From Natronohydrobacter thiooxidans (GTDB lineage Bacteria > Pseudomonadota > Alphaproteobacteria > Rhodobacterales > Rhodobacteraceae): DNA of 64,000 nucleotides. This document shows, one piece after another, positions 1-64,000 of the stretch. Under the pieces are notes generated by a model that saw only the letters and a program-made list of their open reading frames with translations, was not told the DNA's origin and did not search any database. Positions within the stretch are counted from its first letter, which is position 1, and the number at the start of each line of letters is the position of its first letter. The position numbers and the translations under genes are program-made. The stretch covers positions 1 to 64,000 of the forward strand of contig NZ_MJAP01000010.1 of assembly GCF_001884735.1 (NCBI RefSeq). Reading direction: 5' to 3'.

Positions 1-100
1 TCAGCAGCGACACGCTCTAGCCCCATAATCTCAGGGCATAGTGAACTTGGTCTATCTCGGGCGGAACCGGCACAACGCACGACGTCTTTTTGACCGCAAC

Positions 101-937
101 TCACTGAAAACTCGCTTGAAATGTCGTCGCAGTCAGTGAGACATGGGCATCAAGGGGCGGGTGCAGTTCGAACGCCTTCGGCTCGCGTGAGAAATTCCAC
201 AGCCGGAACAGCCGCCAATCCGACCGGCGCTCCTCTGCCACGGCCAGCTCGTTGCGTGTGATGTGGAAGGGTGTGCGCTCCCAACCGTTCGTCGTCTTGA
301 CCTCGATAAGCCGAGGCAGACCGTCCGGGGCGAAACTCGCAATGTCATAACCCGCGCCGTCGCCATCCTCCTCCGACACCCAGCGCACTTTGCGCGCCAG
401 ATCGTCACGCCCCGCCGCCCGCAGCGTGGACCGTTCATGCGCCAGCACGCGTTCCTCACCTGCACGGCCGAGGGCTCGGTTGCGCTCGTCTCGCCCAGCG
501 ACATCGAACTTTCGGGCGATGTGCAGCATCTGCTCCAGCTCCTGAGGCGGCGGCTGGTTCGAAAGTGTTGGCGGCGGCCCGGTCCAGATCTGCGCCGCTT
601 CGCTGAAGCCATATGCTGGACGCAGACCGGGCTGACGGCTTAGCCAGCCCGGGTTCAGCGCCAGCCAGCGGGCCACGGCATCGACAAGCGCCATCTGGAA
701 ATTGAAGGCGGGCTTGTATCCGGGGATCCAGTCCTCGCCGAGACCCTTCAGAACCGCGCTGATGTTCTGGTGCTTAAACTCGATGGAGCCCTCGGACCGC
801 TTGTTCAGCCGCGGCAGCAGCGCGCGGCGGTGCTCGGCCTTGTTGTAGGGACGCCCAGAGATGTCGTCGGCCAGCATCGCGAAGTAATCCGCGACGATCA
901 GATCGTTTTCTTTATCCGTCCATGCACCGTTCGTCAT
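101..937 (-). CDS. DUF3883 (NO VEIN C-terminal) nuclease-like protein
   Basis: A 278-residue protein whose C-terminal third (about residues 155-230) matches the DUF3883/NO VEIN pattern: GRAGEERVL at about 158, GYDI at 196-199 and IEVKTT at 211-216. These are the spaced E, D and ExK residues of a PD-(D/E)XK nuclease core. The N-terminal 130 residues look like a separate helical domain that I do not recognise. It is the last gene of the minus-strand block after mcrC, separated by only 63 bp, so it is probably co-transcribed with mcrBC. DUF3883 proteins are common partners in defence islands. A role as an extra nuclease or sensor of modified DNA is inference; the fold assignment rests on the visible motif. 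Confidence 0.8.
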   Translation of the reverse strand: MTNGAWTDKENDLIVADYFAMLADDISGRPYNKAEHRRALLPRLNKRSEGSIEFKHQNISAVLKGLGEDWIPGYKPAFNFQMALVDAVARWLALNPGWLSRQPGLRPAYGFSEAAQIWTGPPPTLSNQPPPQELEQMLHIARKFDVAGRDERNRALGRAGEERVLAHERSTLRAAGRDDLARKVRWVSEEDGDGAGYDIASFAPDGLPRLIEVKTTNGWERTPFHITRNELAVAEERRSDWRLFRLWNFSREPKAFELHPPLDAHVSLTATTFQASFQ

Positions 938-1000
938 GGCACCAGGCTATGTGCCTCGACGCTGTTTGTCACCTACGGTTTGGCGCAGCTTGACGGTACT

Positions 1001-2356
1001 TTACGCTGGAAACCGCTGCCTTGAGGTGGCCCATTCTTTCAACATCGAAGAAGAAGTGTCATTCATCATGCTTGTAAACAGGTTGTTTCTCAGGCGTGTC
1101 ACGATTTCTTTGCTGTTGGCCACATCGACGCTTGCGGTGTCGATCAGTGTATCGTGTCCGGTGATCCTGAACTGCGTCTGAACGCCCTCTTTTCTGCCGA
1201 GTCCTACATGATGGGGGTAGAGAAGAGTTAGCCTCGGGGGCTTATAGAGATGAGCATAGGCCATCATCTGATAAATGTCGCTCTGTGACACGCCCTGTTT
1301 CGGATCATCGATCCGCGCTGATATCCGTTTCCATTTCGTGTCGATGACATGCACCACCTGACTGTCGCGCCTGATCAGGATGTCCGGCTTGGTCTGGAAC
1401 ATGTCACGGTTGTCCTCAATCGCTGTCAGGCAGAACAGTCGTCCCCCCTGCAGCGACACGCGGAACTCCGTTCCGGCAAGGGCCCGCACGACAAGGCGGC
1501 CAACATATTCCTCGAAAAGCGCATTCATCTCGAAGAGGAGCGCCGTGCCTTGCCCTGCGCCGCTGCTCGTTGTCTGATATCTGCTGCGCAAGAACAGTTG
1601 AGCCATGCCGAACAGATCCTGCCAGGCACGGTTCGTTCGGTCGATTATGACGTCCTCCCACTTCAACGCGGGCACGGCAATGTCGGTGATGTCGCCATAG
1701 ACAAAGGCCAGTTCGCGAAGGCGTTTCTGGTTGGCGGCGCTTCTACTCATTCTGAACAGATGCGCAACGGCGGCTTTCATGATGCGGTTCAGCGCGATAT
1801 CTTGCGACAGGTCATCGAAACGGCAGGCCAGTCGGCCGGGGTTGGCGGCATGGCGGGTGAATTGGCGCGGCACATCCAGCGTGCCGCGCAGTGCCGGAAG
1901 ATCATCCTCATGACCCAGATAGCGACGTGGCAAGCCACGGCGCACGGCTTCGGTCAACTTGTCACAGAATAACCGGATCAGGATTTCCAGAAGCGTTTCG
2001 CGCTGCCAGTCAAGTTCTGTCACCTGGCCCATATCGATTTTCAGGTTCAGGGCGACCGCGAGCATATGCACCAAGCGTTTGCGGATCGCAGCGTTCTGTT
2101 GATCTTCCTCTGCCGCCGGGAGGATGTCAATTTTCGGTAGAATTTCGAGACTGCACCCCTGCGCAGCGATCACGCCCACAACGCCGCGCGCGCGCAACTC
2201 GGTGCGCCGATCCTCCAGCACACCGCCCCCACCTTGCCCAGCAAAGGACGATGCCTTCGCCACATCAGCCAGGCGCTTTGCCAGATGCTCCGGGATTTCG
2301 CCATCGTCGTCGCCCAGGGGGAGTCTCGCCCATTCCCGCAATGTGTAGGCAGGCAT
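1001..2356 (-). CDS. mcrC: McrC-family nuclease subunit of a McrBC type IV restriction system
   Basis: A 451-residue McrC homologue, about the usual length. The N-terminal half contains the McrC pattern GCSLEILPKIDI (about 67-78), the DUF2357-like region that contacts McrB. The C-terminal half carries the PD-(D/E)XK core: FQTKPDILI (320-328), VIDTKW (337-342) and QMMAYA (363-368). McrC cuts DNA when it is assembled with the McrB NTPase hexamer at modified sites. Its ATG overlaps the mcrB stop codon by one base (TGATG), which indicates translational coupling and a fixed subunit ratio. All catalytic residues are present. The identification is firm; the modification recognised is not known. Confidence 0.93.
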   Translation of the reverse strand: MPAYTLREWARLPLGDDDGEIPEHLAKRLADVAKASSFAGQGGGGVLEDRRTELRARGVVGVIAAQGCSLEILPKIDILPAAEEDQQNAAIRKRLVHMLAVALNLKIDMGQVTELDWQRETLLEILIRLFCDKLTEAVRRGLPRRYLGHEDDLPALRGTLDVPRQFTRHAANPGRLACRFDDLSQDIALNRIMKAAVAHLFRMSRSAANQKRLRELAFVYGDITDIAVPALKWEDVIIDRTNRAWQDLFGMAQLFLRSRYQTTSSGAGQGTALLFEMNALFEEYVGRLVVRALAGTEFRVSLQGGRLFCLTAIEDNRDMFQTKPDILIRRDSQVVHVIDTKWKRISARIDDPKQGVSQSDIYQMMAYAHLYKPPRLTLLYPHHVGLGRKEGVQTQFRITGHDTLIDTASVDVANSKEIVTRLRNNLFTSMMNDTSSSMLKEWATSRQRFPA

Positions 2357-4827
2357 CAGACCTCGAACTCCGAGAAATCGAACTGGTCCTTTACCCGCCA
2401 GCGTAGCCTTTCACCCGAAAAATCGTCCTCTGCCATGCCGTCAGGACGCTTGAGAGGCTCGGACGCTATAAACCGTGCTTCACCTTTTCCGGTTTCGCCC
2501 AACACGACAGCGACCTTCGACCAGTCCTCATAAAAATACTCGGCCAGCAGCGGAATGACCTTGTAGCGCATCACATCCGCAATAGCGCTGCGGGTCTTGC
2601 ACCCTGTGAAATAGGCGTGCCCGATCTGATGCTCGCGGTCAAAAAGATACTCGATCCGATCGTTTATCGTGGTCAGAAGCGCCCGCAGGTTGATCCCCTC
2701 GATATTTGTCGAGAGGACAGTTGGATCAGGCATTAGTTCACGGAACGTAAAGCGGCGGCGCAGGGCCGTGTCGAGAAGTGCGATTGAGCGGTCGGCGGTA
2801 TTCATTGTCCCGATGATGTGCAGGTTCGCGGGCACGCCAAAAGGTTTTTTGGAATAGGGCAGGACAAGGCGTATCTCGTTTTCCATGCCCAGCCGCTTGT
2901 CGGGTTCGAGCAGTGTGATGAGTTCGCCGAAGACCTTCGAGATGTTCGCACGGTTGATTTCGTCGATGATCAGGACATGGTCGCGCGCCGACCTGCTAGC
3001 GTTCGGTGTCATATTCCCGAAAACAATCGCCTCCAATGCATCCCAGTCGATGATTGACTGGTTTAACTTGTAAACTGAATGGCGTCTGAAACCATTCGGG
3101 TAGAAACGACTTCTTTCCGTTCCAGTGTCATCCCGCCACAACCATTCTACCTGACGACGATGCGGGTGGTATGTTGCTTCAGAATCGTAGAAATATTCGC
3201 CGCTCACTCGTCCAACAGCCTGAATCCGGTCCCGACCATCGGACACGACAACATAATCCCCAACCTGCATATCGGCCCTGAAGGAGTAGGTGACCACGAT
3301 GTTGCCATCGTGGCCGGTAGCATCGGCATCCTTTTTTGCGCGCCACTCCGAAAAGATTTCGTTGAAATCGTCGAAGCGTTCGGCTGACCAGTCAATATCC
3401 CCGCCCCAGCCCACATGGATTAAACCATGGTCAAGGCCATGGCGAATACGATCATCTTCAACCTGACGTCGCCCCAACGCAACCTTGAACACGCGCGCTG
3501 AGCGATCAAGCCTCGCAGACGAACCGCTGTCCGCCCGATCCAGTCTGGCACGTTCGCTGATGCGTTTGAAAACGCCGTCATGGGGCTTCAGACGAAACCC
3601 GCCGGTGCTTGTTGTAACGTCTTCCGGCCCCTCGGCGACATCGTCACCAGTGCTCGGTCGCAAACCTTCGACGAATTCCTCGTAGGATATGGACTGGTGA
3701 AACGTCGTGAATTCGATCAGGCCCTCGCTGACGAGGCGTCGATACTCTGCCATCAACGCATCACGCTTGTCGTTGCCCTTGAGTTCAGCCGCCCTCTGCT
3801 CCCCCAGACATAGCCGGACCGCCTCCCATGCTGTGCGGTAGGTCTTGCCAGTGCCGGGAGGGCCGTAGAGGATAAGGTTTGTGGCCGACCGGGGTGAAGG
3901 CGTCGTTTCGTCTGTCATGCTTTGGGCCTCTGCCTGTGTTGCAAGCGTGTAAGTGAAGATGGTCGAGCTGCTCGGGTTTGGCCCGGTATGGGTCGGTGGC
4001 GGCACTTGCGCCAGTTGCTGAAATATCTTCCCACCTAGGGCCTGACAGATATTGGGAAAGGCGTCTTGCAGCCCCATTGCCGTAGCAAGATCGCTTGCTC
4101 GGATTGACACTTCTGCCTCGCCTTGTTCGCGTGCTGGTTCGATGAAGTAATTCAGCGCGCAGAGGCGAATGCGATCAGCGTCGCGGATCAGGTGGTCGTA
4201 TTTCTCTGGTGGCGCGACAGGTGCATCATCCTCGCCTACGATAATGAAACCAGCGTTGTGCAATCGTGCAGCGGCGTCTGACTTTTGTCCCCAGCCACCG
4301 TTGAGCTCTGTCTTGTTCAGGATGAACCCGACAATCGGCTTTGTGGGGTAAACACGGTTGTCACGGTTTCGGCTGGAGCGCACCCAATAGTCCCGCGGAT
4401 CACCGAAATGGCGGAATATTTCGCTTTCCTTGCCGTTCTTTTTGTAGCGGTCAAAGGCATCCATCGCCTCTTCGATCTCTCGCCTAGTGAAACGGCCTCG
4501 CGTTTCGACCTGTGTGGGAAGGCTCATCGTTGCGGGTTGCCAATGACTACCATTGCTATTTCCGTCGATAACCACGCCCGCTGCACGGCTCTGACTGTTG
4601 AACACATGATCTACGCTGAAACGGAAGAGTGCCGGATTCCCATCGGGGACGAGAATACCCTGCTCAACCAAACGGTCTCGTTCGGGCCTGTCGCGTTTCT
4701 TGTTTGGGGAGCCTTCCCGCATCGCGGTTGACCCTTGGCGAACAACGAAGCCAGATGGCACTGGCTTGCCGAAGGCTAGTGCCTGCTCTTTCTTGATTTG
4801 AAGCCAGTCATCTTCAGATTGTGTCAT
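2356..4827 (-). CDS. mcrB: McrB-type AAA+ GTPase with DUF4357-like N-terminus and inserted EVE-like domain
   Basis: An 823-residue motor subunit. An in-frame ATG lies at 4869, but the ATG at 4827 sits 8 nt after the previous stop codon, behind an A-rich, GA-containing Shine-Dalgarno-like stretch, so I prefer it. The order is a DUF4357-like N-terminus (about 10-100), a helical linker, Walker A GPPGTGKT (322-329), FTTFHQSISYEEFVEGL, then an insert of about 150 residues (about 444-591) containing HVGWGGDIDW and GDYVVVSDGRDRIQAVGRV, which resembles an EVE/PUA modified-base reader. Walker B LIIDEIN (619-625) and the McrB signature MNTADRS (675-681) follow. McrB uses GTP to drive translocation and switch on McrC. 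Placing the reader inside the motor rather than at the N-terminus is the unusual point. Confidence 0.92.
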   Translation of the reverse strand: MTQSEDDWLQIKKEQALAFGKPVPSGFVVRQGSTAMREGSPNKKRDRPERDRLVEQGILVPDGNPALFRFSVDHVFNSQSRAAGVVIDGNSNGSHWQPATMSLPTQVETRGRFTRREIEEAMDAFDRYKKNGKESEIFRHFGDPRDYWVRSSRNRDNRVYPTKPIVGFILNKTELNGGWGQKSDAAARLHNAGFIIVGEDDAPVAPPEKYDHLIRDADRIRLCALNYFIEPAREQGEAEVSIRASDLATAMGLQDAFPNICQALGGKIFQQLAQVPPPTHTGPNPSSSTIFTYTLATQAEAQSMTDETTPSPRSATNLILYGPPGTGKTYRTAWEAVRLCLGEQRAAELKGNDKRDALMAEYRRLVSEGLIEFTTFHQSISYEEFVEGLRPSTGDDVAEGPEDVTTSTGGFRLKPHDGVFKRISERARLDRADSGSSARLDRSARVFKVALGRRQVEDDRIRHGLDHGLIHVGWGGDIDWSAERFDDFNEIFSEWRAKKDADATGHDGNIVVTYSFRADMQVGDYVVVSDGRDRIQAVGRVSGEYFYDSEATYHPHRRQVEWLWRDDTGTERSRFYPNGFRRHSVYKLNQSIIDWDALEAIVFGNMTPNASRSARDHVLIIDEINRANISKVFGELITLLEPDKRLGMENEIRLVLPYSKKPFGVPANLHIIGTMNTADRSIALLDTALRRRFTFRELMPDPTVLSTNIEGINLRALLTTINDRIEYLFDREHQIGHAYFTGCKTRSAIADVMRYKVIPLLAEYFYEDWSKVAVVLGETGKGEARFIASEPLKRPDGMAEDDFSGERLRWRVKDQFDFSEFEV

Positions 4828-4835
4828 CTTTTTTC

Positions 4836-7800
4836 TTAAGTCCTGAAATCCATAACATTCAATGCACACAGCGTGTTCACCAGGCGCATCTGCTCGACCG
4901 TCTCACATTTCGCCTCACGCAGACGCGGGGCGCCGAAGACCAAGGCCAGCCCCTTGGCGCGGGACACGGCCACGTTGATGCGGTTGAGCGAGAACAGGAA
5001 TTCCATGCCGCGCGGGCTTTCCTCGGCTGATGACGCGGTCATCGAGACGATGCAGACCGGCGCTTCCTGTCCCTGGAATTTGTCGACCGTGCCGACCCTG
5101 ATCTCGTCCGGCAGGGCTGCGCGCAGCGCGTTGACCTGCAGGTTGTAGGGCGCGACCACGATGATGTCTTCCCGGCGCAGGCGACGCGTCTGCCCGTCCT
5201 TGCCCGTCCAGTGGCCTTTCAGCAGATCGTCGCAGGCGCGACGGATCGCCTCGACCTCCTCCGGCGCCATCTGGGCGTTGCCCTCATGCGCGACAGGAAC
5301 CCAGAACGCCCCGGCTTCGGGGAAGGATGTGCCCGTGACGCGCTGCCTTGCCGTGTCTTCATGGCTGGCAAGCCGCCCTTCATAGACCTGTTCCGAGATG
5401 AAGTGGTTCACATCCGGGTGCATCCGCCGCGTGACGCCCAAGAATATTCCCCGATCCGGCGGGATGGTCGCATGATCGCCCAGCATCCATTCCAAGCAGG
5501 ACAGGTTCGCGGGCGCTGGATGCGCGCCTTGGATGACCTGCGGCAGTTGCTGCGGATCGCCTACCAGCACGATGTTGCGGGCGGCCCGGCCCATCGCGAC
5601 CATGTTGGCCAGCCCCACCTGACCGGCCTCATCCACAAACAGCCAGTCATAGGCCTGCACATTCTCGTCGCGCGCGAAGAAGAAGGCGGTGCCGCCTACG
5701 ACATGACCGGATGCAGCGGCAGTTGCGTTGTCATTGGTTCGGGTCACGGCGCAGCCCTCAGGATAGCCGTCCTGATCCCCTGAAACCTTGTGAACAAGCT
5801 CCAGGTCAATCGGCAGGTCCTGATCCTCCAACGCCAACAAGCAGCCCATTAGGACATTGCGGATTGCCTCATGGCTGTTCGATGCCACGCCCACACGATA
5901 CCCCTTGCGCACCAGCGCGAGGATCGCCCGCGCTGTTACATAGGTCTTGCCGGTTCCGGGCGGCCCTTGCACGGGCAAAACCGTTTCATCCATGCGCGAA
6001 ACCGCGTCGATCATGCCCGCGACAAGGTCATCACCTTGCAGGATGTCCCGTTGCGGCCCGGTCAGACGCGGCGCTGTGCGCGACAACAGGTCATCCACAG
6101 CGCGGAATGCAGGGCCTTCGCACTGATCGCGGATCACATCGGCAATGGCCGCGCGCAGCACCTTGGTGTCCAGAGGCTTGTTCGGGTGCAGGTTCAGGTG
6201 TCGCTGCAAGATATCGGCGCGCGCATTGCCGACCTTCAGCGTCACCTCGCCCGCCTCCATGTCCAGCTCTTCAACCGTGATGGTATCGAACCCCTCGGGC
6301 GTGGGCACGCTTGCCGAACTGCCGCTGCGCAGTTTCGTCTGCTGAGGCGGAAAGCGGTAGCGTTGCGCCGTGGAGCGTTTGATGGCAAACGGCTTGCCCG
6401 TGGCGACCAACCCGCCCAAGGCATCCAGATCGTCGATCAGCTCCTCGTCATCCTTGCCCAGACTGTCGAAGATCGCCCACCAGGCGGGCTTCGCTTCGCG
6501 CGCGTGGAATTGGGCAAGGTTGAACAGCATGTCCTGCCGTTCCTCGGGTAGTCCAGAGCGCGCCAGCGCCTGCCGCAGGGCCGTGGTTGCCTCGTCCTCC
6601 TCGACCTCCTGTTCGCGGGCGTCCTTCTCAAACACCGGCCAGGGGCCGTCAGGGCGGATACCGACCAGCCAGTCGCGCAGTTTCTCGGTCGAGATACAGT
6701 CGATCCGGTTATAGTCCTCGATCTCGTCCAGAATGCGCTGCTCGCGGGTTTCGCGCCATTCCTCATAGGCCACGACCGACCCTCCGCCGCTTTTCACATC
6801 GCCGTCGCGGGTGATGTCATAAAACACCTCCATCGACTTGATCGAATAATTCCGCTCCGACGCGATCACTCCGCCGCGCACCACGGCGTAAAGGTCCACG
6901 AAGCGCCGCTCGCGCAACAGCCGATCGAGGAACGCCTCGCCGATGCCGTATTTCGTGGTCAGGCGGCGCAGGGCGGTGATCTCATAGGGGGCGTAGTGAT
7001 AGATGCGCGCCTCGGGGAACGCATCGAGCCGGTCGCGGAAGAACTCCAGCAGGGCGGCCAGCGACTGCGCCTCCTCGGCATGGTCATGCGCCCAGAAGGC
7101 GCGGAACCGTTCATCGAACCAGACGCCATGTAGGTATTCCAGCCCGCCCTCGTAATGCGGGTCGCCCTCGATATCGTAGAAGAGATCGCCCGGTTGCGGC
7201 TGCGGCAGCAGGTCGAAGCCCTTGCCGGGGAGCGCCGGGCGCAAATCATATGTCGGCGGCCCGGATTTGCGGGCATGTTGCAGCCGGGCCTGCGCGCGCA
7301 GCTTGTCGAGGGTAGGCGCGGCCATGCCCCGGATGGGGGCGACATGACTGGCCAGCGCCTCCATAGTGATGATCCCCGCGCCCTCCAGCTTCTTGACCTG
7401 TCCGCGCGCGATACCGGCGATGTTGAACAGGCTGTCCTGACCGTCCCAGACGCTCTGGCAATGATCGGCCCAGCGGCAGAGCGCGCAATCGGCGCAGGGG
7501 ACGGGGCGGGTGTCCGGCGGGTTTGCGACGAAGGCTTCCAGCCGTGCGCGGGCCATGCGGGCATAGGCAGCATAATCGGCCAGTCGCAGCGTCGTGCGCG
7601 TGCCATCGCCCAACTCGACATGAGCGAATTCCGGCGCGACGCCCTGAACCTCTGCCAGCAGGTCTGAATAGAGCACCAGTTGCAAGACATGCTTGGGGTG
7701 TGGACGGCGTTTCAGCTTTGTGTCAGCCACTTCATAACTGAATGAGCCTAGCACTGAGGGGCGCTCCACCCGCTCCAAAAAATCCGACCACCCACCCCAG

Positions 7801-8117
7801 TTACCAGACAGAAAAGCGCCCTGAAAGACAACCTCAGCCCCTTGCCTCAGCATATCGCGCGTTGTTGCAGCATCCGTAGGCAGATCGCTGCGCTCAATCT
7901 CAACCACAGAACGACCCGAGGATTTCAGCCGGTTCAGATGTGCAATTTCATGCGCATCGCCTTGTTTCTGCAAGAGAGCTGCATCTTCGCTATCGGCGCG
8001 TGGTTCTGGCCCCTCGCCACGCAGGCGCATCAGGTCCAGCGTGGTTGCATGAGCGCAGCCCATGAACCGCATCAAATCGGTCGCTGAAAAAAGAATGCTG
8101 CCATTCAGGTTACGCAT
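4836..8117 (-). CDS. TM0106-family RecB-like nuclease fused to SF1 helicase
   Basis: A 1093-residue multidomain protein. The N-terminus has a RecB-type PD-(D/E)XK core (WSDF near 110, VADTKLK 130-136, then QLVLYSDLL) followed by an Fe-S style cysteine group C208, C211, C214 and C220. A second nuclease-like domain with an RNase H/DnaQ pattern begins at FYDIEGDP (313-320). The C-terminal half is an SF1 DNA helicase with Walker A GPPGTGKT (718-725), DEAGQ (829-833) and TVDKFQGQE near the end. Such proteins unwind and degrade DNA. The mcrB start lies 8 nt beyond its stop codon, so it leads the mcrB-mcrC-DUF3883 operon. It could process McrBC-generated ends or act as an independent defence nuclease; the operon linkage is seen, the partnership is inferred. 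Confidence 0.88.
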   Translation of the reverse strand: MRNLNGSILFSATDLMRFMGCAHATTLDLMRLRGEGPEPRADSEDAALLQKQGDAHEIAHLNRLKSSGRSVVEIERSDLPTDAATTRDMLRQGAEVVFQGAFLSGNWGGWSDFLERVERPSVLGSFSYEVADTKLKRRPHPKHVLQLVLYSDLLAEVQGVAPEFAHVELGDGTRTTLRLADYAAYARMARARLEAFVANPPDTRPVPCADCALCRWADHCQSVWDGQDSLFNIAGIARGQVKKLEGAGIITMEALASHVAPIRGMAAPTLDKLRAQARLQHARKSGPPTYDLRPALPGKGFDLLPQPQPGDLFYDIEGDPHYEGGLEYLHGVWFDERFRAFWAHDHAEEAQSLAALLEFFRDRLDAFPEARIYHYAPYEITALRRLTTKYGIGEAFLDRLLRERRFVDLYAVVRGGVIASERNYSIKSMEVFYDITRDGDVKSGGGSVVAYEEWRETREQRILDEIEDYNRIDCISTEKLRDWLVGIRPDGPWPVFEKDAREQEVEEDEATTALRQALARSGLPEERQDMLFNLAQFHAREAKPAWWAIFDSLGKDDEELIDDLDALGGLVATGKPFAIKRSTAQRYRFPPQQTKLRSGSSASVPTPEGFDTITVEELDMEAGEVTLKVGNARADILQRHLNLHPNKPLDTKVLRAAIADVIRDQCEGPAFRAVDDLLSRTAPRLTGPQRDILQGDDLVAGMIDAVSRMDETVLPVQGPPGTGKTYVTARAILALVRKGYRVGVASNSHEAIRNVLMGCLLALEDQDLPIDLELVHKVSGDQDGYPEGCAVTRTNDNATAAASGHVVGGTAFFFARDENVQAYDWLFVDEAGQVGLANMVAMGRAARNIVLVGDPQQLPQVIQGAHPAPANLSCLEWMLGDHATIPPDRGIFLGVTRRMHPDVNHFISEQVYEGRLASHEDTARQRVTGTSFPEAGAFWVPVAHEGNAQMAPEEVEAIRRACDDLLKGHWTGKDGQTRRLRREDIIVVAPYNLQVNALRAALPDEIRVGTVDKFQGQEAPVCIVSMTASSAEESPRGMEFLFSLNRINVAVSRAKGLALVFGAPRLREAKCETVEQMRLVNTLCALNVMDFRT

Positions 8118-8261
8118 GGAGGCCTTTTCAAATAAGAGCGCAACCCAGAGAAGAGTCGCTTCGCAATATCATCAAGTTGCTCAGTTATCTTTGTGGGTGT
8201 CAATTGCTGTCAGACAGGGCTGGTCATCGCCACAACCCGCCCTGTCCAGAGCTTTCGACGA

Positions 8262-8540
8262 TCAGTTCGCCTGAAGTACGTTCTCTCGAATGATGCGCAG
8301 GCTCTTGGGCGCGATCAGGGAAGCCGGCTTGCCCTGCGCACCCATGCGCAAAGAGAAACCACGCGCGATCAAGGCAGCGGCTTCATCCAGCGACTGCACA
8401 TAGGTCGCATGTTGGGCATGATGCTTGTGTTTGCCGTGGGCGGGATCCGCGAGCTGATAGCCTTTGGCTGTGAATACGGGTTCTTCGGTGACGCCGCTGC
8501 GCGAGGTAATTCGCTCAATTCTGATGACACGTCCGCTCAT
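8262..8540 (-). CDS. hypothetical small protein, 92 aa
   Basis: A 92-residue basic protein with no family I recognise. It is rich in His around the middle (a GKHKHHAQH stretch) and has an amphipathic segment SLDEAAALIARGFSLRM. There is no signal peptide or membrane segment. It lies between the nuclease/helicase gene (144 bp away, same strand) and the divergent WYL regulator, so it could belong to either unit. Similar length and even codon use support real coding. The gene is divergent from the WYL operon, and the 140-bp space between them would hold both promoters. Confidence 0.6.
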   Translation of the reverse strand: MSGRVIRIERITSRSGVTEEPVFTAKGYQLADPAHGKHKHHAQHATYVQSLDEAAALIARGFSLRMGAQGKPASLIAPKSLRIIRENVLQAN

Positions 8541-8637
8541 TGTCAGTCCTCTTGCTGATATGGTGCGCCTGCCGGGCCAAGAAACTGGTCCTGAAAATCA
8601 CTTGGGAATCGGCTCGACAGGACGCATTTCTGTTTTT

Positions 8638-8668
8638 AACCTGTCAGGGTGACAAAAGCTGGCAGGTT
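8638..8668. promoter_or_regulatory. inverted repeat, candidate WYL operator
   Basis: Two 10-bp arms, AACCTGTCAG (8638-8647) and CTGGCAGGTT (8659-8668), are inverted copies with one mismatch and centres 21 bp apart (two helical turns). The site ends 12 bp before the WYL start codon. Autoregulatory WYL repressors such as BrxR and CapW bind inverted repeats at their own promoters, so this is a natural operator candidate. Confidence 0.6.
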
Positions 8669-8680
8669 TGCGGGGCGCGC

Positions 8681-9655
8681 ATGTCTTTTTCCAAGGCTCA
8701 GGATCTGATCCGCCTCGCACAGATGGCAGCATCCCGGCGCGGGGGCATCAGCCTCGAGGAGATTTGCGAGGAATTCGCTGTTTCACATCGTACGGCGCAG
8801 CGTATGACCGATGCATTGCATGAGAGCTTCGCGAATGTGCAGGCTGAAGATGGCGAAGACCGCAAGCGCCGCTGGCGCCTGATTGATCCCGGTCTTGCGC
8901 GACTGCAACTTCGTCAGGAAACCGGTGTCGAAGCGCTGGAGATCGCGGCGCGCACCGCGGCCGCCGATGGGCGTTTGCGTCATGCGCAGGCCCTGAATGA
9001 TCTGCGCGAGGGTTTGCTGATGAAAAGCCCGGCACGGGCGCGGGTCGAGGCGGATGCAGAGGCCGTTCTGGCCGCGATGGGCCAAGTGACACGGCCCGGT
9101 CCCAAGGTCAGCGTCGCGCCGGACATTCTCGATGCGATCATTGAAGCCTTGCGTGGGCCATTCCGGCTGCGGGTTCGTTACAATCATGATAGCCGGATGC
9201 GCATTCTGGAACCGCATGGGGTACTTTTGGGTCATCGCACTTATCTTGCCGCCCGCGACCCAGCGAAGGCCGACGAGGTGCGCAATTTCCGCATTGATCT
9301 GATCCATGAGGCCGAAACACTGAACGAGAGCTTTTCGTTGCAGGAGGGGTTCACGATTCAGGATTACGCAGCGCAAGCTTTCGGCGTCTGGCAGGACCCC
9401 GCGCAATATGGCGAGGTGATCTGGCGTTTCACCCCGGAGGCAGCCGATCGCGCGGCGGGTTTCCGTTTCCATCCCCAGCAGGTGTTGGAGCCGCAGGAGG
9501 ATGGTAGCCTGATCGTGCGATTTCATGCCGCGGGTTGGCTGGAAATGACCTGGCATCTGTATCAATGGGGCGACAAGGTCGAAGTGATTGCACCGAAGGC
9601 ATTGCATGACATGGTGGCCCGGCACCGCCGCTCAGATTTTGCGGCCATGCCGTAA
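8681..9655 (+). CDS. WYL-domain transcriptional regulator with HTH
   Basis: A 324-residue regulator starting at ATG 8681 (upstream in-frame starts give a leader without family features). Residues 1-70 form a DeoR/HTH_11-like winged helix (ISLEEICEEFAVSHRTAQRM). The middle is helical, and the WYL core falls around residues 170-215 (LEPHGVLLGHRTYLAARD, then FRIDLI), followed by a WCX-like C-terminal domain. WYL domains sense ligands, probably nucleic-acid fragments or nucleotides, in many phage-defence loci. It is the first gene of a four-gene operon with HEPN, DUF4236 and an unknown protein, and has an inverted repeat just upstream. I infer a repressor that keeps the HEPN gene silent until infection. 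Confidence 0.88.
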   Translation: MSFSKAQDLIRLAQMAASRRGGISLEEICEEFAVSHRTAQRMTDALHESFANVQAEDGEDRKRRWRLIDPGLARLQLRQETGVEALEIAARTAAADGRLRHAQALNDLREGLLMKSPARARVEADAEAVLAAMGQVTRPGPKVSVAPDILDAIIEALRGPFRLRVRYNHDSRMRILEPHGVLLGHRTYLAARDPAKADEVRNFRIDLIHEAETLNESFSLQEGFTIQDYAAQAFGVWQDPAQYGEVIWRFTPEAADRAAGFRFHPQQVLEPQEDGSLIVRFHAAGWLEMTWHLYQWGDKVEVIAPKALHDMVARHRRSDFAAMP

Positions 9656-9678
9656 CCACAGAACGAAGGGAATTTTCA

Positions 9679-10344
9679 ATGGTCGCGCAGCTGACATTCG
9701 ACGCTCTGAAAAACAAGCAGCGCGCCATTCGTGCGGATTTCCCTGCCACGATGGGCTTACGGGTGCATCGGTCCATCAGCTGGATCGGCCGCTCTGAGGC
9801 CTGCGGCGAGGATCACGACGCACGGTTCATCTTCCTGTGGATCGCCTTCAATGCCGCCTATGCCGATGAGCGGGACTTCCAGTCAATATCACTCGGTGAA
9901 CGCGCGGCGTTTGCCGAATATTTCGGAAAGCTGGTCGCGCGTGATGCGGATCAGCGCATCTACAAGGCGCTCTGGCAGCGCTTTTCCGGCCCGGTTCGGG
10001 CGCTCATGGAGAACCATTTCGTCTTCAACCCGTTCTGGCAGCATACCAACGGGATCGAGGGGTTCGCGGATTGGGAGGACAAGTTCCGGCAGTCCTCGCG
10101 CAGTTTCGCACAAGCCTTTCAAAGTGGCGACGGTGTGAAGGTGCTCAGCTTCGTTTTCGACCGGCTCTATGTGCTGCGCAACCAGCTTGTGCATGGCGGA
10201 GCGACCTGGAACAGCAGTGTGAACCGTTCGCAGGTGCGTGATGGTGCTGCAATTCTGGGGTTCTTACTGCCGGTCTTCGTTGATCTGATGATGGATCACC
10301 CGCAGGAAGATTGGGGACGCCCATTCTATCCGGTGGTCGCATGA
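9679..10344 (+). CDS. HEPN-domain protein, candidate ribonuclease effector
   Basis: A 221-residue all-helical protein. Near the C-terminus it carries RNQLVH (R167-N168 and H172), the R-N-x(3)-H form of the HEPN catalytic motif, followed by GGATWNS as in Apea/MAE_28990-like HEPN families. HEPN proteins of this kind are metal-independent RNases found as toxins and abortive-infection effectors. The start ATG is preceded by AAGGGAATTTTCA, a good ribosome site, 23 bp after the WYL stop. No separate antitoxin of the MNT nucleotidyltransferase type is seen. A role as the killing component of the WYL operon is inference; the motif itself is clear. Confidence 0.78.
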   Translation: MVAQLTFDALKNKQRAIRADFPATMGLRVHRSISWIGRSEACGEDHDARFIFLWIAFNAAYADERDFQSISLGERAAFAEYFGKLVARDADQRIYKALWQRFSGPVRALMENHFVFNPFWQHTNGIEGFADWEDKFRQSSRSFAQAFQSGDGVKVLSFVFDRLYVLRNQLVHGGATWNSSVNRSQVRDGAAILGFLLPVFVDLMMDHPQEDWGRPFYPVVA

Positions 10345-10361
10345 GCAGAGGATAAAAAGAG

Positions 10362-11378
10362 ATGGCCTTTCGATTCTGGCGCCGCATCCGTCTGGCCCCC
10401 GGTGTCACGCTGAACCTGTCGAAATCGACGGCCTCGCTGTCGCTGGGCCCGCGCGGCGCGAAATACACGATTAGCCCGCGCGGCAATCGCGCGACGGCAG
10501 GTTTGCCGGGGACGGGCCTGTTCTACACAGTTCATGATCGCAACCGCGCCGGGCGCGGTGGGGCGGCGCCCGCACCATCCGTGCCGCAGCGCGACCGGCT
10601 GGGGCTGGGGTTCTTCCAGCGGCTGATGACACCGGCCGAGGAAAAGCGCTTCATCGACGGAATTCGAGCGCTGAATGACGGCGATCAGGACGCGGCATTG
10701 GCTGCTCTGGAAGATGCCGGTGATCTGCCTGATGCCGCCTGGATGGCGGGGATGATCCGGCTGCGTCGCGAGGAACTTGACCGCGCAAAAGCACATTTCG
10801 AGCACGCTCTGGCCAGATTAGTTGATTTGGGCACGCTGTTCAGCAAATACGAGATCGCCGCGCAGGCCAGCCTGCCGATCACGAGCGACATCTTCGCCCA
10901 TGTCTTCCCGCGCGAGCGTGGCACGCGTCTGGCGCTGGTGGAGATCGCACAGCTTCAGGGCCGCCACGCCGATGCCATGGGCCACATCGAGCGGCTGCTG
11001 GAGATTGATACCTCCGATCCGGTGGTGCTGTTGTCTTTCGCAGAGCTGGCGCTCGACACCCCGGATGACCGTGCGCTGATGGACCTCGTGGTGCGCGCCA
11101 CAGTGCATGTCGAAAACGAAACCCCGGTCGACACCGCTATTCTGCTCTATCGCGGCCGAGCGCTGGCCGCTCTTGGCATGCCCGACGCGGCTATCGACGT
11201 ATTCACACTCGCCAACCGCCGCCGCAAGGATCGACCTACGAGCTTGTTGCATCAGATCCGCTATGATCGTGCGGTGCTTCATGAAGCAGGCCAGCCCGCC
11301 CGCGCCCGGAGCGAATTCGAGCGAATCTATGCCGCCGATCCGGAGTTTGAAGATGTGTCGAAGATCTTGGAGGTCTGA
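10362..11378 (+). CDS. DUF4236 protein with TPR-like helical repeats
   Basis: A 338-residue protein. The first ~60 residues are the DUF4236 domain (FRFWRRIRLAPGVTLNLS, then GPRGAKYTISPRGNRATAGL, ending in GTGLFYT), a small glycine-rich beta domain of unknown function. After a Pro-rich linker come helical repeats from about residue 85 to the end that read like tetratricopeptide units (for example DAAWMAGMIRLRREELDRAK, and repeated ALA/AL patterns). TPRs bind partner proteins. It lies 17 bp after the HEPN gene on the same strand. In this context it could hold or regulate the HEPN effector, but that is a guess from order alone. Confidence 0.75.
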   Translation: MAFRFWRRIRLAPGVTLNLSKSTASLSLGPRGAKYTISPRGNRATAGLPGTGLFYTVHDRNRAGRGGAAPAPSVPQRDRLGLGFFQRLMTPAEEKRFIDGIRALNDGDQDAALAALEDAGDLPDAAWMAGMIRLRREELDRAKAHFEHALARLVDLGTLFSKYEIAAQASLPITSDIFAHVFPRERGTRLALVEIAQLQGRHADAMGHIERLLEIDTSDPVVLLSFAELALDTPDDRALMDLVVRATVHVENETPVDTAILLYRGRALAALGMPDAAIDVFTLANRRRKDRPTSLLHQIRYDRAVLHEAGQPARARSEFERIYAADPEFEDVSKILEV

Positions 11379-11380
11379 CT

Positions 11381-11875
11381 ATGGGCAAGGCGATCGGGAA
11401 CGTGCCAGCGATGAAGATTGCCAGCGCGATGGCCAAAAGGCGCGGCTGGGATCATGACGTCATGTCAACCCACCAGATGTTCCTGGTTCTTCCGTCGGAG
11501 CAAACCAGCCGCGGTTATTATGCCGAGTTCATGTTCGCTCCGGATTATTCTGCCTGTACGATAACTTTGCGTCTTCACAACGAACTGATTGCCGAACGAA
11601 TTGGCGAAGTACAGAAAGTCATCGAGAGTACGAACAAAGTTGCGGTACCTGCCAGATTTAGCCTGATCGACGAATATGGACATTTCCTGCTTTACCAGGT
11701 GGAGATCGTGTTTTCCGAAACAGGCGTTTCCGCAGATTTGCTTGAGGCAAAAGCCAACGAAGCGGTTTCGCGTTTCGATTGTTGCGCGTTGGCCGTCATG
11801 CTTGCAAACTTGGGCGACAAATCTGCAGAAGAAGCTCTTGCCTGCGTGGAAGACAAACTCGGGCGTAATTGCTGA
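11381..11875 (+). CDS. hypothetical protein, 164 aa, last gene of WYL operon
   Basis: A 164-residue protein starting 2 bp after the DUF4236 stop codon, hence translationally linked. It is mixed alpha/beta with no signal or membrane segment; the central part (YYAEFMFAPDYSACTITLRL, then ERIGEVQKVIESTNKVAVPA) resembles the compact alpha/beta chaperone-like layout of YbjN proteins, but I cannot confirm membership. Several cysteines cluster near residues 133-155. Function is unknown; its place at the end of the WYL-HEPN-DUF4236 operon suggests it is a component or modulator of that unit. The operon converges with the gene at 11892-12272 and only 16 bp separate the stop codons. Confidence 0.65.
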   Translation: MGKAIGNVPAMKIASAMAKRRGWDHDVMSTHQMFLVLPSEQTSRGYYAEFMFAPDYSACTITLRLHNELIAERIGEVQKVIESTNKVAVPARFSLIDEYGHFLLYQVEIVFSETGVSADLLEAKANEAVSRFDCCALAVMLANLGDKSAEEALACVEDKLGRNC

Positions 11876-11891
11876 CTATCTTTGACGACAC

Positions 11892-12272
11892 TCAGTCCGT
11901 TGGGGGCCATAAACCAGAGTGGCGCATGATCCTGGGATCGACCTCCGGCGCGTCCCATTTTGAAGCAGCAACCATCCATCGCTCAATCTGTGCCTGAAGT
12001 CCGGGGTCGTCCGCGTGCAGGTGAAACGTGTAGAGGCGATTGACGATGTCGCGCATCAGATCACGCATCTCATCTTCGTCGACATGCGAGACATCCGTCC
12101 AGGGGATGCGTCGACCGTCTGCATCTGTGACAAAGACATCCGAATAGTCGCCGATCCGGGTGACAGGGGTCAGTCCGGAATGCAGTGTTTCCAGCTGGGT
12201 ATTGCGCACGCACAGCATCGCCATGATCTTTGCGAGATTCGCAGCGACGCGTTTTTCATCTTCGGGTTTCAT
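11892..12272 (-). CDS. hypothetical protein, 126 aa
   Basis: A 126-residue acidic soluble protein (for example SHVDEDEMRDLMRDIVNRLY) with no known domain that I recognise. It has no membrane segment or cysteine cluster. It is transcribed toward the WYL operon and starts about 60 bp from the last prophage gene. It is the nearest intact gene to the presumed left prophage edge, so it may have belonged to the island before the phage inserted. Coding is supported by uninterrupted length and composition similar to neighbours; the start ATG follows a weak ribosome site. Confidence 0.55.
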   Translation of the reverse strand: MKPEDEKRVAANLAKIMAMLCVRNTQLETLHSGLTPVTRIGDYSDVFVTDADGRRIPWTDVSHVDEDEMRDLMRDIVNRLYTFHLHADDPGLQAQIERWMVAASKWDAPEVDPRIMRHSGLWPPTD

Positions 12273-12332
12273 GCGGTCAGATTAGCGGGGTTGCGGGGCG
12301 CACGCCATCAATTTGGCGGATGATCTGTCCTT

Positions 12333-12581
12333 TCACTCGCAAGCTCGCGCCTGCTCTCTCAACACCGCATAATCCGCCAGCCATTCAGCAATCAAGGTGC
12401 CTCCTGGCAGTGCTGCCAGCTCCTCGGCCACGCGCGCCTGCGCGGCCTGGCTATACTCGACCACGGGCGGGCAGGCGCTGCGCGCCGTGTCAGAACTCAC
12501 CCCCGCGCAGGCGGTCAAGAAGATCATCGCGGCTGCGAGGGCGGTTTGAGGCCGCTTCCAGCATCTGACGTTGAATTGCAT
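12333..12581 (-). CDS. Rz1-like outer-membrane spanin lipoprotein
   Basis: An 82-residue protein with a short positively charged start, a hydrophobic stretch and a lipobox FLTAC (C25), so it is predicted to be a lipidated outer-membrane subunit. It overlaps the gene for the membrane-anchored partner (12490-12747) by 92 bp in another frame, the typical nested Rz/Rz1 arrangement. Spanins fuse inner and outer membranes at the end of lysis. The mature region is helical and contains CPPVVEYS. Family sequence conservation is always low, so the call rests on lipobox, size and overlap. Confidence 0.7.
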   Translation of the reverse strand: MQFNVRCWKRPQTALAAAMIFLTACAGVSSDTARSACPPVVEYSQAAQARVAEELAALPGGTLIAEWLADYAVLREQARACE

Positions 12582-12747
12582 GTGTACGCTCCAAAGTTTC
12601 GAGTCGCTCGGTGGCGCGGCCTGCGCGCTCGGCCGTGCGGCGAAGGTTGATCAAAAACAACGCGATGGTGAGCAGGGCGAGGGCGAGAGCCGCCACTCGC
12701 CACGCCCATGGCCGGGCGAGCAGCATGACCACGAGGCTGGACCACAT
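12490..12747 (-). CDS. Rz-like inner-membrane spanin
   Basis: An 85-residue protein with one N-terminal membrane segment (about 12-34, VAALALALLTIALFLINL) followed by a charged coiled coil (RRTAERAGRATERLETLERT), the plan of an i-spanin. The ATG at 12747 shares a base with the stop codon of the endolysin gene; a TTG one codon upstream is also possible. With the overlapping lipoprotein gene it would form the spanin pair that completes host lysis after the endolysin has cut the wall. Confidence 0.68.
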   Translation of the reverse strand: MWSSLVVMLLARPWAWRVAALALALLTIALFLINLRRTAERAGRATERLETLERTHAIQRQMLEAASNRPRSRDDLLDRLRGGEF

Positions 12748-13427
12748 CAACGCAGGCCCTTCTTCCAGTCGTCGAGCCGCGCCCAGACGGCAACCGCGAT
12801 CCCGCCCAGCGCCAGCGCGATGAACAGCCAGCGTAGCGTGTCGAGATGCGGCACCAGTGGCAGAACGACCCCTTGCGCCTCGGCCAGAACCTCCTGCGCC
12901 ACCTCGACCCCGGCGGCACCTACTGTCGCAACCCCGGCTGCGCCAGTCCCTTTCAGCGTGCGGCTTTGCGCGATGGTTTCGCGCGCGGGCGGCGTTTCTG
13001 CCGCAAACGCCACCGCGCGCACCGGAAACCGCTCGCCCCAGACCCGAGCCGGTCCGAGGTCGATATGGATGAAGCCCGAGCGGGGATAGAAGCCAAAACC
13101 CAGAAACCCCACCTCGCGTGCAGCAGCTTCAAACGCCACCGGATCATGGTTCGACATGGCGATATCAAACGCCGTGCCATCCATGTGCTTCGAGCGCGCC
13201 GCGCCCCCGACATTGCGGTTATGCTCGGGCGAGCGATAGGCCGAGCGGACGATCAGCGGCTTGCCCAGCCGGTCGCGGAGCGCCTGCAGCTTGTCGAGCG
13301 CCTCGGGGTGCAGCTTCAGCTGGCCGGTGCCACGACAGGCGATCTCGGCTGGCGAGAAATTGCGCCAGCGCCAGAGGCTGTCGGGCACATCGCGGAAATG
13401 GCGGAAACTGCGGATGGGGTCAGACAT
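12747..13427 (-). CDS. M15-family peptidase endolysin with C-terminal membrane segment
   Basis: A 226-residue lysin. I choose ATG 13427 because AGGAG lies just upstream. The M15A/DUF882-like zinc peptidase core shows IVRSAYRSPEHN, SKHMDGTAFDI (zinc ligands H81 and D88) and GFIHIDLGP (H121, D123). It should cleave peptide cross-links in peptidoglycan. A hydrophobic segment LRWLFIALALGGIAVAVWA near the C-terminus could anchor it to the membrane, an uncommon addition for an endolysin. It sits immediately upstream of the spanin pair and downstream of the holin-like gene, so the lysis cassette is complete. Confidence 0.85.
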   Translation of the reverse strand: MSDPIRSFRHFRDVPDSLWRWRNFSPAEIACRGTGQLKLHPEALDKLQALRDRLGKPLIVRSAYRSPEHNRNVGGAARSKHMDGTAFDIAMSNHDPVAFEAAAREVGFLGFGFYPRSGFIHIDLGPARVWGERFPVRAVAFAAETPPARETIAQSRTLKGTGAAGVATVGAAGVEVAQEVLAEAQGVVLPLVPHLDTLRWLFIALALGGIAVAVWARLDDWKKGLR

Positions 13428-13595
13428 GGGGTTGCTCCTGTGGGTGATGGGCATGCGAAATGGGCCGCAGCCCGAGAGGGCAGCGGTGGGGATGTGTCGG
13501 GCGTCCGGGGTCGTCAGCGTGCCAGAATGCTCTTGCGCGCTGGTGTCTTGAGCGCGCGCTGGGCGCTGCTGTCAGATGGCAACAGCCAGCAGCTG

Positions 13596-13904
13596 TCAGT
13601 CGCCATCCCGGCGCTGGAAGGCCGCAAAGATCAGATTGCGCATGTCATGGATGTCGCGCTCGATCCGGGCAAGGCGGTCATGATCGACGCGCCGGTCCTC
13701 GTCACGCCGCTTCTCGATGCGGGCGCGCTCCTCGGCCAGCTCCTGCTCGAGCTTGTGCAGCAGCGCCTCATTGGTGAATGCCTTTCTCGTCACGGCCGTC
13801 GCCAGCCCGGCAATGAAAGTGAACCAGACTCCGATGGCGGCTGCGATGCCATGGTCGCGAAACGCCTGCAGGATCTGGTCGGTCAGTGAAGAGTGCTGGC
13901 TCAT
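13596..13904 (-). CDS. holin-like small membrane protein
   Basis: A 102-residue protein with one or two hydrophobic segments near residues 17-40 (GIAAAIGVWFTFIAGLATAV) and a strongly charged coiled-coil tail (LEQELAEERARIEKRRDEDR). It overlaps the stop codon of the fibre gene and precedes the endolysin by about 170 bp. Position and topology suit a holin or holin regulator; I see no family signature that proves it. Confidence 0.6.
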   Translation of the reverse strand: MSQHSSLTDQILQAFRDHGIAAAIGVWFTFIAGLATAVTRKAFTNEALLHKLEQELAEERARIEKRRDEDRRVDHDRLARIERDIHDMRNLIFAAFQRRDGD

Positions 13905-14977
13905 CCGAGTTTCGCCCCCCAGAAGCTGGTCTGCTCGGCCGCGAAGAAGCCGTCATGGGCGCGGAAGAAGCCCTGCAATTCGACCGTGTCGCCCGCTTCC
14001 AGCACGGCCATGCTTTGGAGCCAGAGCGCTGTGGCCTCGGAGCGATGCGTGGCCGAGCTTTCGCCGTAGCTGCCGCGCAGCACGTCGGTCCCGTTGATCA
14101 CCAGCCGCCCGCTCATGCGCGCGGAGGTGCTCGCATTGACCTTGAACATCAGCGTGGCCCCAAAAAGATAGGTGCCATCCACCGGGGCTATGAACTGGTT
14201 GTTCGCGGCATCAAACGCGCCCTGATCATTGTACTCGATGACATTGATGCCGATCTTCGTCCAGGAACCGACGCCCACGTAGTTGTCGTAATTGGTATAG
14301 CCCTTGAAGCGCGGCAGGCGGGGCTGATCGAGAATGCCGCTGGCCGGGTCAGCGCGCAACGCATCAAAAAAGGTGCTGCCATCGGGTGAAACTGCGAGCC
14401 GGAACGTGTCCGAGCCAAACAGCCCCAGAAGCGCGCGGGTCGAGAAGCCGGTCTGGAACAGGAAGCCCAGATCATTCGCGCTGGCCTCCTTGTTCAGGCT
14501 CTGGATCAGGCTGCCAGTGCCGCCGGCACCTGTGGCCAGCGCTGTCCACAGCGCCGCATTGATCTGTGCAAGGAAGGGGTTGTTGGCATCGGCCGTCGCG
14601 CCAAGCCCGATACGCGTCAGATCCTGCAGCGCGCTGGGCGTGGTGCCGATCCAGCCTGCACCGTCATAGACGAGCAGCACGGCTTCAGCTTCGACCCAAG
14701 CCCGCCATCCCACGCGCGGTGGCAGGCGTAGCCAGGCCCCGTCGGTCCAGAGCGCGACATTCAGATCCCAACCCGCCCAGTCGCCTGTGGCCCCCGAGGC
14801 CACGATATACCGATCTCCCTCGCTTGGGCTCGCCGGAGGGGCTGTCAGATCGCGCGCAAGCACCGCAAGCTGGACCAGCCCGTCCAGCAGGCGCAGCGCC
14901 TCGTTATGGGTGACGTGCTTCTGGGCCTGCGCGGCCAGAATATAGGGCAGCAGCAGGTTGCTGGTGGTGTCGGACAT
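13901..14977 (-). CDS. DUF2793 tail fibre-like protein with C1q-like C-terminus
   Basis: A 358-residue protein. The N-terminal half is DUF2793: LLLPYILAAQAQKHVTHNEA at the start, then EGDRYIVASGATGDWAG and WRAWVEAEAVLLVYDGAGW. This family is found at the end of Rhodobacterales phage and GTA tail operons. The C-terminal ~130 residues (from VGVGSWTKIGINVIEYN) read like a C1q/TNF-type jelly roll with FIAPVDGTYLFGATLMF, a common receptor-binding head. It is likely a tail fibre that contacts the host surface. It lies 20 bp after the large host-specificity gene. Confidence 0.82.
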   Translation of the reverse strand: MSDTTSNLLLPYILAAQAQKHVTHNEALRLLDGLVQLAVLARDLTAPPASPSEGDRYIVASGATGDWAGWDLNVALWTDGAWLRLPPRVGWRAWVEAEAVLLVYDGAGWIGTTPSALQDLTRIGLGATADANNPFLAQINAALWTALATGAGGTGSLIQSLNKEASANDLGFLFQTGFSTRALLGLFGSDTFRLAVSPDGSTFFDALRADPASGILDQPRLPRFKGYTNYDNYVGVGSWTKIGINVIEYNDQGAFDAANNQFIAPVDGTYLFGATLMFKVNASTSARMSGRLVINGTDVLRGSYGESSATHRSEATALWLQSMAVLEAGDTVELQGFFRAHDGFFAAEQTSFWGAKLG

Positions 14978-14997
14978 GGAAAATCCTGTGGTTTTGG

Positions 14998-17900
14998 TCA
15001 GAAGAAGAGCGTGACGGTCCGCGCGGCCCCGCGTCCGATCAGGGCGGAGAGCTGTGCGATACGGATGCTCAGCGGGTCGCCGGGGCCGAGCAGCGCGCCC
15101 CAGTCGGCGATCTGGTCAGTGCTGGAATAGAGCGCGCTCGTCGTGTTTGTACTGATCGTGCGTTTCACCGATGCGCCATCGAGGATATCGACTTCGTAAG
15201 CCTCAAGCTCTTCCCCGAGCGGCACATCGCCTGCGCCCCAGTTATCTGCCGAGAGTGCGCGCGAGCGGCGCACCCATCGGATTGTCAGATCGCCGGGGCT
15301 CCGCGCTCTGCGCCAGGGCTGCTGGACATGGGCCACCGAGAAAGGCCGCAGCCCGGCGCCTTCCGGCGTGAAACTGGCCGCCACATAGCTGTCATCACTG
15401 GGCGGGCGCGCGGCGGGTCCGATGCGCCAGTTCCATGGCAGGCCCAGATCGGCCTCGGAAATCGGCAGTGGTGTGAGGCTGTCATCAAGGACGACCACGC
15501 GCGCACCTTCCGGCGTGGGATCGCCCATGGCGCTTTCCGTGCCACGCTGGCCGCGCAACAACCGCGTCAGTCGATAGCGCCCCGGCGCGATCAGCTCGGC
15601 CGTGCCTGCCTGCACGATCTCCCACTGGCCAACGCCCGTTTCCACTGCCAGCGCATTGGCCCCGCCATAAAGGGCAATGTCCGTGACACTTTCCAGCGTG
15701 CCTGCGAACAGGTCGATGATCAGGTCATTGCCCAGATCGAAGCGGGAGGTGGGCCCAGCATGGAAATCTGCGACCAGCAGGCCCATCCGTGCCCGACTGC
15801 TGAATATGGTCAGCAGCTCGAACCCGTCGCTCGCGGGGCTGCGATAGACGGCCATCTCGCCGGGCCATGGCCGCGCATGGGCGGCGATCAGCGGGCGGTG
15901 CGGGGCAATCTCCTCGCGCAGCTGGGGCAGGTCGAGAAACAGCAGATCGGGTGTGCCAAACACCATGGGCGTGGCCAGTGTCGCGGGCCGAGGATTGCCG
16001 GGGGGCAGATCGTAGATCGCACGGTCCTGCCGCAGGGCCTCAACGCTGCGAAACGTGGAATCTGCCAGTGAGACGAGCCGCAAATCGACCTGCCGTCCGT
16101 CATGGTCGAGCGCGATCACATCGCAGGGATCAAGCGCAAGGCGCGACGGCGGCAGCCGAAACACGGCTGTTTCGCGCCCTGACCAGGCTTCCATCAGCGC
16201 GCGGCGACAGCGGCGCTCGGCCTCTTCGGGCGGCACGGCCATGGGGAAGCTCTCAAGCGCAATGCGGGATGTGTCCACAGTGATGCGCTGCGCCTCAACC
16301 TGTGCGGCGTCATAATCCTCATCGGCGCGCGCGACCTGCCATTTGAGGGCTTGCGGCAGCTCGGTTTCCTGCGCGCGGGTGAGTTCCAGAACTTCTGCTC
16401 CGGAGGCACCATCGGCGCCTGCGCCGGTTCCCGCAGCGACCATATCGTCACTGCTGATCACGGTGACGGCAGCGCGACCACGCATGACAAAGCGGATCAC
16501 ACCGCCCGTCTCGACGGCATCAAAGCCGAAATGCCGCGCGAGGGTCGCGATGGAACTGCGCGGGCTTTCCAGTGCTGCGATCACATAGCCCTCGACAGCG
16601 CCCCAAAGGCCCGAGACATCGATGCGGTCCTCGGGCAGCCCAGCGCGCAGGCAAAGCTGGCGGACGAGGGCGGCCAGCGACACAGAACCCAGCCGCCCGG
16701 TCAGCCAGTGCCCGAGCCGCCAGTTCGGGCCATCGGTCCAGACACCGGTGAGCGCGGGGAAAAACGGATAGGGCCGGGCATCCCATGTCCAAGCGGCGCA
16801 TTCGGGGACATGCACCATCCGGTCGCCATAGACGGTGGACACCGGGTTGTTGTCTGCCTCGCCCCACCAGAGATAGCTTGCCTCCAGATAGGCGCGCTGG
16901 ATCGCATCATCGCGCCAGCCGCGCGAGAAATAGGGGACAAAGCTCTCCGAGGATTTCGGGTCGAAGAAGACATTCGGCTGGTTGGTGCCGCGATCGACAG
17001 CAGGACAGCCCAGCTCGGTGAACCAGACAGGTTTCGACTGCGGCAGCCATGCGGTGGGTGTGCCGCTTTCGACCCCGCCGGGGCGGTTGAAATGCGGTTC
17101 GGACCACCAGCTGTGCAGATCCTTGTAGCGAAACACCCATGACTTGCCATGTGCGCCGTCAGCAATGGCCGTGCGTAGTTGCGCCGCGCGATCACCGGCG
17201 CTGGCATAGAACCACTCAAACCCTTCACCGCCTGCGATATTGGATTGCAGATAGGCGCGGTCATGGATGGCAGGCCAGCCAGTAAGCGCGTCGGCATGCG
17301 CAAACCCGTCGCGCCAGTCCGAGAGTGGCATATAGTTGTCGATGCCGATGAAATCGATGTTCGTGTCGGCCCAGAGCGGGTCGAGGTGGAAAAACACATC
17401 ATTGCTGCCATCATCAGGCTGATGGCCGAAATATTCCGACCAGTCGGCGGCATAACTGATCTTCGTCCCGGACCCGAGAATGGCGCGGATATCTGCGGCC
17501 AGATCGCGAAACGCCTGCACCGCCGGATAGGTGGACGCGCCCGAGCGGATTTGCGTGAGGCCGCGCATCTCGGTGCCGATCAGGAAGGCGTCGACGCCCC
17601 CGGCCACAGCACAGAGATGCGCATAATGCAGGATCATCCGGCGCAGACCCCAGTCATTGGCAGGGCCGGTCCAGATCACACTCTCGCCCAGAATGGCGAA
17701 ACTGCCCGGCGTCGCACTGCCGAAGAAACTCGCGACCTGCGCGGCGGCATTCGCAGTCTGATCGGCGCTGCCTGCAAAACCTGCCGCTGGCGAGCAGGTG
17801 ATCCGCCCGCGCCATGGGAATTTGGGCTGACCGATATCGCTCGCATTGTCGCTATAGGGATCGGGCAGCGTGTTGCCTGGCGGCACATCCATCATCAGGA

Positions 17901-19032
17901 AGGGATAGAAGGTCACGCGCAGCCCGCGCGCTTTCAGCTCCCGGATCGCCTGCACGACGGCGAAATCCGCAGGCGTGCCACCATAGACCGGACGATCTTC
18001 GGAATCACGGCTCACCAGCTGCGCCGTCAGCCGCGTCACGCCATTCACGGTCCAGCTTGCATTTGGCGTGGATTTGTCGATGAATTCGACCTTGGGCCGG
18101 ATCGTGCAGTTGCCTGCGCGCAGATCATCGCCGAACCAGGACACCACGAGGCTGACGCTTTCGACGCTCGGCACAATCGCCTGCAAGCGGTCCAGCGCCA
18201 CGACCATATCGGCGGTGTCGGCGACTGCATTGGAATTCTCGGCGCTGCTGGTGCCGCCAAGTGTCATGCCGAACAGACCGGAACCGATATTTCGCCCACC
18301 CTCCACCTTGCGCACGACATCTGTCGCATAGGTGAACTCGCCTGCCGAAGGAATCAGCGTCACCGCGCGGGTCAGCCCTTCGGCCGTGTCGGGATCCGCG
18401 AGCGGGCGGAACACTTCAAAGGTCAGCTGCGGGATGCGGTTTCCATAATCGCCGAGCGGCAGGTCTTCGAACATGACATAGGCTGTGCCGCGATAGGCGG
18501 GCGTGTTGGCGGCCCCCATCCGGGCCACAATATAGGGATCAGGCTGCTGCGCGTCATCGCCTGTATACCAGCGCCTGGTGATGCCAGAGAGATCGAGCGG
18601 CTTGCCATCGGCCCAGATGCGCCCGATGCCGGTGATCTCGCCCTCACAGAGTGCAGCGGCGAATGACGCGTAATAGAGATACTCTGTCGTCCTGACCCGT
18701 GGCCCGCCGCCCTTGCCACCGCCGCGCTGCGTGGTCGTACGCGTCTCCTCCCGAAAATCCGTGGCCCAGATGATATTGCCGCCGATCCGCATGCGCCCAT
18801 AAACACGCGGGACGACCGCCCCTTCGGTTGAGGAGGTGATCCGCAAGCTGTCGAGCCGCGCGCCCTCGATCCGTTGCGCAGGTGCCAGCGAGGAAATCAG
18901 CCAGCTGTCGATGGCCGAACCCACTGTCGCGCCGATCATCCCGCCGATCGCGGCACCCGACAGGCCAAGGAAGGCTCCACCAAAGCCCAGACCTATGCTG
19001 GAGCCGACAGCGCCGAGGACAAGGGTTGCCAT
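14998..19032 (-). CDS. GTA-like baseplate/host-specificity megaprotein (TIM-barrel GH domain)
   Basis: At 1344 residues this is the largest gene in the window. It starts with a glycine-rich hydrophobic segment (LVLGAVGSSIGLGFGGAFLG), then a fold with TEYLYYASFAAALCEGEI typical of the GTA TIM-barrel-like host-specificity protein. The central glycosidase-like domain includes FIGIDNYMPLSDWRDG and WFTELGCPAVDRG. A C-terminal phage tail protein region follows. In the Rhodobacter gene transfer agent the matching protein (Rcc01698-type) caps the tail tip and contacts the capsule or wall. It follows the NlpC/P60 gene by 9 bp. Orthology to GTA gene 15 is inferred from order and motifs. Confidence 0.9.
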   Translation of the reverse strand: MATLVLGAVGSSIGLGFGGAFLGLSGAAIGGMIGATVGSAIDSWLISSLAPAQRIEGARLDSLRITSSTEGAVVPRVYGRMRIGGNIIWATDFREETRTTTQRGGGKGGGPRVRTTEYLYYASFAAALCEGEITGIGRIWADGKPLDLSGITRRWYTGDDAQQPDPYIVARMGAANTPAYRGTAYVMFEDLPLGDYGNRIPQLTFEVFRPLADPDTAEGLTRAVTLIPSAGEFTYATDVVRKVEGGRNIGSGLFGMTLGGTSSAENSNAVADTADMVVALDRLQAIVPSVESVSLVVSWFGDDLRAGNCTIRPKVEFIDKSTPNASWTVNGVTRLTAQLVSRDSEDRPVYGGTPADFAVVQAIRELKARGLRVTFYPFLMMDVPPGNTLPDPYSDNASDIGQPKFPWRGRITCSPAAGFAGSADQTANAAAQVASFFGSATPGSFAILGESVIWTGPANDWGLRRMILHYAHLCAVAGGVDAFLIGTEMRGLTQIRSGASTYPAVQAFRDLAADIRAILGSGTKISYAADWSEYFGHQPDDGSNDVFFHLDPLWADTNIDFIGIDNYMPLSDWRDGFAHADALTGWPAIHDRAYLQSNIAGGEGFEWFYASAGDRAAQLRTAIADGAHGKSWVFRYKDLHSWWSEPHFNRPGGVESGTPTAWLPQSKPVWFTELGCPAVDRGTNQPNVFFDPKSSESFVPYFSRGWRDDAIQRAYLEASYLWWGEADNNPVSTVYGDRMVHVPECAAWTWDARPYPFFPALTGVWTDGPNWRLGHWLTGRLGSVSLAALVRQLCLRAGLPEDRIDVSGLWGAVEGYVIAALESPRSSIATLARHFGFDAVETGGVIRFVMRGRAAVTVISSDDMVAAGTGAGADGASGAEVLELTRAQETELPQALKWQVARADEDYDAAQVEAQRITVDTSRIALESFPMAVPPEEAERRCRRALMEAWSGRETAVFRLPPSRLALDPCDVIALDHDGRQVDLRLVSLADSTFRSVEALRQDRAIYDLPPGNPRPATLATPMVFGTPDLLFLDLPQLREEIAPHRPLIAAHARPWPGEMAVYRSPASDGFELLTIFSSRARMGLLVADFHAGPTSRFDLGNDLIIDLFAGTLESVTDIALYGGANALAVETGVGQWEIVQAGTAELIAPGRYRLTRLLRGQRGTESAMGDPTPEGARVVVLDDSLTPLPISEADLGLPWNWRIGPAARPPSDDSYVAASFTPEGAGLRPFSVAHVQQPWRRARSPGDLTIRWVRRSRALSADNWGAGDVPLGEELEAYEVDILDGASVKRTISTNTTSALYSSTDQIADWGALLGPGDPLSIRIAQLSALIGRGAARTVTLFF

Positions 19033-19041
19033 TTGTGGAGC

Positions 19042-19500
19042 TCACTCAGGATTGGGGTGATCGGACGCGATAACCGGAAACAGGAAGGCAAAGGCGATGC
19101 GCCGTTGCCAGGCAGGGCTGAGCGGCTGCTCGATCACGCCGAGCCGCTCATAGGCATGGATGAAACTGTCAGGTCCGGTGAGGATGCCGACATGTTTGGC
19201 AATCGCGCGCGGCATCATGCAAAACAGGAGCAACGCGCCGGGTGGGGCATCAACCACCGGCACCTCGATCATCATCCTGCGCGCGCCCTCGGCCAGCACC
19301 TCACGTGACCCGGTTTCGCCCCAGTCCCTGCTATAGGGCGGGATCGGGAAAGGTTCGGGCCCCACAACCTCGCGCCAGACCCCGCGCGCCAGCCCGAGAC
19401 AGTCACAGCCGACCCCGCGCAGGCTCGCCTGATCATGGTAGGGTGTGCCGAGCCATCTTCGCGCAGCCGCAATGACGCGGTCGGGATCAGCCGGTGTCAC
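19042..19500 (-). CDS. phage NlpC/P60 cell-wall peptidase (GTA gene 14-like)
   Basis: A 152-residue protein with the NlpC/P60 layout: WLGTPYHDQASLRGVGCDCL containing the catalytic Cys (C34), and AKHVGILTG with the catalytic His (H103). It should hydrolyse peptidoglycan stem peptides while the tail penetrates the wall. The start codon overlaps the end of the DUF2163 gene. The order DUF2460-DUF2163-NlpC-megaprotein is the same as in GTA tail clusters. Confidence 0.9.
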   Translation of the reverse strand: MTPADPDRVIAAARRWLGTPYHDQASLRGVGCDCLGLARGVWREVVGPEPFPIPPYSRDWGETGSREVLAEGARRMMIEVPVVDAPPGALLLFCMMPRAIAKHVGILTGPDSFIHAYERLGVIEQPLSPAWQRRIAFAFLFPVIASDHPNPE

Positions 19501-20381
19501 AGTACACCACCCTCATGCCCACCATCGCGCGAAGCGTAGCGCAGAATGGTGTCCTGACCCGGAATGTGGGGAAAGCCCCGGAAATTCGCGACATTCCCGA
19601 ATTTGGCGCTGCAAGTCTCGATCCGCTTGTCGCAGCCAGCGTGGATGATGAAACCGTCGCCCTCGGTGACAGCGCGCACAGGTGCTTCCAGCAGGGTGAG
19701 AACGGCCACGCCATCCACCAGATCATGCGCCAGCACCTCCGCCCGCCGCCCGGCATTGGCACCGCTGGTCCAGTCAATCGTGCCGAAACTGAACCAGCCC
19801 GCGCTGAACCCCGCCAGCCCCGCCGCCGTGAAGGCCCGGTCACGCAGCAGGTCGATGACAGCGCCGCTTGCCTCGTAGGCCGGGTTCTCCAGATCGACGC
19901 CGCAGCGCGTATCGCCCAAGCCCGCATCGCAGCCCGCCTGAAACGTCCGCCCGACTGTCTGGCCCAGAACATGCGCGAGGCTGCGGACTTCGGCCACAAA
20001 GGCCATGCGCCCGCGCCGGATTTGCCCGACTGCGCCTCTGCGCATCAGCACCCGCTGGCTGGTATCGGCCCAGTCCACGCGCCAGAGCTCGACTTCGGCA
20101 TTGTCCCAGCGCCCGTCGAGAATATCCGTCTCGGTGATCCGGTCAGAGGACAGCACGCCCTCGGCATCCTGCGCATCAACCGACAGGTCCGACCCGGCGC
20201 GGATTTCCGAGGCGGCAAAGCCGCTCTCGGGTTCAAACTCGGTGTCCTCGAACACCAATGTGCAATCATGATCAGTGAAGCCAAAGCTGACGCCATCGGC
20301 GCGGGTGATGCGCCAGCACCAGGCGAGCGTCGTCGTGCCATCATCAAGATGCGCCTGCAGCGCAGGGTCGATCTGTTTCAT
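19497..20381 (-). CDS. DUF2163 tail-tip hub protein (GTA gene 13-like)
   Basis: A 294-residue protein. The longer reading frame begins at 20483, but ATG 20381 gives the family start (MKQIDPALQAHLDDGTTTLA) with AAGG upstream. It contains DHDCTLVFEDTEFEPESGF and a C-terminal segment GCDAGLGDTRCGVDL with FIIHAGCDKRIETC, the paired-cysteine part of DUF2163 that can bind an Fe-S cluster in GTA hubs. It forms part of the tail tip, between the distal tail protein and the wall peptidase. Confidence 0.9.
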   Translation of the reverse strand: MKQIDPALQAHLDDGTTTLAWCWRITRADGVSFGFTDHDCTLVFEDTEFEPESGFAASEIRAGSDLSVDAQDAEGVLSSDRITETDILDGRWDNAEVELWRVDWADTSQRVLMRRGAVGQIRRGRMAFVAEVRSLAHVLGQTVGRTFQAGCDAGLGDTRCGVDLENPAYEASGAVIDLLRDRAFTAAGLAGFSAGWFSFGTIDWTSGANAGRRAEVLAHDLVDGVAVLTLLEAPVRAVTEGDGFIIHAGCDKRIETCSAKFGNVANFRGFPHIPGQDTILRYASRDGGHEGGVL

Positions 20382-20455
20382 CGGTTTACCTTGCTTTTCT
20401 ATGGCTATTTCGGCAGGTTTGGGGCCGTGACGTCGTGCAGCGAGAGTGCATTGCC

Positions 20456-20632
20456 ATGCGGGAAGTTCCGGATACTGAGCCACGCTCGATGGCCAAACCT
20501 GCGGATGATCCGGGCATCAAGCGCGTGGACGTGCTTCAGCTTGAGCGGTTTCTGGCGGTCCTGCAGCGCGCGACACAGGCGCAGGACGGAAAGATCATCA
20601 CATTCCCTGCGCGCAGTGCTGACGGCAAGTGA
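20456..20632 (+). CDS. possible small antisense-strand gene, 58 aa
   Basis: A 58-residue open frame (a 65-residue version begins at 20435) on the strand opposite the tail operon, in a 278-bp space that holds no tail gene. It reads as a plausible soluble peptide (VDVLQLERFLAVLQRATQAQ). The space itself is unusual because the neighbouring GTA-type genes are normally tightly packed. No convincing ribosome site. It may be a remnant or a small cargo gene. Confidence 0.3.
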   Translation: MREVPDTEPRSMAKPADDPGIKRVDVLQLERFLAVLQRATQAQDGKIITFPARSADGK

Positions 20633-20659
20633 CGCACGCGCTCGGCCTGTCTTGCGCGT

Positions 20660-21286
20660 CTATCGCCGGATCTCCAGCAGGGGAATGGAGGTGATCGAGC
20701 CGAGCCGTTCGATATCGAGGGTGACGTCCAGCGTGTCGCTGTCGAAGCGGACGGGCACGTCGAACTCGAAGCCTGCGGTGATGCTGACACCTGCGCCGGG
20801 CGCGGTCCCGAATGTCACCACGCCGGTCGTGGCATCCACTGACCAGCCAGTGGCCTGTTCAACCCCGCCCAGCGCGATGCGGACGGTTCCCGCGACCGGC
20901 TTGGTGATGGCGCGGGTCCAGATCGCGCTGCCGGACGTGTAGCGTTTCATGAGCGCGAAACTGGTCACGCTGCCATTGCCGGTGCCGATGGGCTGGTCCA
21001 GCGGCCCGGGGGTTTGCGAGGGCGCGCAGGATTTGTAATCCGACCAGTCCTTGAAGCGAAACCCGTGCAGCCGGCCATTGCGCGCCTCGAAGAAAGCCAC
21101 GACAGCGGCCAGATCATCGGCGCGTCGAATGCCATAGGCGACATCATAGCGCCGTCGCGAATTGGCCCAGCTGGCATTGCGCTCCTCGTCACCGCTCGCC
21201 AACTCCACCACCTGCGTGCGCCGCTCGGGACCACCCCGCGCACCACGGCTGATCGCGTCCGGAAACCGGACCTCGTGAAAGGACAT
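20660..21286 (-). CDS. DUF2460 (TIGR02217) distal tail protein (GTA gene 12-like)
   Basis: A 208-residue protein with the DUF2460 start MSFHEVRFPDAISRGARGG, VVELASGDEERNASWANSRR, and the later pattern VVAFFEARNGRLHGFRFKDW. In GTA and related siphoviruses it forms the distal tail ring below the tape measure. It is separated from the tape measure gene by about 1 kb of cargo, whereas these genes normally lie side by side. Confidence 0.92.
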   Translation of the reverse strand: MSFHEVRFPDAISRGARGGPERRTQVVELASGDEERNASWANSRRRYDVAYGIRRADDLAAVVAFFEARNGRLHGFRFKDWSDYKSCAPSQTPGPLDQPIGTGNGSVTSFALMKRYTSGSAIWTRAITKPVAGTVRIALGGVEQATGWSVDATTGVVTFGTAPGAGVSITAGFEFDVPVRFDSDTLDVTLDIERLGSITSIPLLEIRR

Positions 21287-21362
21287 CTGATCCTCGTCTC
21301 AGGAAGTAGGGGTTTGCTCAGGAACCGGCTCGACTGCGGGGCGGCTATGCGGGACCTTGCGG

Positions 21363-22094
21363 TCATTCGCGAAAGGCGTCACCTGCTCGAATTTCGTCCA
21401 GCAACGAAATAACAGCCTTTGCCCCGCCGTGGCGGTCAATCCAATCAATCACCAGACAGGCTGAAGCCGTATAAATCGCCTCCGCCTCGGTAGCGCCAAA
21501 GCGTCGGAATGCTCGCTGATCGGAAGGCGGTTGCGGCCAATTCCCGGCTTTGCAGCCCGTGACCACGCCATTTTCTACGTCCAGATAGCGGGTGTCATGG
21601 GAGATATAGACGGCGAGGCCCTCGTCAAACCATGTTGGAACAGCTTGCGAGAAGAACCGACGATTGCTGCCGACCCTTTGGTGCAATTCCGTATGCGCAA
21701 GCTCATGCGCCAATATGGTCGTGGTTGCCCCTTCAGGATATACGAATACGAACAGGTTCATATAGGCCATCGCAAGCGGCATGGGCGATGTGCGCACTCC
21801 ACATTCACCGGACAGGCAAAGTAGCCAAACAGCGTCTGACCTACGCTCTGGATAGAAATCGAGGACCAACCCTTCCGCCGTCGCAAGGTCCTGCAACGCT
21901 GCGCCTATTTGTGCATCAGTCGCCTGCTGATCGACATAAATGCGTGGCGCAACTTGGCGAAACCCCGAACATGCCGGGCAAAGATACGTCCTTACATGCG
22001 GTTCGGAATACAGGAACCATGCCAGCGCAATGCTTAAAAATACGAAAACAAATGCAGTCAGGCGGCGTAGTTTCATTGATGGCACATCAGACAT
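21363..22094 (-). CDS. membrane-anchored zinc metallopeptidase (HExxH), cargo in tail operon
   Basis: A 243-residue protein with an N-terminal membrane anchor (about 10-28, RLTAFVFVFLSIALAWFL), two Cys pairs (C39, C42; C93, C98), and a peptidase MA-like site: HELAH (130-134) with the third ligand E158 in WFDEGLAVY. The catalytic domain would face the periplasm. It is not part of any known tail module, is visibly more AT-rich than the flanking tail genes, and has its own promoter-like sequence upstream. I infer a lysogenic-conversion gene, perhaps modifying envelope proteins or blocking superinfection. Confidence 0.75.
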   Translation of the reverse strand: MSDVPSMKLRRLTAFVFVFLSIALAWFLYSEPHVRTYLCPACSGFRQVAPRIYVDQQATDAQIGAALQDLATAEGLVLDFYPERRSDAVWLLCLSGECGVRTSPMPLAMAYMNLFVFVYPEGATTTILAHELAHTELHQRVGSNRRFFSQAVPTWFDEGLAVYISHDTRYLDVENGVVTGCKAGNWPQPPSDQRAFRRFGATEAEAIYTASACLVIDWIDRHGGAKAVISLLDEIRAGDAFRE

Positions 22095-22191
22095 TGCGCT
22101 TCCTGCGTCGGTTTCTGCGCCAGACCAGGATCAGAATACCGATGACCGACACGAAAAGCAAAACATCGACAGCAAACGACAAGATTTTCAT
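22087..22191 (-). CDS. 34-aa single-pass membrane peptide
   Basis: A 34-residue peptide starting at ATG 22191: one transmembrane helix (DVLLFVSVIGILILVW) and a very basic tail RRNRRRKRNV. Its end overlaps the start of the metallopeptidase gene by 8 bp, so the two are probably translated together. A longer frame begins at 22431 but runs into the tape measure gene and reads poorly. Such small membrane peptides can hold partner proteins at the membrane. The ribosome site is weak. Confidence 0.4.
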   Translation of the reverse strand: MKILSFAVDVLLFVSVIGILILVWRRNRRRKRNV

Positions 22192-22236
22192 GAGACGAGC
22201 CCGACAAACAAGCACAGCAAGGGTAGCTGCCGGTTC

Positions 22237-22265
22237 TATCTGGGCACGCTCAGCTCTTTCGTCAA
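22237..22265 (-). promoter_or_regulatory. candidate promoter of the metallopeptidase cargo
   Basis: On the minus strand TTGACG (22265-22260) and CAGATA (22242-22237) are separated by 17 bp, a good match to a housekeeping promoter. It lies in the 136-bp space between the tape measure stop and the 34-aa peptide, where independent expression of the cargo genes from the lysogen would be expected. Confidence 0.4.
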
Positions 22266-22327
22266 CTTCAGGGGCGACTGACCGCTTTGGGCTCCTTGTG
22301 ACAATACTGCGCCGCCTCACCTTGCAC

Positions 22328-24508
22328 CTACATCCCCCGCCGCCCGAGATTGACCGCACGGGCAATGTCTGCTGCCACTTGTGTGCGCGACTGCCGGAAG
22401 CTTTCCGCATCGCGCGCCATGATCGTGACATTCACGGTCGTGCCGCCATCGCCACCGCGACCCCCATAGCCCGCAGCCTCTCTCCGCGAGAGCACGCGCT
22501 CCCCGCGCTGCAGGATCGCGGGCACTTCGTCTGGCTTGAGCCCGGCCCAGCCGCCGGAATGCATCCGAGGCGCAGCTGCGAAGGCCATGGCAGGCACCAT
22601 GCGCCCCGGGGCAGGACCGCCGACCACACCGCCTGCATGGAAGATATTGGCGAAGAGCCCGCCTGCGCCGCCCAGCACGCCAGAGAGCAGCCCTGCCAGT
22701 GGCCCAAGGATAAAGCGCCGCGCGGCGAGCCGGGCGAGATCAGCGATCATCGAGGTCACCAGATCGCGGAAGTCCAGCTTCCCCTTGCGCACGAAATCTG
22801 CCACCGCGTTCTCGGCAGCCCCGAACGCGCCCACCAGCGCCTGACCGATATCCGCAACGATATCGCGGGCCTTGTCGGCATACTCGGCGAGCGCCGCCGT
22901 CACCGCTTGCCAACCGGTCAGCGCCTCACTCGCACCGCTGGCCGTATCCGATCCGGCCTGCCGCCCCGCAGCGCCTGCGCGTCCCGCTGCTGCTTCGGCC
23001 TGATCGAGCGCGTCACTCATGCGCTGCGCCCCAGCCGTGGCCGTATCCAGCGCATCTGCGCTTTCCTCGCCCGACCCGCGCACTGCTGCGAGAAGCGCGG
23101 CCATGGCGTCGCGCGCGCCGTCAAAGGTGCTGGCAAGTGTCGCATCCGCCCGCGCGCGAAATCCCTCGGCGGAGCGCTCTGCGCGCATGATGCCTGCGTC
23201 GAAACTCGACACCCATGCCTGCACGCCCAGCGCGTCGATCTGGAAACCGGCGCCGATCACATCTGCGATCTGGTTGAAGCCCGGCGCGATCCGGCTCAGG
23301 AAATCCGCCCATGTCTGGCCCAAAAACCGCATCAGCCGCAGCCAGAGCGCCTCGATATCCGCGCGCATGGCGCGAAACCGGTCGCCAAAGGCCGACATCG
23401 AGGCCGCCATGCCATCCCAGACCGCGCGCGCGACATTTCCCATCAGCTCCAGCGCGGCCCCGAAGCCACCGGCGCCAGACACCAAGCGCCCGAACTGATA
23501 GACCAGCTCGCCAGCGCCGACGATCAGCGCACCGATGCCGGTGCGGATCAGTGCCCCGCGCAGGACGACCAGAGCGGTGGCCAGCCCGCGCACCGAGAGC
23601 GCGGCGGCGGCCAGCCCGGCCACCCAGCGCCCGGCCATGAAGGCGGCGAATGTCCCTGCGATGCTGACGAGGCGTCCGAGATTGTCAAAGAGGCCTCGGA
23701 TTGCCTGACCGAGCGGGCCCGTGGTGCGGGCGACAGCGGCCATGGCATCGGCGATAGCTTCGAGCGCAGGCGCTGCGGCCACCGCCAGCTGGTTCGAGAG
23801 CCCCCGCCAGATAAGCCCCAGCCGCGAGATCGCATCATTGGTGCGCTCGATCTGCGCTGCGTCCTGATCAGACACCACCACACCGAAATCGCGCACGTCC
23901 TGTGTGGCCTGGCGCAGCGTCGCGCTGTCGATGCGCCCGAAGACCAGTGCGGCGCGATCCCCAAACAGCTGCGAGGCGACAGCGGCCCGCTCGGCCTCAG
24001 GCACAAACTGGCCCAGTGCCGCCTGAATGGTGGCAATGCGCGCATCCAGCGGCAGGCGTTGCAGCTCCTCGGCAGACAAGCGCAGCCGACGCAGCGCCTC
24101 GACGGCAGGCCCAGTGCCAGAGGCCGCCTGCGACAGACGCCGCGTCAGCTGGATCGTGGCCTGTTCGACTTGACCCATGGACACACCTGCCAGATCGCCT
24201 GCGCGTTCCAGCACCTGAATGCTGGCCACAGTGGTGTCGAGCGATGCCGCAAGCTTCGCCTGCGCGTCGACCGTTTGCAGGCCGGAGCGGATCATCGCGA
24301 CGCCCGCAGCTGTGGCGGCTGCGACTGCCGCAGCTGCCGCCACCTTTACCCGACGCGCAAACCCCGCAAGCCGCCGGTTTGCCACCTCCATCTCCTGGCT
24401 CAGCCGCCCGAAGCCGCGCTTGCCAGCTTCGCCGACGCCCTCCAGTTCCGAGCGCACCTGACGCCCGCCCACAGCCGCAAGGCGGACGCTAACCCGTTTT
24501 TCCGCCAT
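22328..24508 (-). CDS. phage tail tape measure protein
   Basis: A 726-residue protein that is mostly Ala/Gly-rich helix, with a coiled coil near the start (GRLSQEMEVANRRLAGFARR), hydrophobic segments in the middle (AAFMAGRWVAGLAAAALSV), and a C-terminal region FHAGGVVGG with WAGLKPDEVPAILQRGERVL, the end typical of Rhodobacterales tape measures. It sets tail length and is ejected into the host. The start overlaps the tail-chaperone extension by 20 bp. By the usual rule of about 1.5 Angstrom per residue it predicts a tail of about 110 nm. Confidence 0.92.
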   Translation of the reverse strand: MAEKRVSVRLAAVGGRQVRSELEGVGEAGKRGFGRLSQEMEVANRRLAGFARRVKVAAAAAVAAATAAGVAMIRSGLQTVDAQAKLAASLDTTVASIQVLERAGDLAGVSMGQVEQATIQLTRRLSQAASGTGPAVEALRRLRLSAEELQRLPLDARIATIQAALGQFVPEAERAAVASQLFGDRAALVFGRIDSATLRQATQDVRDFGVVVSDQDAAQIERTNDAISRLGLIWRGLSNQLAVAAAPALEAIADAMAAVARTTGPLGQAIRGLFDNLGRLVSIAGTFAAFMAGRWVAGLAAAALSVRGLATALVVLRGALIRTGIGALIVGAGELVYQFGRLVSGAGGFGAALELMGNVARAVWDGMAASMSAFGDRFRAMRADIEALWLRLMRFLGQTWADFLSRIAPGFNQIADVIGAGFQIDALGVQAWVSSFDAGIMRAERSAEGFRARADATLASTFDGARDAMAALLAAVRGSGEESADALDTATAGAQRMSDALDQAEAAAGRAGAAGRQAGSDTASGASEALTGWQAVTAALAEYADKARDIVADIGQALVGAFGAAENAVADFVRKGKLDFRDLVTSMIADLARLAARRFILGPLAGLLSGVLGGAGGLFANIFHAGGVVGGPAPGRMVPAMAFAAAPRMHSGGWAGLKPDEVPAILQRGERVLSRREAAGYGGRGGDGGTTVNVTIMARDAESFRQSRTQVAADIARAVNLGRRGM

Positions 24509-25183
24509 GATCTGCTTCCATCTGTTGGTTGAGTTTGGTGACCATCACGGCTTCAATGCCGGGCAGGAGTTCCGCCAGGACCAGCGTTGACACGCCCAGC
24601 GCCTGGCCCAGTGCGAGTGCCGCGCCCATGTCCCAGCCGATCACGGCACCCGGCGCGATACGCAGCTGGCCGCCAAGGCGGCCCACCAGATCCCGGACCT
24701 GCCAGCCTTCCTGCGTGAGGGGACGGTTCAGCCGCGCGGGGCAGTCCGGGCACGATCTTTCGCGGCCCTCGCAGGGTTCGCAGGCGTCGCAGTAGCACGC
24801 GCCCCCGCCGAATTCCCACTCGGCAAGGGCGCAGAGGCGTTTTTTTCCTGTTCCAGCAGCAGACCTTTCGAGACATAGGTCAGCTGGAACGCCTCGAAGA
24901 TGGGCCAGATATCGAGCAGGGCGTCGATGGCCTCGGGGCTGGGGTCTATGGGCACACCATCGGCATCACCGATGCCCTCCCAATCGAGCACGGCCCGCCT
25001 TGCGAGGGCCTTCGCGAAAGCCATGGCGCGGGTCTCATCTGTGGCCTCGTCGGGCACTGCCTCGACCTCCGGATCGGCGCGTGTGGCGACCATCAGTGCG
25101 GTGGTCAGGGGGCGCAGCTGCACCCGCACGCCGGGGGCGAGATCATGCCAGCGGGGCGCGTTGGTCAGATCGAGGGTCAGCAT
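24489..25183 (-). CDS. tail assembly chaperone, -1 frameshift long form (gpGT-like)
   Basis: If ribosomes slip -1 on A AAA AAC (24845-24839), reading continues without a stop to 24489 and gives a 231-residue protein. The extension begins KRLCALAEWEFGGG and has a cysteine cluster CYCDACEPCEGRERSCPDCP that looks like a zinc-binding knuckle, then a helical segment ending next to the tape measure start. The extension has no good start of its own (its longest isolated frame needs a GTG at 24686, after the cysteine cluster). Conserved frameshifting in tail chaperones is a general feature of long-tailed phages; this example has the textbook heptamer. Confidence 0.82.
24728..25183 (-). CDS. tail assembly chaperone, short form (gpG-like)
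   Basis: A 151-residue protein (MLTLDLTNAPRWHDLAPGVR at the start) located between the tail tube and the tape measure, where all long-tailed phages carry the chaperone that coats the tape measure. A run of seven A residues near codon 114 forms a slippery heptamer. Ribosomes that do not slip finish this product with a Pro/Ala-rich tail (SGNSAGARATATPANPARAA), which looks like low-value sequence read in the wrong frame. GTA gene 10/10.1-like by position. Confidence 0.85.
   Translation of the reverse strand: MLTLDLTNAPRWHDLAPGVRVQLRPLTTALMVATRADPEVEAVPDEATDETRAMAFAKALARRAVLDWEGIGDADGVPIDPSPEAIDALLDIWPIFEAFQLTYVSKGLLLEQEKNASAPLPSGNSAGARATATPANPARAAKDRARTAPRG
24839..24845 (-). promoter_or_regulatory. 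-1 programmed frameshift slippery site A AAA AAC
   Basis: Read on the minus strand, the zero-frame codons are GAA AAA AAC, and the seven bases A AAA AAC have the X XXY YYZ form of efficient -1 sites. A small hairpin (GCCGA / TCGGC, 24807-24824) begins about 14 nt downstream, a usual stimulator distance. The open -1 frame after this point restores a cysteine-rich domain. Confidence 0.85.
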
Positions 25184-25194
25184 CGGGTAACCTC

Positions 25195-25413
25195 ATGGAA
25201 AGATACTTGTGTCATCATGGCCTCAGACAAAGAGGATCGGGTGTGTCGAGCGGGTACGAGAAGGCCGGGTGGGAGACTGTCCCAGAGCTGGGACAGTCTT
25301 CGCTGGTCTGGGACACCTTCGTGCCACCTGCCGTTGACTGGATCATGCTCACCTGCGGCTACGCGCTGAGTGGCGTCATTGTCCTGACCAGCGCGCAGTT
25401 TCTGCTTGGCTGA
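25195..25413 (+). CDS. possible small tail-anchored membrane protein, opposite strand
   Basis: A 72-residue frame in the 248-bp gap between the tail chaperone and tail tube genes, on the opposite strand. The C-terminus is a hydrophobic helix (WIMLTCGYALSGVIVL). A perfect 11-bp inverted repeat (25275-25298) lies inside it. No clear ribosome site. It may be a small cargo gene or chance. Confidence 0.3.
   Translation: MERYLCHHGLRQRGSGVSSGYEKAGWETVPELGQSSLVWDTFVPPAVDWIMLTCGYALSGVIVLTSAQFLLG
25275..25298. repeat. perfect inverted repeat in tail-operon gap
   Basis: GACTGTCCCAG (25275-25285) and its exact reverse complement (25288-25298) are separated by 2 bp; a third partial copy CTGGGACA follows at 25308-25315. 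There is no T-run, so an operator or an mRNA processing/stability hairpin between tail tube and chaperone is more likely than a terminator. Confidence 0.55.
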
Positions 25414-25431
25414 AACCCCTGTTGCGGTGGG

Positions 25432-26373
25432 TCAGTAGGCATCGATGCTGTTGACCAGCGTTGCAGTGCACATTCGGCCGACAGTCGGATCCCGCGCCGC
25501 CTGCCAGTCGAATGTCGCCTGCACGCCTTGCGGTCCCGCAATCTCGATACGCGGGCGGGGCAGATAGACCGCGTGCACGGTGAAGGTGAAGCTCTCGCCC
25601 GAGGGCAGGACATAGGCGAATTCCATGGCGCAGGGATCGCCATTGATGGCTTGCGTCACCAGCGTCTGATCGGCGAAGCGCACCTCGATGCGCCCCGTCA
25701 GCGCGGCGATGCTGGGATCGGCCCCGTCGATGCGCCCATCGGCACGGATGGTCTCGATCCGGTCGAGGTTGTTGGCATAGGTGATCTCGGCCGAGACGAC
25801 ATTGCCTAGATCCACGCCATTGCGCTTGATCGATCCGTTGAAATGGCCGAAGCGCTGCAGGTCCAGCGTGGCGGCTGTGCCAGCGGCGGTGGCGGCACCG
25901 ACAGTTTCACCCTGTGCCACCAGTCGTGCCGTCGCGGTCAGCAGGCCCGAGCGCTGCATCTGCCATGAGAGCTGGTCCAGCACGCAGCCGGAATACATCG
26001 CATAGCGCGGTACCTCGGGCATGCCGGTCTCGATCGACATGCTGGGCAGCGCCCATGCGCCGGACTGGAATTGGTGGGTGTAGGGCACTGATGACCCTGT
26101 TGTCGTCGGGTTGCCAAAGGCGGCCTTCAGCCAGAAGCCGAAGGCCTGCGCGTCAATCGGCACCACCACATCGCCATCCGAGGTCACCGCATCCTTGATC
26201 GGCGGTAGCGGATCGCGGCCATAGCCCAGAAGCTCGCTGTTCAGGAGCGGCTGCTCAACCCCCAGCGTGGCGCTGGCGAACGGCATCCGCACAAAATCGC
26301 TCGCGGGCGGCGTGCCATAGGTCGACTCGAACGCCAGCGCCATCTGCGCCCGCGCCCCTTGGGCTCGTGCCAT
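25432..26373 (-). CDS. major tail tube protein
   Basis: A 313-residue protein. The frame is open from 26574, but ATG 26373 with AGGAG upstream gives the sensible start MARAQGARAQMALAFESTYG. This opening, and GNVVSAEITYANNLDRIETI with SIAALTGRIEVRFADQTL, match the phage tail tube family (Phage_tail_2/44-like) used by Rhodobacterales phages. It is a beta-rich subunit that stacks into the tail tube. The neighbours (tail terminator upstream, chaperone downstream) fit. Confidence 0.86.
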   Translation of the reverse strand: MARAQGARAQMALAFESTYGTPPASDFVRMPFASATLGVEQPLLNSELLGYGRDPLPPIKDAVTSDGDVVVPIDAQAFGFWLKAAFGNPTTTGSSVPYTHQFQSGAWALPSMSIETGMPEVPRYAMYSGCVLDQLSWQMQRSGLLTATARLVAQGETVGAATAAGTAATLDLQRFGHFNGSIKRNGVDLGNVVSAEITYANNLDRIETIRADGRIDGADPSIAALTGRIEVRFADQTLVTQAINGDPCAMEFAYVLPSGESFTFTVHAVYLPRPRIEIAGPQGVQATFDWQAARDPTVGRMCTATLVNSIDAY

Positions 26374-26399
26374 CGTCTCGTCTCCTGTGATGTTGGGGG

Positions 26400-26822
26400 T
26401 CAGGCCAGCGGGTCGACCGTGGTGTAGTGGAGGATCACCTGGATCACGGCGGCCTTCAGACTCGCCGCGCCCTCGACGGGCAGATCGGCGGGCCGTGGCG
26501 CTTCCGCCTCGATCCAGTCGCAGAGGCCGCCCAGAGTGCGGTCGGCGGCGAGCGCCGTGCCGATGCTGGCGCAAAGCGTGGCAAAGGCAGTGTCGCGATC
26601 ACTGCCCTGAACCACAGCCTCGATCTCGGCGCGGTGCTGGTAGTGGTACCGCAGCGGCGACAACGTCATCTCCGGCTCCCCCGGCTCGCCGTCGCGCAGG
26701 ATCAAGAGGCCAGCGGCGGGGACGCGCTCGGGCAGCACCTCACCGCGCAGCACCGGCACATGCGGCACCGCGCGCAACAGGTCCGCTAGGGCTGTGAGGA
26801 TGGTTTCGCGGGGGCTGGGCAC
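26400..26822 (-). CDS. tail terminator/completion-like protein
   Basis: A 140-residue protein starting MPSPRETILTALADLLRAVP with VLRGEVLPERVPAAGLLILR and ILHYTTVDPLA at the end. Size, alpha/beta pattern and position between head-tail joining genes and the tail tube suggest the gpU/Gp17-like terminator that caps the tail. I infer this from gene order; the sequence family itself has no name that I can recall with certainty. Confidence 0.6.
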   Translation of the reverse strand: MPSPRETILTALADLLRAVPHVPVLRGEVLPERVPAAGLLILRDGEPGEPEMTLSPLRYHYQHRAEIEAVVQGSDRDTAFATLCASIGTALAADRTLGGLCDWIEAEAPRPADLPVEGAASLKAAVIQVILHYTTVDPLA

Positions 26823-26913
26823 TTGCTTCTTCTCCGACGGTACAGGTCGTGCTTGCGAGTAGGTTCCGCCTCTTCTACCTTCTGGCGAAGAGTTAGTTCT
26901 GGATTGGCTTCAC

Positions 26914-27675
26914 ATGAGCAACGGTGACGAAAAAGTCTGCGAAACTGTAAGAAGTGCGCTGGTTGCGCACAAAATGGACTTTCAGGAGGGCGACATTCAA
27001 CACGCAACGAAATTTACCCTGAAGTCCGGTGCCCTCTCAGCCTCGGTCAACGTCTTCAATTCTGGAAAAATTCATGTAGAAGGCAAAGCTTCAGAACTCA
27101 AGACTTGGCTGGAACAGCTCAAAGAGAGCATCGAAAAAGGCTCTGGCGGGCCCATCGCTTTGCTCCCAGCTGAAATTGAAAAATTTCCACAGACTCTCCG
27201 GGAGAGAGTCCCAGACTGTGATGACGTGGTTTTGTGGTTCTTCCAGGAGGCACTGAAATGCTACAAGGCTGATAGCCCCGCCGGTGCGGCTTTTATGCTC
27301 GGTGCCGCAAGCGAGAAGGCAATTCTCTTGCTGATAGAGGCTTATGGCAACGCCATTATTGACGAGGGGCACCGAAGCAGCTTCTTCTCGCGTGTCAATC
27401 AAAGGATGATCTCCAAGAAGTATGACGAGTTCAAGGCCTCCTACAATGGCTGCAAGAGCAAGCCTGCAGATCAAACCCTTGCGCAGGACCTCACTCAGCT
27501 ACTGGACGGTGCCTTTAACTTTTACCGACACACTCGAAATGCAGTCGGCCACCCACAGATAATTCCTGACCTCGAAAAAGGTGTCATTTTGGCCAATCTT
27601 GGACAGTTCATTGTATACGTGGAACGGATCTACAACCTGATTCGGCACTTCGAAAAGAATGGCGTCGTTGTTTAG
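26914..27675 (+). CDS. HEPN-motif cargo protein inserted in the structural operon
   Basis: A 253-residue protein on the strand opposite the head-tail operon. The C-terminal helical half carries RHTRNAVGHP with R208, N209 and H213, the R-N-x(3)-H motif of HEPN ribonucleases, preceded by the second long helix SPAGAAFMLGAASEKAILLL. The N-terminal 70 residues (ATKFTLKSGALSASVNVFNS then GKIHVEGKAS) resemble the TBP-like substrate-binding domain of RNase HIII and RnlA-type toxins; that similarity is weaker. The gene is clearly more AT-rich than its neighbours. I infer a lysogen-expressed RNase that could act in phage exclusion. Confidence 0.7.
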   Translation: MSNGDEKVCETVRSALVAHKMDFQEGDIQHATKFTLKSGALSASVNVFNSGKIHVEGKASELKTWLEQLKESIEKGSGGPIALLPAEIEKFPQTLRERVPDCDDVVLWFFQEALKCYKADSPAGAAFMLGAASEKAILLLIEAYGNAIIDEGHRSSFFSRVNQRMISKKYDEFKASYNGCKSKPADQTLAQDLTQLLDGAFNFYRHTRNAVGHPQIIPDLEKGVILANLGQFIVYVERIYNLIRHFEKNGVVV

Positions 27676-27702
27676 CCTTTATAATCCGCCCGCCCATCAA
27701 GT

Positions 27703-27740
27703 AGGAAATTTCAGGCCGCTCGGACGACACCTAATTTCCT
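27703..27740. terminator. weak inverted repeat after the HEPN cargo gene
   Basis: AGGAAATT (27703-27710) and AATTTCCT (27733-27740) are exact inverted copies with a 22-bp loop, 28 bp after the HEPN stop codon. The stem is AT-rich and has no U-run, so termination is uncertain. Confidence 0.25.
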
Positions 27741-27760
27741 TCGACGCAGCAATACGGCGT

Positions 27761-28393
27761 CTATCTCAGCCTCTCCATCACCCACTTCGCCACGATCAGC
27801 CCCGGCAGCGCGTCATGCGCCCGCTCGGCATCCCGCGCCAGGTCCAACCGCTTCGGCAGCTTGACCTGCGGCACCAGCAGGAAAATCGGCACGGTAGTCA
27901 CGCCGCGCCCGGTTCTTGACCGTGACGCTACAGCGCGGCCGCGCGCGTTCAGCCGGCCCTCAGCCACCAGCAGGCTCGGACCTGTCCTGCGATAGACAAA
28001 GCGCAGCCGCAGGCCCGTCCGGCGTTCCCATTCGCCGGGTGTGATGCGCCCGCCCCGCGCGGATTTCCCGGCGGCTGGTGTCGGGATCGTCAGCCAGAAG
28101 CCGGACCTCGAGCGGATCAGTGGTCCTGTGTCATGCGCACCGACGATGACAGACGCTTTCGACCAGACCAGTGCCGCGGCATTCAGGCTCGGTTTGCGCT
28201 TCGGATACTGCTCCGAGCGGATGGTGCGCGCGAGACGCTGGCCGAGACCCGCGCCGGTGATTTGTGCGCGCCAGGCGGACTTAAGGCCGTTGCCTGCCTC
28301 GCGCGTGGCAGTGGAAACTGCACGCTCGCCCGCCTTGATTTCAGCGGCCATCATAGCGACGAGGTCCGGGGTGATATCGAGTTTCAGCTTCAT
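27761..28393 (-). CDS. DUF6441 head-tail/minor tail protein
   Basis: A 210-residue basic protein: MKLKLDITPDLVAMMAAEIK, then GNGLKSAWRAQITGAGLG and a FRVYRR-like beta region (RLRFVYRRTGPSLLVAEG). This is the DUF6441 family of Rhodobacterales phages, in the position of an HK97 gp10-like neck or tail-completion protein. Its start overlaps the end of the preceding head-tail joining gene. The HEPN cargo gene follows its stop codon on the other strand. Confidence 0.8.
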   Translation of the reverse strand: MKLKLDITPDLVAMMAAEIKAGERAVSTATREAGNGLKSAWRAQITGAGLGQRLARTIRSEQYPKRKPSLNAAALVWSKASVIVGAHDTGPLIRSRSGFWLTIPTPAAGKSARGGRITPGEWERRTGLRLRFVYRRTGPSLLVAEGRLNARGRAVASRSRTGRGVTTVPIFLLVPQVKLPKRLDLARDAERAHDALPGLIVAKWVMERLR

Positions 28394-28701
28394 GCTGGCC
28401 TCAGATTGACAGTCCAGACCAACCGCTCGCGGTCGCGCATTGGCTCACCCTGAATGTTGAAGGCTTCGCCCTCGATCTCGATCCGGTCCCCGGGCCGGGG
28501 CTCAAGCACCTCAGCCACGCGCAGGTCGATGCGGGTGGTCTCGGACCAGATCCGTGCGTCGCCGAAGCTGGCGACCTCGTCCGCGCGGCGGCTGACCACG
28601 CGGACGAGCTGGGGCGCGCCGCCCTCGGCGATGTAAACAGCGTCCCGCGCGATGTTGCCGTCAGCAAACAGACCGTCGATGGCCGCAGCAAAGGCGTTCA
28701 T
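28390..28701 (-). CDS. head-tail joining protein (gpFII-like)
   Basis: A 103-residue protein starting at ATG 28701 (MNAFAAAIDGLFADGNIARD), which overlaps the capsid stop codon as ATGA. It has the beta-strand pattern IDLRVAEVLEPRPGDRIEIE followed by GEAFNIQGEP, as in small head-tail connectors that follow gpD/gpE-type capsid genes. A longer in-frame start at 28782 lies inside the capsid gene and is unlikely. Confidence 0.75.
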   Translation of the reverse strand: MNAFAAAIDGLFADGNIARDAVYIAEGGAPQLVRVVSRRADEVASFGDARIWSETTRIDLRVAEVLEPRPGDRIEIEGEAFNIQGEPMRDRERLVWTVNLRPA

Positions 28702-29714
28702 CAGGTCCGCCTTGCCGAGCGCAGCACCTGCGGCCGGGTGCAGATCGGCAGCGGGTTGCTTTCGATCTCCAGCCGCACCCATTCGTCGCGGTCGCGGTCG
28801 GGGATCATGCGCGCATAAAGCGGAAGGCCCACGGTGTTGACCGTTTCAAACGTATCGGCGGGGGCGTAGTAAATCTCGAACAGACCCTCGACCCCCTCGG
28901 GGTAGAAATAGGCCTTGTCGGTCGGCACGCCGAAACCGAGACCGCCCCGGTAGCGGCGGAAGGTGATGCCGCCGAAGCTGACCTCCTCGCCCACGCGCCC
29001 GCGCAGGTCGGCCGCCGCGGCCGTGTTGAGATAGGTCTCGCGCACCTCCTTATGGGCGACCAGATCGGCGAAGAAGGCCGAGCCACATTCGGCGCGCAGC
29101 TGCACCTGACCGGCGGCCAGCCCGCCAAGGCTGTCCTCGACGCTTTCGATCATCGCCTGGCAGCGCTTGCGCAGCGCCCCCGACGCGGGCGTGGCATTGT
29201 CGAGGTCGAAATCCACCTCCGCCGCCGGGGTGATGTTGAACTCGGTGTAGTAGTTGATCACCGTCGCCCCGTCCTTGGGGTCCTTCACCACGCCTTGAAT
29301 GCCGTTGAAGAGGTGGAACTCGAAGGTCGCCTCGGCGTCATTGCGCAGGCGGCCCATCTTGCGCGCGACCTCGGTCTGGACCTGCTGCACGGCAGTTTCC
29401 GAGCCAAAATCGCGGATGCCCTGAATTTCCGAAGCCCAGAGCACGTCCTGCTTCTTGAACTGACGCACGACAAAAGCGCGCATTTCGCGGCGCTCGGGGA
29501 TCTGGGACTCATAAGCCGAGCCGCGTTCCGAGAACGGGATCAGCTGCAGCGTGCCGTCACGGCTTTCGATCATGACGGTGCGGGTGCGCACGCCGCGCGA
29601 TCCAAACAGCCCCGCGCCAGACAGGATCGCGGGCTTGAAGGGGATGTTCTCGAGCGCGCGGGTCAGCTCGATGATGGAGAAGGCATCGCCTTCAAAGATG
29701 TCCATGGTGGCCAT
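28701..29714 (-). CDS. major capsid protein (lambda gpE family)
   Basis: A 337-residue capsid protein of the gpE family: MDIFEGDAFSIIELTRALEN at the start, then NIPFKPAILSGAGLFGSRGV, IPERREMRAFVVRQFKKQDV, and the C-terminal GVPTDKAYFYPEGVEGLFEI. It forms the HK97-fold shell and is decorated by the gpD-like protein encoded just upstream (24 bp). Length and domain order are as usual for gpE. Confidence 0.94.
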   Translation of the reverse strand: MATMDIFEGDAFSIIELTRALENIPFKPAILSGAGLFGSRGVRTRTVMIESRDGTLQLIPFSERGSAYESQIPERREMRAFVVRQFKKQDVLWASEIQGIRDFGSETAVQQVQTEVARKMGRLRNDAEATFEFHLFNGIQGVVKDPKDGATVINYYTEFNITPAAEVDFDLDNATPASGALRKRCQAMIESVEDSLGGLAAGQVQLRAECGSAFFADLVAHKEVRETYLNTAAAADLRGRVGEEVSFGGITFRRYRGGLGFGVPTDKAYFYPEGVEGLFEIYYAPADTFETVNTVGLPLYARMIPDRDRDEWVRLEIESNPLPICTRPQVLRSARRT

Positions 29715-29738
29715 GGGGATGTCCTTTCTTCTGAAGGG

Positions 29739-30110
29739 TCAGCGCTGGAGGATGCCAAGCGCCATGAGCGCCGCGATGGCGGTGTTGGTCTGGCCCTCGG
29801 TGATGCCCTCGGGCCAGATGATCTCATGGCGGTTGACGATGGCGGGGCCGCGAACCAGCACCACAGCGGGCGCGTCAGCATCCGTGGCATCGGCCTGACC
29901 CCAGAGGATGCCAGCGGCGTTCTGGCTGCCGTTGGAGGCGCCTGGTGTGAGCACAGTGTATTTGCCGCCCGAGGTGATCTTGCCCAGAACGGTGCCGGGG
30001 GCGAGCTTGCCCGCTCCGGAGGCGATGGTAACAGTTTCGCGGGTATAATCGCGCAGGACTTCCCAGACGAGGAAGCCACCGGGATATTGGCCTTTCACAA
30101 GCGTGGTCAT
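29739..30110 (-). CDS. head decoration protein (gpD-like)
   Basis: A 123-residue beta protein (LRDYTRETVTIASGAGKLAP, GTVLGKITSGGKYTVLTPGA, EIIWPEGITEGQTNTAIAAL) that matches the lambda gpD head-stabilising family. It sits between the protease and the capsid gene, the standard lambda-like order C-D-E. It binds as trimers to the expanded capsid. Confidence 0.9.
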   Translation of the reverse strand: MTTLVKGQYPGGFLVWEVLRDYTRETVTIASGAGKLAPGTVLGKITSGGKYTVLTPGASNGSQNAAGILWGQADATDADAPAVVLVRGPAIVNRHEIIWPEGITEGQTNTAIAALMALGILQR

Positions 30111-30116
30111 GGGGTC

Positions 30117-31214
30117 TTACCCTTTCAGTTTGAAGGTGCGGGCGATGACATCGCCCCAGGGGCGCGCGGTCGGGTTTGGCCCGGGTTGCGGGTGATGGGA
30201 GGTGATTGGCGGGGATGCCTCGGCCTTGGCGGCCAGCAGTTTGGCGCGCACGGCATCCAGGCCGACGTCCTCTTCCAGAAACTTGCCTGCCATCTGCGGT
30301 TGGCCTGCCAAACGGCAGAGGTCGATCACGGCGCGGGCATGCGCCATGGCCTCAGCGCGGATTGCGCTGGCGTCAGGGGCTGCGCTGGCGCTTGCACCGC
30401 AGCTTTCCGTCGGAGCGCCCGATGGGAGGGTGTCGGCATCTGCAACACCCCCGCCGCGCGCGTTGGAACCAGATGGGGCGTCGGCTGCTGCCATCGGATC
30501 AACGTTCCCGGTGGGAACCTTGGTCGCGGGATCGGGTGCAGTGGGCGGATCGTCCCCCGCCGCGCCATCGCCCGCAACTGCGCTGCCTTCAGGCTCTGCT
30601 GGCCCGCCTTCTTGCTCAGCAACCGCCTCGACCAGTTCGGGCGGCGCATTGCGAAACCGGGCAATGTCGAAACTTGCGGCAATGCGCACGGGCTTTTCCA
30701 TGCGCGTGGCGAGGCCCAGTTCCAGCGCTTCCTTCGCGTCAAACCATGTCTCCGCCGCCATGAGCGCGGCAATCTCCGCCTCGGGCTTGCCCGCTTTGGC
30801 CGCATAGCCACGCGTCATGCTGGCGGCCATCTTGTCGAGCGCACCGGCCATGTCGCGCATGTCGTCAGCCGTGCCCATGACGATGCCAGAGGGATCATGG
30901 ATCATCAGAAAGGCATTTTCCGGCATGACGATCTCGTCGCCCGCCATGGCGACATAGCTGGCGGCCGAGGCCGCGATGCCATCGATCCACACAGTGACAG
31001 CCCCTGCATGCCGGGTCAGCGCATTGTAGATCGCCACGGCATCGAAGACTGACCCACCGGGGCTGTTGAGGCGCAGATCGATGGGCGCATCATCCGGCAG
31101 CGCGCCGAGTTCCGCCAGAAACCCCTTGGCGCTGACGCCATAAGCGCCGATTTCGTCATAGATCAGCACTTCCGCCCCGGAGGCCCGGGCGCGGATCGTG
31201 TACCAGCTATTCAT
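30117..31214 (-). CDS. ClpP-like head maturation protease with C-terminal scaffold-like region
   Basis: A 365-residue protein. ATG 31214 is chosen because AGGAG lies 8-12 bp upstream; the longer frame starts inside the portal gene. The N-terminal ~190 residues are a ClpP/SppA-type Ser protease: RLNSPGGSVFDAVAIYNAL, catalytic Ser in GIAASAASYVAMAG, His in FLMIHDPSG. After a Pro/Ala/Gly-rich linker (about 215-300) the last ~60 residues are helical, as in gpC/Nu3 scaffolding fusions. It would cut scaffold and portal during head assembly. Confidence 0.9.
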   Translation of the reverse strand: MNSWYTIRARASGAEVLIYDEIGAYGVSAKGFLAELGALPDDAPIDLRLNSPGGSVFDAVAIYNALTRHAGAVTVWIDGIAASAASYVAMAGDEIVMPENAFLMIHDPSGIVMGTADDMRDMAGALDKMAASMTRGYAAKAGKPEAEIAALMAAETWFDAKEALELGLATRMEKPVRIAASFDIARFRNAPPELVEAVAEQEGGPAEPEGSAVAGDGAAGDDPPTAPDPATKVPTGNVDPMAAADAPSGSNARGGGVADADTLPSGAPTESCGASASAAPDASAIRAEAMAHARAVIDLCRLAGQPQMAGKFLEEDVGLDAVRAKLLAAKAEASPPITSHHPQPGPNPTARPWGDVIARTFKLKG

Positions 31215-31218
31215 GGTG

Positions 31219-32709
31219 TTACTCCTGTGAGGTCGGCTGTTCCGAGCCGTCGCCGGGATCCGGCCGTTTTGCGGGCGTCGCCCGCGCGCCTTGGGTCTCG
31301 CCGGGGCTGGTGCGGTAGTGCAGCCCCAGATCGGCGGCGCGTCTGGCGTCCACCGCATTCTCGCGGTCGACTTCCTCGACATCATAGCCTGTGCCCTCGA
31401 CCACCTTGCGCCGCGAGGTGATGCCCGCTTCCATGGCGAGGATTTGCGCCTGAATGTCTTTCAGCGGATCGACCCAATCCCAGCGCGGCGGGATCCATTG
31501 CACTGCGCGCGCGCCAACCGGATCGGCGAGGTCCAACCGGCCTGCCAGCTGCGCCATCTCCAGCCAGCGCGCCCAGACAGGGCGGCAGAGCTGATGCGCG
31601 ATGACTCCATGCTGCAGTTGCTGCACGCGACGGCGGAATTCGACGAGTTCGGCGCGCAAGCTCGAATAGTTGGCCTGGCGCACATCGCCCGTGACCAGAT
31701 GGTATGGCAGCCCCAAGGATGCCGACACGGCCAGCAAGGTCCGGTACTGGAACGCTTCATACGCGCCGCCCACATCCGCTGGCGACGAGAATTTCACATC
31801 CTCGCCCGGCAGCAGCACCTGCATCGTGCCGGGCTCGAGGCTCGCGATGGCGGCACCGTCTGGGTCCGCCTCGCTTTCACCCAGCATCGGCTCTTCCGGC
31901 GCTGTCTTGGTGATGAAGCCTGCGAACATTGCCGCAGTCTTCTTCCGGTCGAGTTCCGCATCATCGTACTGATCGAGCAGGAACAGCCGCACCATGGCAG
32001 GTGCCACATGCGGCAAGCCCCTGATCTGGCCTGCATCCAGCGGACGAAAGATATGAAGCACATCCTCTGCTGGCACGCGCACGGTTTCAGGCACGGCCAC
32101 ACGGCGATCCGTGCTGTCGCCGGGATGGCTGCGGCGGAAGTGATACGCGACACGCCGCCCGATCTGGTCAAACTCGATGCCACAGCGGATGCGGTTGCCG
32201 TTGGCTGCCGTCTCGGTCTTCTCGAAGGGCAGCATCTCCGATTGCAGAAGCTGTAGCTGGAGCGGCACTAGCAGCCCGTCCTCCGCGCGGCGGGGCCGCA
32301 TCCGCACAAAACACTCGCCCGCCACAAACATCTCCCGCGCGACCATGGCCTGCAGGCCGTAGAAATCGGTCAGCCCGTCCGCATCCGCCTCGTCGGTCCA
32401 AGCGAGCCAGAGCTTCTGGACACGGTCGCGCAGGGTCGTATCGTCGATCAGCGACGAGGGCTTGATCCCGTCGCCCACGAGGTTCGCGGCAAAGGCCTCG
32501 CAGGCATTGGCGGCATAGCCATTGGTGACCACCAGTTCCCGCGCGCGGGCCAGCAGGCGCGGGCCGCCCGAGGCCACCAGCGCGTTGATATTCTCCAAGG
32601 GCGGGTTCCAGCCGCGCAAGCGACGGCGGGACATTGCGCCTTCCAGCCGGGCGCGCACCGCATTGGCACCGCCCGACACCGGGCGGCGAAACCTGTCGAA
32701 CAGCCCCAT
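31219..32709 (-). CDS. portal protein (lambda gpB family)
   Basis: A 496-residue portal. Family signatures include RRLRGWNPPLENINALVASG, ARELVVTNGYAANACEAFAA, and the stretch QANYSSLRAELVEFRRRVQQ near residue 345. The dodecameric portal is the DNA gate and tail attachment point. It follows gpW by 3 bp and precedes the protease by 4 bp, so head genes are closely coupled. Length is normal. Confidence 0.93.
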   Translation of the reverse strand: MGLFDRFRRPVSGGANAVRARLEGAMSRRRLRGWNPPLENINALVASGGPRLLARARELVVTNGYAANACEAFAANLVGDGIKPSSLIDDTTLRDRVQKLWLAWTDEADADGLTDFYGLQAMVAREMFVAGECFVRMRPRRAEDGLLVPLQLQLLQSEMLPFEKTETAANGNRIRCGIEFDQIGRRVAYHFRRSHPGDSTDRRVAVPETVRVPAEDVLHIFRPLDAGQIRGLPHVAPAMVRLFLLDQYDDAELDRKKTAAMFAGFITKTAPEEPMLGESEADPDGAAIASLEPGTMQVLLPGEDVKFSSPADVGGAYEAFQYRTLLAVSASLGLPYHLVTGDVRQANYSSLRAELVEFRRRVQQLQHGVIAHQLCRPVWARWLEMAQLAGRLDLADPVGARAVQWIPPRWDWVDPLKDIQAQILAMEAGITSRRKVVEGTGYDVEEVDRENAVDARRAADLGLHYRTSPGETQGARATPAKRPDPGDGSEQPTSQE

Positions 32710-32712
32710 GGA

Positions 32713-32928
32713 TTACAGTCCCTTGCTGGTCGTCACGCGGACCTGCCGCACCATCCGCCGCCCCTCGGCTGCGGCGATCTCGCGATCCAGCGCCTCGAGC
32801 GCACGGTCAATCTCCGCCACAGAGCGATAGTCGACCATCTTGCCGTCATAACTGACGCGGGCCACGCCCGAGGACCGCTGCGCAGACAGGGCGTCGCGGC
32901 GGGCGCGAAGGTCAGAGATTGTCGGCAT
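32713..32928 (-). CDS. gpW-family head-tail joining protein
   Basis: A 71-residue protein (ISDLRARRDALSAQRSSGVA, DGKMVDYRSVAEIDRALEAL) that fits gpW: two helices around a small beta hairpin. gpW closes the portal channel after packaging. It lies directly before the portal gene. Between it and the terminase gene two opposite-strand cargo genes have been inserted. Confidence 0.86.
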   Translation of the reverse strand: MPTISDLRARRDALSAQRSSGVARVSYDGKMVDYRSVAEIDRALEALDREIAAAEGRRMVRQVRVTTSKGL

Positions 32929-32981
32929 GTGGGGTTTTCCGTTAAAGTGCGGCGATTGCAGCAGGACTATTGCCAGAGCCC

Positions 32982-33596
32982 ATGATCGAACCCATCGCCC
33001 GTATCAGGATCGAAATCGAAGACACGAACCCGCTGGTCTGGCGGGAACTGGATGTGCCGCTCTCGACCACCATGGCCATGATGCACGACATCATTCAGGT
33101 CGTGATGCGCTGGTGGGATTACCACCTGTACGAATTCGAGATCGGGAACAGGATTTACGGCGTGCCATCGTCTGATGACGCTCTCTATGAGCGCAAGGTC
33201 TACAAGGCGAGCGGGCTGCGTCTTGCGACCGTGCTTAATCGGGGCATTCGGGAATTCCTCTATGTTTATGACTTCGACGACAACTGGCGTCACCGGATCA
33301 CGGTCCTCGACGTCCGGCAGGGGGAAGCCGATGTCGAATATCCACGTTTCATCGCCGGTGCGCGCCGCGCGCCCCCCGAAGATGTCGGCAGCATCAGCGG
33401 TTTCGAGGAATTTCTTGATGCGGTCACAGATCCAGAGCACGAACAGCACAAGCGGATGCTGGAATGGTACGATGGGCCATTCGATCCCGAAGACATTGAT
33501 GAACAGCGCCTGCATATGATCATCGGCGATTTCGCAGCGCGGCGACGTGGGCCCTTGATGAGCCATCGCGGCACAGGTCGCAAAAAACCGTCGTGA
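32982..33596 (+). CDS. plasmid pRiA4b ORF-3-like protein (cargo)
   Basis: A 204-residue protein of the pRiA4b ORF-3/IS1096 TnpR-like family: IARIRIEIEDTNPLVWREL, MHDIIQVVMRWWDYHLYEFE, DDNWRHRITVLDV and a C-terminal FDPEDIDEQ. The family is common on plasmids and mobile elements and has no proven activity. I favour ATG 32982 because the family starts there; a TTG at 32970 has a somewhat better ribosome site. It is on the strand opposite the head genes, so it is probably expressed in the lysogen together with the overlapping GIY-YIG gene. Confidence 0.85.
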   Translation: MIEPIARIRIEIEDTNPLVWRELDVPLSTTMAMMHDIIQVVMRWWDYHLYEFEIGNRIYGVPSSDDALYERKVYKASGLRLATVLNRGIREFLYVYDFDDNWRHRITVLDVRQGEADVEYPRFIAGARRAPPEDVGSISGFEEFLDAVTDPEHEQHKRMLEWYDGPFDPEDIDEQRLHMIIGDFAARRRGPLMSHRGTGRKKPS

Positions 33597-33862
33597 CCGG
33601 GTTCGTCTATGTCCTCGGCAGCCAGACCTCCTGCGGCTATCGCACCTATGTCGGATGGACCCTCGATCTTGACCGCCGCCTGGCCGAGCATAATTCGGGC
33701 ACCGGCGCAAAATCGACGCGTGGCAATGCATGGTCCCTCCTCTATGCCGAACGCCTGCCAAGCCGGATCGAGGCGATGCGTCGCGAATGGTATCTCAAGC
33801 GGGATCGCCGTCTGCGCCGCCAATTGGCATCATCGGCGCAAGGATTTGATCACCCCATGTAA
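33593..33862 (+). CDS. GIY-YIG (UPF0213/YhbQ-like) nuclease domain protein (cargo)
   Basis: An 89-residue single-domain GIY-YIG nuclease: FVYVLGSQTSCGYRTYVGWT corresponds to the GIY and YIG strands, followed by DLDRRLAEHNSG (catalytic Arg region) and EAMRREWYLKR. The GTG start overlaps the pRiA4b-type stop codon (GTGA). Such small nucleases cut or nick DNA; cellular roles are poorly known. Its end overlaps the terminase 3' end by 13 bp, so insertion was tight. Confidence 0.85.
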   Translation: MTGFVYVLGSQTSCGYRTYVGWTLDLDRRLAEHNSGTGAKSTRGNAWSLLYAERLPSRIEAMRREWYLKRDRRLRRQLASSAQGFDHPM

Positions 33863-35841
33863 CTCGACCGCACGGTCCGCCGCCGCGCGGATGGGCGTGC
33901 CGACGCTGCAGCAGCCGTAACCGCGTCGGGCGCGGATGGGCCCGTGTTCACGGCCAAGGACCTCGCCAACTCTGTCCACCGTGCTTCCGGCCAGCGATCT
34001 GCCCCGGCGATCCAAGCTGCCGCGCGTGCATAGACCCGGCAGTCCAGCGCCTCGTTGCGCTCGCGCAGTTTCTGCCATTCAAGCTTCGAGAACCCGCGCT
34101 TGCTCTTCACGGTGATCAGCTGCTCTGCCGTCAGCTGCTTCAGCCATTCCCCGTCGGCCCATGATGGCAAATGCACTGTTCCCGCCGGGAACGCGGCACC
34201 GGCAGTGATTTCTTCCGGCGTTGGCCGGTCCTGGCGCAGAAAGCGATAGGTCTCAGTCTTGAAGGTCGCCGTGGCAACGGACCAAAGCCGCGCCCCGCGT
34301 CGCAGCCGCTTGCCGCCGATGGTGGCGTCGACATAGGTCGGGCCAGTGACAGGACTCGCCCGATTGAACCCTTCCAGACCCTTGACCGGGGCCACCTGCG
34401 CAAACCCCACCTGCCGCGCCCATGCGTAAACTGCGCTGGTCTCATAGCCGGTGTCGATGGCCAGCTTTGCGATGGTCAGGTGCTGGCCGCTCTCATGCTG
34501 CCATGTCCGGCCCAGCAGATCGGTCAGCTTCTGCCAGCATCCTGGATCGCCGGGGCCGCCCTCGATCACGATATGGTCAATCAGCCAGCTTTCCAGTCCG
34601 CGACCCCACGCCCAGACATCAATCTCGATCCGGTCCTTCTGCACATCAGCGCCAGCGGTCAGAAACAGCCCGCCTGCAGGCACAGTACCCGGTGTCCATG
34701 TCTCGCGCCGCTCTGCCAGTCGCTGCCAGTCCGGGGCTTCGCCGGTTTCGAACCAGGTCTCACCCAGAATGGTGTTGCGAAACGCGCGCATGGCCTCGTC
34801 ATTGCCTTGTGCTGCCTCCCACGCCCGCGCGATCCGCGCCCAGCTGAGCCAGCCGATGGGCGAATAAAGCGCCGAGAGGTGATAGCCGACCGTGTGCGGG
34901 TCCGCGGATTGTGCTGTTGCGCGCCATTCGCCCGCCGCCAGCATGGCTGTCTTGTGGTGCTCTGCGATGGGAGTGTCGCAACCCTCGCAATGGTATTCTG
35001 CCGTCTCGGGGCGGCCCTTGTCCCAGCGCAGCCGCTCGAAGCGCAGCCATTGGCGATGGCCGCAATGTGGGCATGGCACGACATAGCGCCGCTGGTCGCT
35101 CGCTTCGAATTCCCGCTCGATGCGGCTCAGGCCCCGGATGGTCGGCGTCGAGATCAGAAGCGCCTTGCGGCGGTGCGCGAAGGTCAGCGACCGTGCCTCT
35201 GCCAGGGACACTGGATCGCCTTCCTCATCCGCAGAGGCCGGATAGGCATCGACCTCATCGAGAAACAGATAGCGCGCTGGCGTCGAGCGCAGACCCACTG
35301 CCGAATTGGCCCCGGTCATGATCAGAATGCCGCCTGCGAACTCTTTTGAGAGCATCGTGTTGCCTGCATCCCGCGAGCGCGCAGGCTTGATCCGCTCGCG
35401 TAGTTCCGGGCTTTCCTCGATCAGCGGGTCGATCCGCTGGCGCGAATTGCGCTTGGCCAGTTCCACTGTCGGCTGAACCGCCAGCATCGGGCCTGGCGCG
35501 TGGTGCATGACAAAGCCGATGAAGCAGTTGCCCGCTTCTGTCGCGCCCACCTGCGCGGCTTTCATGAACACGACGCGCTGCACCGGGCTCGCGGGCGAAA
35601 GTGCATCCATGATCTCGCGCATATAGGGCGTGCGCGCCGTGCGGTACCGCCCCGGCTCTGCCGAAGCGCGCGAGGACAGCCAGCGATGCCGGTCCGCCCA
35701 TTCCGACACGGTCAGGTCCGGATCAGGCCGGATCCCGCGCGACCAGGCGCGCAGCAGGTCTTTTGCGCCATCGAACCCCGCAACATCGTCATCCAAGACC
35801 AGTTCTGATCTCGGCAAGGCTGTCGAGTTGCGCGCGGACAT
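33850..35841 (-). CDS. terminase large subunit (lambda gpA family)
   Basis: A 663-residue packaging motor and nuclease. The gpA-type opening TVSEWADRHRWLSSRASAEP GRY, the ATPase region VFMKAAQVGATEAGNCFIG (Walker A-like) and YLFLDEVDAYP (Walker B), then ADVQKDRIEIDVWAWGRGLE and DTGYETSAVYAWARQVG of the nuclease half are all present. gpA-type terminases usually cut at cos ends. The start overlaps the small-subunit gene by 53 bp. The 3' end shares 13 bp with the opposite-strand GIY-YIG gene. Confidence 0.94.
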   Translation of the reverse strand: MSARNSTALPRSELVLDDDVAGFDGAKDLLRAWSRGIRPDPDLTVSEWADRHRWLSSRASAEPGRYRTARTPYMREIMDALSPASPVQRVVFMKAAQVGATEAGNCFIGFVMHHAPGPMLAVQPTVELAKRNSRQRIDPLIEESPELRERIKPARSRDAGNTMLSKEFAGGILIMTGANSAVGLRSTPARYLFLDEVDAYPASADEEGDPVSLAEARSLTFAHRRKALLISTPTIRGLSRIEREFEASDQRRYVVPCPHCGHRQWLRFERLRWDKGRPETAEYHCEGCDTPIAEHHKTAMLAAGEWRATAQSADPHTVGYHLSALYSPIGWLSWARIARAWEAAQGNDEAMRAFRNTILGETWFETGEAPDWQRLAERRETWTPGTVPAGGLFLTAGADVQKDRIEIDVWAWGRGLESWLIDHIVIEGGPGDPGCWQKLTDLLGRTWQHESGQHLTIAKLAIDTGYETSAVYAWARQVGFAQVAPVKGLEGFNRASPVTGPTYVDATIGGKRLRRGARLWSVATATFKTETYRFLRQDRPTPEEITAGAAFPAGTVHLPSWADGEWLKQLTAEQLITVKSKRGFSKLEWQKLRERNEALDCRVYARAAAWIAGADRWPEARWTELARSLAVNTGPSAPDAVTAAAASARPSARRRTVRSSYMG

Positions 35842-36391
35842 GGGCTTCCAGAACTTTCTGCATCAGCGCCGCCTCCACTGTGACCTCTTCTCTCAAAGCA
35901 GCGGCCAGTTCCGAGGCCATCAACGCGGCCACTCTGGCAGGCCATGTCACCCAGGCATCGCGTTCCTCGCGCGCCAGCCGAAACATCAAGGTTTCCGCCC
36001 GCGCGCGATCCACCAGCTCACCTTTAAGCTTTTGCAGCCGAATGCGGCGTTCCTGCGCTTTCAGCACCTCATTGGCGGTCTTGGCCTGCAGGAAGGTCGT
36101 GCCGCCGCTGGTCACAGGGGCGGCGAGTCCTTCTTCGCGTAGTGTCTCGCCGACAGAGGCGACGGCCGCCTCAGGGACGGGTTTCAGTTTGGGCTTTGAC
36201 GCCGATGTTGATTTCGGCGCTGCACGAGATTTGGCCGGGTCGGTCATCGCGGCGCGGCGCTTGTCGGACGCCTCAGCGTCGATGCTGCCATCTGCATGCA
36301 GGACCAGCCGCCCGGCTTCCTTGGCCTTCTGGATCGCTCCGCGCGACAGGCCCACGCGGGCGGCATACTGGCGTTCGCTCAGGCCCTGCAT
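35789..36391 (-). CDS. terminase small subunit-like protein
   Basis: A 200-residue protein from ATG 36391 (GAGGGCGAGAG upstream; a TTG at 36418 is less likely). The N-terminus is a helix-turn-helix (LSERQYAARVGLSRGAIQKA then AGRLVLHADGSID), as in Nu1/small terminases that bind the packaging site. A Lys/Ala linker (60-100) and a coiled coil (KAQERRIRLQKLKGELVDRA) follow. It precedes and overlaps the large subunit. A cos site would be expected in the 135 bp upstream, but I could not identify one. Confidence 0.82.
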   Translation of the reverse strand: MQGLSERQYAARVGLSRGAIQKAKEAGRLVLHADGSIDAEASDKRRAAMTDPAKSRAAPKSTSASKPKLKPVPEAAVASVGETLREEGLAAPVTSGGTTFLQAKTANEVLKAQERRIRLQKLKGELVDRARAETLMFRLAREERDAWVTWPARVAALMASELAAALREEVTVEAALMQKVLEAHVRAQLDSLAEIRTGLG

Positions 36392-36440
36392 TGCGCGCTC
36401 TCGCCCTCGATAAAGCAATGAAATTGCTGCGATTTCAGTT

Positions 36441-36468
36441 GATTACACTCTGCCCAAGAGCGATTCTG
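36441..36468 (+). promoter_or_regulatory. shared upstream motif, copy A
   Basis: GATTACAC (36441-36448) and AGCGATTCTG (36459-36468) both recur in the leader of the gene at 37479, and TACACT preceded by GTTG also recurs at 53910. The motif lies 58-85 bp before the start at 36526, in the divergent space between terminase and the plus-strand small genes. It could be a phage promoter or operator. Confidence 0.4.
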
Positions 36469-36525
36469 TGGATGACGCAAACGGGTGCATCGCGCCGCCC
36501 CAAACCACCGCAAGGAAACACAGCC

Positions 36526-36738
36526 ATGACCATCGCCATCCCCTCCGACACGACGCGCATTTTCATCGACCGCAGCCGCTTTGTGCAGGCCATGACCACG
36601 GCTGCGCTGCAGCGCCATCTCAATGACCAGAGCCTGAACGCCGAGGTCTTCGAGATGGCAGGCCGGGTCGGGATCGATTGCCTGACCATCGAGCTGGCCG
36701 ATGTTGTTCCGGTCCTGAAACAGCACGGGCTGATCTGA
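36526..36738 (+). CDS. hypothetical small phage protein, 70 aa
   Basis: A 70-residue protein from ATG 36526 with AAGGAAA upstream. The sequence (FIDRSRFVQAMTTAALQRHL, then GIDCLTIELADVVPVLKQHG) predicts helix-helix-strand-helix and no membrane segment. I do not recognise the family. It is the first of five plus-strand genes ending at a strong terminator. The small, compact size and early-type position would suit an anti-host or anti-restriction protein, but nothing proves that. Confidence 0.6.
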   Translation: MTIAIPSDTTRIFIDRSRFVQAMTTAALQRHLNDQSLNAEVFEMAGRVGIDCLTIELADVVPVLKQHGLI

Positions 36739-36782
36739 GCACGCGCGAAACCACCCACATTCACCCCTGAAAGGCCAGCATC

Positions 36783-37001
36783 ATGACCGCCATCTCCACC
36801 ATCCGGATCGACTGCGACGCACTGCCGGACCCGCTGAACCTGAAAGCCCCGGACGCAGCCGCCCGCATGATCGCCGCCGCATTGCGCGATGAGGGGGTGG
36901 AGGCGGAAGCCTCACACGTCACCTCGCAGATCAGGATCGAACTGCCGACCTCCCAGCTTGTCGCTGCCAGCACCATGCTGGCCAGTCTGCAGATGATCTG
37001 A
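36783..37001 (+). CDS. hypothetical small phage protein, 72 aa
   Basis: A 72-residue protein, MTAISTIRIDCDALPDPLNL at the start, with helix RMIAAALRDEGVEAEASHVT and SQIRIELPTSQLVAASTMLA. Alternating strands and helices suggest a small alpha/beta fold. It follows the previous gene by 44 bp and the next by 11 bp. Function unknown. Confidence 0.6.
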   Translation: MTAISTIRIDCDALPDPLNLKAPDAAARMIAAALRDEGVEAEASHVTSQIRIELPTSQLVAASTMLASLQMI

Positions 37002-37012
37002 GGAAGTCATCC

Positions 37013-37375
37013 ATGACCTTATCTTTCAACTGCCTCTCCGAAGGCGAGACCCTCGACGATGTGATCCGCCGCAACTGTGCCATTGGCTTCGATCTGCGCT
37101 TCTGCCGCAGTGTGGCTGTATCCGAGCATGACCGTGACACCGAAACTTGCGATCCGTCCGAGGCGGAGTTCGCGACGCTCTATGCGCTGACCGATCTGGG
37201 TGAGGCGATTGCCATCCACGATGCCAATCTGACCAGCGCCGGGGCGGATGAGGTCGCCGCCGTCGCGCGCGCGCTGTTTGTCGCGCTCGTCAATGCGCGG
37301 CGCGACCCGCCCGATGCCGCCCAGCGCCATGAGGCGGAACAGGCCGCGCTGATCGATCCGGACCGGATCGAATGA
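37013..37375 (+). CDS. hypothetical phage protein, 120 aa
   Basis: A 120-residue acidic protein (LSEGETLDDVIRRNCAIGFD; LYALTDLGEAIAIHDANLTS; AALIDPDRIE at the end). Three cysteines, no membrane segment, no known domain seen. It starts 11 bp after the 72-residue gene, so they are co-transcribed. Confidence 0.6.
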   Translation: MTLSFNCLSEGETLDDVIRRNCAIGFDLRFCRSVAVSEHDRDTETCDPSEAEFATLYALTDLGEAIAIHDANLTSAGADEVAAVARALFVALVNARRDPPDAAQRHEAEQAALIDPDRIE

Positions 37376-37402
37376 TCAGATAGCAACATTATGGCTTTGA
37401 TT

Positions 37403-37443
37403 TACCTACACTTTCCGGCGCGCTCGAGCGATTCTGATTACAC
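37403..37443 (+). promoter_or_regulatory. shared upstream motif, copy B
   Basis: CCTACACTTTCCGG (37405-37418), AGCGATTCTG (37427-37436) and GATTACAC (37436-37443) lie 36-75 bp before the gene at 37479. Two of these words recur exactly upstream of 36526; the first recurs with one change at 53913. Probably regulatory for the second half of this gene group. Confidence 0.42.
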
Positions 37444-37478
37444 AAGGACGATGCAACTCACCCCACGGAGCCTCCGCC

Positions 37479-37880
37479 ATGACCACGCCCGCCATCCTGC
37501 CCAGCCGCAACCCTGACCACGGGTTTTTCGGGACTCTGACGACTTGCCCCGAGCGCGACCGGCGCAGCGTGGAGGTCTGGGCTCTGGCCTCGACCCTGAT
37601 CGCCAAGGCGATCCGCGCCTCCACCGAGGAAGAGATGATCGGCATCCGCGACTTTCTGGACAGCCGCATGGGCCGCCATTTCGCCGATGATGTCGTGGGC
37701 AACATGGTGGGTTGCAAGATCGACAGCGAGACCGCGATCAGATCCGCGATCCGCCGCTGGCAGGACTGGCGCATCTCGCGCCAGCTTGAGCGCGACGAGG
37801 GCATCCCCGCAGGGCTGCCCTACCTGACCGGCTGGGTTCAGCATTTCGCCATCGCGGCAAGCATGGCTGAAAGCGACTGA
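37479..37880 (+). CDS. hypothetical phage protein, 133 aa
   Basis: A 133-residue mostly helical protein (RRSVEVWALASTLIAKAIRA; EEEMIGIRDFLDSRMGRHFA; WQDWRISRQLERDEGIPAGL). No known domain seen. The preceding 103-bp space holds the motif shared with the start of the gene group, and a GC-rich hairpin follows 23 bp after the stop, so it may be its own transcription unit. Confidence 0.6.
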   Translation: MTTPAILPSRNPDHGFFGTLTTCPERDRRSVEVWALASTLIAKAIRASTEEEMIGIRDFLDSRMGRHFADDVVGNMVGCKIDSETAIRSAIRRWQDWRISRQLERDEGIPAGLPYLTGWVQHFAIAASMAESD

Positions 37881-37903
37881 TCCCTCACCGCCCGGTCAGG
37901 ACG

Positions 37904-37921
37904 GCCCGCCCTTTGGCGGGC
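37904..37921 (+). terminator. short GC-rich hairpin after the 133-aa gene
   Basis: GCCCGCC (37904-37910), loop CTTT, GGCGGGC (37915-37921): a perfect 7-bp stem followed by TTCACC. There is only a very short T-run, so it is probably a partial terminator or attenuator between this gene and the DUF3489 gene. Confidence 0.5.
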
Positions 37922-37974
37922 TTCACCCGGTAGAAGCCTGCGCATGTCGCGCGAGCCGAAACCGGAGACCAACC

Positions 37975-38508
37975 ATGACCCAGATCCAGCTATCCGACGC
38001 CCAAGCCGTCATCCTGTCTGCCGCCTGCGCGCGCGAGGACGGAGCAGTGTTTCCCGTCACGGCCAGCCTCAAGGGCGGTGCTGTTGGCAATGTCTGCAAG
38101 AGCCTTCTCAAGCGCGGGCTGATCGAGGAAACCTCCGCCAGCGACCAGACCACTGTCTGGCGGCATGACGAAGAGCGCGGACCGCTGACTTTACGCGCCA
38201 CGGCACTGGCCTGTGCCGCCCTCGGGATCACCGATGCTCCGGAGGAACAAACGAACAGCCAGCCCGGGACCGAAGCAGTGCCACAGCCCGCCCGCCGTCG
38301 CAGCGGCACCAAGCAGGAGGCCCTGATCGCCATGCTCCGCACTGAGGGCGGCGCGACCATCGAGGAAATCGCCGCGGCCCTTGAGTGGCAACCGCATACC
38401 GCGAGGGGGGCCATGTCCGGCGCGCTGAAAAAGAAGCTTGGCCTGATTATCACCTCCGAGAAAGTCGAGGGTCGAGGGCGCGTCTATCGCGCCTCAACAC
38501 CAGATTAA
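37975..38508 (+). CDS. DUF3489-domain protein
   Basis: A 177-residue protein. The N-terminal half (LSDAQAVILSAACAREDGAV, FPVTASLKGGAVGNVCKSLL, KRGLIEET) and C-terminal half (GTKQEALIAMLRTEGGATIE, then WQPHTARGAMSGALKKKLGL) each look like a winged helix; the second is the DUF3489 domain frequent in alphaproteobacterial phages and plasmids. A DNA-binding role is likely from the two winged-helix-like units. It is the last gene before the intrinsic terminator at 38657. Confidence 0.85.
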   Translation: MTQIQLSDAQAVILSAACAREDGAVFPVTASLKGGAVGNVCKSLLKRGLIEETSASDQTTVWRHDEERGPLTLRATALACAALGITDAPEEQTNSQPGTEAVPQPARRRSGTKQEALIAMLRTEGGATIEEIAAALEWQPHTARGAMSGALKKKLGLIITSEKVEGRGRVYRASTPD

Positions 38509-38656
38509 GATGCTCTGCGGCCCAAGGACACAAAATATAGTTGTTTCCGTATTGCAGAATCGGTGGCGCTCTGCAAATCTTCACCGAAGATCAGGCATTC
38601 GCTGTCGATCTGCTCTCAGTCGGCACTTGCCTGCGCCGACTTGACTGCCTCAAACT

Positions 38657-38683
38657 GGGCCAGCCATGTGCTGGCCCGTTTTT
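38657..38683 (+). terminator. intrinsic terminator of the plus-strand small-gene operon
   Basis: GGGCCAGC (38657-38664), 5-base loop, GCTGGCCC (38670-38677), then GTTTTT: a perfect 8-bp GC stem with U-tract. It lies between convergent genes (stop of DUF3489 at 38508, stop of the minus-strand gene at 38683). The 148 bp before it show no gene. Confidence 0.85.
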
Positions 38684-39165
38684 CATTTGCCGATCTGGCG
38701 CTGCTCAAGGTTCTCGTCATCGCCGTCGGATTTCATGACATTGGCGATGAGATGGTTCAGGGTCTCATTGAAATAGCTGGTCAGCTCGCGATGCAGGGTC
38801 TGGAACTCGCGCGCGATGGTCTGCTCGAAGCGCGTCTGCTGGACACGCACCATGACCGTCGTGCGGCGCTGGCGCGGATAGCGATAGGGTTTGACGTCAT
38901 GCTTGCGGCACAAGGCAACGAACAGCCGCACAGCCCAGAGATCGGGCAACGAGTATTGCAACTCGATGACCGGCTCATCCTGTGACGGGGCATCAATATC
39001 CAGCCGGGATTGCAGCCGTTCAAGCGCAGCGCCTGCGGCGGCACGTTCACCTGCTGTCGCCCCTCTGGAAAACAGCGCTTCCAGCTTCGCAAGTTTTTCC
39101 CTGATGTCGTCCTGGTCGCGCATCCCGTCCGTCCGCCTGATCCGATCTGCGGCGGCGTAGACCAT
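38683..39165 (-). CDS. hypothetical phage protein, 160 aa (DUF2786-like?)
   Basis: A 160-residue charged protein. A helical N-terminus (REKLAKLEALFSRGATAGER, AAAGAALERLQSRL) recalls the DUF2786 start, and the C-terminus YSLPDLWAVRLFVALCRKHD with VMVRVQQTRFEQTIAREFQT recalls the partner DUF7168-type region. I am not certain of either. It ends the minus-strand early operon, right at a terminator. Confidence 0.6.
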   Translation of the reverse strand: MVYAAADRIRRTDGMRDQDDIREKLAKLEALFSRGATAGERAAAGAALERLQSRLDIDAPSQDEPVIELQYSLPDLWAVRLFVALCRKHDVKPYRYPRQRRTTVMVRVQQTRFEQTIAREFQTLHRELTSYFNETLNHLIANVMKSDGDDENLEQRQIGK

Positions 39166-39195
39166 CCTGCCCGCGCGGGGTCAAGCAATCCGGCC

Positions 39196-39408
39196 TCAGC
39201 GCAGGCCCTCGAACAGGCGTCGCAAGGCATAGCCACGTGCAATCGACACGACAGTGAAAACCAAGCCCATCTTCAGGTTCTGCGCCAGCGTGGCGTGCAG
39301 CCCGAAGACGGGGAAGATCAGGATCTGCGTGATCACCGCCAGCGTGTAGCCCACGATCACGTTGGCAATAGCCTCGATCAGTGACATTTTGCGTGTCTGT
39401 TTCATCAC
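39196..39408 (-). CDS. DUF7220-like small membrane protein
   Basis: A 70-residue protein with two predicted membrane helices (about 11-31, IEAIANVIVGYTLAVITQIL; about 45-60, GLVFTVVSIARGYALRR) that matches the small membrane family DUF7220 found in phages and plasmids. Function unknown. It starts 7 bp from the end of the methyltransferase gene. Confidence 0.72.
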   Translation of the reverse strand: MMKQTRKMSLIEAIANVIVGYTLAVITQILIFPVFGLHATLAQNLKMGLVFTVVSIARGYALRRLFEGLR

Positions 39409-39414
39409 ACGCCC

Positions 39415-40512
39415 TCATCCATCGGCCAGCAATTCAGCCGCGAGAGTTCGCAGCGCATGCGCTGCAACCAGGGGGACCACGCCGTTGCCACAGAGGCGAA
39501 GCCGGTCCACCCGGTGGGCCAGCCCATCAGCGCCTCGACGAACAGCGGGTTCAAGGTCCGGCGCACATCGAAGGTACCGCTCCCAGCCATCGGCGTCACC
39601 AGGACCTGGCGGCCAAGCAGGCCGTTCACCGGGGTGTTTGCAAGTCTCGTGGCTCCGTCCTTGTGATCGCGAGCCGTCGGGGTCATCCATAGCCCCGCCG
39701 AATGGGTCAGGTCGGCCGTGCGGCGGTTGCCCGCGCTCGGCTTGCATCCGTCGTTGGCCATCGGCGTCGGCCACATCGCGGCCGTCGTTGCGAGATTCAT
39801 CCCGTGCTGCCCCGCTGCCTGCGACGGCGTCGGCTTCGTCTGTCGGTTCTCGTTGGCGCTTGCCCTCGGCGTCGGCCAGAGCCGCAGCAGCTCCGTCCGG
39901 TTCCCGCCACTCGACCGGGTGCCAGAGCAGGCGCGCGGGGTCGGCCAGCTCGTCGCCCTCGCGGATGGCGAGGATGAAGAGCCGCTCACGCTTGTGGGGT
40001 GCGCCGACTTCCGCCGCTGTGAAGAGGCCTGCCGCAAGGCGGTAGCCCATGCCGACCAGTCCGCTGGCGACGTCGGGGAAGCCGAGGCGGAGATGATGGG
40101 CGACATTCTCGAGGAAGACGAAAGGGGGCTCGACCTCACCGATGATGCGCGCGACATGCGGCCAGAGGTGCCGCGGGTCGTCCGCGCCCCGGCGCTTGCC
40201 CGCGACGGAGAACGGCTGGCACGGATAGCCCGCAGTGATGATATCCACCGCGCCGCGCCATGGGCGGCCGTCGAAGGTTCCAACGTCGTCCCAGACAATA
40301 GCCTGATCCATGGACGCGTCTTCCATCCGCGCCACGAGAGTGGCTGCGGCGTAGGTTTCCCGTTCGACATGGCCCACAGCACGATATCTGGGGATGGCGA
40401 TGGCGAGCCCGAGGTCGAGCCCGCCCGCGCCAGAGCAGAGGGAGAGGCCGAAGAGGCATGCGTCTCCGGCCCCGGAAGCGTCTCCGGAGGAAGGTAAAGC
40501 CAGGTCATGCAT
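39415..40512 (-). CDS. phage DNA (cytosine-5) methyltransferase
   Basis: A 365-residue C5-methyltransferase: motif I LCSGAGGLDLG (25-35), motif IV with the catalytic Cys PCQPFS (97-102), motif VI ENV (135-137), and QRRERLF-type motif VIII GAPHKRERLFILA. A solitary enzyme with no partner nuclease beside it. It would methylate phage DNA and so block host restriction. An alternative frame over the same region (39405-40517) has no motifs. The start overlaps the stop of the ParB-type methyltransferase gene region by a few bases. Confidence 0.92.
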   Translation of the reverse strand: MHDLALPSSGDASGAGDACLFGLSLCSGAGGLDLGLAIAIPRYRAVGHVERETYAAATLVARMEDASMDQAIVWDDVGTFDGRPWRGAVDIITAGYPCQPFSVAGKRRGADDPRHLWPHVARIIGEVEPPFVFLENVAHHLRLGFPDVASGLVGMGYRLAAGLFTAAEVGAPHKRERLFILAIREGDELADPARLLWHPVEWREPDGAAAALADAEGKRQREPTDEADAVAGSGAARDESRNDGRDVADADGQRRMQAERGQPPHGRPDPFGGAMDDPDGSRSQGRSHETCKHPGERPAWPPGPGDADGWERYLRCAPDLEPAVRRGADGLAHRVDRLRLCGNGVVPLVAAHALRTLAAELLADG

Positions 40513-40513
40513 G

Positions 40514-41854
40514 TCACGCGGCGGCTTCGGGGAGGGTTTCAGGTTCGGCCGGGGCTTCGCCCAGCCGCTCGGCTCTCACCTGCGCGAAGGTGCGACCGTC
40601 GCCATCGAGGATCGCTTCCTTGCCGGTCTCGGCCTGCCAGCGCTCGACGGCGACGTCGACATAGGCCGGGCTGATTTCCATCGCGAAGACGCGGCGGCCG
40701 TTGGCTTCGCCCGCCATGATCTGCGAACCCGAGCCCGAGAAGGGCTCGTAGCAGAGGCCGCCCCGCGCCACATGCTGGCGCATCGGGATCCCGAACGCGT
40801 CCAGCGGTTTCGGGGTCGGGTGATCGGGGCGCTCGTCCTTGGCGAAGGACGGCATCTCCCAGGTCGATGGCAGCGTCTGCTCGGCCACCTTCGGCGGGCG
40901 GTTCGGGCGGCGCCAGCCCATGAAACAGGGTTCGTGCTTCCAGAGGTAGTGGGACCGGGTCAGCACGCCGCGGTCCTTCACCCAGATGATCTGTTGGTGG
41001 ACGAAGGCGCCCACCTTCTCCCAGCAAGCCTCCAGCATCGCCTGGCGGCGCGAGGCGTGCCAGCAGTACCAGGCGGCGTTCTCTGCGATCGCCTCGGCGA
41101 CGGCGGCGGCAATGAAGCCGTCGTAGAGTTCCGCCCCCTGCGAACTGTCGTCCCAGGTCGTGCCGTAGGACGCGGACCAGTCCTTGTTGCGGGTCGGATG
41201 GTTCGAGCCGTCGTAATCGACGAGATACGGCGGGTCGGTGGCGAACAGGATCGCGCGCTCACCATTCATCAGGCGGCGCACATCGGCGGCGCTGGTGCTG
41301 TCGCCGCAGAGCAGCCGGTGGTCGCCGAGGATCCAGAGATCGCCGGTGCGCGAGGCCGGATTGCGGGGCGGTTCGGGGATGGTCACCGGCGGCACGGAGC
41401 CTCCGGCGCCACCTTCTTCCCCGTCCCCTTCCGGCACGAAGGCCAGCAGCTTGTCCAACTCGCCGTCGGAAAACCCGACCAGCGACAGGTCGAAATCGTC
41501 CGCCAGCAGGTCGTTCAGTTCCGCCGACAGCAGCGCCTCGTCCCAGGTGCCGAGTTCGGTCAGCTTATTGTCCGCGATCCGGTAGGCCCGGCGCTGCGCC
41601 TCGGTGAGGTGACCCAGCACGATCACCGGCGCTTCGTTCAGCCCGAGCTGCGTCGCGGCGAGGACGCGCCCGTGGCCAGCGATCAGCTCACCATCCTCCG
41701 CAACGAGGCACGGCACGGTCCAGCCGAACTCGGCCATGCTGGCGGCAATCTTCGCGACCTGATCCGCGCCATGCGCCTTCGCGTTCTTCGCATAGGGCTG
41801 CAGGCGCGACAGCGGCCACGTCTCGATCGCGTCCGGGGCGAAGCTCAGCGTCAT
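40514..41854 (-). CDS. ParB-like domain fused to N6/N4 DNA methyltransferase
   Basis: A 446-residue protein. Residues 1-100 are a ParB/sulfiredoxin-like domain with LIAGHGRVLAA (58-67) and AYRIADNKL. A DNA methylase domain follows with catalytic motif DPPY (207-210) and the AdoMet motif FSGSG late in the chain, so it is a beta-class amino-methyltransferase. This fusion is common in prophages of Rhodobacterales and other alphaproteobacteria. Together with the adjacent C5 enzyme it would give the phage two kinds of protective methylation. Confidence 0.92.
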   Translation of the reverse strand: MTLSFAPDAIETWPLSRLQPYAKNAKAHGADQVAKIAASMAEFGWTVPCLVAEDGELIAGHGRVLAATQLGLNEAPVIVLGHLTEAQRRAYRIADNKLTELGTWDEALLSAELNDLLADDFDLSLVGFSDGELDKLLAFVPEGDGEEGGAGGSVPPVTIPEPPRNPASRTGDLWILGDHRLLCGDSTSAADVRRLMNGERAILFATDPPYLVDYDGSNHPTRNKDWSASYGTTWDDSSQGAELYDGFIAAAVAEAIAENAAWYCWHASRRQAMLEACWEKVGAFVHQQIIWVKDRGVLTRSHYLWKHEPCFMGWRRPNRPPKVAEQTLPSTWEMPSFAKDERPDHPTPKPLDAFGIPMRQHVARGGLCYEPFSGSGSQIMAGEANGRRVFAMEISPAYVDVAVERWQAETGKEAILDGDGRTFAQVRAERLGEAPAEPETLPEAAA

Positions 41855-42282
41855 GGTCGGGTGGTTTCCGATGTGATGGTGGATGCCGGTGGCTTCCGGA
41901 CTCCGGATGCCGGGCTGGACTCCGCGAGGGGGCCAGCGGCCACTAGCGGTGTCCGGTCGGAAGGCCAGCGTTCATTGGTGTTTGCGCAGGGCGCGCGCGG
42001 CTCCGGCTTCCAGGTGGCTTCCCAAAAATCCGGCCCTGTCGCTGGCGATGTCCCGCGCTTCGCCCGCCAGCATAGGAATGTCGCCAGGAAGGAACCGGAA
42101 ACTCCCCCGGCGTGGACCCCGGCCGGACTCTCGGTGGATACCGGGGTCCAGAAGGCCCCCTTCAACGCAAAGGGGAGAGCGAGCTTTCCAGCGCACTCTC
42201 CCCATCTTCCCTTCGGAATAGCACGATCATGTTGCAGATGTCGAAGGAAAAAGTGTTGCAACACATTGGAGTCACTGCGCAT
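41851..42282 (-). CDS. doubtful ORF filling the gap upstream of the ParB-methyltransferase gene
   Basis: A 143-residue frame that exactly fills the 417-bp gap: it overlaps the end of the DUF6362 gene and its stop codon overlaps the next start (ATGA). The fit is suggestive, but the composition is poor (many Pro, Ser, Arg; ESSPASGVRKPPASTITSET at the end) and no family is recognised. Otherwise this stretch holds only a palindrome at 42253 and no clear gene. Confidence 0.25.
   Translation of the reverse strand: MRSDSNVLQHFFLRHLQHDRAIPKGRWGECAGKLALPFALKGAFWTPVSTESPAGVHAGGVSGSFLATFLCWRAKRGTSPATGPDFWEATWKPEPRAPCANTNERWPSDRTPLVAAGPLAESSPASGVRKPPASTITSETTRP
42253..42264. promoter_or_regulatory. GTGTTGCAACAC palindrome
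   Basis: A perfect 12-bp palindrome just downstream of the DUF6362 gene and ~400 bp upstream of the methyltransferase start. A second half site TGTTGCA lies at 42230-42236. The size and symmetry suit a dimeric repressor site that separates replication from methylation genes. Confidence 0.4.
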
Positions 42283-42652
42283 TCAGGCGCGCGGCGATCT
42301 TGGTCAGTGCCAGCTGCCAGCGCCGCCACGCGGTCGTGCGGTCGCATCCGAGTTCCCCGCTGATCTGCTTCCACGGCACGCGGGCCGCGCGCGACCAGAC
42401 GAGCTTGCGCTCCGCCTCCTCGATCCAGAGCACCCAGTCGAAGGTCTGCTCGAGCCGGGTGATCGCGGCGGCCGAGGGCCAGACCCGCCTCGGCTGCGGC
42501 TCCATCGCCGCGATCTCGCGGCTGGTCCGCACGATGTCGGGCCAGGTGTTGAAGTAGCCCTGTGCCTTCACCGGCGGCAGCCTGCGCAGGGTGCGGAACG
42601 CCTCCTCGAAATGATCGGCGACGCAGTCGGCGGTCCATTCGCGATCAGCCAT
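42272..42652 (-). CDS. DUF6362 protein
   Basis: A 126-residue protein from ATG 42652 (MADREWTADCVADHFEEAFR). Family features are LPPVKAQGYFNTWPDIVRTS, REIAAMEPQPRRVWPSAAAI and a C-terminal helix-turn-helix CDRTTAWRRWQLALTKIAAR. DUF6362 occurs in replication regions of alphaproteobacterial phages; the HTH suggests a DNA-binding or packaging regulator. It overlaps the next upstream gene by 8 bp. The longer frame from 42829 has no good start. Confidence 0.8.
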   Translation of the reverse strand: MADREWTADCVADHFEEAFRTLRRLPPVKAQGYFNTWPDIVRTSREIAAMEPQPRRVWPSAAAITRLEQTFDWVLWIEEAERKLVWSRAARVPWKQISGELGCDRTTAWRRWQLALTKIAARLNAQ

Positions 42653-42845
42653 GGCGTGCCTCCCTGTCGGAAGGTCGCGGGCCGTAGAGCTTCTCGCCCA
42701 GCTGGCGGACCAGTTCACGCTCGGGCCAGGTGAGGCGGTCGTCATCGGCGGAGACCGCGAGGACGCCCTGTTCCCGCCAGCCCTCGCGCTTGACCTGTTC
42801 GGGATCCCGGCGCCGGCCGCCGTAGCCATGGGGGTGCCATCTCAT
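42645..42845 (-). CDS. hypothetical small phage protein, 66 aa
   Basis: A 66-residue basic protein (MRWHPHGYGGRRRDPEQVKR, then WREQGVLAVSADDDRLTWPE). It starts as ATGA overlap with the resolvase stop codon and ends overlapping the DUF6362 start, so it is clearly part of the operon. It recurs with these neighbours in related phages as far as I recall, but has no assigned function. Confidence 0.65.
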   Translation of the reverse strand: MRWHPHGYGGRRRDPEQVKREGWREQGVLAVSADDDRLTWPERELVRQLGEKLYGPRPSDREARHG

Positions 42846-43471
42846 GCGACACCCCCGTTCGTCTCGATCGCCCAGAGCAGGATGGCGATGGCGTCGGCCT
42901 CGTTGTCATCGGCCGGGCTGAAGCCGCGGGCGCGGGCGGCGGCGACCATCGCGGCCTTGTCGGCGTTGCCCTTGCCAGCGGCGTGGCGCTTGATCGTGCC
43001 GACCGGAACGCCCTCGTAGGGCACACCGCGCAACTCGGCCCATGCCGTCAGCGTGGCCATGAGCCCGCCGTAGATGTGGCTCGCGTCGGTGCCCGCGTGG
43101 CGGCGCACCTCCTCGAACCAGATGGCGGCGACGGGCCCCGACAGCCGGTCGATCTCGGTCAGCCAGTTGGTGAAGCGCAGGTAGCGCATGCCGCCGCCGT
43201 CGAAGCGGCCCGGGCGGAGCGAGACGGTGCCGCTGGTGATCAGGCCGTCATGGCCGCGGATCGCCCAGCCGGTCGTGGTGCCGAGGTCGAGCGCGAGGAT
43301 GCAGGGGAGCAGTCCGCCACCGTCCTCTATCCGAACCGGAGGGTTGGTGACGGGTGTGACGGATGTGACGGATAGTTCCCTATCCGCTCCATAGGCGCGC
43401 GCATGCGCGCGCGTAACGGCCTTATAGGTATGATCCGTCACATCCGTCACACTCTCTGAATTCATTGGCAT
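42842..43471 (-). CDS. RuvC-like Holliday junction resolvase with iteron-encoded leader
   Basis: A 209-residue protein. The RNase H-fold RuvC core starts at LPCILALDLGTTTGWA (catalytic Asp in ALDLG), followed by IWFEEVRRH (catalytic Glu) and DDNEADAIAIL (two acidic residues near the C-terminus). It would resolve branched DNA during phage replication. The first ~50 residues (VTDVTD...SVTSVTPVTN) come from a repeat array; there is no ATG, GTG or TTG in frame between the array and the core, so translation must pass through it. Starts at 43471 or 43465, or GTGs inside the array, are all possible. Confidence 0.8.
   Translation of the reverse strand: MPMNSESVTDVTDHTYKAVTRAHARAYGADRELSVTSVTPVTNPPVRIEDGGGLLPCILALDLGTTTGWAIRGHDGLITSGTVSLRPGRFDGGGMRYLRFTNWLTEIDRLSGPVAAIWFEEVRRHAGTDASHIYGGLMATLTAWAELRGVPYEGVPVGTIKRHAAGKGNADKAAMVAAARARGFSPADDNEADAIAILLWAIETNGGVA
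43347..43452. repeat. 9-bp iterons in direct and inverted array around an 18-bp palindrome; candidate origin
   Basis: Three tandem GTGACGGRT units (43347-43355, 43356-43364, 43365-43373) face two inverted copies ATCCGTCAC (43433-43441, 43442-43450); the arms match over 20 bp without error. Between them is GCGCGCGCATGCGCGCGC (43395-43412), a perfect palindrome. The array lies between the primase and resolvase genes, where a replication origin is expected, and inside the resolvase leader. Confidence 0.7.
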
Positions 43472-43474
43472 TTC

Positions 43475-45832
43475 CTATTCTCCCGAGAAAAGGTCAGAGT
43501 TGCTGTCATCGAGGGCGATGCCCCGGAATCCCTTCGCGGCGCGGGTGTTGTGACGCTCGAATCCCCGGACGATCAGGGCTTCCGAGAAGCGCTTGACCGA
43601 GCCTGCGAACTCGCCGTTCGCATCGGCCCACGCCTTCCAGTCGGCGAACATCGCTGAGGTGGTGGCGCTGAGGTGCAACCCGACAGAGCAGCGCTCGTCG
43701 ATCCAGCGACCGATGGCGTCTTCCGCCTCGAAGTAATCCTCGGTCGCGGCCATCACGGCGGGCGGCGGGCGCAGGCCTGTCCGCTGCCATTCGATGCAGC
43801 CCTCGAGCGCCCACGCGAGGATCCCGTCACGTTCGGCCAACAGCCTGTCCGCCAGGTGCTTGTCGCGCCGCGCGGGCGGGATGGTGACTGTGAACGGCAC
43901 CATGTGCAGGCGCCGCTTCATCGCCTCGTCAACGTTGCGGCTGGAGGGCTTGTGGTTGCCGACGATCAGCAGCTTGAACTGCGGGATGAACTCGAAGAAA
44001 TCCTGCCGCATGAAGCGGGCCGTGATCTTGTCGCCCCCGGTCAGCGCCTTCAGCTTGCTCTCGGCCCAGCGGCTGCCCTGTTCCGTTTCGATGGACGTGA
44101 CGATGCGCGCCCCGCGCAGGCCCGCCATGTCGGTCGGGTGGCGATCACCCTGCGTGGCCATGAACATGTCCATCGGCGCGACGGTTGCGTAGTCGCCAAG
44201 GATGGCGGTCAGGGTGTTGGCGAAAACGGATTTCCCGTTTGCGCCGGTGCCGTAGAGGAAGAACAGCGCGTGCTCGGTGGTCACGCCCGTCAGGCAGTAG
44301 CCCGCCATGCGCTGCAGGTAGGATTGCAGTTCGCCGTCCCCGCCCGTGACGGTTTCGAGAAACCCGAGCCAGACCGGGCAAGCGTCGGCGACCGATGCCC
44401 CGGCGATGCGAGTCATGAAGAGGCCGGGGTCGTGCAGCAGCGACGCTCCACTACGCAGGTCGACCACGCCGCCGGGCGTGTTCAATAGCCAGGGATCGCG
44501 ATCCCACGGCTCGGTCGTGGTTGCGTGGCGACGGTCGGAACGGGCAAGCCGCTCCACGGCGGAGACGGTCGCGGCGCTTGAAAGCTTCGCCTTCAGTCGC
44601 GCAGAGCCGGCGCGCGACGCCGCCTCGCGGCAGATCATCCGGGCCAGATCGAAGGCCTGCAGCGTCTCCTCGCGCCGCCAGAGCTTGCCCGACCAGGTCA
44701 GCCATTGCCCCCAGCCGGCGACGTAGCGCCATGTCTCGGCATGTCGGGCTGCGAAGGTTGCGGCGAGCGCATCCTCGGTGAAGCTCACCGGCACTGGCCC
44801 ATCATGCCCGCCGCCAGCAGGGCCGCCGCCATCGGGACTGTCATCCTCGTCACCGATCTCGCCGTTGCGGGCGGCGTCGCGTTTCCAGAGGCGCTCGGCT
44901 TCCTCGCGCAGCCGATCCTCCGGCCAGGGAGGGGCAACGCGGGCCGCGTTGTAGGAGACGATTTCCTCCCACGCCTGTTCGCGCGGCACGTGGCCTTCGC
45001 GGGCACGGCGGATCCAGTAGCCGATCACGCGCGACAGCGCGTCGAACCGGGTGGTGCCATCCACGCCGCCTTCGCGGACCTGGCGGCCGAACAACTCGGT
45101 CACGCTGCCGCGCTCGGTGGCGGCCATGTTGAAATCGAGCCCGTTCTCGCTTTCGAGCGGCGGCATCGCGATGATCGCCTCGAGCAGCTCGCCAAGGTCG
45201 TGATCGCGAGGATCGTGGTTCAGGATCTGCACCAACCGCCGAAGGCCCTGTTTGGCGTGGATCGATCCCGCCACGCGGATCGGCTGGTGTGCGGACCGAA
45301 AGGAAGGATCACCGCCGACCTTCGCGGCGATCATGTGCCGGGCGCGGCAGACCGTGGCGATGTCGTCGCCTTCGGCAGGCTCGGTCAGACGCCAGTAGAG
45401 GTGCAGCTTGCGCTGGCCGTCGGCGGTGACACCACCGGACGCGACTTCGAGTGTCGGGCAACCGAGGTGCTGCACAAGATGGTCGCGCTTCGCGCCGATG
45501 TCGCCATGGTCGAGATCGACCAGCACCACCTGCGTCTGGACGATGCTCTCCGCACGCGCGTCGCCGGGAGCCGCGACTGTGCCGGGCGCCACGAACAAGG
45601 CCATGCCAGCGTCGCTCGCCCATGTCGCCTGAAGCGCGAGTTTCGCGGCTAGCGTGGCGTCCGCTTCGATGAAGGGCACATGCGGCGGGCCATCGCCCGC
45701 GCCTTTCTCTGCGAGCGCACGGACCGGCACCCAGCCGTCGCAGTAGCCGAACACCACGTCGGCATAGATCGCGATCATTTCGGCGTCGGGCGCGACGTCG
45801 TCGGGCGCGATGGTGTCGGATGGGACCGTCAT
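43475..45832 (-). CDS. P4-type primase/helicase with RepB-like primase N-terminus
   Basis: A 785-residue protein. ATG 45832 overlaps the upstream stop codon (ATGA). The N-terminus (VVLVDLDHGDIGAKRDHLVQ, then VASGGVTADGQRKLHLYWRL) is a RepB/AEP-type primase. A DUF5906/D5_N-type region and an SF3 helicase with Walker A YGTGANGKS near residue 525 and a C-terminal FEFIPQFKLLIVGNHKP pattern follow. It would unwind and prime the phage origin. The candidate iteron origin is 20-130 bp from its end. Confidence 0.9.
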   Translation of the reverse strand: MTVPSDTIAPDDVAPDAEMIAIYADVVFGYCDGWVPVRALAEKGAGDGPPHVPFIEADATLAAKLALQATWASDAGMALFVAPGTVAAPGDARAESIVQTQVVLVDLDHGDIGAKRDHLVQHLGCPTLEVASGGVTADGQRKLHLYWRLTEPAEGDDIATVCRARHMIAAKVGGDPSFRSAHQPIRVAGSIHAKQGLRRLVQILNHDPRDHDLGELLEAIIAMPPLESENGLDFNMAATERGSVTELFGRQVREGGVDGTTRFDALSRVIGYWIRRAREGHVPREQAWEEIVSYNAARVAPPWPEDRLREEAERLWKRDAARNGEIGDEDDSPDGGGPAGGGHDGPVPVSFTEDALAATFAARHAETWRYVAGWGQWLTWSGKLWRREETLQAFDLARMICREAASRAGSARLKAKLSSAATVSAVERLARSDRRHATTTEPWDRDPWLLNTPGGVVDLRSGASLLHDPGLFMTRIAGASVADACPVWLGFLETVTGGDGELQSYLQRMAGYCLTGVTTEHALFFLYGTGANGKSVFANTLTAILGDYATVAPMDMFMATQGDRHPTDMAGLRGARIVTSIETEQGSRWAESKLKALTGGDKITARFMRQDFFEFIPQFKLLIVGNHKPSSRNVDEAMKRRLHMVPFTVTIPPARRDKHLADRLLAERDGILAWALEGCIEWQRTGLRPPPAVMAATEDYFEAEDAIGRWIDERCSVGLHLSATTSAMFADWKAWADANGEFAGSVKRFSEALIVRGFERHNTRAAKGFRGIALDDSNSDLFSGE

Positions 45833-46575
45833 GCCCAGCACCGTTCCCGCCATGCACAGAAGCGGCATTCGAAGTGGTCGGGGTCGGCCGTGTGGCGGGG
45901 AAGAAGTTCGCCGGCATCACAGGCGCGCAGGATCGTCACCGCCTTGTCGCTGGCGGACTGGGCGAGTGCGGCATCGAACGGCACGAGTTCGTGCCAGATT
46001 TCGCACGTGTCCTTGTTGATCGCCGTGAAGAACGCGGGCGCCTCGGTCAGGCCGAGATAGGCCTGATAGAGCGCGATCTGCGCGGCGTAGACCGGCTTGG
46101 CCTTCCCGACGCCGTGCTTCGCGATCTCGCGCCAGTTCTTGGCGTTGGCCGACTTGCACTCCCAGAGCGCCGGAACCGTCATGCCGTTCGGCGCGGCGAC
46201 GACCACACCGTCGGCATGCCCCTGGACGCGCCCACCAACGACCGAAAAGCCGAACTGATCGCCATGGCGATTGCGCGTGCGAAGGTCGAACCCGGCCTTG
46301 CGCAGCCAGGTGATGGCCAGGTCCTCGAGAACGTGCCCGAGCGCGAAGATCCGCAGGGACTTGCCCGAGAACCCGGCGCCCGAGTCCTTCGGCGTCTTCA
46401 GGTATTCGTATTGCAGCCTGCGCTGGCAGATGTCGCCCAGCCGGCTTCCCCCGAGATAGTCGCGTTGGGGACGTTCGGCCTGTTCTGCCACGAGGGCGGT
46501 GTCGATGCAGGCATTTGTGGTGTCCGCGAAACTGGGCGGCTTCTCCCGATGGTTGAAGTCGAAACCGGCGCCCAT
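45829..46575 (-). CDS. Cas4/RecB-like PD-(D/E)XK exonuclease
   Basis: A 248-residue protein from ATG 46575 (overlapping the upstream stop as ATGA; the longer frame lacks a ribosome site). The nuclease core reads GRVQGHADGVVVAAPNG with D, then LWECKSAN (E-x-K) and QIALYQAYL (QxxxY motif). An early Cys (DICQRRLQYEYL) and C-terminal CRFCAWRERCW form a Cas4-like Fe-S site. It probably processes DNA ends in phage replication or recombination. Confidence 0.86.
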   Translation of the reverse strand: MGAGFDFNHREKPPSFADTTNACIDTALVAEQAERPQRDYLGGSRLGDICQRRLQYEYLKTPKDSGAGFSGKSLRIFALGHVLEDLAITWLRKAGFDLRTRNRHGDQFGFSVVGGRVQGHADGVVVAAPNGMTVPALWECKSANAKNWREIAKHGVGKAKPVYAAQIALYQAYLGLTEAPAFFTAINKDTCEIWHELVPFDAALAQSASDKAVTILRACDAGELLPRHTADPDHFECRFCAWRERCWA

Positions 46576-46781
46576 CAGAAAGGCACCTCCGGATCGGGCC
46601 GGGGCGCGCTGGTCTGCATCGCCTCCTGGAACCCATCGACGGCGGCCGTCGCGAGTGCGAGCGCCTGTTCTTCGCTGAGATCGGCGAACCGCGTGGTCCA
46701 TCCGATCTCTGCCATGAGTTCGGCCATGTTGCGGAGGGCGGCGCGCAGGGCTGCCTGTTCGCGTTCGTCGGGATCGATCAT
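46575..46781 (-). CDS. hypothetical small protein, 68 aa, first gene of replication operon
   Basis: A 68-residue acidic helical protein (EREQAALRAALRNMAELMAE, then LSEEQALALATAAVDGFQEA). It is the first gene of the minus-strand replication operon and overlaps the nuclease start. No known domain seen; it may be a partner of the nuclease. Confidence 0.62.
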   Translation of the reverse strand: MIDPDEREQAALRAALRNMAELMAEIGWTTRFADLSEEQALALATAAVDGFQEAMQTSAPRPDPEVPF

Positions 46782-47008
46782 GCGCCCACCCCGAGGGAGG
46801 GTGACGCTGGCGTGAGGGAATGCGGGATGGCGCGGCGCGCCGGGTAGATGCTGTTCATGGGAGAGCTCCAGATGCTCTCCTCACCTACCGGCGGGGGTGG
46901 CGGGCTGTCGGATGGCGCGCACAGAACCTTACGGGAACACAATCTTGTGGCGAGCGAGATTCCTACCTAATCTTGCTGACCGTAACAATTTCAGGAGCAG
47001 CGAGGCGG

Positions 47009-48208
47009 ATGCCAGCATTTAACCCAAGGATTTTCAGCAACCCGGATCGCCTCAAGCAGATCGCGCCCGCGCGACTGAAGGCATTTCTTGAGCCTTGGAA
47101 GGACTACTTTCAGTCCCGCAAACTCGACCTCGCCGCATGGTCGACAGATGACATGCCGCTCGAAGCCATCGCGGGTGTCCTGATGAATCCGGACGCGTCG
47201 GTGCCCGAGGACATGGTCAACGCGCTCTATTACGTGCACGAAACCGCGTCCCATGAGGCGATGGACGAACTGCTCGACCGTGCCGCAGCTGCCGGAATCG
47301 AGATCGACAAGGATCACGAGGTCTCGGTAGCCGATGTCTCGGTCCAGATCTGGCTTGCGCAGCCCATGCTGCTGCAGCGCCAGCATGCCGAAACGGTGGC
47401 GTTTCAGCGTTCGAATTTCATGTATTTCGCCGGTTCGCGCCCGAAGAAAAAGGCCGCAGAGCTCCCGTCCATCACGGACGCCATTGCGAAAACCATGCAG
47501 GACCGGATGGACAACTGGTTCGAGGTGAAGCGACGCGGCCGGAACAGCCGCATATTCGCGTTTCCGCGAGGCGAGAAGATCTGGCTGCTCGTACGGCACG
47601 GCATGCCGATGCGCCGGGAAGGCAAGCACCAGGACGACGGTGAAAGCGGGATCGCGTTCTATCGGCCACAACAACATGACGTGCTGATCTACGACAGCGT
47701 GACCGACGAGATCGGCGTAAACGCTGGCACCAAGGGCGAGCGGGAACTTTACCTCAAGGTCTTTGGCGAGGCGTTGTTCGGCAGCGAAGATTACTTCGAT
47801 CGTTCCGAGCGTTACACGCTGGATCCGCTGCGCGAACTCGGTCCGGATTCGATGGCCCATGGCGATGTCGAGGGTATTGCCGGCGTACGTTTCGTGGAGT
47901 TTGGCCGTCGCTGGCCGGGGAAGATCTCCGAAATGGAGATCCGCAAGTGCGAGGATCTGTTCAAGTCGTTTGACGAGAATTGGGAGAAACGGCTTTCTGG
48001 CGGCTCGTTCACGCACGCGACTTTCAAGTTTGCGTTCAAGGACAGCAAGAAGGAGCGGTCCGTGACGATCAGGCCGGCGAACATCGCAAGGTATGAACGG
48101 GACTCGGACGAAGAAGTCATCGAGGCCTGGCTCAAGGCGCGCGGGTTCTGGGCGATTCCGGCAAGGGCGGATGGCGATGAGGATTTCGAAGTTTTGGAAG
48201 ACGCTTGA
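47009..48208 (+). CDS. unknown 399-aa protein, first gene of an opposite-strand cassette
   Basis: A 399-residue soluble protein from ATG 47009, preceded by AGGAGCAGCGAGGCGG; longer in-frame starts back to 46820 are less likely. Predicted alpha helices at the start (RLKQIAPARLKAFLEPWKDY), then VHETASHEAMDELLDRAAAA, a central basic region (NWFEVKRRGRNSRIFAFPRG) and strands such as DVLIYDSVTDEIGVNAGTKG. No nuclease, ATPase or membrane motif is recognised. It is transcribed away from the replication operon and overlaps the next gene, with which it forms a unit ending at a strong terminator. It is a candidate component of an undescribed two-gene system. Confidence 0.75.
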   Translation: MPAFNPRIFSNPDRLKQIAPARLKAFLEPWKDYFQSRKLDLAAWSTDDMPLEAIAGVLMNPDASVPEDMVNALYYVHETASHEAMDELLDRAAAAGIEIDKDHEVSVADVSVQIWLAQPMLLQRQHAETVAFQRSNFMYFAGSRPKKKAAELPSITDAIAKTMQDRMDNWFEVKRRGRNSRIFAFPRGEKIWLLVRHGMPMRREGKHQDDGESGIAFYRPQQHDVLIYDSVTDEIGVNAGTKGERELYLKVFGEALFGSEDYFDRSERYTLDPLRELGPDSMAHGDVEGIAGVRFVEFGRRWPGKISEMEIRKCEDLFKSFDENWEKRLSGGSFTHATFKFAFKDSKKERSVTIRPANIARYERDSDEEVIEAWLKARGFWAIPARADGDEDFEVLEDA

Positions 48209-49301
48209 CGCGCTGACCGACGCAGCGACCGACCGGCGCGAGTGGGCCAGCCTGTTGGGCGATGAATTCGGCTGCGTGGTTGTCAACGAGCCCGGCTGTC
48301 CTCTGCCACTGGTGCGATCGACCGGAACGCCAGCGACGAGCATCGCCTGTCCTTCACCGGGCGGCGAGGGTTGCCCCCGCCGAGTCGTGCACCACGAGGA
48401 CGGCACCATCCGCGCAGTCTGTGGTGACAGCCCCAAGGCCTGCTCCGATCTCGACCTGAACAAGAACGACATCATGATCTACGGCCTCGACCGTGTCGGG
48501 TTGGCGCGCAGCATCGCCGCAGCATTCGACCTGTCCGACCGTCCTGCAAGTTTCGACCGTCGACCGGTCTTCAGGATAGGCTCACATGATGTGTTTGCAG
48601 GCCGGGGTTTTCCTGTCTTCCTGACGGTGCCGGGGCCGCTTGCACGCGAGGACGTGGCGCAATTTGACGAGTTGATTGCCCACCCGGGACCCAAACTACT
48701 GCTGGCCCCGACCTCGTCATCAATCCCGCCGCAACTTGCCGCCGCTCTGGATCGCGAAGGCGTCGTACGCATGGCGCTTGAGGATCTGGTCCACCTTGAT
48801 GACCGCGGGCAATTGCAGCCTTGCCAGCCATCGACCGTCGTGTTCGCCGATCTCCGCGCACAGATTGCGAGCGGGATGGATAACGCAGTGTCCAACCTTG
48901 CGTGGGCGCTGCCGAAAGACGCGCGATGGGAAGAGATCGGAATCCGCTTCGTTGCGGATGAAGTCGTCAATGTCAGCTTCCGCAGCGAGACCCGAAGGTT
49001 CGAGCCTGATGGTCTCGGGATGAAGAGCGCTAAGGACGGCAAGCCCAAAGCGGCGTGGACTTACCTGAAGGCGTTCGCGATGCAGGGCGGCAGGCTCCCC
49101 GTCCATCATGCCAAGAGCGCCGAGACCTCGAGGCACCAGAAGCAGAAGCAGGCGCTGTCCAAGGCGCTGCGTGCCGCCTTCGGGATCGCCGACGATCCGC
49201 TGCCCACGGTCGGGGCCGAGTATGTCGCCCGTTTCGTGGCGAATGCTGACGACCTCCAGCAAGGCAGACAAGGCCAGTCCCGACGAAAATTCGCTGACTG
49301 A
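48171..49301 (+). CDS. unknown 376-aa Cys-rich protein, second gene of the cassette
   Basis: A 376-residue protein from ATG 48171 (GGCAAGGGCGG upstream; ATG 48177 also possible), overlapping the first cassette gene by 38 bp. Six cysteines cluster in residues 35-91 (C35, C43, C60, C68, C84, C91), possibly a metal site. The C-terminal part (AWTYLKAFAMQGGRLP, then KALRAAFGIADDPLP) resembles a winged helix seen at the ends of alphaproteobacterial regulators. No catalytic motif recognised. Because the pair has its own upstream region and terminator, it is likely expressed from the lysogen. A role in phage exclusion is speculation from position. Confidence 0.72.
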   Translation: MAMRISKFWKTLDALTDAATDRREWASLLGDEFGCVVVNEPGCPLPLVRSTGTPATSIACPSPGGEGCPRRVVHHEDGTIRAVCGDSPKACSDLDLNKNDIMIYGLDRVGLARSIAAAFDLSDRPASFDRRPVFRIGSHDVFAGRGFPVFLTVPGPLAREDVAQFDELIAHPGPKLLLAPTSSSIPPQLAAALDREGVVRMALEDLVHLDDRGQLQPCQPSTVVFADLRAQIASGMDNAVSNLAWALPKDARWEEIGIRFVADEVVNVSFRSETRRFEPDGLGMKSAKDGKPKAAWTYLKAFAMQGGRLPVHHAKSAETSRHQKQKQALSKALRAAFGIADDPLPTVGAEYVARFVANADDLQQGRQGQSRRKFAD

Positions 49302-49335
49302 CCTCAACAATTTCTTCGAAAAAGTTCGCCGCTCA

Positions 49336-49374
49336 AGCCGCTGAAATCCAACCCGGGTTTCAGCGGCTTCTCTT
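49336..49374 (+). terminator. intrinsic terminator of the two-gene cassette
   Basis: AGCCGCTGAAA (49336-49346) and its exact reverse complement (49358-49368) form an 11-bp stem, followed by TCTCTTT, 34 bp after the cassette stop codon. This isolates the cassette from the sigma-like gene downstream. Confidence 0.85.
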
Positions 49375-49470
49375 TGTGCTGAGCCCGCCAAGGCCGCCGC
49401 TCCAACGAATTTTCGCCGGTCCCGGTCACTCGGGCCGCGTGCCCGTCCACCTGGACGAAGGCGAAACTTC

Positions 49471-50082
49471 ATGGAGCGTTTCCACCCCATTTGCGACGCG
49501 CGCTCGCGCGTCTCCCGCAACATCATCATCCGGGCCGAACGACTTGCTCGATCAGGTTCGGTCCCCGGCATGGACGCCGAGGACATCAAGCAGGACCTGC
49601 GTCTGCACCTCTATCGCCGAGATGACAGGTTCGACCCCTCCCGCGGTCAGTACGACACGTTCGCAGACCGCGTTCTGGCGAACCGCATCGCCACGCTGGC
49701 CGCGCCGACCGAACGCCTTCGGGCCGAGCGGGCGTGGGTCGACTTCGAGACTCCGTCCGAGGGTCGCGGCGATGACGAGACGCTGCCGCTCGCGGAGACC
49801 CTGCCTGACAGTGTGGCGCTGCACGCCGCCGTCGCGCGTGCACCGGACGAGGCGTTGGGGCTGGTCCGCGATGTCCGGCGCCTTCTCGCAGGGCTGACAC
49901 CGACCTGCAGGGATGTCGCGCTGGCGCTGATCGACATGTCGCCGACGGAGGCAGCCGAGGCCCTCGGGATCCATCGCAGCACAGTCTACGCCCGGCTCGG
50001 CACGATCCGGAAGGCGGCCGAGGCGCTTGATCTCGCGGCATATCTCGGTGCCGCCCCGACAGTCTCGGAGGCCCGCCGGTAG
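49471..50082 (+). CDS. sigma-70-like factor of phage
   Basis: A 203-residue protein with a region-2-like helix (MDAEDIKQDLRLHLYRRDDR, FDPSRGQYDTFADRVLANRI) and a C-terminal region-4-like HTH (LTPTCRDVALALIDMSPTEA then EALGIHRSTVYARLGTIRKA). Domain layout resembles ECF-type sigma factors. It may redirect host polymerase to phage promoters, or act as a sigma-like regulator of late genes. It opens the recombination operon. Confidence 0.8.
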   Translation: MERFHPICDARSRVSRNIIIRAERLARSGSVPGMDAEDIKQDLRLHLYRRDDRFDPSRGQYDTFADRVLANRIATLAAPTERLRAERAWVDFETPSEGRGDDETLPLAETLPDSVALHAAVARAPDEALGLVRDVRRLLAGLTPTCRDVALALIDMSPTEAAEALGIHRSTVYARLGTIRKAAEALDLAAYLGAAPTVSEARR

Positions 50083-50260
50083 GTGACAACAGGACCGGCG
50101 ATGACCCGGTTCCACCAAGTTTCATGCCGGGCCCTCGGAGGAATGCAACACCCCCACGCGGGGAAACACTCCGACCGCAAGCTCCAGGGCGGCGTCAGGC
50201 CCGGCAGCAGTCTTCCCGACGATCCCTGGACACCAACCGACGAAACCACGGAGCACCACC

Positions 50261-50554
50261 ATGTTCACGACTTCCCCCCTGAAACGCCTGCGCCAGTCGA
50301 GCTGGATGGAGGCGATCCCCGACACGATCAACGTTCCGGCCCTGTCTGACAGGCCGAATCGCGCGGTGCAGATCGAGCGCGCCACCGTGGACGACATCGA
50401 GTTCGCGCTTGTCGCCCTGGCGCGGCAGCAGTCCGAGCTCTACCGGCTGACGAGTGCGCTTGGCGACGTGTTGAAGATGTCGCGCCGCCAGGGCGCCTGT
50501 GGCGCGGACATCGCCATTTCGGCCGCAGTGCGGGATCTGGAGGGCGGCAAGTGA
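50261..50554 (+). CDS. hypothetical protein, 97 aa
   Basis: A 97-residue protein (VQIERATVDDIEFALVALAR, QQSELYRLTSALGDVLKMSR) mostly helical. Its stop overlaps the start of the Sak4-like gene. The 178 bp before it show no gene. Function unknown; probably part of the recombination unit. Confidence 0.6.
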   Translation: MFTTSPLKRLRQSSWMEAIPDTINVPALSDRPNRAVQIERATVDDIEFALVALARQQSELYRLTSALGDVLKMSRRQGACGADIAISAAVRDLEGGK

Positions 50555-51447
50555 GCGCTCCCTTCGGCGGCGGGCCGCTCCGCATCATCACGGCCGACGA
50601 ACGCCTGCGCGAGGCACGCGGCATCAAGGGGGTGCTCACGGGCACCTCCGGCATCGGCAAGACCACCCAACTGCTGACCCTCGATCCGCAGCGAACGCTT
50701 TTCCTGAACCTCGAGGCGGGCGAGCTGGCCGTGCAGGGCTGGCCTGGCGATGAGGTCCGCATCCGCGACTGGGAGGTCGCCCGCGATCTCGCCGCCTGGA
50801 TCGGCGGCGCCAACCCGGCGATGCGGGACGACCAGTCCTATGGGCCCGGGCACTTCGCGCGGGTCTGCGCGGCCTTCGGTCCCGCTAGCCAGCTCGACAA
50901 GTACGACACCGTATTCGTTGACAGCATCTCCGTCGCCTCGCGCATCTGTTTGCAGTGGTGCAAGGGCCAATCCCAGGCGCAGTCCGACCGCACCGGCAAG
51001 CCCGATCTCCGCGCGACCTACGGGTTGCTCGGCCAGGAAATGATTGGCTGGCTCACGCATCTGCAACACACACCCGCCAAGAACATCTGGCTGGTCGGTC
51101 TGCTCGACCGCAAGCTCGACGACTTCGGCAAGCCTTTCTTCTCGATGCAGATTGAGGGGTCGAAGACCGGCCTCGAATTGCCCGGCATCGTCGACGAAGT
51201 CGTGACCCTGACCGAACTGCGCCCCGAGAAGGGTGACCCCTTCAGGGCATTCATCTGCACCACCATCAACGATTTCGGCCTGCCTGCGAAGGACCGCAGC
51301 GGCCGATTGTCGATGATCGAGCCTGCCCATCTCGGGCGGCTCATGGCGAAGATCCGTGGTCCGCGCCCCGATGGCGCTGCCCGCCTGAACTTCGATCTGC
51401 CCGCGGCCGCCACCGCACCCAATCCCCCGACGACGAAAGGAGCATGA
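50551..51447 (+). CDS. Sak4-like RecA-fold ATPase
   Basis: A 298-residue ATPase with Walker A GTSGIGKTT (31-39) and Walker B YDTVFVDSIS (about 118-127). This minimal RecA-like core (often called AAA_24) is typical of Sak4-type phage annealing ATPases, and the next gene encodes an SSB-like protein, the usual companion. Together with helicase and RecB-like nuclease they would drive phage recombination. Start and stop overlap its neighbours (GTGA-type overlap at 50551, ATGA at 51444). Confidence 0.84.
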   Translation: MSAPFGGGPLRIITADERLREARGIKGVLTGTSGIGKTTQLLTLDPQRTLFLNLEAGELAVQGWPGDEVRIRDWEVARDLAAWIGGANPAMRDDQSYGPGHFARVCAAFGPASQLDKYDTVFVDSISVASRICLQWCKGQSQAQSDRTGKPDLRATYGLLGQEMIGWLTHLQHTPAKNIWLVGLLDRKLDDFGKPFFSMQIEGSKTGLELPGIVDEVVTLTELRPEKGDPFRAFICTTINDFGLPAKDRSGRLSMIEPAHLGRLMAKIRGPRPDGAARLNFDLPAAATAPNPPTTKGA

Positions 51448-52079
51448 CAATGGCGAGCGACATGGATTTCAACGGCGCGGACACTCAGGACGCCGCTTTC
51501 GACCTCATCCCGGCCAACACCCTGGTCAAGGTCTGCCTCACCGTCCGCCCGGGCGGCGCGGGCCCTGAAGGCTGGCTTACCCAGAGCAAGACGAGCCCGG
51601 CCCTCTACCTCAACACCGAGGCAGTCGTGATGGAGGGGCCGTTCGCGCGGCGTCGCATCTACACGCGCATCGGCTTTCGCGGAAAGGCTGCGGGCGGTCC
51701 CGGCGACGACACCTACGGCAACCGCGGGCGCGCCATGATCCGCGGCATCCTCGAATCCGCCCGCGGCGTGCGTGCCGATGACCAGTCTAACGCCGCCCGC
51801 GCCGCGCGGATGATCCGCAGCCTCGGCGAGTTGAGCGGGCTGGAGTTCGTGGCGCGCATCGGCATCGAGCGCGACAAGGACAAGCCCGACGACACCGGGC
51901 GAAACGTCATCAAGGCCGCGCTCGGCGCCGACCATGCCGAATACGCTCGGGTGATGGGCAGCGTACCCCAGCCGCCGCAGCAGGGTCAGTTCACCGCCTC
52001 GGGCCCGCAGCTTGCAGGCAACGGCACGGGTCAGTCGGGCGCGCCGTCCTCCGGCTCCGCGCCCTTCTGGGCACGCTGA
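51444..52079 (+). CDS. SSB-like/DUF669-type single-strand binding protein
   Basis: A 211-residue protein with an N-terminal OB-fold-like segment (NTLVKVCLTVRPGGAGPEGW, RIYTRIGFRGKAAGGPG), a helical middle, and a flexible Gln/Pro/Ser-rich tail ending APFWAR, as in SSB-type proteins whose acidic/aromatic tail recruits partners. It overlaps the Sak4-like gene (ATGA) and fits the Sak4-SSB pair. Confidence 0.75.
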   Translation: MTMASDMDFNGADTQDAAFDLIPANTLVKVCLTVRPGGAGPEGWLTQSKTSPALYLNTEAVVMEGPFARRRIYTRIGFRGKAAGGPGDDTYGNRGRAMIRGILESARGVRADDQSNAARAARMIRSLGELSGLEFVARIGIERDKDKPDDTGRNVIKAALGADHAEYARVMGSVPQPPQQGQFTASGPQLAGNGTGQSGAPSSGSAPFWAR

Positions 52080-52090
52080 GGGGGACGGCC

Positions 52091-53773
52091 ATGATTCCGC
52101 GCGACTATCAAAGGGCGGCGGTCGATGCCGCCCGCGACCGCACCGCCGCACATGGCAATACCATGCTGGTGCTGCCCACCGGGGCGGGAAAGACCGCCAT
52201 CGCCGGTTTCTACATCGGCGAGGAACTGGAGCACCGCAGACACGACCGCGTCCTGGTGCTGCAGCACACCGACGAGTTGATTGATCAGAACCGCAGCGCC
52301 ATCGGCGCTGTCACCGGACTGGCCACCTCGGTGGTCAAGGCCGAGCAGGACGACTGGGAGGGCCGCATCGTCTTCGGAAGCGTCCAGACCCTGGCGCGCG
52401 CCAACCGGCGCGAGCGGATGGCGCCGGTCTCGCATCTCGTCATCGACGAATGCCACCGCTCCGCGGCGCAAAGCTATCAGTCCATCATCGACGAGGCCCG
52501 GGCGCTCAATCCGGAGATCAAGCAGCTCGGGCTCTCGGCCACGCCGGGTCGCGGCGATGGCCGCAGCCTGCGCCGCACCTTCAGCAATGTCGGCTATCAC
52601 CTCAAGATCGGCACGCTGATCGGTCGCGGTCTCCTGGTGCCACCGCGCACCTACACCATCGATCTCGGCGTCGAGGACGAACTGGCGGGGCTGGGCGCCA
52701 CCGCGGGCGATTTCGACATGCGCGCGGCAGACAAGGTGCTGAACCGCTCGGTGCTGAACGAGGCCGTCGTCGAACACTGGCAGGCGAAGGCAGCGGACCG
52801 GCGCACCATCTTCTTCTGTGCGACGGTCGACCATGCCGATGCGGTTGCCGAGGCATTCCGCACGGCCGGCATCACGGCCGAGACGATCTCGGGCGAGATG
52901 CCATCGCGGACGCGCGCCGACCTTATCGCCCGGTTCGACCGGGGCGAGGTGCAGGTGCTGACGAACTGCATGGTCCTGACCGAAGGTTTCGACAGCCAGC
53001 CTGTCGGCTGCATCGGCATCCTGCGCCCCATGCTGCACAAGGGCACCTTCATCCAGGCAGTCGGTCGCGGCCTGCGGCGGGTCGATCCCGCGCGTTTCCC
53101 AGGCATCGTGAAAACCGACTGCATCGTGCTCGACTTCGCGGGCGCAGCGCTCCGGCACGGGTCGCTCGAACAGGAGATCACCCTCGACGAGGACGATCCT
53201 GAGCCCGGCCAGGCACCGTGGAAACTGTGCCCGACCTGTGAGGCCGAATTGCCGCTTGGAGCATCGGTCTGTGATTTCTGCGGTCACGTCTTCACGCGGG
53301 AACGGGCAGAGGCCCGACTGCTGACCGCCTTCGACATGATGGAGATCGACCTGCTGGAGCGGTCCCCGTTCGCCTGGTGCGATCTGCATGGCGACGGCCA
53401 GGCGATGATGGCGAGCGGGTTCAATGGCTGGGCCGGGGTGTTCCATGATGGCGCGCTCTGGCACGCGCTCGGACAGCCGAAAGGCAGGGCGATCCGGCCG
53501 CTCGCCATCGGCACCCGGGTGCAGGCGCTCGCCGCCGCCGACGATTTCCTGCGCGCGACCGAGACAGGGACAGCCTCGATCAAGAGCCGTCGCTTGCTGA
53601 ACGACCCGGCGACGATGAAGCAGATGGACCTGCTGCAGCGCGCGGGGCACGAGGCCAACGGGCTGGATTTCAGCCTGTCGAAATACGCCGCCAACTGCCA
53701 TCTGAACTTCCGTTGGAACCGCGGCGCGATCACCGCCGCCGTTCTTGGCCGTGCGGATCGGTCAGCCGCATGA
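52091..53773 (+). CDS. SF2 DEAD/DEAH helicase with zinc ribbon
   Basis: A 560-residue helicase: Q-type start MIPRDYQRAAVDAARD, Walker A LPTGAGKT (29-36), VIDECHRS (about 117-124), LSATPGRG, then the C-terminal helicase motifs TEGFDSQPV and QAVGRGLRR. At about residues 380-396 there is a Cys-pair zinc ribbon CPTCEAELPLGASVCDFCG. Such phage helicases unwind or remodel replication and recombination intermediates. A small gene overlaps its stop codon. Confidence 0.9.
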   Translation: MIPRDYQRAAVDAARDRTAAHGNTMLVLPTGAGKTAIAGFYIGEELEHRRHDRVLVLQHTDELIDQNRSAIGAVTGLATSVVKAEQDDWEGRIVFGSVQTLARANRRERMAPVSHLVIDECHRSAAQSYQSIIDEARALNPEIKQLGLSATPGRGDGRSLRRTFSNVGYHLKIGTLIGRGLLVPPRTYTIDLGVEDELAGLGATAGDFDMRAADKVLNRSVLNEAVVEHWQAKAADRRTIFFCATVDHADAVAEAFRTAGITAETISGEMPSRTRADLIARFDRGEVQVLTNCMVLTEGFDSQPVGCIGILRPMLHKGTFIQAVGRGLRRVDPARFPGIVKTDCIVLDFAGAALRHGSLEQEITLDEDDPEPGQAPWKLCPTCEAELPLGASVCDFCGHVFTRERAEARLLTAFDMMEIDLLERSPFAWCDLHGDGQAMMASGFNGWAGVFHDGALWHALGQPKGRAIRPLAIGTRVQALAAADDFLRATETGTASIKSRRLLNDPATMKQMDLLQRAGHEANGLDFSLSKYAANCHLNFRWNRGAITAAVLGRADRSAA

Positions 53774-53973
53774 AACGCCCCAATCCGCTCCCGCCCGACC
53801 AGATGACGCCCGCAGAGCGCCGCACCGAGCTGTGCGGCCTGCTGGCGCTCGGGCTGGTTCGTTTGAGGATGCGGGAGATGGGCAAAGTATCTGACGATAC
53901 TGGAGAAAGTTGCCTACACTATCCGCCCGACCAATGCCGTCATGCAACTCCAACTCACCGGAGAGATGCATGA
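53770..53973 (+). CDS. hypothetical small protein, 67 aa
   Basis: A 67-residue protein starting ATGA over the helicase stop codon (MKRPNPLPPDQMTPAERRTE, LCGLLALGLVRLRMREMGKV). The opening is frequently seen just before DUF2924 genes in Rhodobacterales phages. A palindrome and TACACT motif lie within its 3' half. Function unknown. Confidence 0.65.
   Translation: MKRPNPLPPDQMTPAERRTELCGLLALGLVRLRMREMGKVSDDTGESCLHYPPDQCRHATPTHRRDA
53886..53920 (+). promoter_or_regulatory. palindrome plus shared TACACT motif before integration genes
   Basis: AGTATC-TGAC-GATACT (53886-53901) is a perfect inverted repeat; GTTGCCTACACTATCC (53910-53925) repeats motif copies A and B with small changes. CTGACG (53891-53896) and TACACT (53915-53920) are 18 bp apart, which could be a promoter for DUF2924 and the recombinase with the palindrome as operator. 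Confidence 0.42.
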
Positions 53974-54425
53974 ACAAGCCCGATCCCATCCCGGCGCGCC
54001 TGGCCGCGCTCAAGACCACGCCGACGCCGGCGCTGAAGCAGCAATGGCGCGACCTGTTCGACAGCGAGCCGCCGCCCTTCAACCGGCGCTACTTGGAATC
54101 CCGCCTGGCCTACCGCATCCAGGAACTCGCCTATGGCGGGCTGAAACCGGAGACGATCCGGCGGCTGGAAAGATTGGGCGAAGAACTGGACGGCGGCGAC
54201 AAGAAGAAGCGGGGCATCCGCGCCGATCGCGACCGTCCGATCACCGGCACGCGGCTGCTGCGCGAGTGGCAGGGCGTCGAGCAGATCGTCACCGTCACCG
54301 CCGATGGCTTCGAATGGCAGGGGCGGCCGTACAAATCGCTGTCCGCCATCGCACGGGCCATCACCGGCACGCGCTGGAACGGCTGGACCTTCTTCGGGCT
54401 CAAGAACCACAGGGGGCGGACATGA
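53970..54425 (+). CDS. DUF2924 protein
   Basis: A 151-residue protein from ATG 53970 with GGAGAG upstream. DUF2924 features: ALKQQWRDLFDSEPPPFNRR, YLESRLAYRIQELAYGGLKP, and the C-terminal SLSAIARAITGTRWNGWTFF-GLK, a small DNA-interacting fold that recurs in DUF2924. It nearly always precedes a serine recombinase in alphaproteobacterial mobile elements and overlaps its start here, so it may assist integration, but no activity is proven. Confidence 0.88.
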   Translation: MNKPDPIPARLAALKTTPTPALKQQWRDLFDSEPPPFNRRYLESRLAYRIQELAYGGLKPETIRRLERLGEELDGGDKKKRGIRADRDRPITGTRLLREWQGVEQIVTVTADGFEWQGRPYKSLSAIARAITGTRWNGWTFFGLKNHRGRT

Positions 54426-55747
54426 CGAAGCCGCCCGAAAAATCGAAAGTCGTCAGCAAGCTGCGCTGCGCGGTTTACACCCGGAAATCCTCCGAGGAAG
54501 GGCTGGAGCAGGAGTTCAACAGTCTCCACGCTCAACGCGAGGCCTGCGAGGCATACATCGCCAGTCAGCGTTCCGAGGGCTGGGTGCTGGTCCGCGATCA
54601 GTATGACGACGGCGGCATCTCGGGCGGGACGCTGGAGCGCCCCGGATTGAAGCGGCTGCTGGAGGATATCGAGGATGGGCTCGTCGACGTGGTTGTCGTC
54701 TACAAGATCGACCGACTCAGCCGCTCTCTCGCCGACTTCGCCAAGCTGGTCGAGGTGTTCGACCGAAACGGCGTGACCTTCGTCTCCGTCACCCAGTCCT
54801 TCAACACGACCACGTCCATGGGCCGGCTGACGCTGAACATTCTGCTGTCCTTCGCCCAGTTCGAGCGCGAGGTGACGGCTGAGCGAATCCGCGACAAGGT
54901 CGCCGCCAGTCGGAAGAAGGGCATGTGGATGGGCGGTGTGCCGCCCTTCGGCTACCGCGTCGAGAACAGGAAGCTGGTGGTGGACGAAGAGCACGCTGAG
55001 CACGTTCGCTGGGTCTTCGACCGCTTTCTCGAGATCGGGTCCTGCACGGAACTGGCGCGGGAAGTCGGCACGCGCGGCCTCCGGACGCCGCGCGGCAACC
55101 GGATCGACAAGAAATACATCTACCGCATGCTCAGCAACCGCGCCTACATCGGCGAGGCGGTCCACAAGGGCGACAGCTATCCCGGCGAGCACGACGCCAT
55201 CATCGATCCCGAGATTTGGGACCGCGTCCACGCCATCCTGCAGGAGAGCCCCCGCAAGCGCGCCGCCCGCACCCGCGCCGAGACGCCCGCGCTGCTGAAG
55301 GGCCTGCTGTTCGGACCCGACGGCGCGGCATTCTCGCCGACGCATACTCGGAAGGGGGATCGTCTCTACCGATACTATGTCAGTCAAATCGTGCTGAAGC
55401 ATGGTGCTGGTTCGTGTCCGGTCGGCCGCGTGTCTGCGGGCGAGATCGAGGCCGCCGTGATCGGCCAGCTTCGCGCCGTGTTCCGCCAGCCCGAGATCGT
55501 GGCGGGCACATGGAAGGCGGCGCGTGCCCACGCCAACGACATCATCGAGTCCGACGCCCGTGCGGCCCTGCAGCAGCTCGACCCGCTGTGGGACGAACTG
55601 TTCCCCGCCGAGCAGGCGCGCATCGTGGCGCTGATGGTCGAGCGCGTGGATATCGGCACGGACGGATTGAACGTCCGGCTGCGCGTCGACGGCCTCGGCG
55701 GCCTCGCGCGAGAGATGTTGGCTGGAAACATGGGAGCGGCTGCATGA
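54422..55747 (+). CDS. large serine recombinase (prophage integrase)
   Basis: A 441-residue recombinase. Resolvase domain with catalytic Ser in YTRKSSEEG (about S23) and Arg in YKIDRLSRS; then LLSFAQFEREVTAERIRDKV. A Recombinase domain (RWVFDRFLEIGSCTELAREV; YIYRMLSNRAYIGEAVHKGD) follows. The region corresponding to the zinc ribbon reads LLFGPDGAAFSPTHTRKG and lacks the usual Cys pair, as in a common alphaproteobacterial subgroup. It integrates or excises the element by serine-linked strand exchange with a 2-bp core. ATG 54422 overlaps the DUF2924 stop (ATGA). Confidence 0.93.
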   Translation: MTKPPEKSKVVSKLRCAVYTRKSSEEGLEQEFNSLHAQREACEAYIASQRSEGWVLVRDQYDDGGISGGTLERPGLKRLLEDIEDGLVDVVVVYKIDRLSRSLADFAKLVEVFDRNGVTFVSVTQSFNTTTSMGRLTLNILLSFAQFEREVTAERIRDKVAASRKKGMWMGGVPPFGYRVENRKLVVDEEHAEHVRWVFDRFLEIGSCTELAREVGTRGLRTPRGNRIDKKYIYRMLSNRAYIGEAVHKGDSYPGEHDAIIDPEIWDRVHAILQESPRKRAARTRAETPALLKGLLFGPDGAAFSPTHTRKGDRLYRYYVSQIVLKHGAGSCPVGRVSAGEIEAAVIGQLRAVFRQPEIVAGTWKAARAHANDIIESDARAALQQLDPLWDELFPAEQARIVALMVERVDIGTDGLNVRLRVDGLGGLAREMLAGNMGAAA

Positions 55748-56127
55748 CCTGCGGCACGCCGATCCCCGAGACGGTGACGCTGCACGTCCCGTTCCGCATC
55801 GTGAAGCGTGGCGGGCGGAAAGAAATGCAGATGCCCGAGGGCGCCACGCAACCGCGCCGGACCGACAACTCGCTGGTCAAGGCGCTGGCGCGCGCGTTTC
55901 GATGGAAGAGGATGCTCGAATCTGGGGAGTTCGCCACCATCGCCGAACTGGCCGAGCGCGAGGGGATCGCACCTTCCTACATGACCCGCCTCCTGCGCCT
56001 CACGCTGCTCGCGCCCGACATCGTCGAGGCGATTCTGGACGGCACACAGGGCCCGGAGGTGACACTGGCGCGGGTGCTGGTGCCGGTTCCGGTGGAGTGG
56101 TCCGAACAGAGGGGACACCTTCTTTGA
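55744..56127 (+). CDS. HTH protein downstream of serine recombinase
   Basis: A 127-residue protein that starts ATGA over the recombinase stop codon. It contains an HTH resembling KorB/ParB: FATIAELAEREGIAPSYMTR followed by LLRLTLLAPDIVEAILDG. Proteins of this kind follow serine recombinases in many alphaproteobacterial elements. It could act as directionality factor or repressor; I cannot tell. It is the last gene attributable to the prophage. Confidence 0.78.
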   Translation: MTCGTPIPETVTLHVPFRIVKRGGRKEMQMPEGATQPRRTDNSLVKALARAFRWKRMLESGEFATIAELAEREGIAPSYMTRLLRLTLLAPDIVEAILDGTQGPEVTLARVLVPVPVEWSEQRGHLL

Positions 56128-56232
56128 GGGACGAACCCAGTTCGGCTACGGTGTGTTGCCTTGCACGCAGGAGCGGTGCAGCCGAGAAACACTCTCAAGA
56201 AGAGGATCAGATATCGACAAGCCGACCAACTT

Positions 56233-56257
56233 GGTGCACTCTGGTGCGAAAGGGTGC
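56233..56257 (+). promoter_or_regulatory. three 10-bp phased GGTGC direct repeats
   Basis: GGTGC occurs at 56233-56237, 56243-56247 and 56253-56257, exactly 10 bp apart, with the last two followed by GAA. The array ends 3 bp before the start of the ribbon-helix-helix-like gene. RHH dimers bind side by side on such phased repeats, so this is the likely autoregulatory operator of the restriction-like operon. Confidence 0.6.
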
Positions 56258-56260
56258 GAA

Positions 56261-56446
56261 ATGAGCAGGACCGTTAAAAAGAGACGCTTTTCGATCTCGC
56301 TCGAGGTGGATGACTACGATGCTTTGCGCGCACTGGCCGAGGGTCACCGCCCGCCACTTTCACTGCAATACGTAGTGAATGTTGCCGTCAAAGATCTGCT
56401 TGAAAAGCACGCTGCGCGCCAACTCACTCTTCCCCTGGACAAATAG
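56261..56446 (+). CDS. ribbon-helix-helix-like small regulator of the methyltransferase operon
   Basis: A 61-residue protein from ATG 56261. The start VKKRRFSISLEVDDYDALRA has the basic strand and first helix of RHH repressors, and SLQYVVNVAVKDLLEKH the second helix. It precedes the methyltransferase by 3 bp. I infer a controller protein that times methylase before nuclease expression, a role known for C proteins in restriction systems; an RHH example would be less usual. Confidence 0.68.
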   Translation: MSRTVKKRRFSISLEVDDYDALRALAEGHRPPLSLQYVVNVAVKDLLEKHAARQLTLPLDK

Positions 56447-56449
56447 GAC

Positions 56450-57808
56450 ATGGGAAATCTGAAATTCGCAGATTTGTTTGCAGGCTTGGGTGGGTTCCAT
56501 CAAGCTCTTGAGGGGCTCGGCCACACATGCGTGTTTGCCTCTGAGCTCAATAGTGGGCTCGCCGACCTTTACGAGAAGAACTTCGGCATTCGTCCTCATG
56601 GCGACATCCGCGAAGCGATTGGGGATGTGCCGCCCCACGACATTCTATGCGCTGGGTTCCCGTGTCAGCCGTTTTCGAAGGCAGGCGATCAACTAGGTTT
56701 TGATTGTCCGCAATGGGGCGACTTGTTCAACTATGTCCTAGAGATTCTCGACACTCACAAGCCTGCCTACTTGCTTATCGAGAACGTGCCTAACCTATTG
56801 CGGCACGATGGAGGTAAGACATGGGAAAAAATCAAGGCACGACTTGAGGAATTGGGGTACACGGTCGACAAGCAAAAGCTCTCACCCTTCATGTTTGGCG
56901 TGCCGCAGGTGCGAGAGCGCGCAATAATCGTTGGGGCGAGGGCGGGCTTAGACCACTTTTCTTGGCCTGAGCCAACTCACCAACTCGATCAAGTCACAAT
57001 CCGGAGCGTCCTTGACGAGAATCCGAAGGAAGCACGGCCATTAGGTCCTCGATTTATTGAGTACCTTGAGACTTGGCAGGCGCTCATTGATGCGCTGCCG
57101 AAAGACGCCCACCTGCCTTCCTTCCCAATATGGGCGATGGAGTTCGGAGCAACTTATCCCTATCATGATCAGACCCCGCACGCGATCGGCTTCGATAACA
57201 TTACAGCCTTCAATGGTGCACTGGGGCGGTCTCTCAAGGGCATGAACGGCGAAGAGGTAAAAAAGACTCTTCCTGCGTACGCAGTAGATGAGGTCACCAG
57301 CTTTCCCGATTGGAAAAAGAATTTCATTCGGCAGAACCGTGAATTCTATATCCGGCACAAGGCCGTAATTGATCCATGGCTTCCAAGTATAACGGATTTC
57401 GCTCCGAGCTTCCAAAAGCTTGAGTGGAACTGGAAGGGCGGCCCACGCGATCTTTGGCAAGCAGTCATTCAGTTTCGAGCATCCGGGATTAGGGCAAAGC
57501 GTCCGACCGCTGCACCGTCGCTCGTCGCCCTCACAACAAGTCAGGTACCGGTCATTCCTTGGGAACGCCGGTACATGACAATGCGTGAATGCGCACGCCT
57601 CCAGAGCATGGGACAGTTGAAGCATCTCCCAGAGAATCAGACTGCGGCGCACAAGGCGCTTGGCAACGCCGTGAATGTCGAAGTCATCGCAGCCGTCGCT
57701 GCTGCTTTATTGCCTAGGCCAGAGTTCAGCAGCGAACAGCAGACTCCTCCTCTAGCGCGGAATGTTGGGGACGGGCAAACTGCTCAGGAGCTCATACCGG
57801 CGGCCTAA
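56450..57808 (+). CDS. DNA (cytosine-5) methyltransferase of MutL-Z1 restriction-like operon
   Basis: A 452-residue C5-methyltransferase: FAGLGGFHQAL (10-20, AdoMet site), PCQPFS (71-76, catalytic C72), ENVPNLL (111-117), GVPQVRERAIIVG (motif VIII) and a C-terminal ALGNAVNVEVI (motif X). The target-recognition region lies about residues 200-370. It would protect host DNA. Clearly more AT-rich than the prophage. First enzyme gene of the operon with ATPase, Z1 and nuclease genes; the next gene begins 30 bp later. Confidence 0.93.
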   Translation: MGNLKFADLFAGLGGFHQALEGLGHTCVFASELNSGLADLYEKNFGIRPHGDIREAIGDVPPHDILCAGFPCQPFSKAGDQLGFDCPQWGDLFNYVLEILDTHKPAYLLIENVPNLLRHDGGKTWEKIKARLEELGYTVDKQKLSPFMFGVPQVRERAIIVGARAGLDHFSWPEPTHQLDQVTIRSVLDENPKEARPLGPRFIEYLETWQALIDALPKDAHLPSFPIWAMEFGATYPYHDQTPHAIGFDNITAFNGALGRSLKGMNGEEVKKTLPAYAVDEVTSFPDWKKNFIRQNREFYIRHKAVIDPWLPSITDFAPSFQKLEWNWKGGPRDLWQAVIQFRASGIRAKRPTAAPSLVALTTSQVPVIPWERRYMTMRECARLQSMGQLKHLPENQTAAHKALGNAVNVEVIAAVAAALLPRPEFSSEQQTPPLARNVGDGQTAQELIPAA

Positions 57809-57838
57809 GTGTTTGAACTTTGAAAGAGGGGCCGCCAA

Positions 57839-59368
57839 TTGTCGGTGAACACAGTCGATATTCGTCCTGGGGTTAGCGTCCTCGCAGTACTGCGCCACCT
57901 GAACTACAAGCCATGGTATGCGCTTGCTGAGTTCGTTGATAATGCCGTCGAGAGTTTTTCGCGTCATCGTGACACTCTGCGGCAGCATCAGGGCGAAGGC
58001 TGCAAGCTCGTGGTCAACATAGACGTCGATACGACATCTCCCGCACGTATCTCTATTCGCGACAACGCAGCGGGCATCGCGATTTCTGAGTTCGGACGCG
58101 CCTTTCGCGCTGCAGCGATTCCGGCTGATCGGACTGGCCTGGCGGAATTTGGAATGGGCATGAAAAGTGCTGCCTGCTGGTTTGCACCAAAATGGCAGGT
58201 GCGTACGTCAGCCTTCGGAGAGCCACTGGCACGCACAGTGCGTTTCGAGATTGAAAATATTGTTAACGATGAAATCGAAGAACTCGAGATTGAGGAAGAA
58301 CCGGAGGCGGTCGACCATCACTACACCGAGATAATCTTAGAGAATATTTTCCACATTCCGGTTGGACGCACTGTAGGAAAACTCAAGGAGCACCTGACTG
58401 ACATCTACCGTGTGTTTATTCGAGACGGAGTTCTGGAACTCCGCTTCAACGGCGATGTGCTTGCTCCCCAGCAGACCCCAATCCTGGAAGCACCGTACTT
58501 TCGCGACACGGATGGCCCAGCAAAGCTCTGGCGCAAGGAGATTCAATTCGATTTCGGGGATGGCCTGTCTGTTCATGGCTTCGCAGCTTTGCGCGAGACT
58601 GCGAATACCGCCAAGGCTGGCTTCTCGTTGTTCCGGCGTGGACGTGTGATCCAAGGCAGTGGGGACGAGGGGTACCGACCAGCTTACATCTTCGGAAGTT
58701 CAAACAGCTATCGTTACCAGCGCCTTTTTGGCGAGCTTCATCTCGACGGATTTGAAGTTAGCCACACCAAAGACGGCTTCCGGTGGGATGACAATGAGCA
58801 ACCCTTCCTCGAATTGCTTCGTGACCACCTAGACAGTGAAGAATTGCCTTTGCTAAAGCAAGCTGAGGGTTATCGTGTGCGCATCGCTCGCACACAACTG
58901 TCCAACTCTGCAACGCTAGCGGTCGACAACACTGCGCGTGCGATCCAAGAACGGCTGCCCACGGCCCTGCCATCGATTTCAGATGCCCCACCGGTCGACA
59001 CACCGGACGAGGAAGCACCTCACGCCGGTACGCTAGCACGCAAGCAACTTGAGATCCGCTTCCGCGATAAGGATTGGCGCATCAATATCGAGCTGACAGA
59101 AGACCCATCTGAGAGTCAGTGGCTTGTTCTGAGCGACGCAGCCGCTTCGACCGAGCAGCCACGGAGCCTCGATATCAGGGTCTCGATGGTGCATCCATTC
59201 ATGGTGCGCTTTGCTCAGTCTGACAGTGAGGACGTGGAGGCTCTATTGCGAGTGGCAGCAGCGCTTGCGCTGGCCGAGGTGCTAGCCCGAGACTCAGGGG
59301 TCCGCCATGCGGGCACGATTCGGCGCAATGTAAATGACCTCATTAGACAAGCGTTCTCCGATGCTTAA
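57839..59368 (+). CDS. MutL/MORC-type GHKL ATPase
   Basis: A 509-residue GHKL ATPase: N-box ALAEFVDNAVESF (29-41), RDNAAGI (74-80) and EFGMGMKSAACWF (103-115) form the nucleotide-clamping site of Hsp90/MutL/MORC proteins. The start is a TTG at 57839 with AGAGGGG upstream, or a GTG at 57845. Predicted bacterial MORC relatives sit in restriction-modification operons and are thought to act as ATP-driven DNA clamps. The C-terminal ~170 residues are variable. Between methylase and Z1 genes, as in that architecture. Confidence 0.88.
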   Translation: MSVNTVDIRPGVSVLAVLRHLNYKPWYALAEFVDNAVESFSRHRDTLRQHQGEGCKLVVNIDVDTTSPARISIRDNAAGIAISEFGRAFRAAAIPADRTGLAEFGMGMKSAACWFAPKWQVRTSAFGEPLARTVRFEIENIVNDEIEELEIEEEPEAVDHHYTEIILENIFHIPVGRTVGKLKEHLTDIYRVFIRDGVLELRFNGDVLAPQQTPILEAPYFRDTDGPAKLWRKEIQFDFGDGLSVHGFAALRETANTAKAGFSLFRRGRVIQGSGDEGYRPAYIFGSSNSYRYQRLFGELHLDGFEVSHTKDGFRWDDNEQPFLELLRDHLDSEELPLLKQAEGYRVRIARTQLSNSATLAVDNTARAIQERLPTALPSISDAPPVDTPDEEAPHAGTLARKQLEIRFRDKDWRINIELTEDPSESQWLVLSDAAASTEQPRSLDIRVSMVHPFMVRFAQSDSEDVEALLRVAAALALAEVLARDSGVRHAGTIRRNVNDLIRQAFSDA

Positions 59369-59382
59369 GCAAAAGGTGATCC

Positions 59383-61608
59383 ATGAGTGAAGATACGCCA
59401 ATGATTGTCGAGCCAGTTGGAGATGATGCACGGGGTGGTCGCTGGCAGCCCGTTGTTGGTCCGGAGACACATGAATTTCTTGATCACGTCGTACCGGAGG
59501 CCAGTCGCGACAATGTGCGGGATGCTGCTGTCTCGATTCTCGCACACGGGCCGTCTCCGGTAGGTGGTGTCGGCGTCGAGACGGGCCTGGTCGTTGGCTA
59601 TGTTCAGAGCGGCAAGACGATGTCGTTCGAAGCGGCTGCGACCCTCGCGCGGGACAACGGGTTCCAAATGGTCATTATTGTGGCCGGAACTTCGAATCCA
59701 CTACTTGAGCAATCGACGGGGCGGGTTCGCCGCGATCTGCGGCTCGACGACCCCGATCGCGCACGTAGTTGGATACATTTCCAGAATCCTGAACGCGACG
59801 ATTCGACTATTCAAACCTTGCGCGACGTTTTTGAGGATTGGCGAGACCAAGGTACGCCGAACGACTACAAGCTAACAATTTTGGTCACCGTGCTGAAGCA
59901 TCATCGACGGCTTGGCAACCTGACGGAACTACTGGATGCCGTTGGTATGAATGGTGTGCCAGTGCTTATCATCGACGATGAAGCCGACCAGGCCAGTCTA
60001 AACATGGAAGTTGCGCAGGGAGAGGAAAGTACCACATACCAACGGCTTATGGAGCTTCGCGGCGTCCTGCCACTGCACAGTTATCTGCAATACACTGCAA
60101 CGCCCCAGGCCCCCCTTCTGATCAGTATAGTAGACTCGCTCTCTCCGAATTTTGTCGAAGTGCTTACGCCGGGCGAAGCTTATGTGGGAGGACGTGATTT
60201 CTTTGGGAACAATCAAAGCCTCGTACGCACGATCCCTCCTGCCGATGTGCCGACCAATGCCAATCCGCTGCCGGAGCCGCCCGAGTCGCTGCTTGAAGCG
60301 CTCCGGATCTTCATGGTTGGGGTCGCGGTTGGTCTTATGCAGGGCGGAAATCGCGGGAACCGTTCGATGCTTGTGCATCCGTCGCACCGAACGGCACAGC
60401 ATCAGGAATACTACAACTGGGTCCGGGATATCTTCGATGAGTGGAAGCGCGTTCTTGGCTTACAGGACGCCGATCCTGACAAGCAGGAACTCATCGAGGA
60501 ACTGCGTCTAGCTTATGAGGATTTGGCGCAAACTGTTGAAGGCGATCTTCCGCCATTTGCTGAATTGGCCGCAACGTTCCGTTTTGCCTTTCGGCGCACG
60601 AGACTCCTGGAAGTTAACGCGAGGGGCGGACGTACACCGGACGTCGACTGGGGTAGCGCCTATGGTTGGATCCTTGTCGGCGGACAAGCGATGGATCGTG
60701 GCTTTACGGTCGAAGGTCTTACAGTCACCTACATGCCGCGCGGGATTGGGGTCGGCAATGCTGACACGGTTCAGCAGCGGGCACGCTTTTTTGGCTACAA
60801 GCGTAGCTATCTTGGATTTTGTCGTGTTTATCTAGAACAGGGTACGCACCGCGCCTTCGAGCGATACGTTCAGCACGAAGAGGATATGCGGCGTCAGCTC
60901 GAAGGGATTCGGGACCAAGGGCGCTCGCTCAATGAATGGAAGCGCGCATTTCTGCTAGATAGGGCTCTTCGGCCCTGCCGCCAAAACGTACTTGAGTTCG
61001 ACTATATCCGCGGGCGGTTTTCTGACGACTGGGTTGCACCACGCGTAGTTCTCGCGAGCGACTCTGTCATTCAGGCTAACCGCCAGACGGTCGCGGAATT
61101 TCTCGCAGCGACTCAGTTTCTACCGGATGCCGGTCATCCGGACCGGACGGACACACAGCGCCATGAAGTCTCAACCAACCTGTCGCTTCGCGGCGTTATG
61201 GAGCAGTTGCTGATCCCAATGCGGATTACCAGCTCGAGGGACTCTCAGCAGATCACCGGCCTTCTTTTGCAGCTTAGTCGTGCATTAGAAAATGATCCGG
61301 ATGAACGCTGTACAGTCTACAGAATGAGTCCAGGCACCGGGCGCGAGCGTGGTGTCGATGGTGGAGGTGAAGTTACCAACCTGTTCCAAGGCCAGGCACC
61401 GGTGCACCCGATTGAGCGGCGTGGGGAGGTATATCCGGGCGACCGTGCCATTAGAGGAGATGGTGAGGTGTCAGTACAGATTCACACGCTTGATCTGACG
61501 CGAGGCGGGGCGGTTGTGCAGCGCGACGTTCCAGTGTTGGCTGTTTGGGTTCCTGCCCGCCTGGCTGTTGGCTGGATCAATCAGGACCAGCCCGCGCAGG
61601 TCCTATGA
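59383..61608 (+). CDS. Z1-domain helicase-like ATPase
   Basis: A 741-residue Z1 protein. It has a P-loop VVGYVQSGKTMS (about 70-81), LIIDDEADQ (195-203), QYTATPQAPL (about 236-245) and GGQAMDRGFTVEGLTVTYMP with QQRARFFGYK, which correspond to SF2 helicase motifs. The Z1 family accompanies MutL/MORC ATPases in predicted restriction systems. It would translocate or remodel DNA for the neighbouring nuclease. Starts 15 bp after the ATPase gene; its stop overlaps the nuclease start. Confidence 0.92.
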   Translation: MSEDTPMIVEPVGDDARGGRWQPVVGPETHEFLDHVVPEASRDNVRDAAVSILAHGPSPVGGVGVETGLVVGYVQSGKTMSFEAAATLARDNGFQMVIIVAGTSNPLLEQSTGRVRRDLRLDDPDRARSWIHFQNPERDDSTIQTLRDVFEDWRDQGTPNDYKLTILVTVLKHHRRLGNLTELLDAVGMNGVPVLIIDDEADQASLNMEVAQGEESTTYQRLMELRGVLPLHSYLQYTATPQAPLLISIVDSLSPNFVEVLTPGEAYVGGRDFFGNNQSLVRTIPPADVPTNANPLPEPPESLLEALRIFMVGVAVGLMQGGNRGNRSMLVHPSHRTAQHQEYYNWVRDIFDEWKRVLGLQDADPDKQELIEELRLAYEDLAQTVEGDLPPFAELAATFRFAFRRTRLLEVNARGGRTPDVDWGSAYGWILVGGQAMDRGFTVEGLTVTYMPRGIGVGNADTVQQRARFFGYKRSYLGFCRVYLEQGTHRAFERYVQHEEDMRRQLEGIRDQGRSLNEWKRAFLLDRALRPCRQNVLEFDYIRGRFSDDWVAPRVVLASDSVIQANRQTVAEFLAATQFLPDAGHPDRTDTQRHEVSTNLSLRGVMEQLLIPMRITSSRDSQQITGLLLQLSRALENDPDERCTVYRMSPGTGRERGVDGGGEVTNLFQGQAPVHPIERRGEVYPGDRAIRGDGEVSVQIHTLDLTRGGAVVQRDVPVLAVWVPARLAVGWINQDQPAQVL

Positions 61609-62612
61609 CAGGCGGGACGCTGTTCACGATGTTTGAGGGGGTGACGGTCCCTCACAGCGAGAATTCGGAAACCCCGATCTTTGCAGTCAGGTGTGCACCC
61701 GGTCATGATGGCTACTTCGTCGGAAGGGATGTCATCGGCCAAGCTTGTTTGCTTGTGGAGACGCAAGATGAACCGGGGCGCAAGCCTCCGCCGATCCGGC
61801 TGGAAAGTCTCGATGCGCAGTTCGAACTCGAATGCCAGGTTTCAAATGCCGACAGTACTACAAGGTTAGGACTGTTCACGGTCATAAGGTGCCGGTCGCC
61901 TGAAACTGAGACCATTCGGTATTTTCTATCTGTTTGCAGCGTCATTATGCGGCATTTGGGCTCTGAACCTTCGCGAGCCAACTTGGCGGCAGCGGTTCGC
62001 CGGATAGCCTCTATCTTTCAGAGCATCAAAAAGCCGCCAGTACGTTCGCTCACTGGCCTATTCGGCGAACTGTTTGTAATTTCACGAAGCCGTTCGCCAA
62101 TGCGGACCGTTTCTGCATGGCGAGTGGATGAGATGTCGCGTTTCGACTTTTCTGTAGGAGATATCCGCATCGATGTGAAGACTAGCGCGGGCCGGGCCCG
62201 CAAGCACATCTTTGCGTACGACCAGTGCAACCCTCCGAGGAACACTCATGCGGTCGTCGCGTCACTCATGGTTGAGCGCGTTCCTCGCGGGGTGTCCATC
62301 GACGATCTTGTTGGGTCTATTGAAGCACGCCTCGCTGGAGATCCAGAGTTGGTTCTAAAGCTGCATGATATCGTGGCCTCCACACTCGGTGCGGAACTCA
62401 CGACGTCATTGCGTGTGACATTCGACAACCGTCTCGCCGAAAGCTCTCTACAGTTTTTCGACCTTCGGACGATCCCAGCGGTGCGAGACCCAATTCAACC
62501 GAGAGTATCGGACGTTCGCTTCGCAGTCGATCTTTCAGGACTTCCGCCACTGAGTTTTCAGGAATTGACCGATCAGGATCCCTACTTCTGGGACTTTCTT
62601 CCAGCTGAGTGA
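61605..62612 (+). CDS. PD-(D/E)XK motif protein (DUF4420-like)
   Basis: A 335-residue protein from ATG 61605, overlapping the Z1 stop (ATGA). The restriction-nuclease fold shows GLFGELFVI (E155), RFDFSVGDIRIDVKTS (D181, D190, K192). Family PD-(D/E)XK motif proteins (DUF4420) go with Z1 and MutL/MORC genes. It is the probable DNA-cutting subunit. In Mza-type systems an AIPR protein would follow; here a short frame and the tRNA gene follow instead. Confidence 0.88.
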   Translation: MTGGTLFTMFEGVTVPHSENSETPIFAVRCAPGHDGYFVGRDVIGQACLLVETQDEPGRKPPPIRLESLDAQFELECQVSNADSTTRLGLFTVIRCRSPETETIRYFLSVCSVIMRHLGSEPSRANLAAAVRRIASIFQSIKKPPVRSLTGLFGELFVISRSRSPMRTVSAWRVDEMSRFDFSVGDIRIDVKTSAGRARKHIFAYDQCNPPRNTHAVVASLMVERVPRGVSIDDLVGSIEARLAGDPELVLKLHDIVASTLGAELTTSLRVTFDNRLAESSLQFFDLRTIPAVRDPIQPRVSDVRFAVDLSGLPPLSFQELTDQDPYFWDFLPAE

Positions 62613-62819
62613 ATGTTGGAGAATGTTTTGTGGCATCTTTTGGCCGATGGAACTGGGATCGGACTTCATACCGCCGCCGGGGGAAAGCATCTTAAAAACA
62701 GCCACTTAAAGGCTATTCACCAAATCGGCGCAGTCATGAGGTCCGGAGAATATCGACCGAGAGAGACCGCTTCCGAGCCGCTTGGCGCGGGGGGCCAGTG
62801 CTCAGCCCCACCCTCATAA
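62613..62819 (+). CDS. doubtful 68-aa ORF after the nuclease gene
   Basis: The ATG directly follows the nuclease stop codon. The first half (MLENVLWHLLADGTGIGLHT) is plausible, the rest is Gly/Ser/Pro-rich and runs toward the tRNA. It may be the remnant of a further component or chance. The remaining 64 bp up to the tRNA show no gene. Confidence 0.25.
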   Translation: MLENVLWHLLADGTGIGLHTAAGGKHLKNSHLKAIHQIGAVMRSGEYRPRETASEPLGAGGQCSAPPS

Positions 62820-62883
62820 CCCTCGAAAACCACGAAAAAATCCGGCCGCAGCCAGATCGGGAGAACGCTTTCGCAAGGGCAAG

Positions 62884-62973
62884 TGGCGGATGGGGTGGGA
62901 TTCGAACCCACGGTAGGCTTTCACCTACGCTGGTTTTCAAGACCAGAGCCTTAAACCACTCGGCCACCCATCC
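62884..62973 (-). tRNA. tRNA-Ser (anticodon UGA)
   Basis: A 90-nt minus-strand gene. The 7-bp acceptor stem GGATGGG/CCCATCC is perfect, discriminator G, and CCA is encoded. The anticodon loop CTTGAAA gives anticodon TGA on a CTGGT/ACCAG stem, the long variable arm GCGTAGGTGAAAGCCTACC is that of a class II tRNA, and the T loop reads GGGTTCGAATCCC. Its 3' end faces the accessory region. Confidence 0.97.
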
Positions 62974-63182
62974 GGCCCGCCCCTGCTAGCGTCATGCCGG
63001 AGCAAGTTCAAGCGTCCAGATGCGGGTTGGGGCGAAAGCCGTGGAACTGGGCGGCGGGACGGAACTGGCTGGCACGGCACGGCGGCAGGTCAGCGCTCCC
63101 GAGATCGCTCCAGGCGGGGCATGCCAGCAGTTCCGGCGACCAAAGCCATGCTTCCGGGCGGGTCACCCGGCAGGGGCGGTGG

Positions 63183-63428
63183 TCAGGCCGATGCCAGTTC
63201 GCTTACGCGCGCGACAGGCCGTGCGACGGGCTTGCGCGCGCTGCGTTTCTCGACGGGTTTCAGCACTTGCTTCATGGCTTCCGCTTCGCGTCCGAGGGCT
63301 GCCGAATCCTCATGCGGGATGGTTTCTGCCATATTGCCCAGAAACTGCAGGTAGAAGTCCTGTTGCTGCTTCAACAATCGGATCCAGACAAGGCTGCTCT
63401 GCATCCAGAGTGTCACGGGGTCAAACAT
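63183..63428 (-). CDS. small conserved host protein, 81 aa
   Basis: An 81-residue protein from ATG 63428, preceded by GGGAGGAAGAAG, a strong ribosome site; longer frames are unlikely. Sequence MFDPVTLWMQSSLVWIRLLK, QQQDFYLQFLGNMAETIPHE with a Lys/Arg/Pro-rich tail. It is amphipathic and recalls very short phasin-like proteins, but I do not assign a function. The 207 bp between its end and the tRNA hold no clear gene. Confidence 0.6.
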   Translation of the reverse strand: MFDPVTLWMQSSLVWIRLLKQQQDFYLQFLGNMAETIPHEDSAALGREAEAMKQVLKPVEKRSARKPVARPVARVSELASA

Positions 63429-63788
63429 GCTTCTTCCTCCCAGTTTTCTCTGGCGCATCAATCCGCGCCAGTTGCGTTTGTCACGCAGCACCGTCGTTGA
63501 GCGCCAGTCTGCTACATGGTTCAAGACGGAACCTTGATCTCGCGCAACTGCATCAGAATTATGACAGGGTCAACACAACCCATAGGTGAGGGACATATCA
63601 AATCCTAGCGAGGGGCACAGGGCTTTGTCAAAGACCCATGCGGCTAATCGGAGGATGTTCGCGCAAACGCTATCGCCTTGCGCAGTCATGGCGCCGAATT
63701 CATCAGTCTCGGGGTATATCGGCCCATGCGCGCGGCGCTGTCCCGCCGCAGGGTGCGGGCAGCGCTCGCTCAGGCCCTTCGCGGGTCT
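63429..63788. other. 360-bp intergenic region, no gene seen
   Basis: Between the 81-aa gene and the FtsB-like gene. I see no credible gene. A GC hairpin (63735-63765, GCGCTG-T-CCCGC with GCGGGCAGCGC) lies 24 bp after the FtsB-like stop and may end that transcript, but it lacks a U-tract. The promoter of the 81-aa gene must lie here. Confidence 0.5.
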
Positions 63789-64000
63789 TCAGCGGAGCAC
63801 GATCTCATCCGGGCGGGCCATGCCCAGCACGTCGCGGGCGCGTTCGTCGAGCAGATCCAGATCGAGAAAGTCATCGGAAAGCCTGCGCGTGCGGTTTTCC
63901 AGCCGTGCGAGTTCCACCTGTCTGCGGTCGCGCTGCGCCTTGAGCGTCGTGATTTCGGCTTCGATCTGGACGCGGTTGAACAATCCGAAATCGCCCTGAA
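63789..64000 (-). CDS. FtsB/DivIC-like septum formation initiator, 5' end outside window
   Basis: The C-terminal 70 residues of a minus-strand gene that continues beyond the window. The coiled coil (VQIEAEITTLKAQRDRRQVE, LARLENRTRRL) followed by DFLDLDLLDERARDVLGMAR and PDEIVLR is the conserved end of alphaproteobacterial septum formation initiator (FtsB/DivIC-type) proteins, which link the division complex FtsQLB. The missing part should hold the membrane anchor. It marks ordinary chromosome. Confidence 0.85.
   Translation of the reverse strand, partial: QGDFGLFNRVQIEAEITTLKAQRDRRQVELARLENRTRRLSDDFLDLDLLDERARDVLGMARPDEIVLR

Follow-up and report, generated by a model that had tools for sequence, protein, structure and literature searches.

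A multi-allelic two-gene cassette behind a candidate LexA box in the early region of an alphaproteobacterial prophage family

We find that two overlapping genes, here called P1 and P2, form a unit in the early region of a prophage of Natronohydrobacter thiooxidans, with a control region upstream of them and a strong terminator at the end. The unit lies in the window, by which we mean the whole stretch of 64,000 nucleotides that was analysed. As judged by sequence comparison, P1–P2 is multi-allelic and is swapped as a block between near-identical phages with unchanged flanks. What is new is this block exchange of many alleles, a LexA box of the alphaproteobacterial type before P1, and a pair of CGAAWWTTCG palindromes around the terminator. 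We tentatively favor, with slightly less than even confidence, the reading that P1–P2 is an early module which is induced by DNA damage and acts on DNA at the lysis–lysogeny switch. The features are as follows:

45829–46781, minus strand: divergent neighbours, a DUF6511 gene (46575–46781) and a Cas4-like exonuclease gene (start taken at about 46578)
46924–46938, plus strand: candidate LexA (SOS) box GAAC-N7-GAAC, assigned by motif, between the divergent operons and 85 bp before P1
46945–46973, plus strand: possible P1–P2 promoter, TTGTGG, 17 bases, TAATCT, picked by eye
47009–48208, plus strand: P1, 399 aa, with AGGAG before the ATG and a predicted RdgC/CENP-N-like fold over about residues 67–388
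48171–49301, plus strand: P2, 376 aa from the ATG at 48171, with a four-cysteine motif, an alpha/beta core and a probable C-terminal winged helix
48348–48443, plus strand: four-cysteine motif of P2 (C60, C68, C84, C91), a possible zinc site
48930–49235, plus strand: probable winged-helix segment of P2 (residues 254–355), OmpR/PhoB-type
49284–49293, no strand: first palindrome CGAAWWTTCG, overlapping the final codons of P2
49335–49369, plus strand: terminator hairpin of the unit, 15-pair stem
49406–49415, no strand: second palindrome CGAAWWTTCG, before the sigma-like gene
49471–50082, plus strand: sigma-factor-like gene (Sigma70_r2, 24.9 bits, over the cut-off of 24; phrog_1740, RNA polymerase sigma factor, 4.8e-11)
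50551–55747, plus strand: Sak4-like, SSB-like, helicase and serine integrase genes of the same early region, from family searches

The two reading frames are taken as genes because the pair is kept in dozens of phage contigs. A sequence-only reading of this DNA had proposed a self-contained unit of two overlapping genes (399 and 376 aa) in the early region of a prophage, with a strong ribosome site and a 227-bp upstream region divergent from the replication operon. All of this was borne out: the genes overlap by 38 bases, AGGAG precedes the ATG of P1, and 227 bp lie between P1 and the divergent gene starting at 46781. Its statement that neither protein has a recognised domain also holds, as Pfam, PADLOC, PHROGs, NCBIfam and PDB-sequence searches gave nothing significant for P1 or P2 (best E-values 0.055 and 0.1). 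The proposed terminator is present as well, with a stem longer than the 11 bp claimed, and a 61-base segment containing it has a folding z-score of -5.1 relative to 200 shuffles.

P1–P2 is not stray cargo: wherever the flank suffices, it belongs invariably to the early region in one phage family and its distant cousins. P1 adjoins the Cas4-like gene in 69 of 80 loci; of the others, ten are on contigs that break off too close by, and one carries an insertion at this place. The pair, which has no family name, is a constant component of a prophage group in Rhodobacterales and some other alphaproteobacteria. Relatives of P1 and P2 were absent from 72,556 plasmid records, and a search with P1 as the only query found none in 50,697 phage records. 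The sequence-only reading was to fall if the two genes never occurred together elsewhere, and they do occur together. It was also to fall if they were ordinary phage replication genes, and this is half true, because the pair belongs to the replication and recombination region. The SSB-like label for 51444–52079 is our own reading, and phrog_2300 carries no function name.

The exchange of alleles was followed in 62 loci, which remained when repeats were removed from 110 loci with complete genes (L004, L005, L032 and L033 were left out), and in these the types of P1 and P2 travel together. When three flanking proteins average at least 95% identity between two loci, P1 is either at least 90% identical (41 pairs) or at most 55% identical (38 pairs); within this set the helicase and SSB comparisons cover 41 and 46 of the 79 pairs, respectively. 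Sak4 and Cas4 stay constant while the cassette is exchanged. The two genes may move as a block because both proteins must match each other, and possibly because related phages of different types differ in how they are induced or in their compatibility. Between some close relatives, the winged helix of P2 is swapped alone while the upstream region is unchanged.

An exact LexA box is carried by 64 of the 76 distinct upstream regions that remained after regions under 150 bp and identical ones had been dropped; simulation gave a mean of 0.43 and a maximum of 3 (100 runs). GAAC-N7-GAAC is the alphaproteobacterial type of LexA box (PMC3323433). In this host the motif also precedes lexA and recA. Among distant relatives, the box is found before L032, L180 and L033, and none is found before L182. 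Five of the twelve regions without an exact box were looked at again: two have a box with a single mismatch, and three are without even that. L040 has no box while its near-identical sister L081 does, and some phages of the family therefore do without SOS control. The box of one upstream class lies 197–198 bp from P1 and closer to the left gene, and might thus act on the left operon. A sigma-70 scan of 46700–49700 with the strict consensus returned no promoter.

Two further elements of the control region were considered as protein targets and set aside. The palindrome CACAATCTTGTG at 46938–46949 is not put forward as an operator, since the window has a single match at up to one mismatch, as many as chance provides (mean 1.08), and related sequences also precede different alleles. 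A second upstream class (including L047, L068–L075, L088 and L091) has the inverted repeat CTATATGTTGT..ACAACATATAG, whose arms, read by eye, change together in L070 and L088; because loci with different P2 winged helices share it, we do not take it as the target of P2. An allele-specific target was not found, as almost identical control regions stand before the differing alleles of L116 and L105 and the winged helix is swapped without upstream change. The CGAAWWTTCG pair that brackets the terminator is nearly confined to this spot. Once duplicates and loci that lack P2 and the sigma-like gene in order had been removed, 61 distinct regions were left, and 54 of them have both copies. A longer version of the motif has two matches in the window, a number reached in 0 of 100 shuffles.

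P1 is predicted to have an RdgC/CENP-N-like fold, and from this fold it would be expected to clamp DNA. The predicted model matched RdgC 2owl in Foldseek with E 7.4e-6 and TM 0.32–0.42, a resemblance only, RdgC 2owy in VIA with Z 8.4 (226 aligned, rmsd 5.1), and CENP-N with Z 9.0; TM-scores of the fold matches are low (0.23–0.42). Five of the best 12 viral models matching P1 are named recombination-associated or RdgC. P1 shares with RdgC (PF04381), a ring dimer that binds DNA and inhibits RecA, and with phage RdgC-like proteins this predicted fold and a place beside phage recombination genes. It differs from them in an extra helical N-terminal part, in its fixed partner P2 and in lacking sequence or profile similarity: the Pfam search gave no PF04381 row, and when 62 P1 sequences were compared with an RdgC alignment, hhalign gave probability 0.2 and E 0.26. 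None of 40 related genomes was found to have RdgC itself. In L033 and L182, a long gene is supported by hhalign as a relative of P1 (probability 94); we do not adopt it as a P1–P2 fusion, as the P2 match is unsupported (0.2) and only length and place point that way.

For P2, the sequence-only reading had claimed six clustered cysteines and a winged-helix-like end. Of the six cysteines, only C60, C68, C84 and C91 are present in all 29 aligned sequences, and these may bind a metal; C43 sits within an 8-residue insertion that 25 of the 29 relatives lack. The C-terminal winged helix is probable and OmpR-like, and less sure than the cysteine motif: residues 254–355 of the model align with OmpR/PhoB-type domains at Z up to 5.7, several such entries giving Z 4.4–5.7 over residues 253–361, where the telling level of the tool is 8. 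A Pfam search gave no PF00486 match over the curated cut-off for P2 itself, and P2 of the distant relative L004 matches Trans_reg_C with E 5.6e-5 and 23.6 bits, below the Pfam cut-off of 26.2. The P2 core resembles Can2 (Z 7.4) and FokI (Z 5.2), and Foldseek gave nothing under E 1e-3. An active PD-(D/E)XK nuclease is rejected, since no catalytic D and D/E-X-K are among the columns conserved in at least 85% of the 29 sequences over residues 110–240. Carboxyltransferase and receiver rows were taken as common alpha/beta likeness.

In the reading that we favor, host LexA would keep P1–P2 off in the lysogen through the LexA-type box, and DNA damage would remove LexA so that P1 and P2 are made. P1, as a predicted DNA clamp, and P2, with its cysteine motif and probable winged helix, might then act together on DNA. 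They could thereby tip the prophage into lytic development, or hold it there, alongside the sigma-like, Sak4, SSB, helicase and Cas4/primase genes. In favor of this reading, the contig of the window has no match to HTH_3 or S24, the two repressor families covered. Against it stand the regions without a box, the lack of an allele-specific target, the low TM-scores of the fold matches and the DUF6362 gene (42275–42829), which shows weak HTH matches and might encode a regulator. Their place behind a likely DNA-damage switch and their exchange as a block suggest that P1–P2 help decide when, or in whose company, the dormant virus wakes. A bolder version, which we regard as doubtful, is that P1–P2 is a new lysis–lysogeny specificity locus in which LexA replaces the phage repressor. 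The cassette, with at least eight types of an RdgC/RexA-fold protein and its winged-helix partner, would determine the way in which the prophage is induced or coexists and the sister phages alongside which it does so, and the paired CGAAWWTTCG sites around the terminator would be a constant DNA target. If P1–P2 does set induction or compatibility, it would be an alphaproteobacterial counterpart of the lambdoid immunity regions built from other proteins, and the RdgC/RexA fold would be tied to prophage control in a second system.

Known systems offer partial parallels. RexA of lambda has the RdgC/Iml3/Chl4 fold and biases lambda to lysis (PMC11077077), and RexA–RexB is likewise a two-gene phage unit near the switch. 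However, RexB is a membrane partner with four membrane helices, whereas P2 has none by hydropathy (peak 1.15 over 19 residues), and P1–P2 has a LexA box instead of CI control, with no CI-type gene found beside it in the HTH_3 and S24 search. Sequence homology of P1 to RexA was not detected by hhalign (probability 0.3, E 0.24, with a single sequence on one side), and the RexA structure 8TWQ is absent among the P1 fold matches listed. The Gifsy prophages have antirepressors under direct LexA control (PMC3121763), and P1–P2 resembles these in having a LexA box, here by motif, that would link SOS to induction. The antirepressors are small single proteins outside the immunity region with a known repressor target, unlike the two larger proteins of P1–P2, for which the HTH_3 and S24 searches showed no repressor on the contig.

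The sequence-only reading had seen in P1–P2 the place and structure in which temperate phages carry defence or anti-defence pairs; a cargo of the defence type is not supported. A phage-exclusion, defence or counter-defence pair, in which P1 would sense or clamp foreign or host DNA with P2 as its partner, has in its favor that the cassette is multi-allelic and that the fold class of P1 includes the exclusion protein RexA (PMC11077077); we nevertheless think it unlikely. Many alleles would arise as attackers or hosts adapt, and the pair would act in the manner of RexAB or BstA, any self-protection residing within the cassette. BstA sets the precedent of a prophage defence gene whose variant types each have matching self-immunity DNA (aba) inside the locus (PMC8585504); it is a single gene with abortive infection shown, unlike the two-gene P1–P2. 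Against defence speaks the core position wherever the contig reaches, and no copy was seen in a defence island, a few contigs being too short to judge (L181, for example, ends inside P1). No family of PADLOC-DB 2.0.0 matches P1 or P2, P2 differs from RexB in not being a membrane protein, and the LexA box points to a cassette that is silent in the lysogen.

We consider it improbable that P1–P2 is a recombination factor, with an RdgC-like P1 that binds DNA and damps RecA, and so LexA cleavage, while the phage Sak4–Cas4–SSB set recombines phage DNA and P2 directs P1. The predicted fold, the SOS-type box and the neighbouring Sak4, SSB, Cas4 and RuvC genes, found also in the distant relatives L032 and L180, agree with this, but P1 has no sequence homology to RdgC, and the constancy of Sak4 and Cas4 leaves the allele exchange unexplained. 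Improbable to much the same degree is a repressor (immunity) complex of the prophage itself that binds prophage operators, its types being heteroimmune groups. It would fit the place between divergent operons, the allele exchange, the winged helix of P2, and the lack of an HTH_3 or S24 match on the contig of the window; in the rest of the genome the same searches, which covered these two families, locate 17 and 3 sites. The control region, however, follows neither the allele in L116 and L105 nor the winged-helix swaps, a LexA box would turn a repressor on and not off after damage, and P1 or P2 has frame breaks or gaps in L042, L046, L063 and L108, where sequencing errors or dead prophages are possible.

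In lambdoid O/ori modules the initiator and origin are exchanged together, but a replication initiator pair with its origin within the cassette is very improbable here, since P1 and P2 have no match to initiator families and the region holds no iteron array, only degenerate two- and three-copy repeats, even if the pair has predicted DNA-binding folds, lies beside primase-helicase and SSB-like genes and is present wherever the contig reaches.

The two overlapping genes examined here, encoding P1 (399 aa) and P2 (376 aa), lie in a prophage that matches the 50,721-bp IMG/VR contig IMGVR_UViG_2788500137_000001, which from the match offsets corresponds to about 11.9–62.6 kb of the window. The sequence-only reading had taken the pair for a single unit, and this holds: the genes overlap by 38 bases, P1 has a good ribosome site, and a strong hairpin ends the unit. 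The features are:

46924-46938, + strand, LexA-type (SOS) box GAACCTTACGGGAAC, 85 bp before P1
47009-48208, + strand, P1, 399 aa, good ribosome site
48171-49301, + strand, P2, 376 aa
49284-49293, palindrome CGAAWWTTCG, copy 1, over the last codons of P2
49335-49369, + strand, terminator, strong hairpin ending P1-P2
49406-49415, palindrome CGAAWWTTCG, copy 2, before the sigma-like gene

Leftward and divergent from P1 are a DUF6511 gene, a Cas4-like exonuclease, a D5-type primase-helicase and a RuvC-like resolvase; rightward, in the direction of P1-P2, follow a sigma-factor-like gene, a Sak4-like annealing protein, a gene we label SSB-like, a helicase and a large serine integrase. The left operon also encodes a ParB-like N-terminal part fused to an N6/N4 DNA methyltransferase (40514-41854). 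For both the Cas4-like (45829-46578) and the Sak4-like (50551-51447) protein the top isolated-phage match is Acidithiobacillus phage AcaML1, at about 56%, and the latter also occurs in Wolbachia phage WO (about 49%).

Relatives of P1 were found at 57 IMG/VR loci and 17 loci in GTDB genomes, with hosts including Jannaschia, Paracoccus, Frigidibacter, Tateyamaria, Chelativorans, Chelatococcus, Allgaiera, Roseibaca, Sphingobium and Sphingopyxis; P1 is present in 4 of 60 related genomes and 6 of 385 sampled from the class, counts that include its own genome and some distant matches. The order from DUF6511/Cas4, divergent, to P1-P2-sigma-Sak4-SSB-helicase-integrase is kept to the contig limits in nearly all loci, the exceptions being L042/L056, in which the helicase is relocated, and the remnants L046 and L050. 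When the neighbouring Cas4 protein served as the query, P1 was found in 69 of the 80 loci (of 119) among the matches listed. Ten of the other 11 are contigs that stop too near the P1 site, one of which (L125) carries the first 48 codons of P1; the eleventh, L099, has an intact left operon and an ORF upstream of P1's place. This ORF (1-700) we take to be an IS transposase, which looks to have inserted just beside the LexA-box position. In the distant L032 and L180 the arrangement is integrase, divergent, then P1'-P2'-sigma-Sak4-SSB-Cas4 (L181 stops within P1, too early to show its gene order). Two further distant relatives have one gene of 738–767 aa at the site of the pair (L182 8692-10995, L033 4108-6321), followed in L182 by Sak4, SSB, helicase, Cas4 and primase; the first half of this long gene resembles P1, and no homology to P2 was found in the second half. 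A defence-type cargo had been proposed, but the kept order and the 69 of 80 listed Cas4 loci argue that P1-P2 are instead core phage genes. A better defence candidate is the row of cytosine-5 methyltransferase, HATPase (HATPase_c_3), Z1-domain and DUF4420 (PD-(D/E)XK) genes after the integrase (56450-62612), which looks like a restriction-type system.

The place is fixed and its content varies. The flanks of the sister phages L040 and L081 share 94.0% identity on the left (7.5 kb) and 93.5% on the right (7.0 kb); in the stretch that starts 91 bp upstream of P1 and reaches almost to the P2 end, identity is about 50%. From 62 non-redundant loci we drew 79 pairs whose Cas4, Sak4 and primase average at least 95% identity; P1 was 90–100% identical in 41 and 41–55% in 38, with none between; the 38 come from 22 loci and do not count as 38 independent events. 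In such pairs the sigma-like protein is always at least 86% identical (79 pairs), as is SSB (46 pairs), and the helicase at least 91% (41 pairs). At 70% identity P1 splits into eight groups, and no P2 group (cut at 55%) occurs in more than one of these, so the two travel together. The block edges were examined in ten pairs. In six of these the exchanged block runs from 111–78 bp before P1 to 82–99 bp after P2, taking in the upstream part, both genes and the terminator; the left edge deviates in L103/L106 (-53) and the right edge in L040/L081 (-64) and L108/L109 (+26). In the tenth pair (L116/L105) essentially the genes alone differ and the control region is common to both, and in the close relatives L052/L077 and L071/L074 the P2 winged-helix segment is swapped alone, with the upstream region almost unchanged. 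P1-P2 is a multi-allelic cassette, and this holds across the loci in general.

An exact LexA-type box (GAAC-N7-GAAC, the alphaproteobacterial type according to PMC3323433) precedes P1 in 64 of 76 distinct upstream regions, which are kin by descent and do not represent 64 independent events; simulated sequences of the same composition had 0.43 on average and never more than 3. The window holds two exact boxes in its 64 kb. The box lies 81–96 bp before P1 in most lineages and 139–311 bp from the left gene; in the class of L047, L068-L075 and relatives it lies 197–198 bp before P1 and 127–129 bp from the left gene, and may there serve the left operon. Boxes also precede P1' in the distant L032, L180 and L033, and none was found upstream of the long gene of L182. 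Twelve regions lack an exact box; of the five that were looked at again, L015 and L166 carry a one-mismatch version and L003, L052 and L053 have none even at one mismatch. L081 has a box, its near-identical sister L040 does not. In the host, boxes stand 58 bp before lexA (an S24 match, named from its N-terminus) and 50 bp before recA. By eye, L068, L070, L074 and relatives also have an inverted repeat upstream of P1, with ATATGTTG-type arms 20-odd bases apart, and both arms are changed together in L070 and L088.

Place, pairing, exchange, box, terminator and palindromes can be read from the DNA itself; the folds are predicted. The P1 model (mean pLDDT 82.6, from 30 sequences) matched E. coli RdgC at E 7.4e-6 and a chain of the human kinetochore at E 2.1e-4, and VIA-align gave yeast CCAN complex chain N (Z 9.9), human CENP-N (9.0), RdgC (8.4) and Iml3 (7.0); among its best 12 viral models, five are named recombination-associated or RdgC. 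TM-scores are low (0.23–0.42 for these matches), P1 shows no sequence homology to RdgC, and no direct match to RexA was obtained among the fold matches listed. According to PMC11077077, a single DNA-binding fold unites lambda RexA, RdgC, Iml3 and Chl4, and RexA is able to tilt lambda towards lytic growth, so that the fold class which the P1 model resembles has a precedent in phage control. The P2 model (pLDDT 84.2) has four invariant cysteines, an alpha/beta core likened to PD-(D/E)XK nucleases (Can2, Z 7.4), whose catalytic residues are absent, or to receivers, and probably a winged helix (Z of at most 5.7); the tool itself grades Z values of this size as ambiguous.

We suggest that LexA would silence P1-P2 in the lysogen and that DNA damage would release them, upon which P1 and P2 could jointly act on DNA, starting or locking in lytic development beside the sigma-like and replication genes; the alleles might differ in the partners that they work with. 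HTH_3 and S24, the two repressor families searched, have no match on the window's contig, which fits a phage leaning on LexA, though a DUF6362 gene (42275-42829) has weak HTH matches. In contrast, the five mitomycin-induced Paracoccus phages of PMC6536676 all carry CI/Cro-type genes. P1-P2 could alternatively be a simple self-binding repressor, but a control region that does not track the allele speaks against it. Prophage control genes wired to the SOS response and phage proteins of the RdgC/RexA fold are already known; the literature looked at had no case of the two combined in an exchangeable core cassette, and a search of open-access titles and abstract openings returned no description of the pair, which is not proof of novelty.

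The P1-P2 unit is bracketed at its end by the two CGAAWWTTCG copies, which flank the terminator 116–122 bp apart (122 bp in the window). Both are present in 54 of 61 distinct regions, one in six and none in one, and of 119 copies counted over the 801 kb that these loci span, 114 fall at this spot; the palindrome is absent from six distant or partial loci (L032, L033, L180-L182, L184). An earlier stop codon immediately precedes the first copy in L041 and L048, which suggests conservation of the DNA itself and not of the peptide. When viral contigs were scanned for the two sites together, 61 stretches came up; P2 is encoded in all 61 and P1 also in 58, among them the diverged L217 (P2 22%, P1 29%). 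Because the pair is kept whatever the P1-P2 type, its putative binder is likely a constant phage or host protein.
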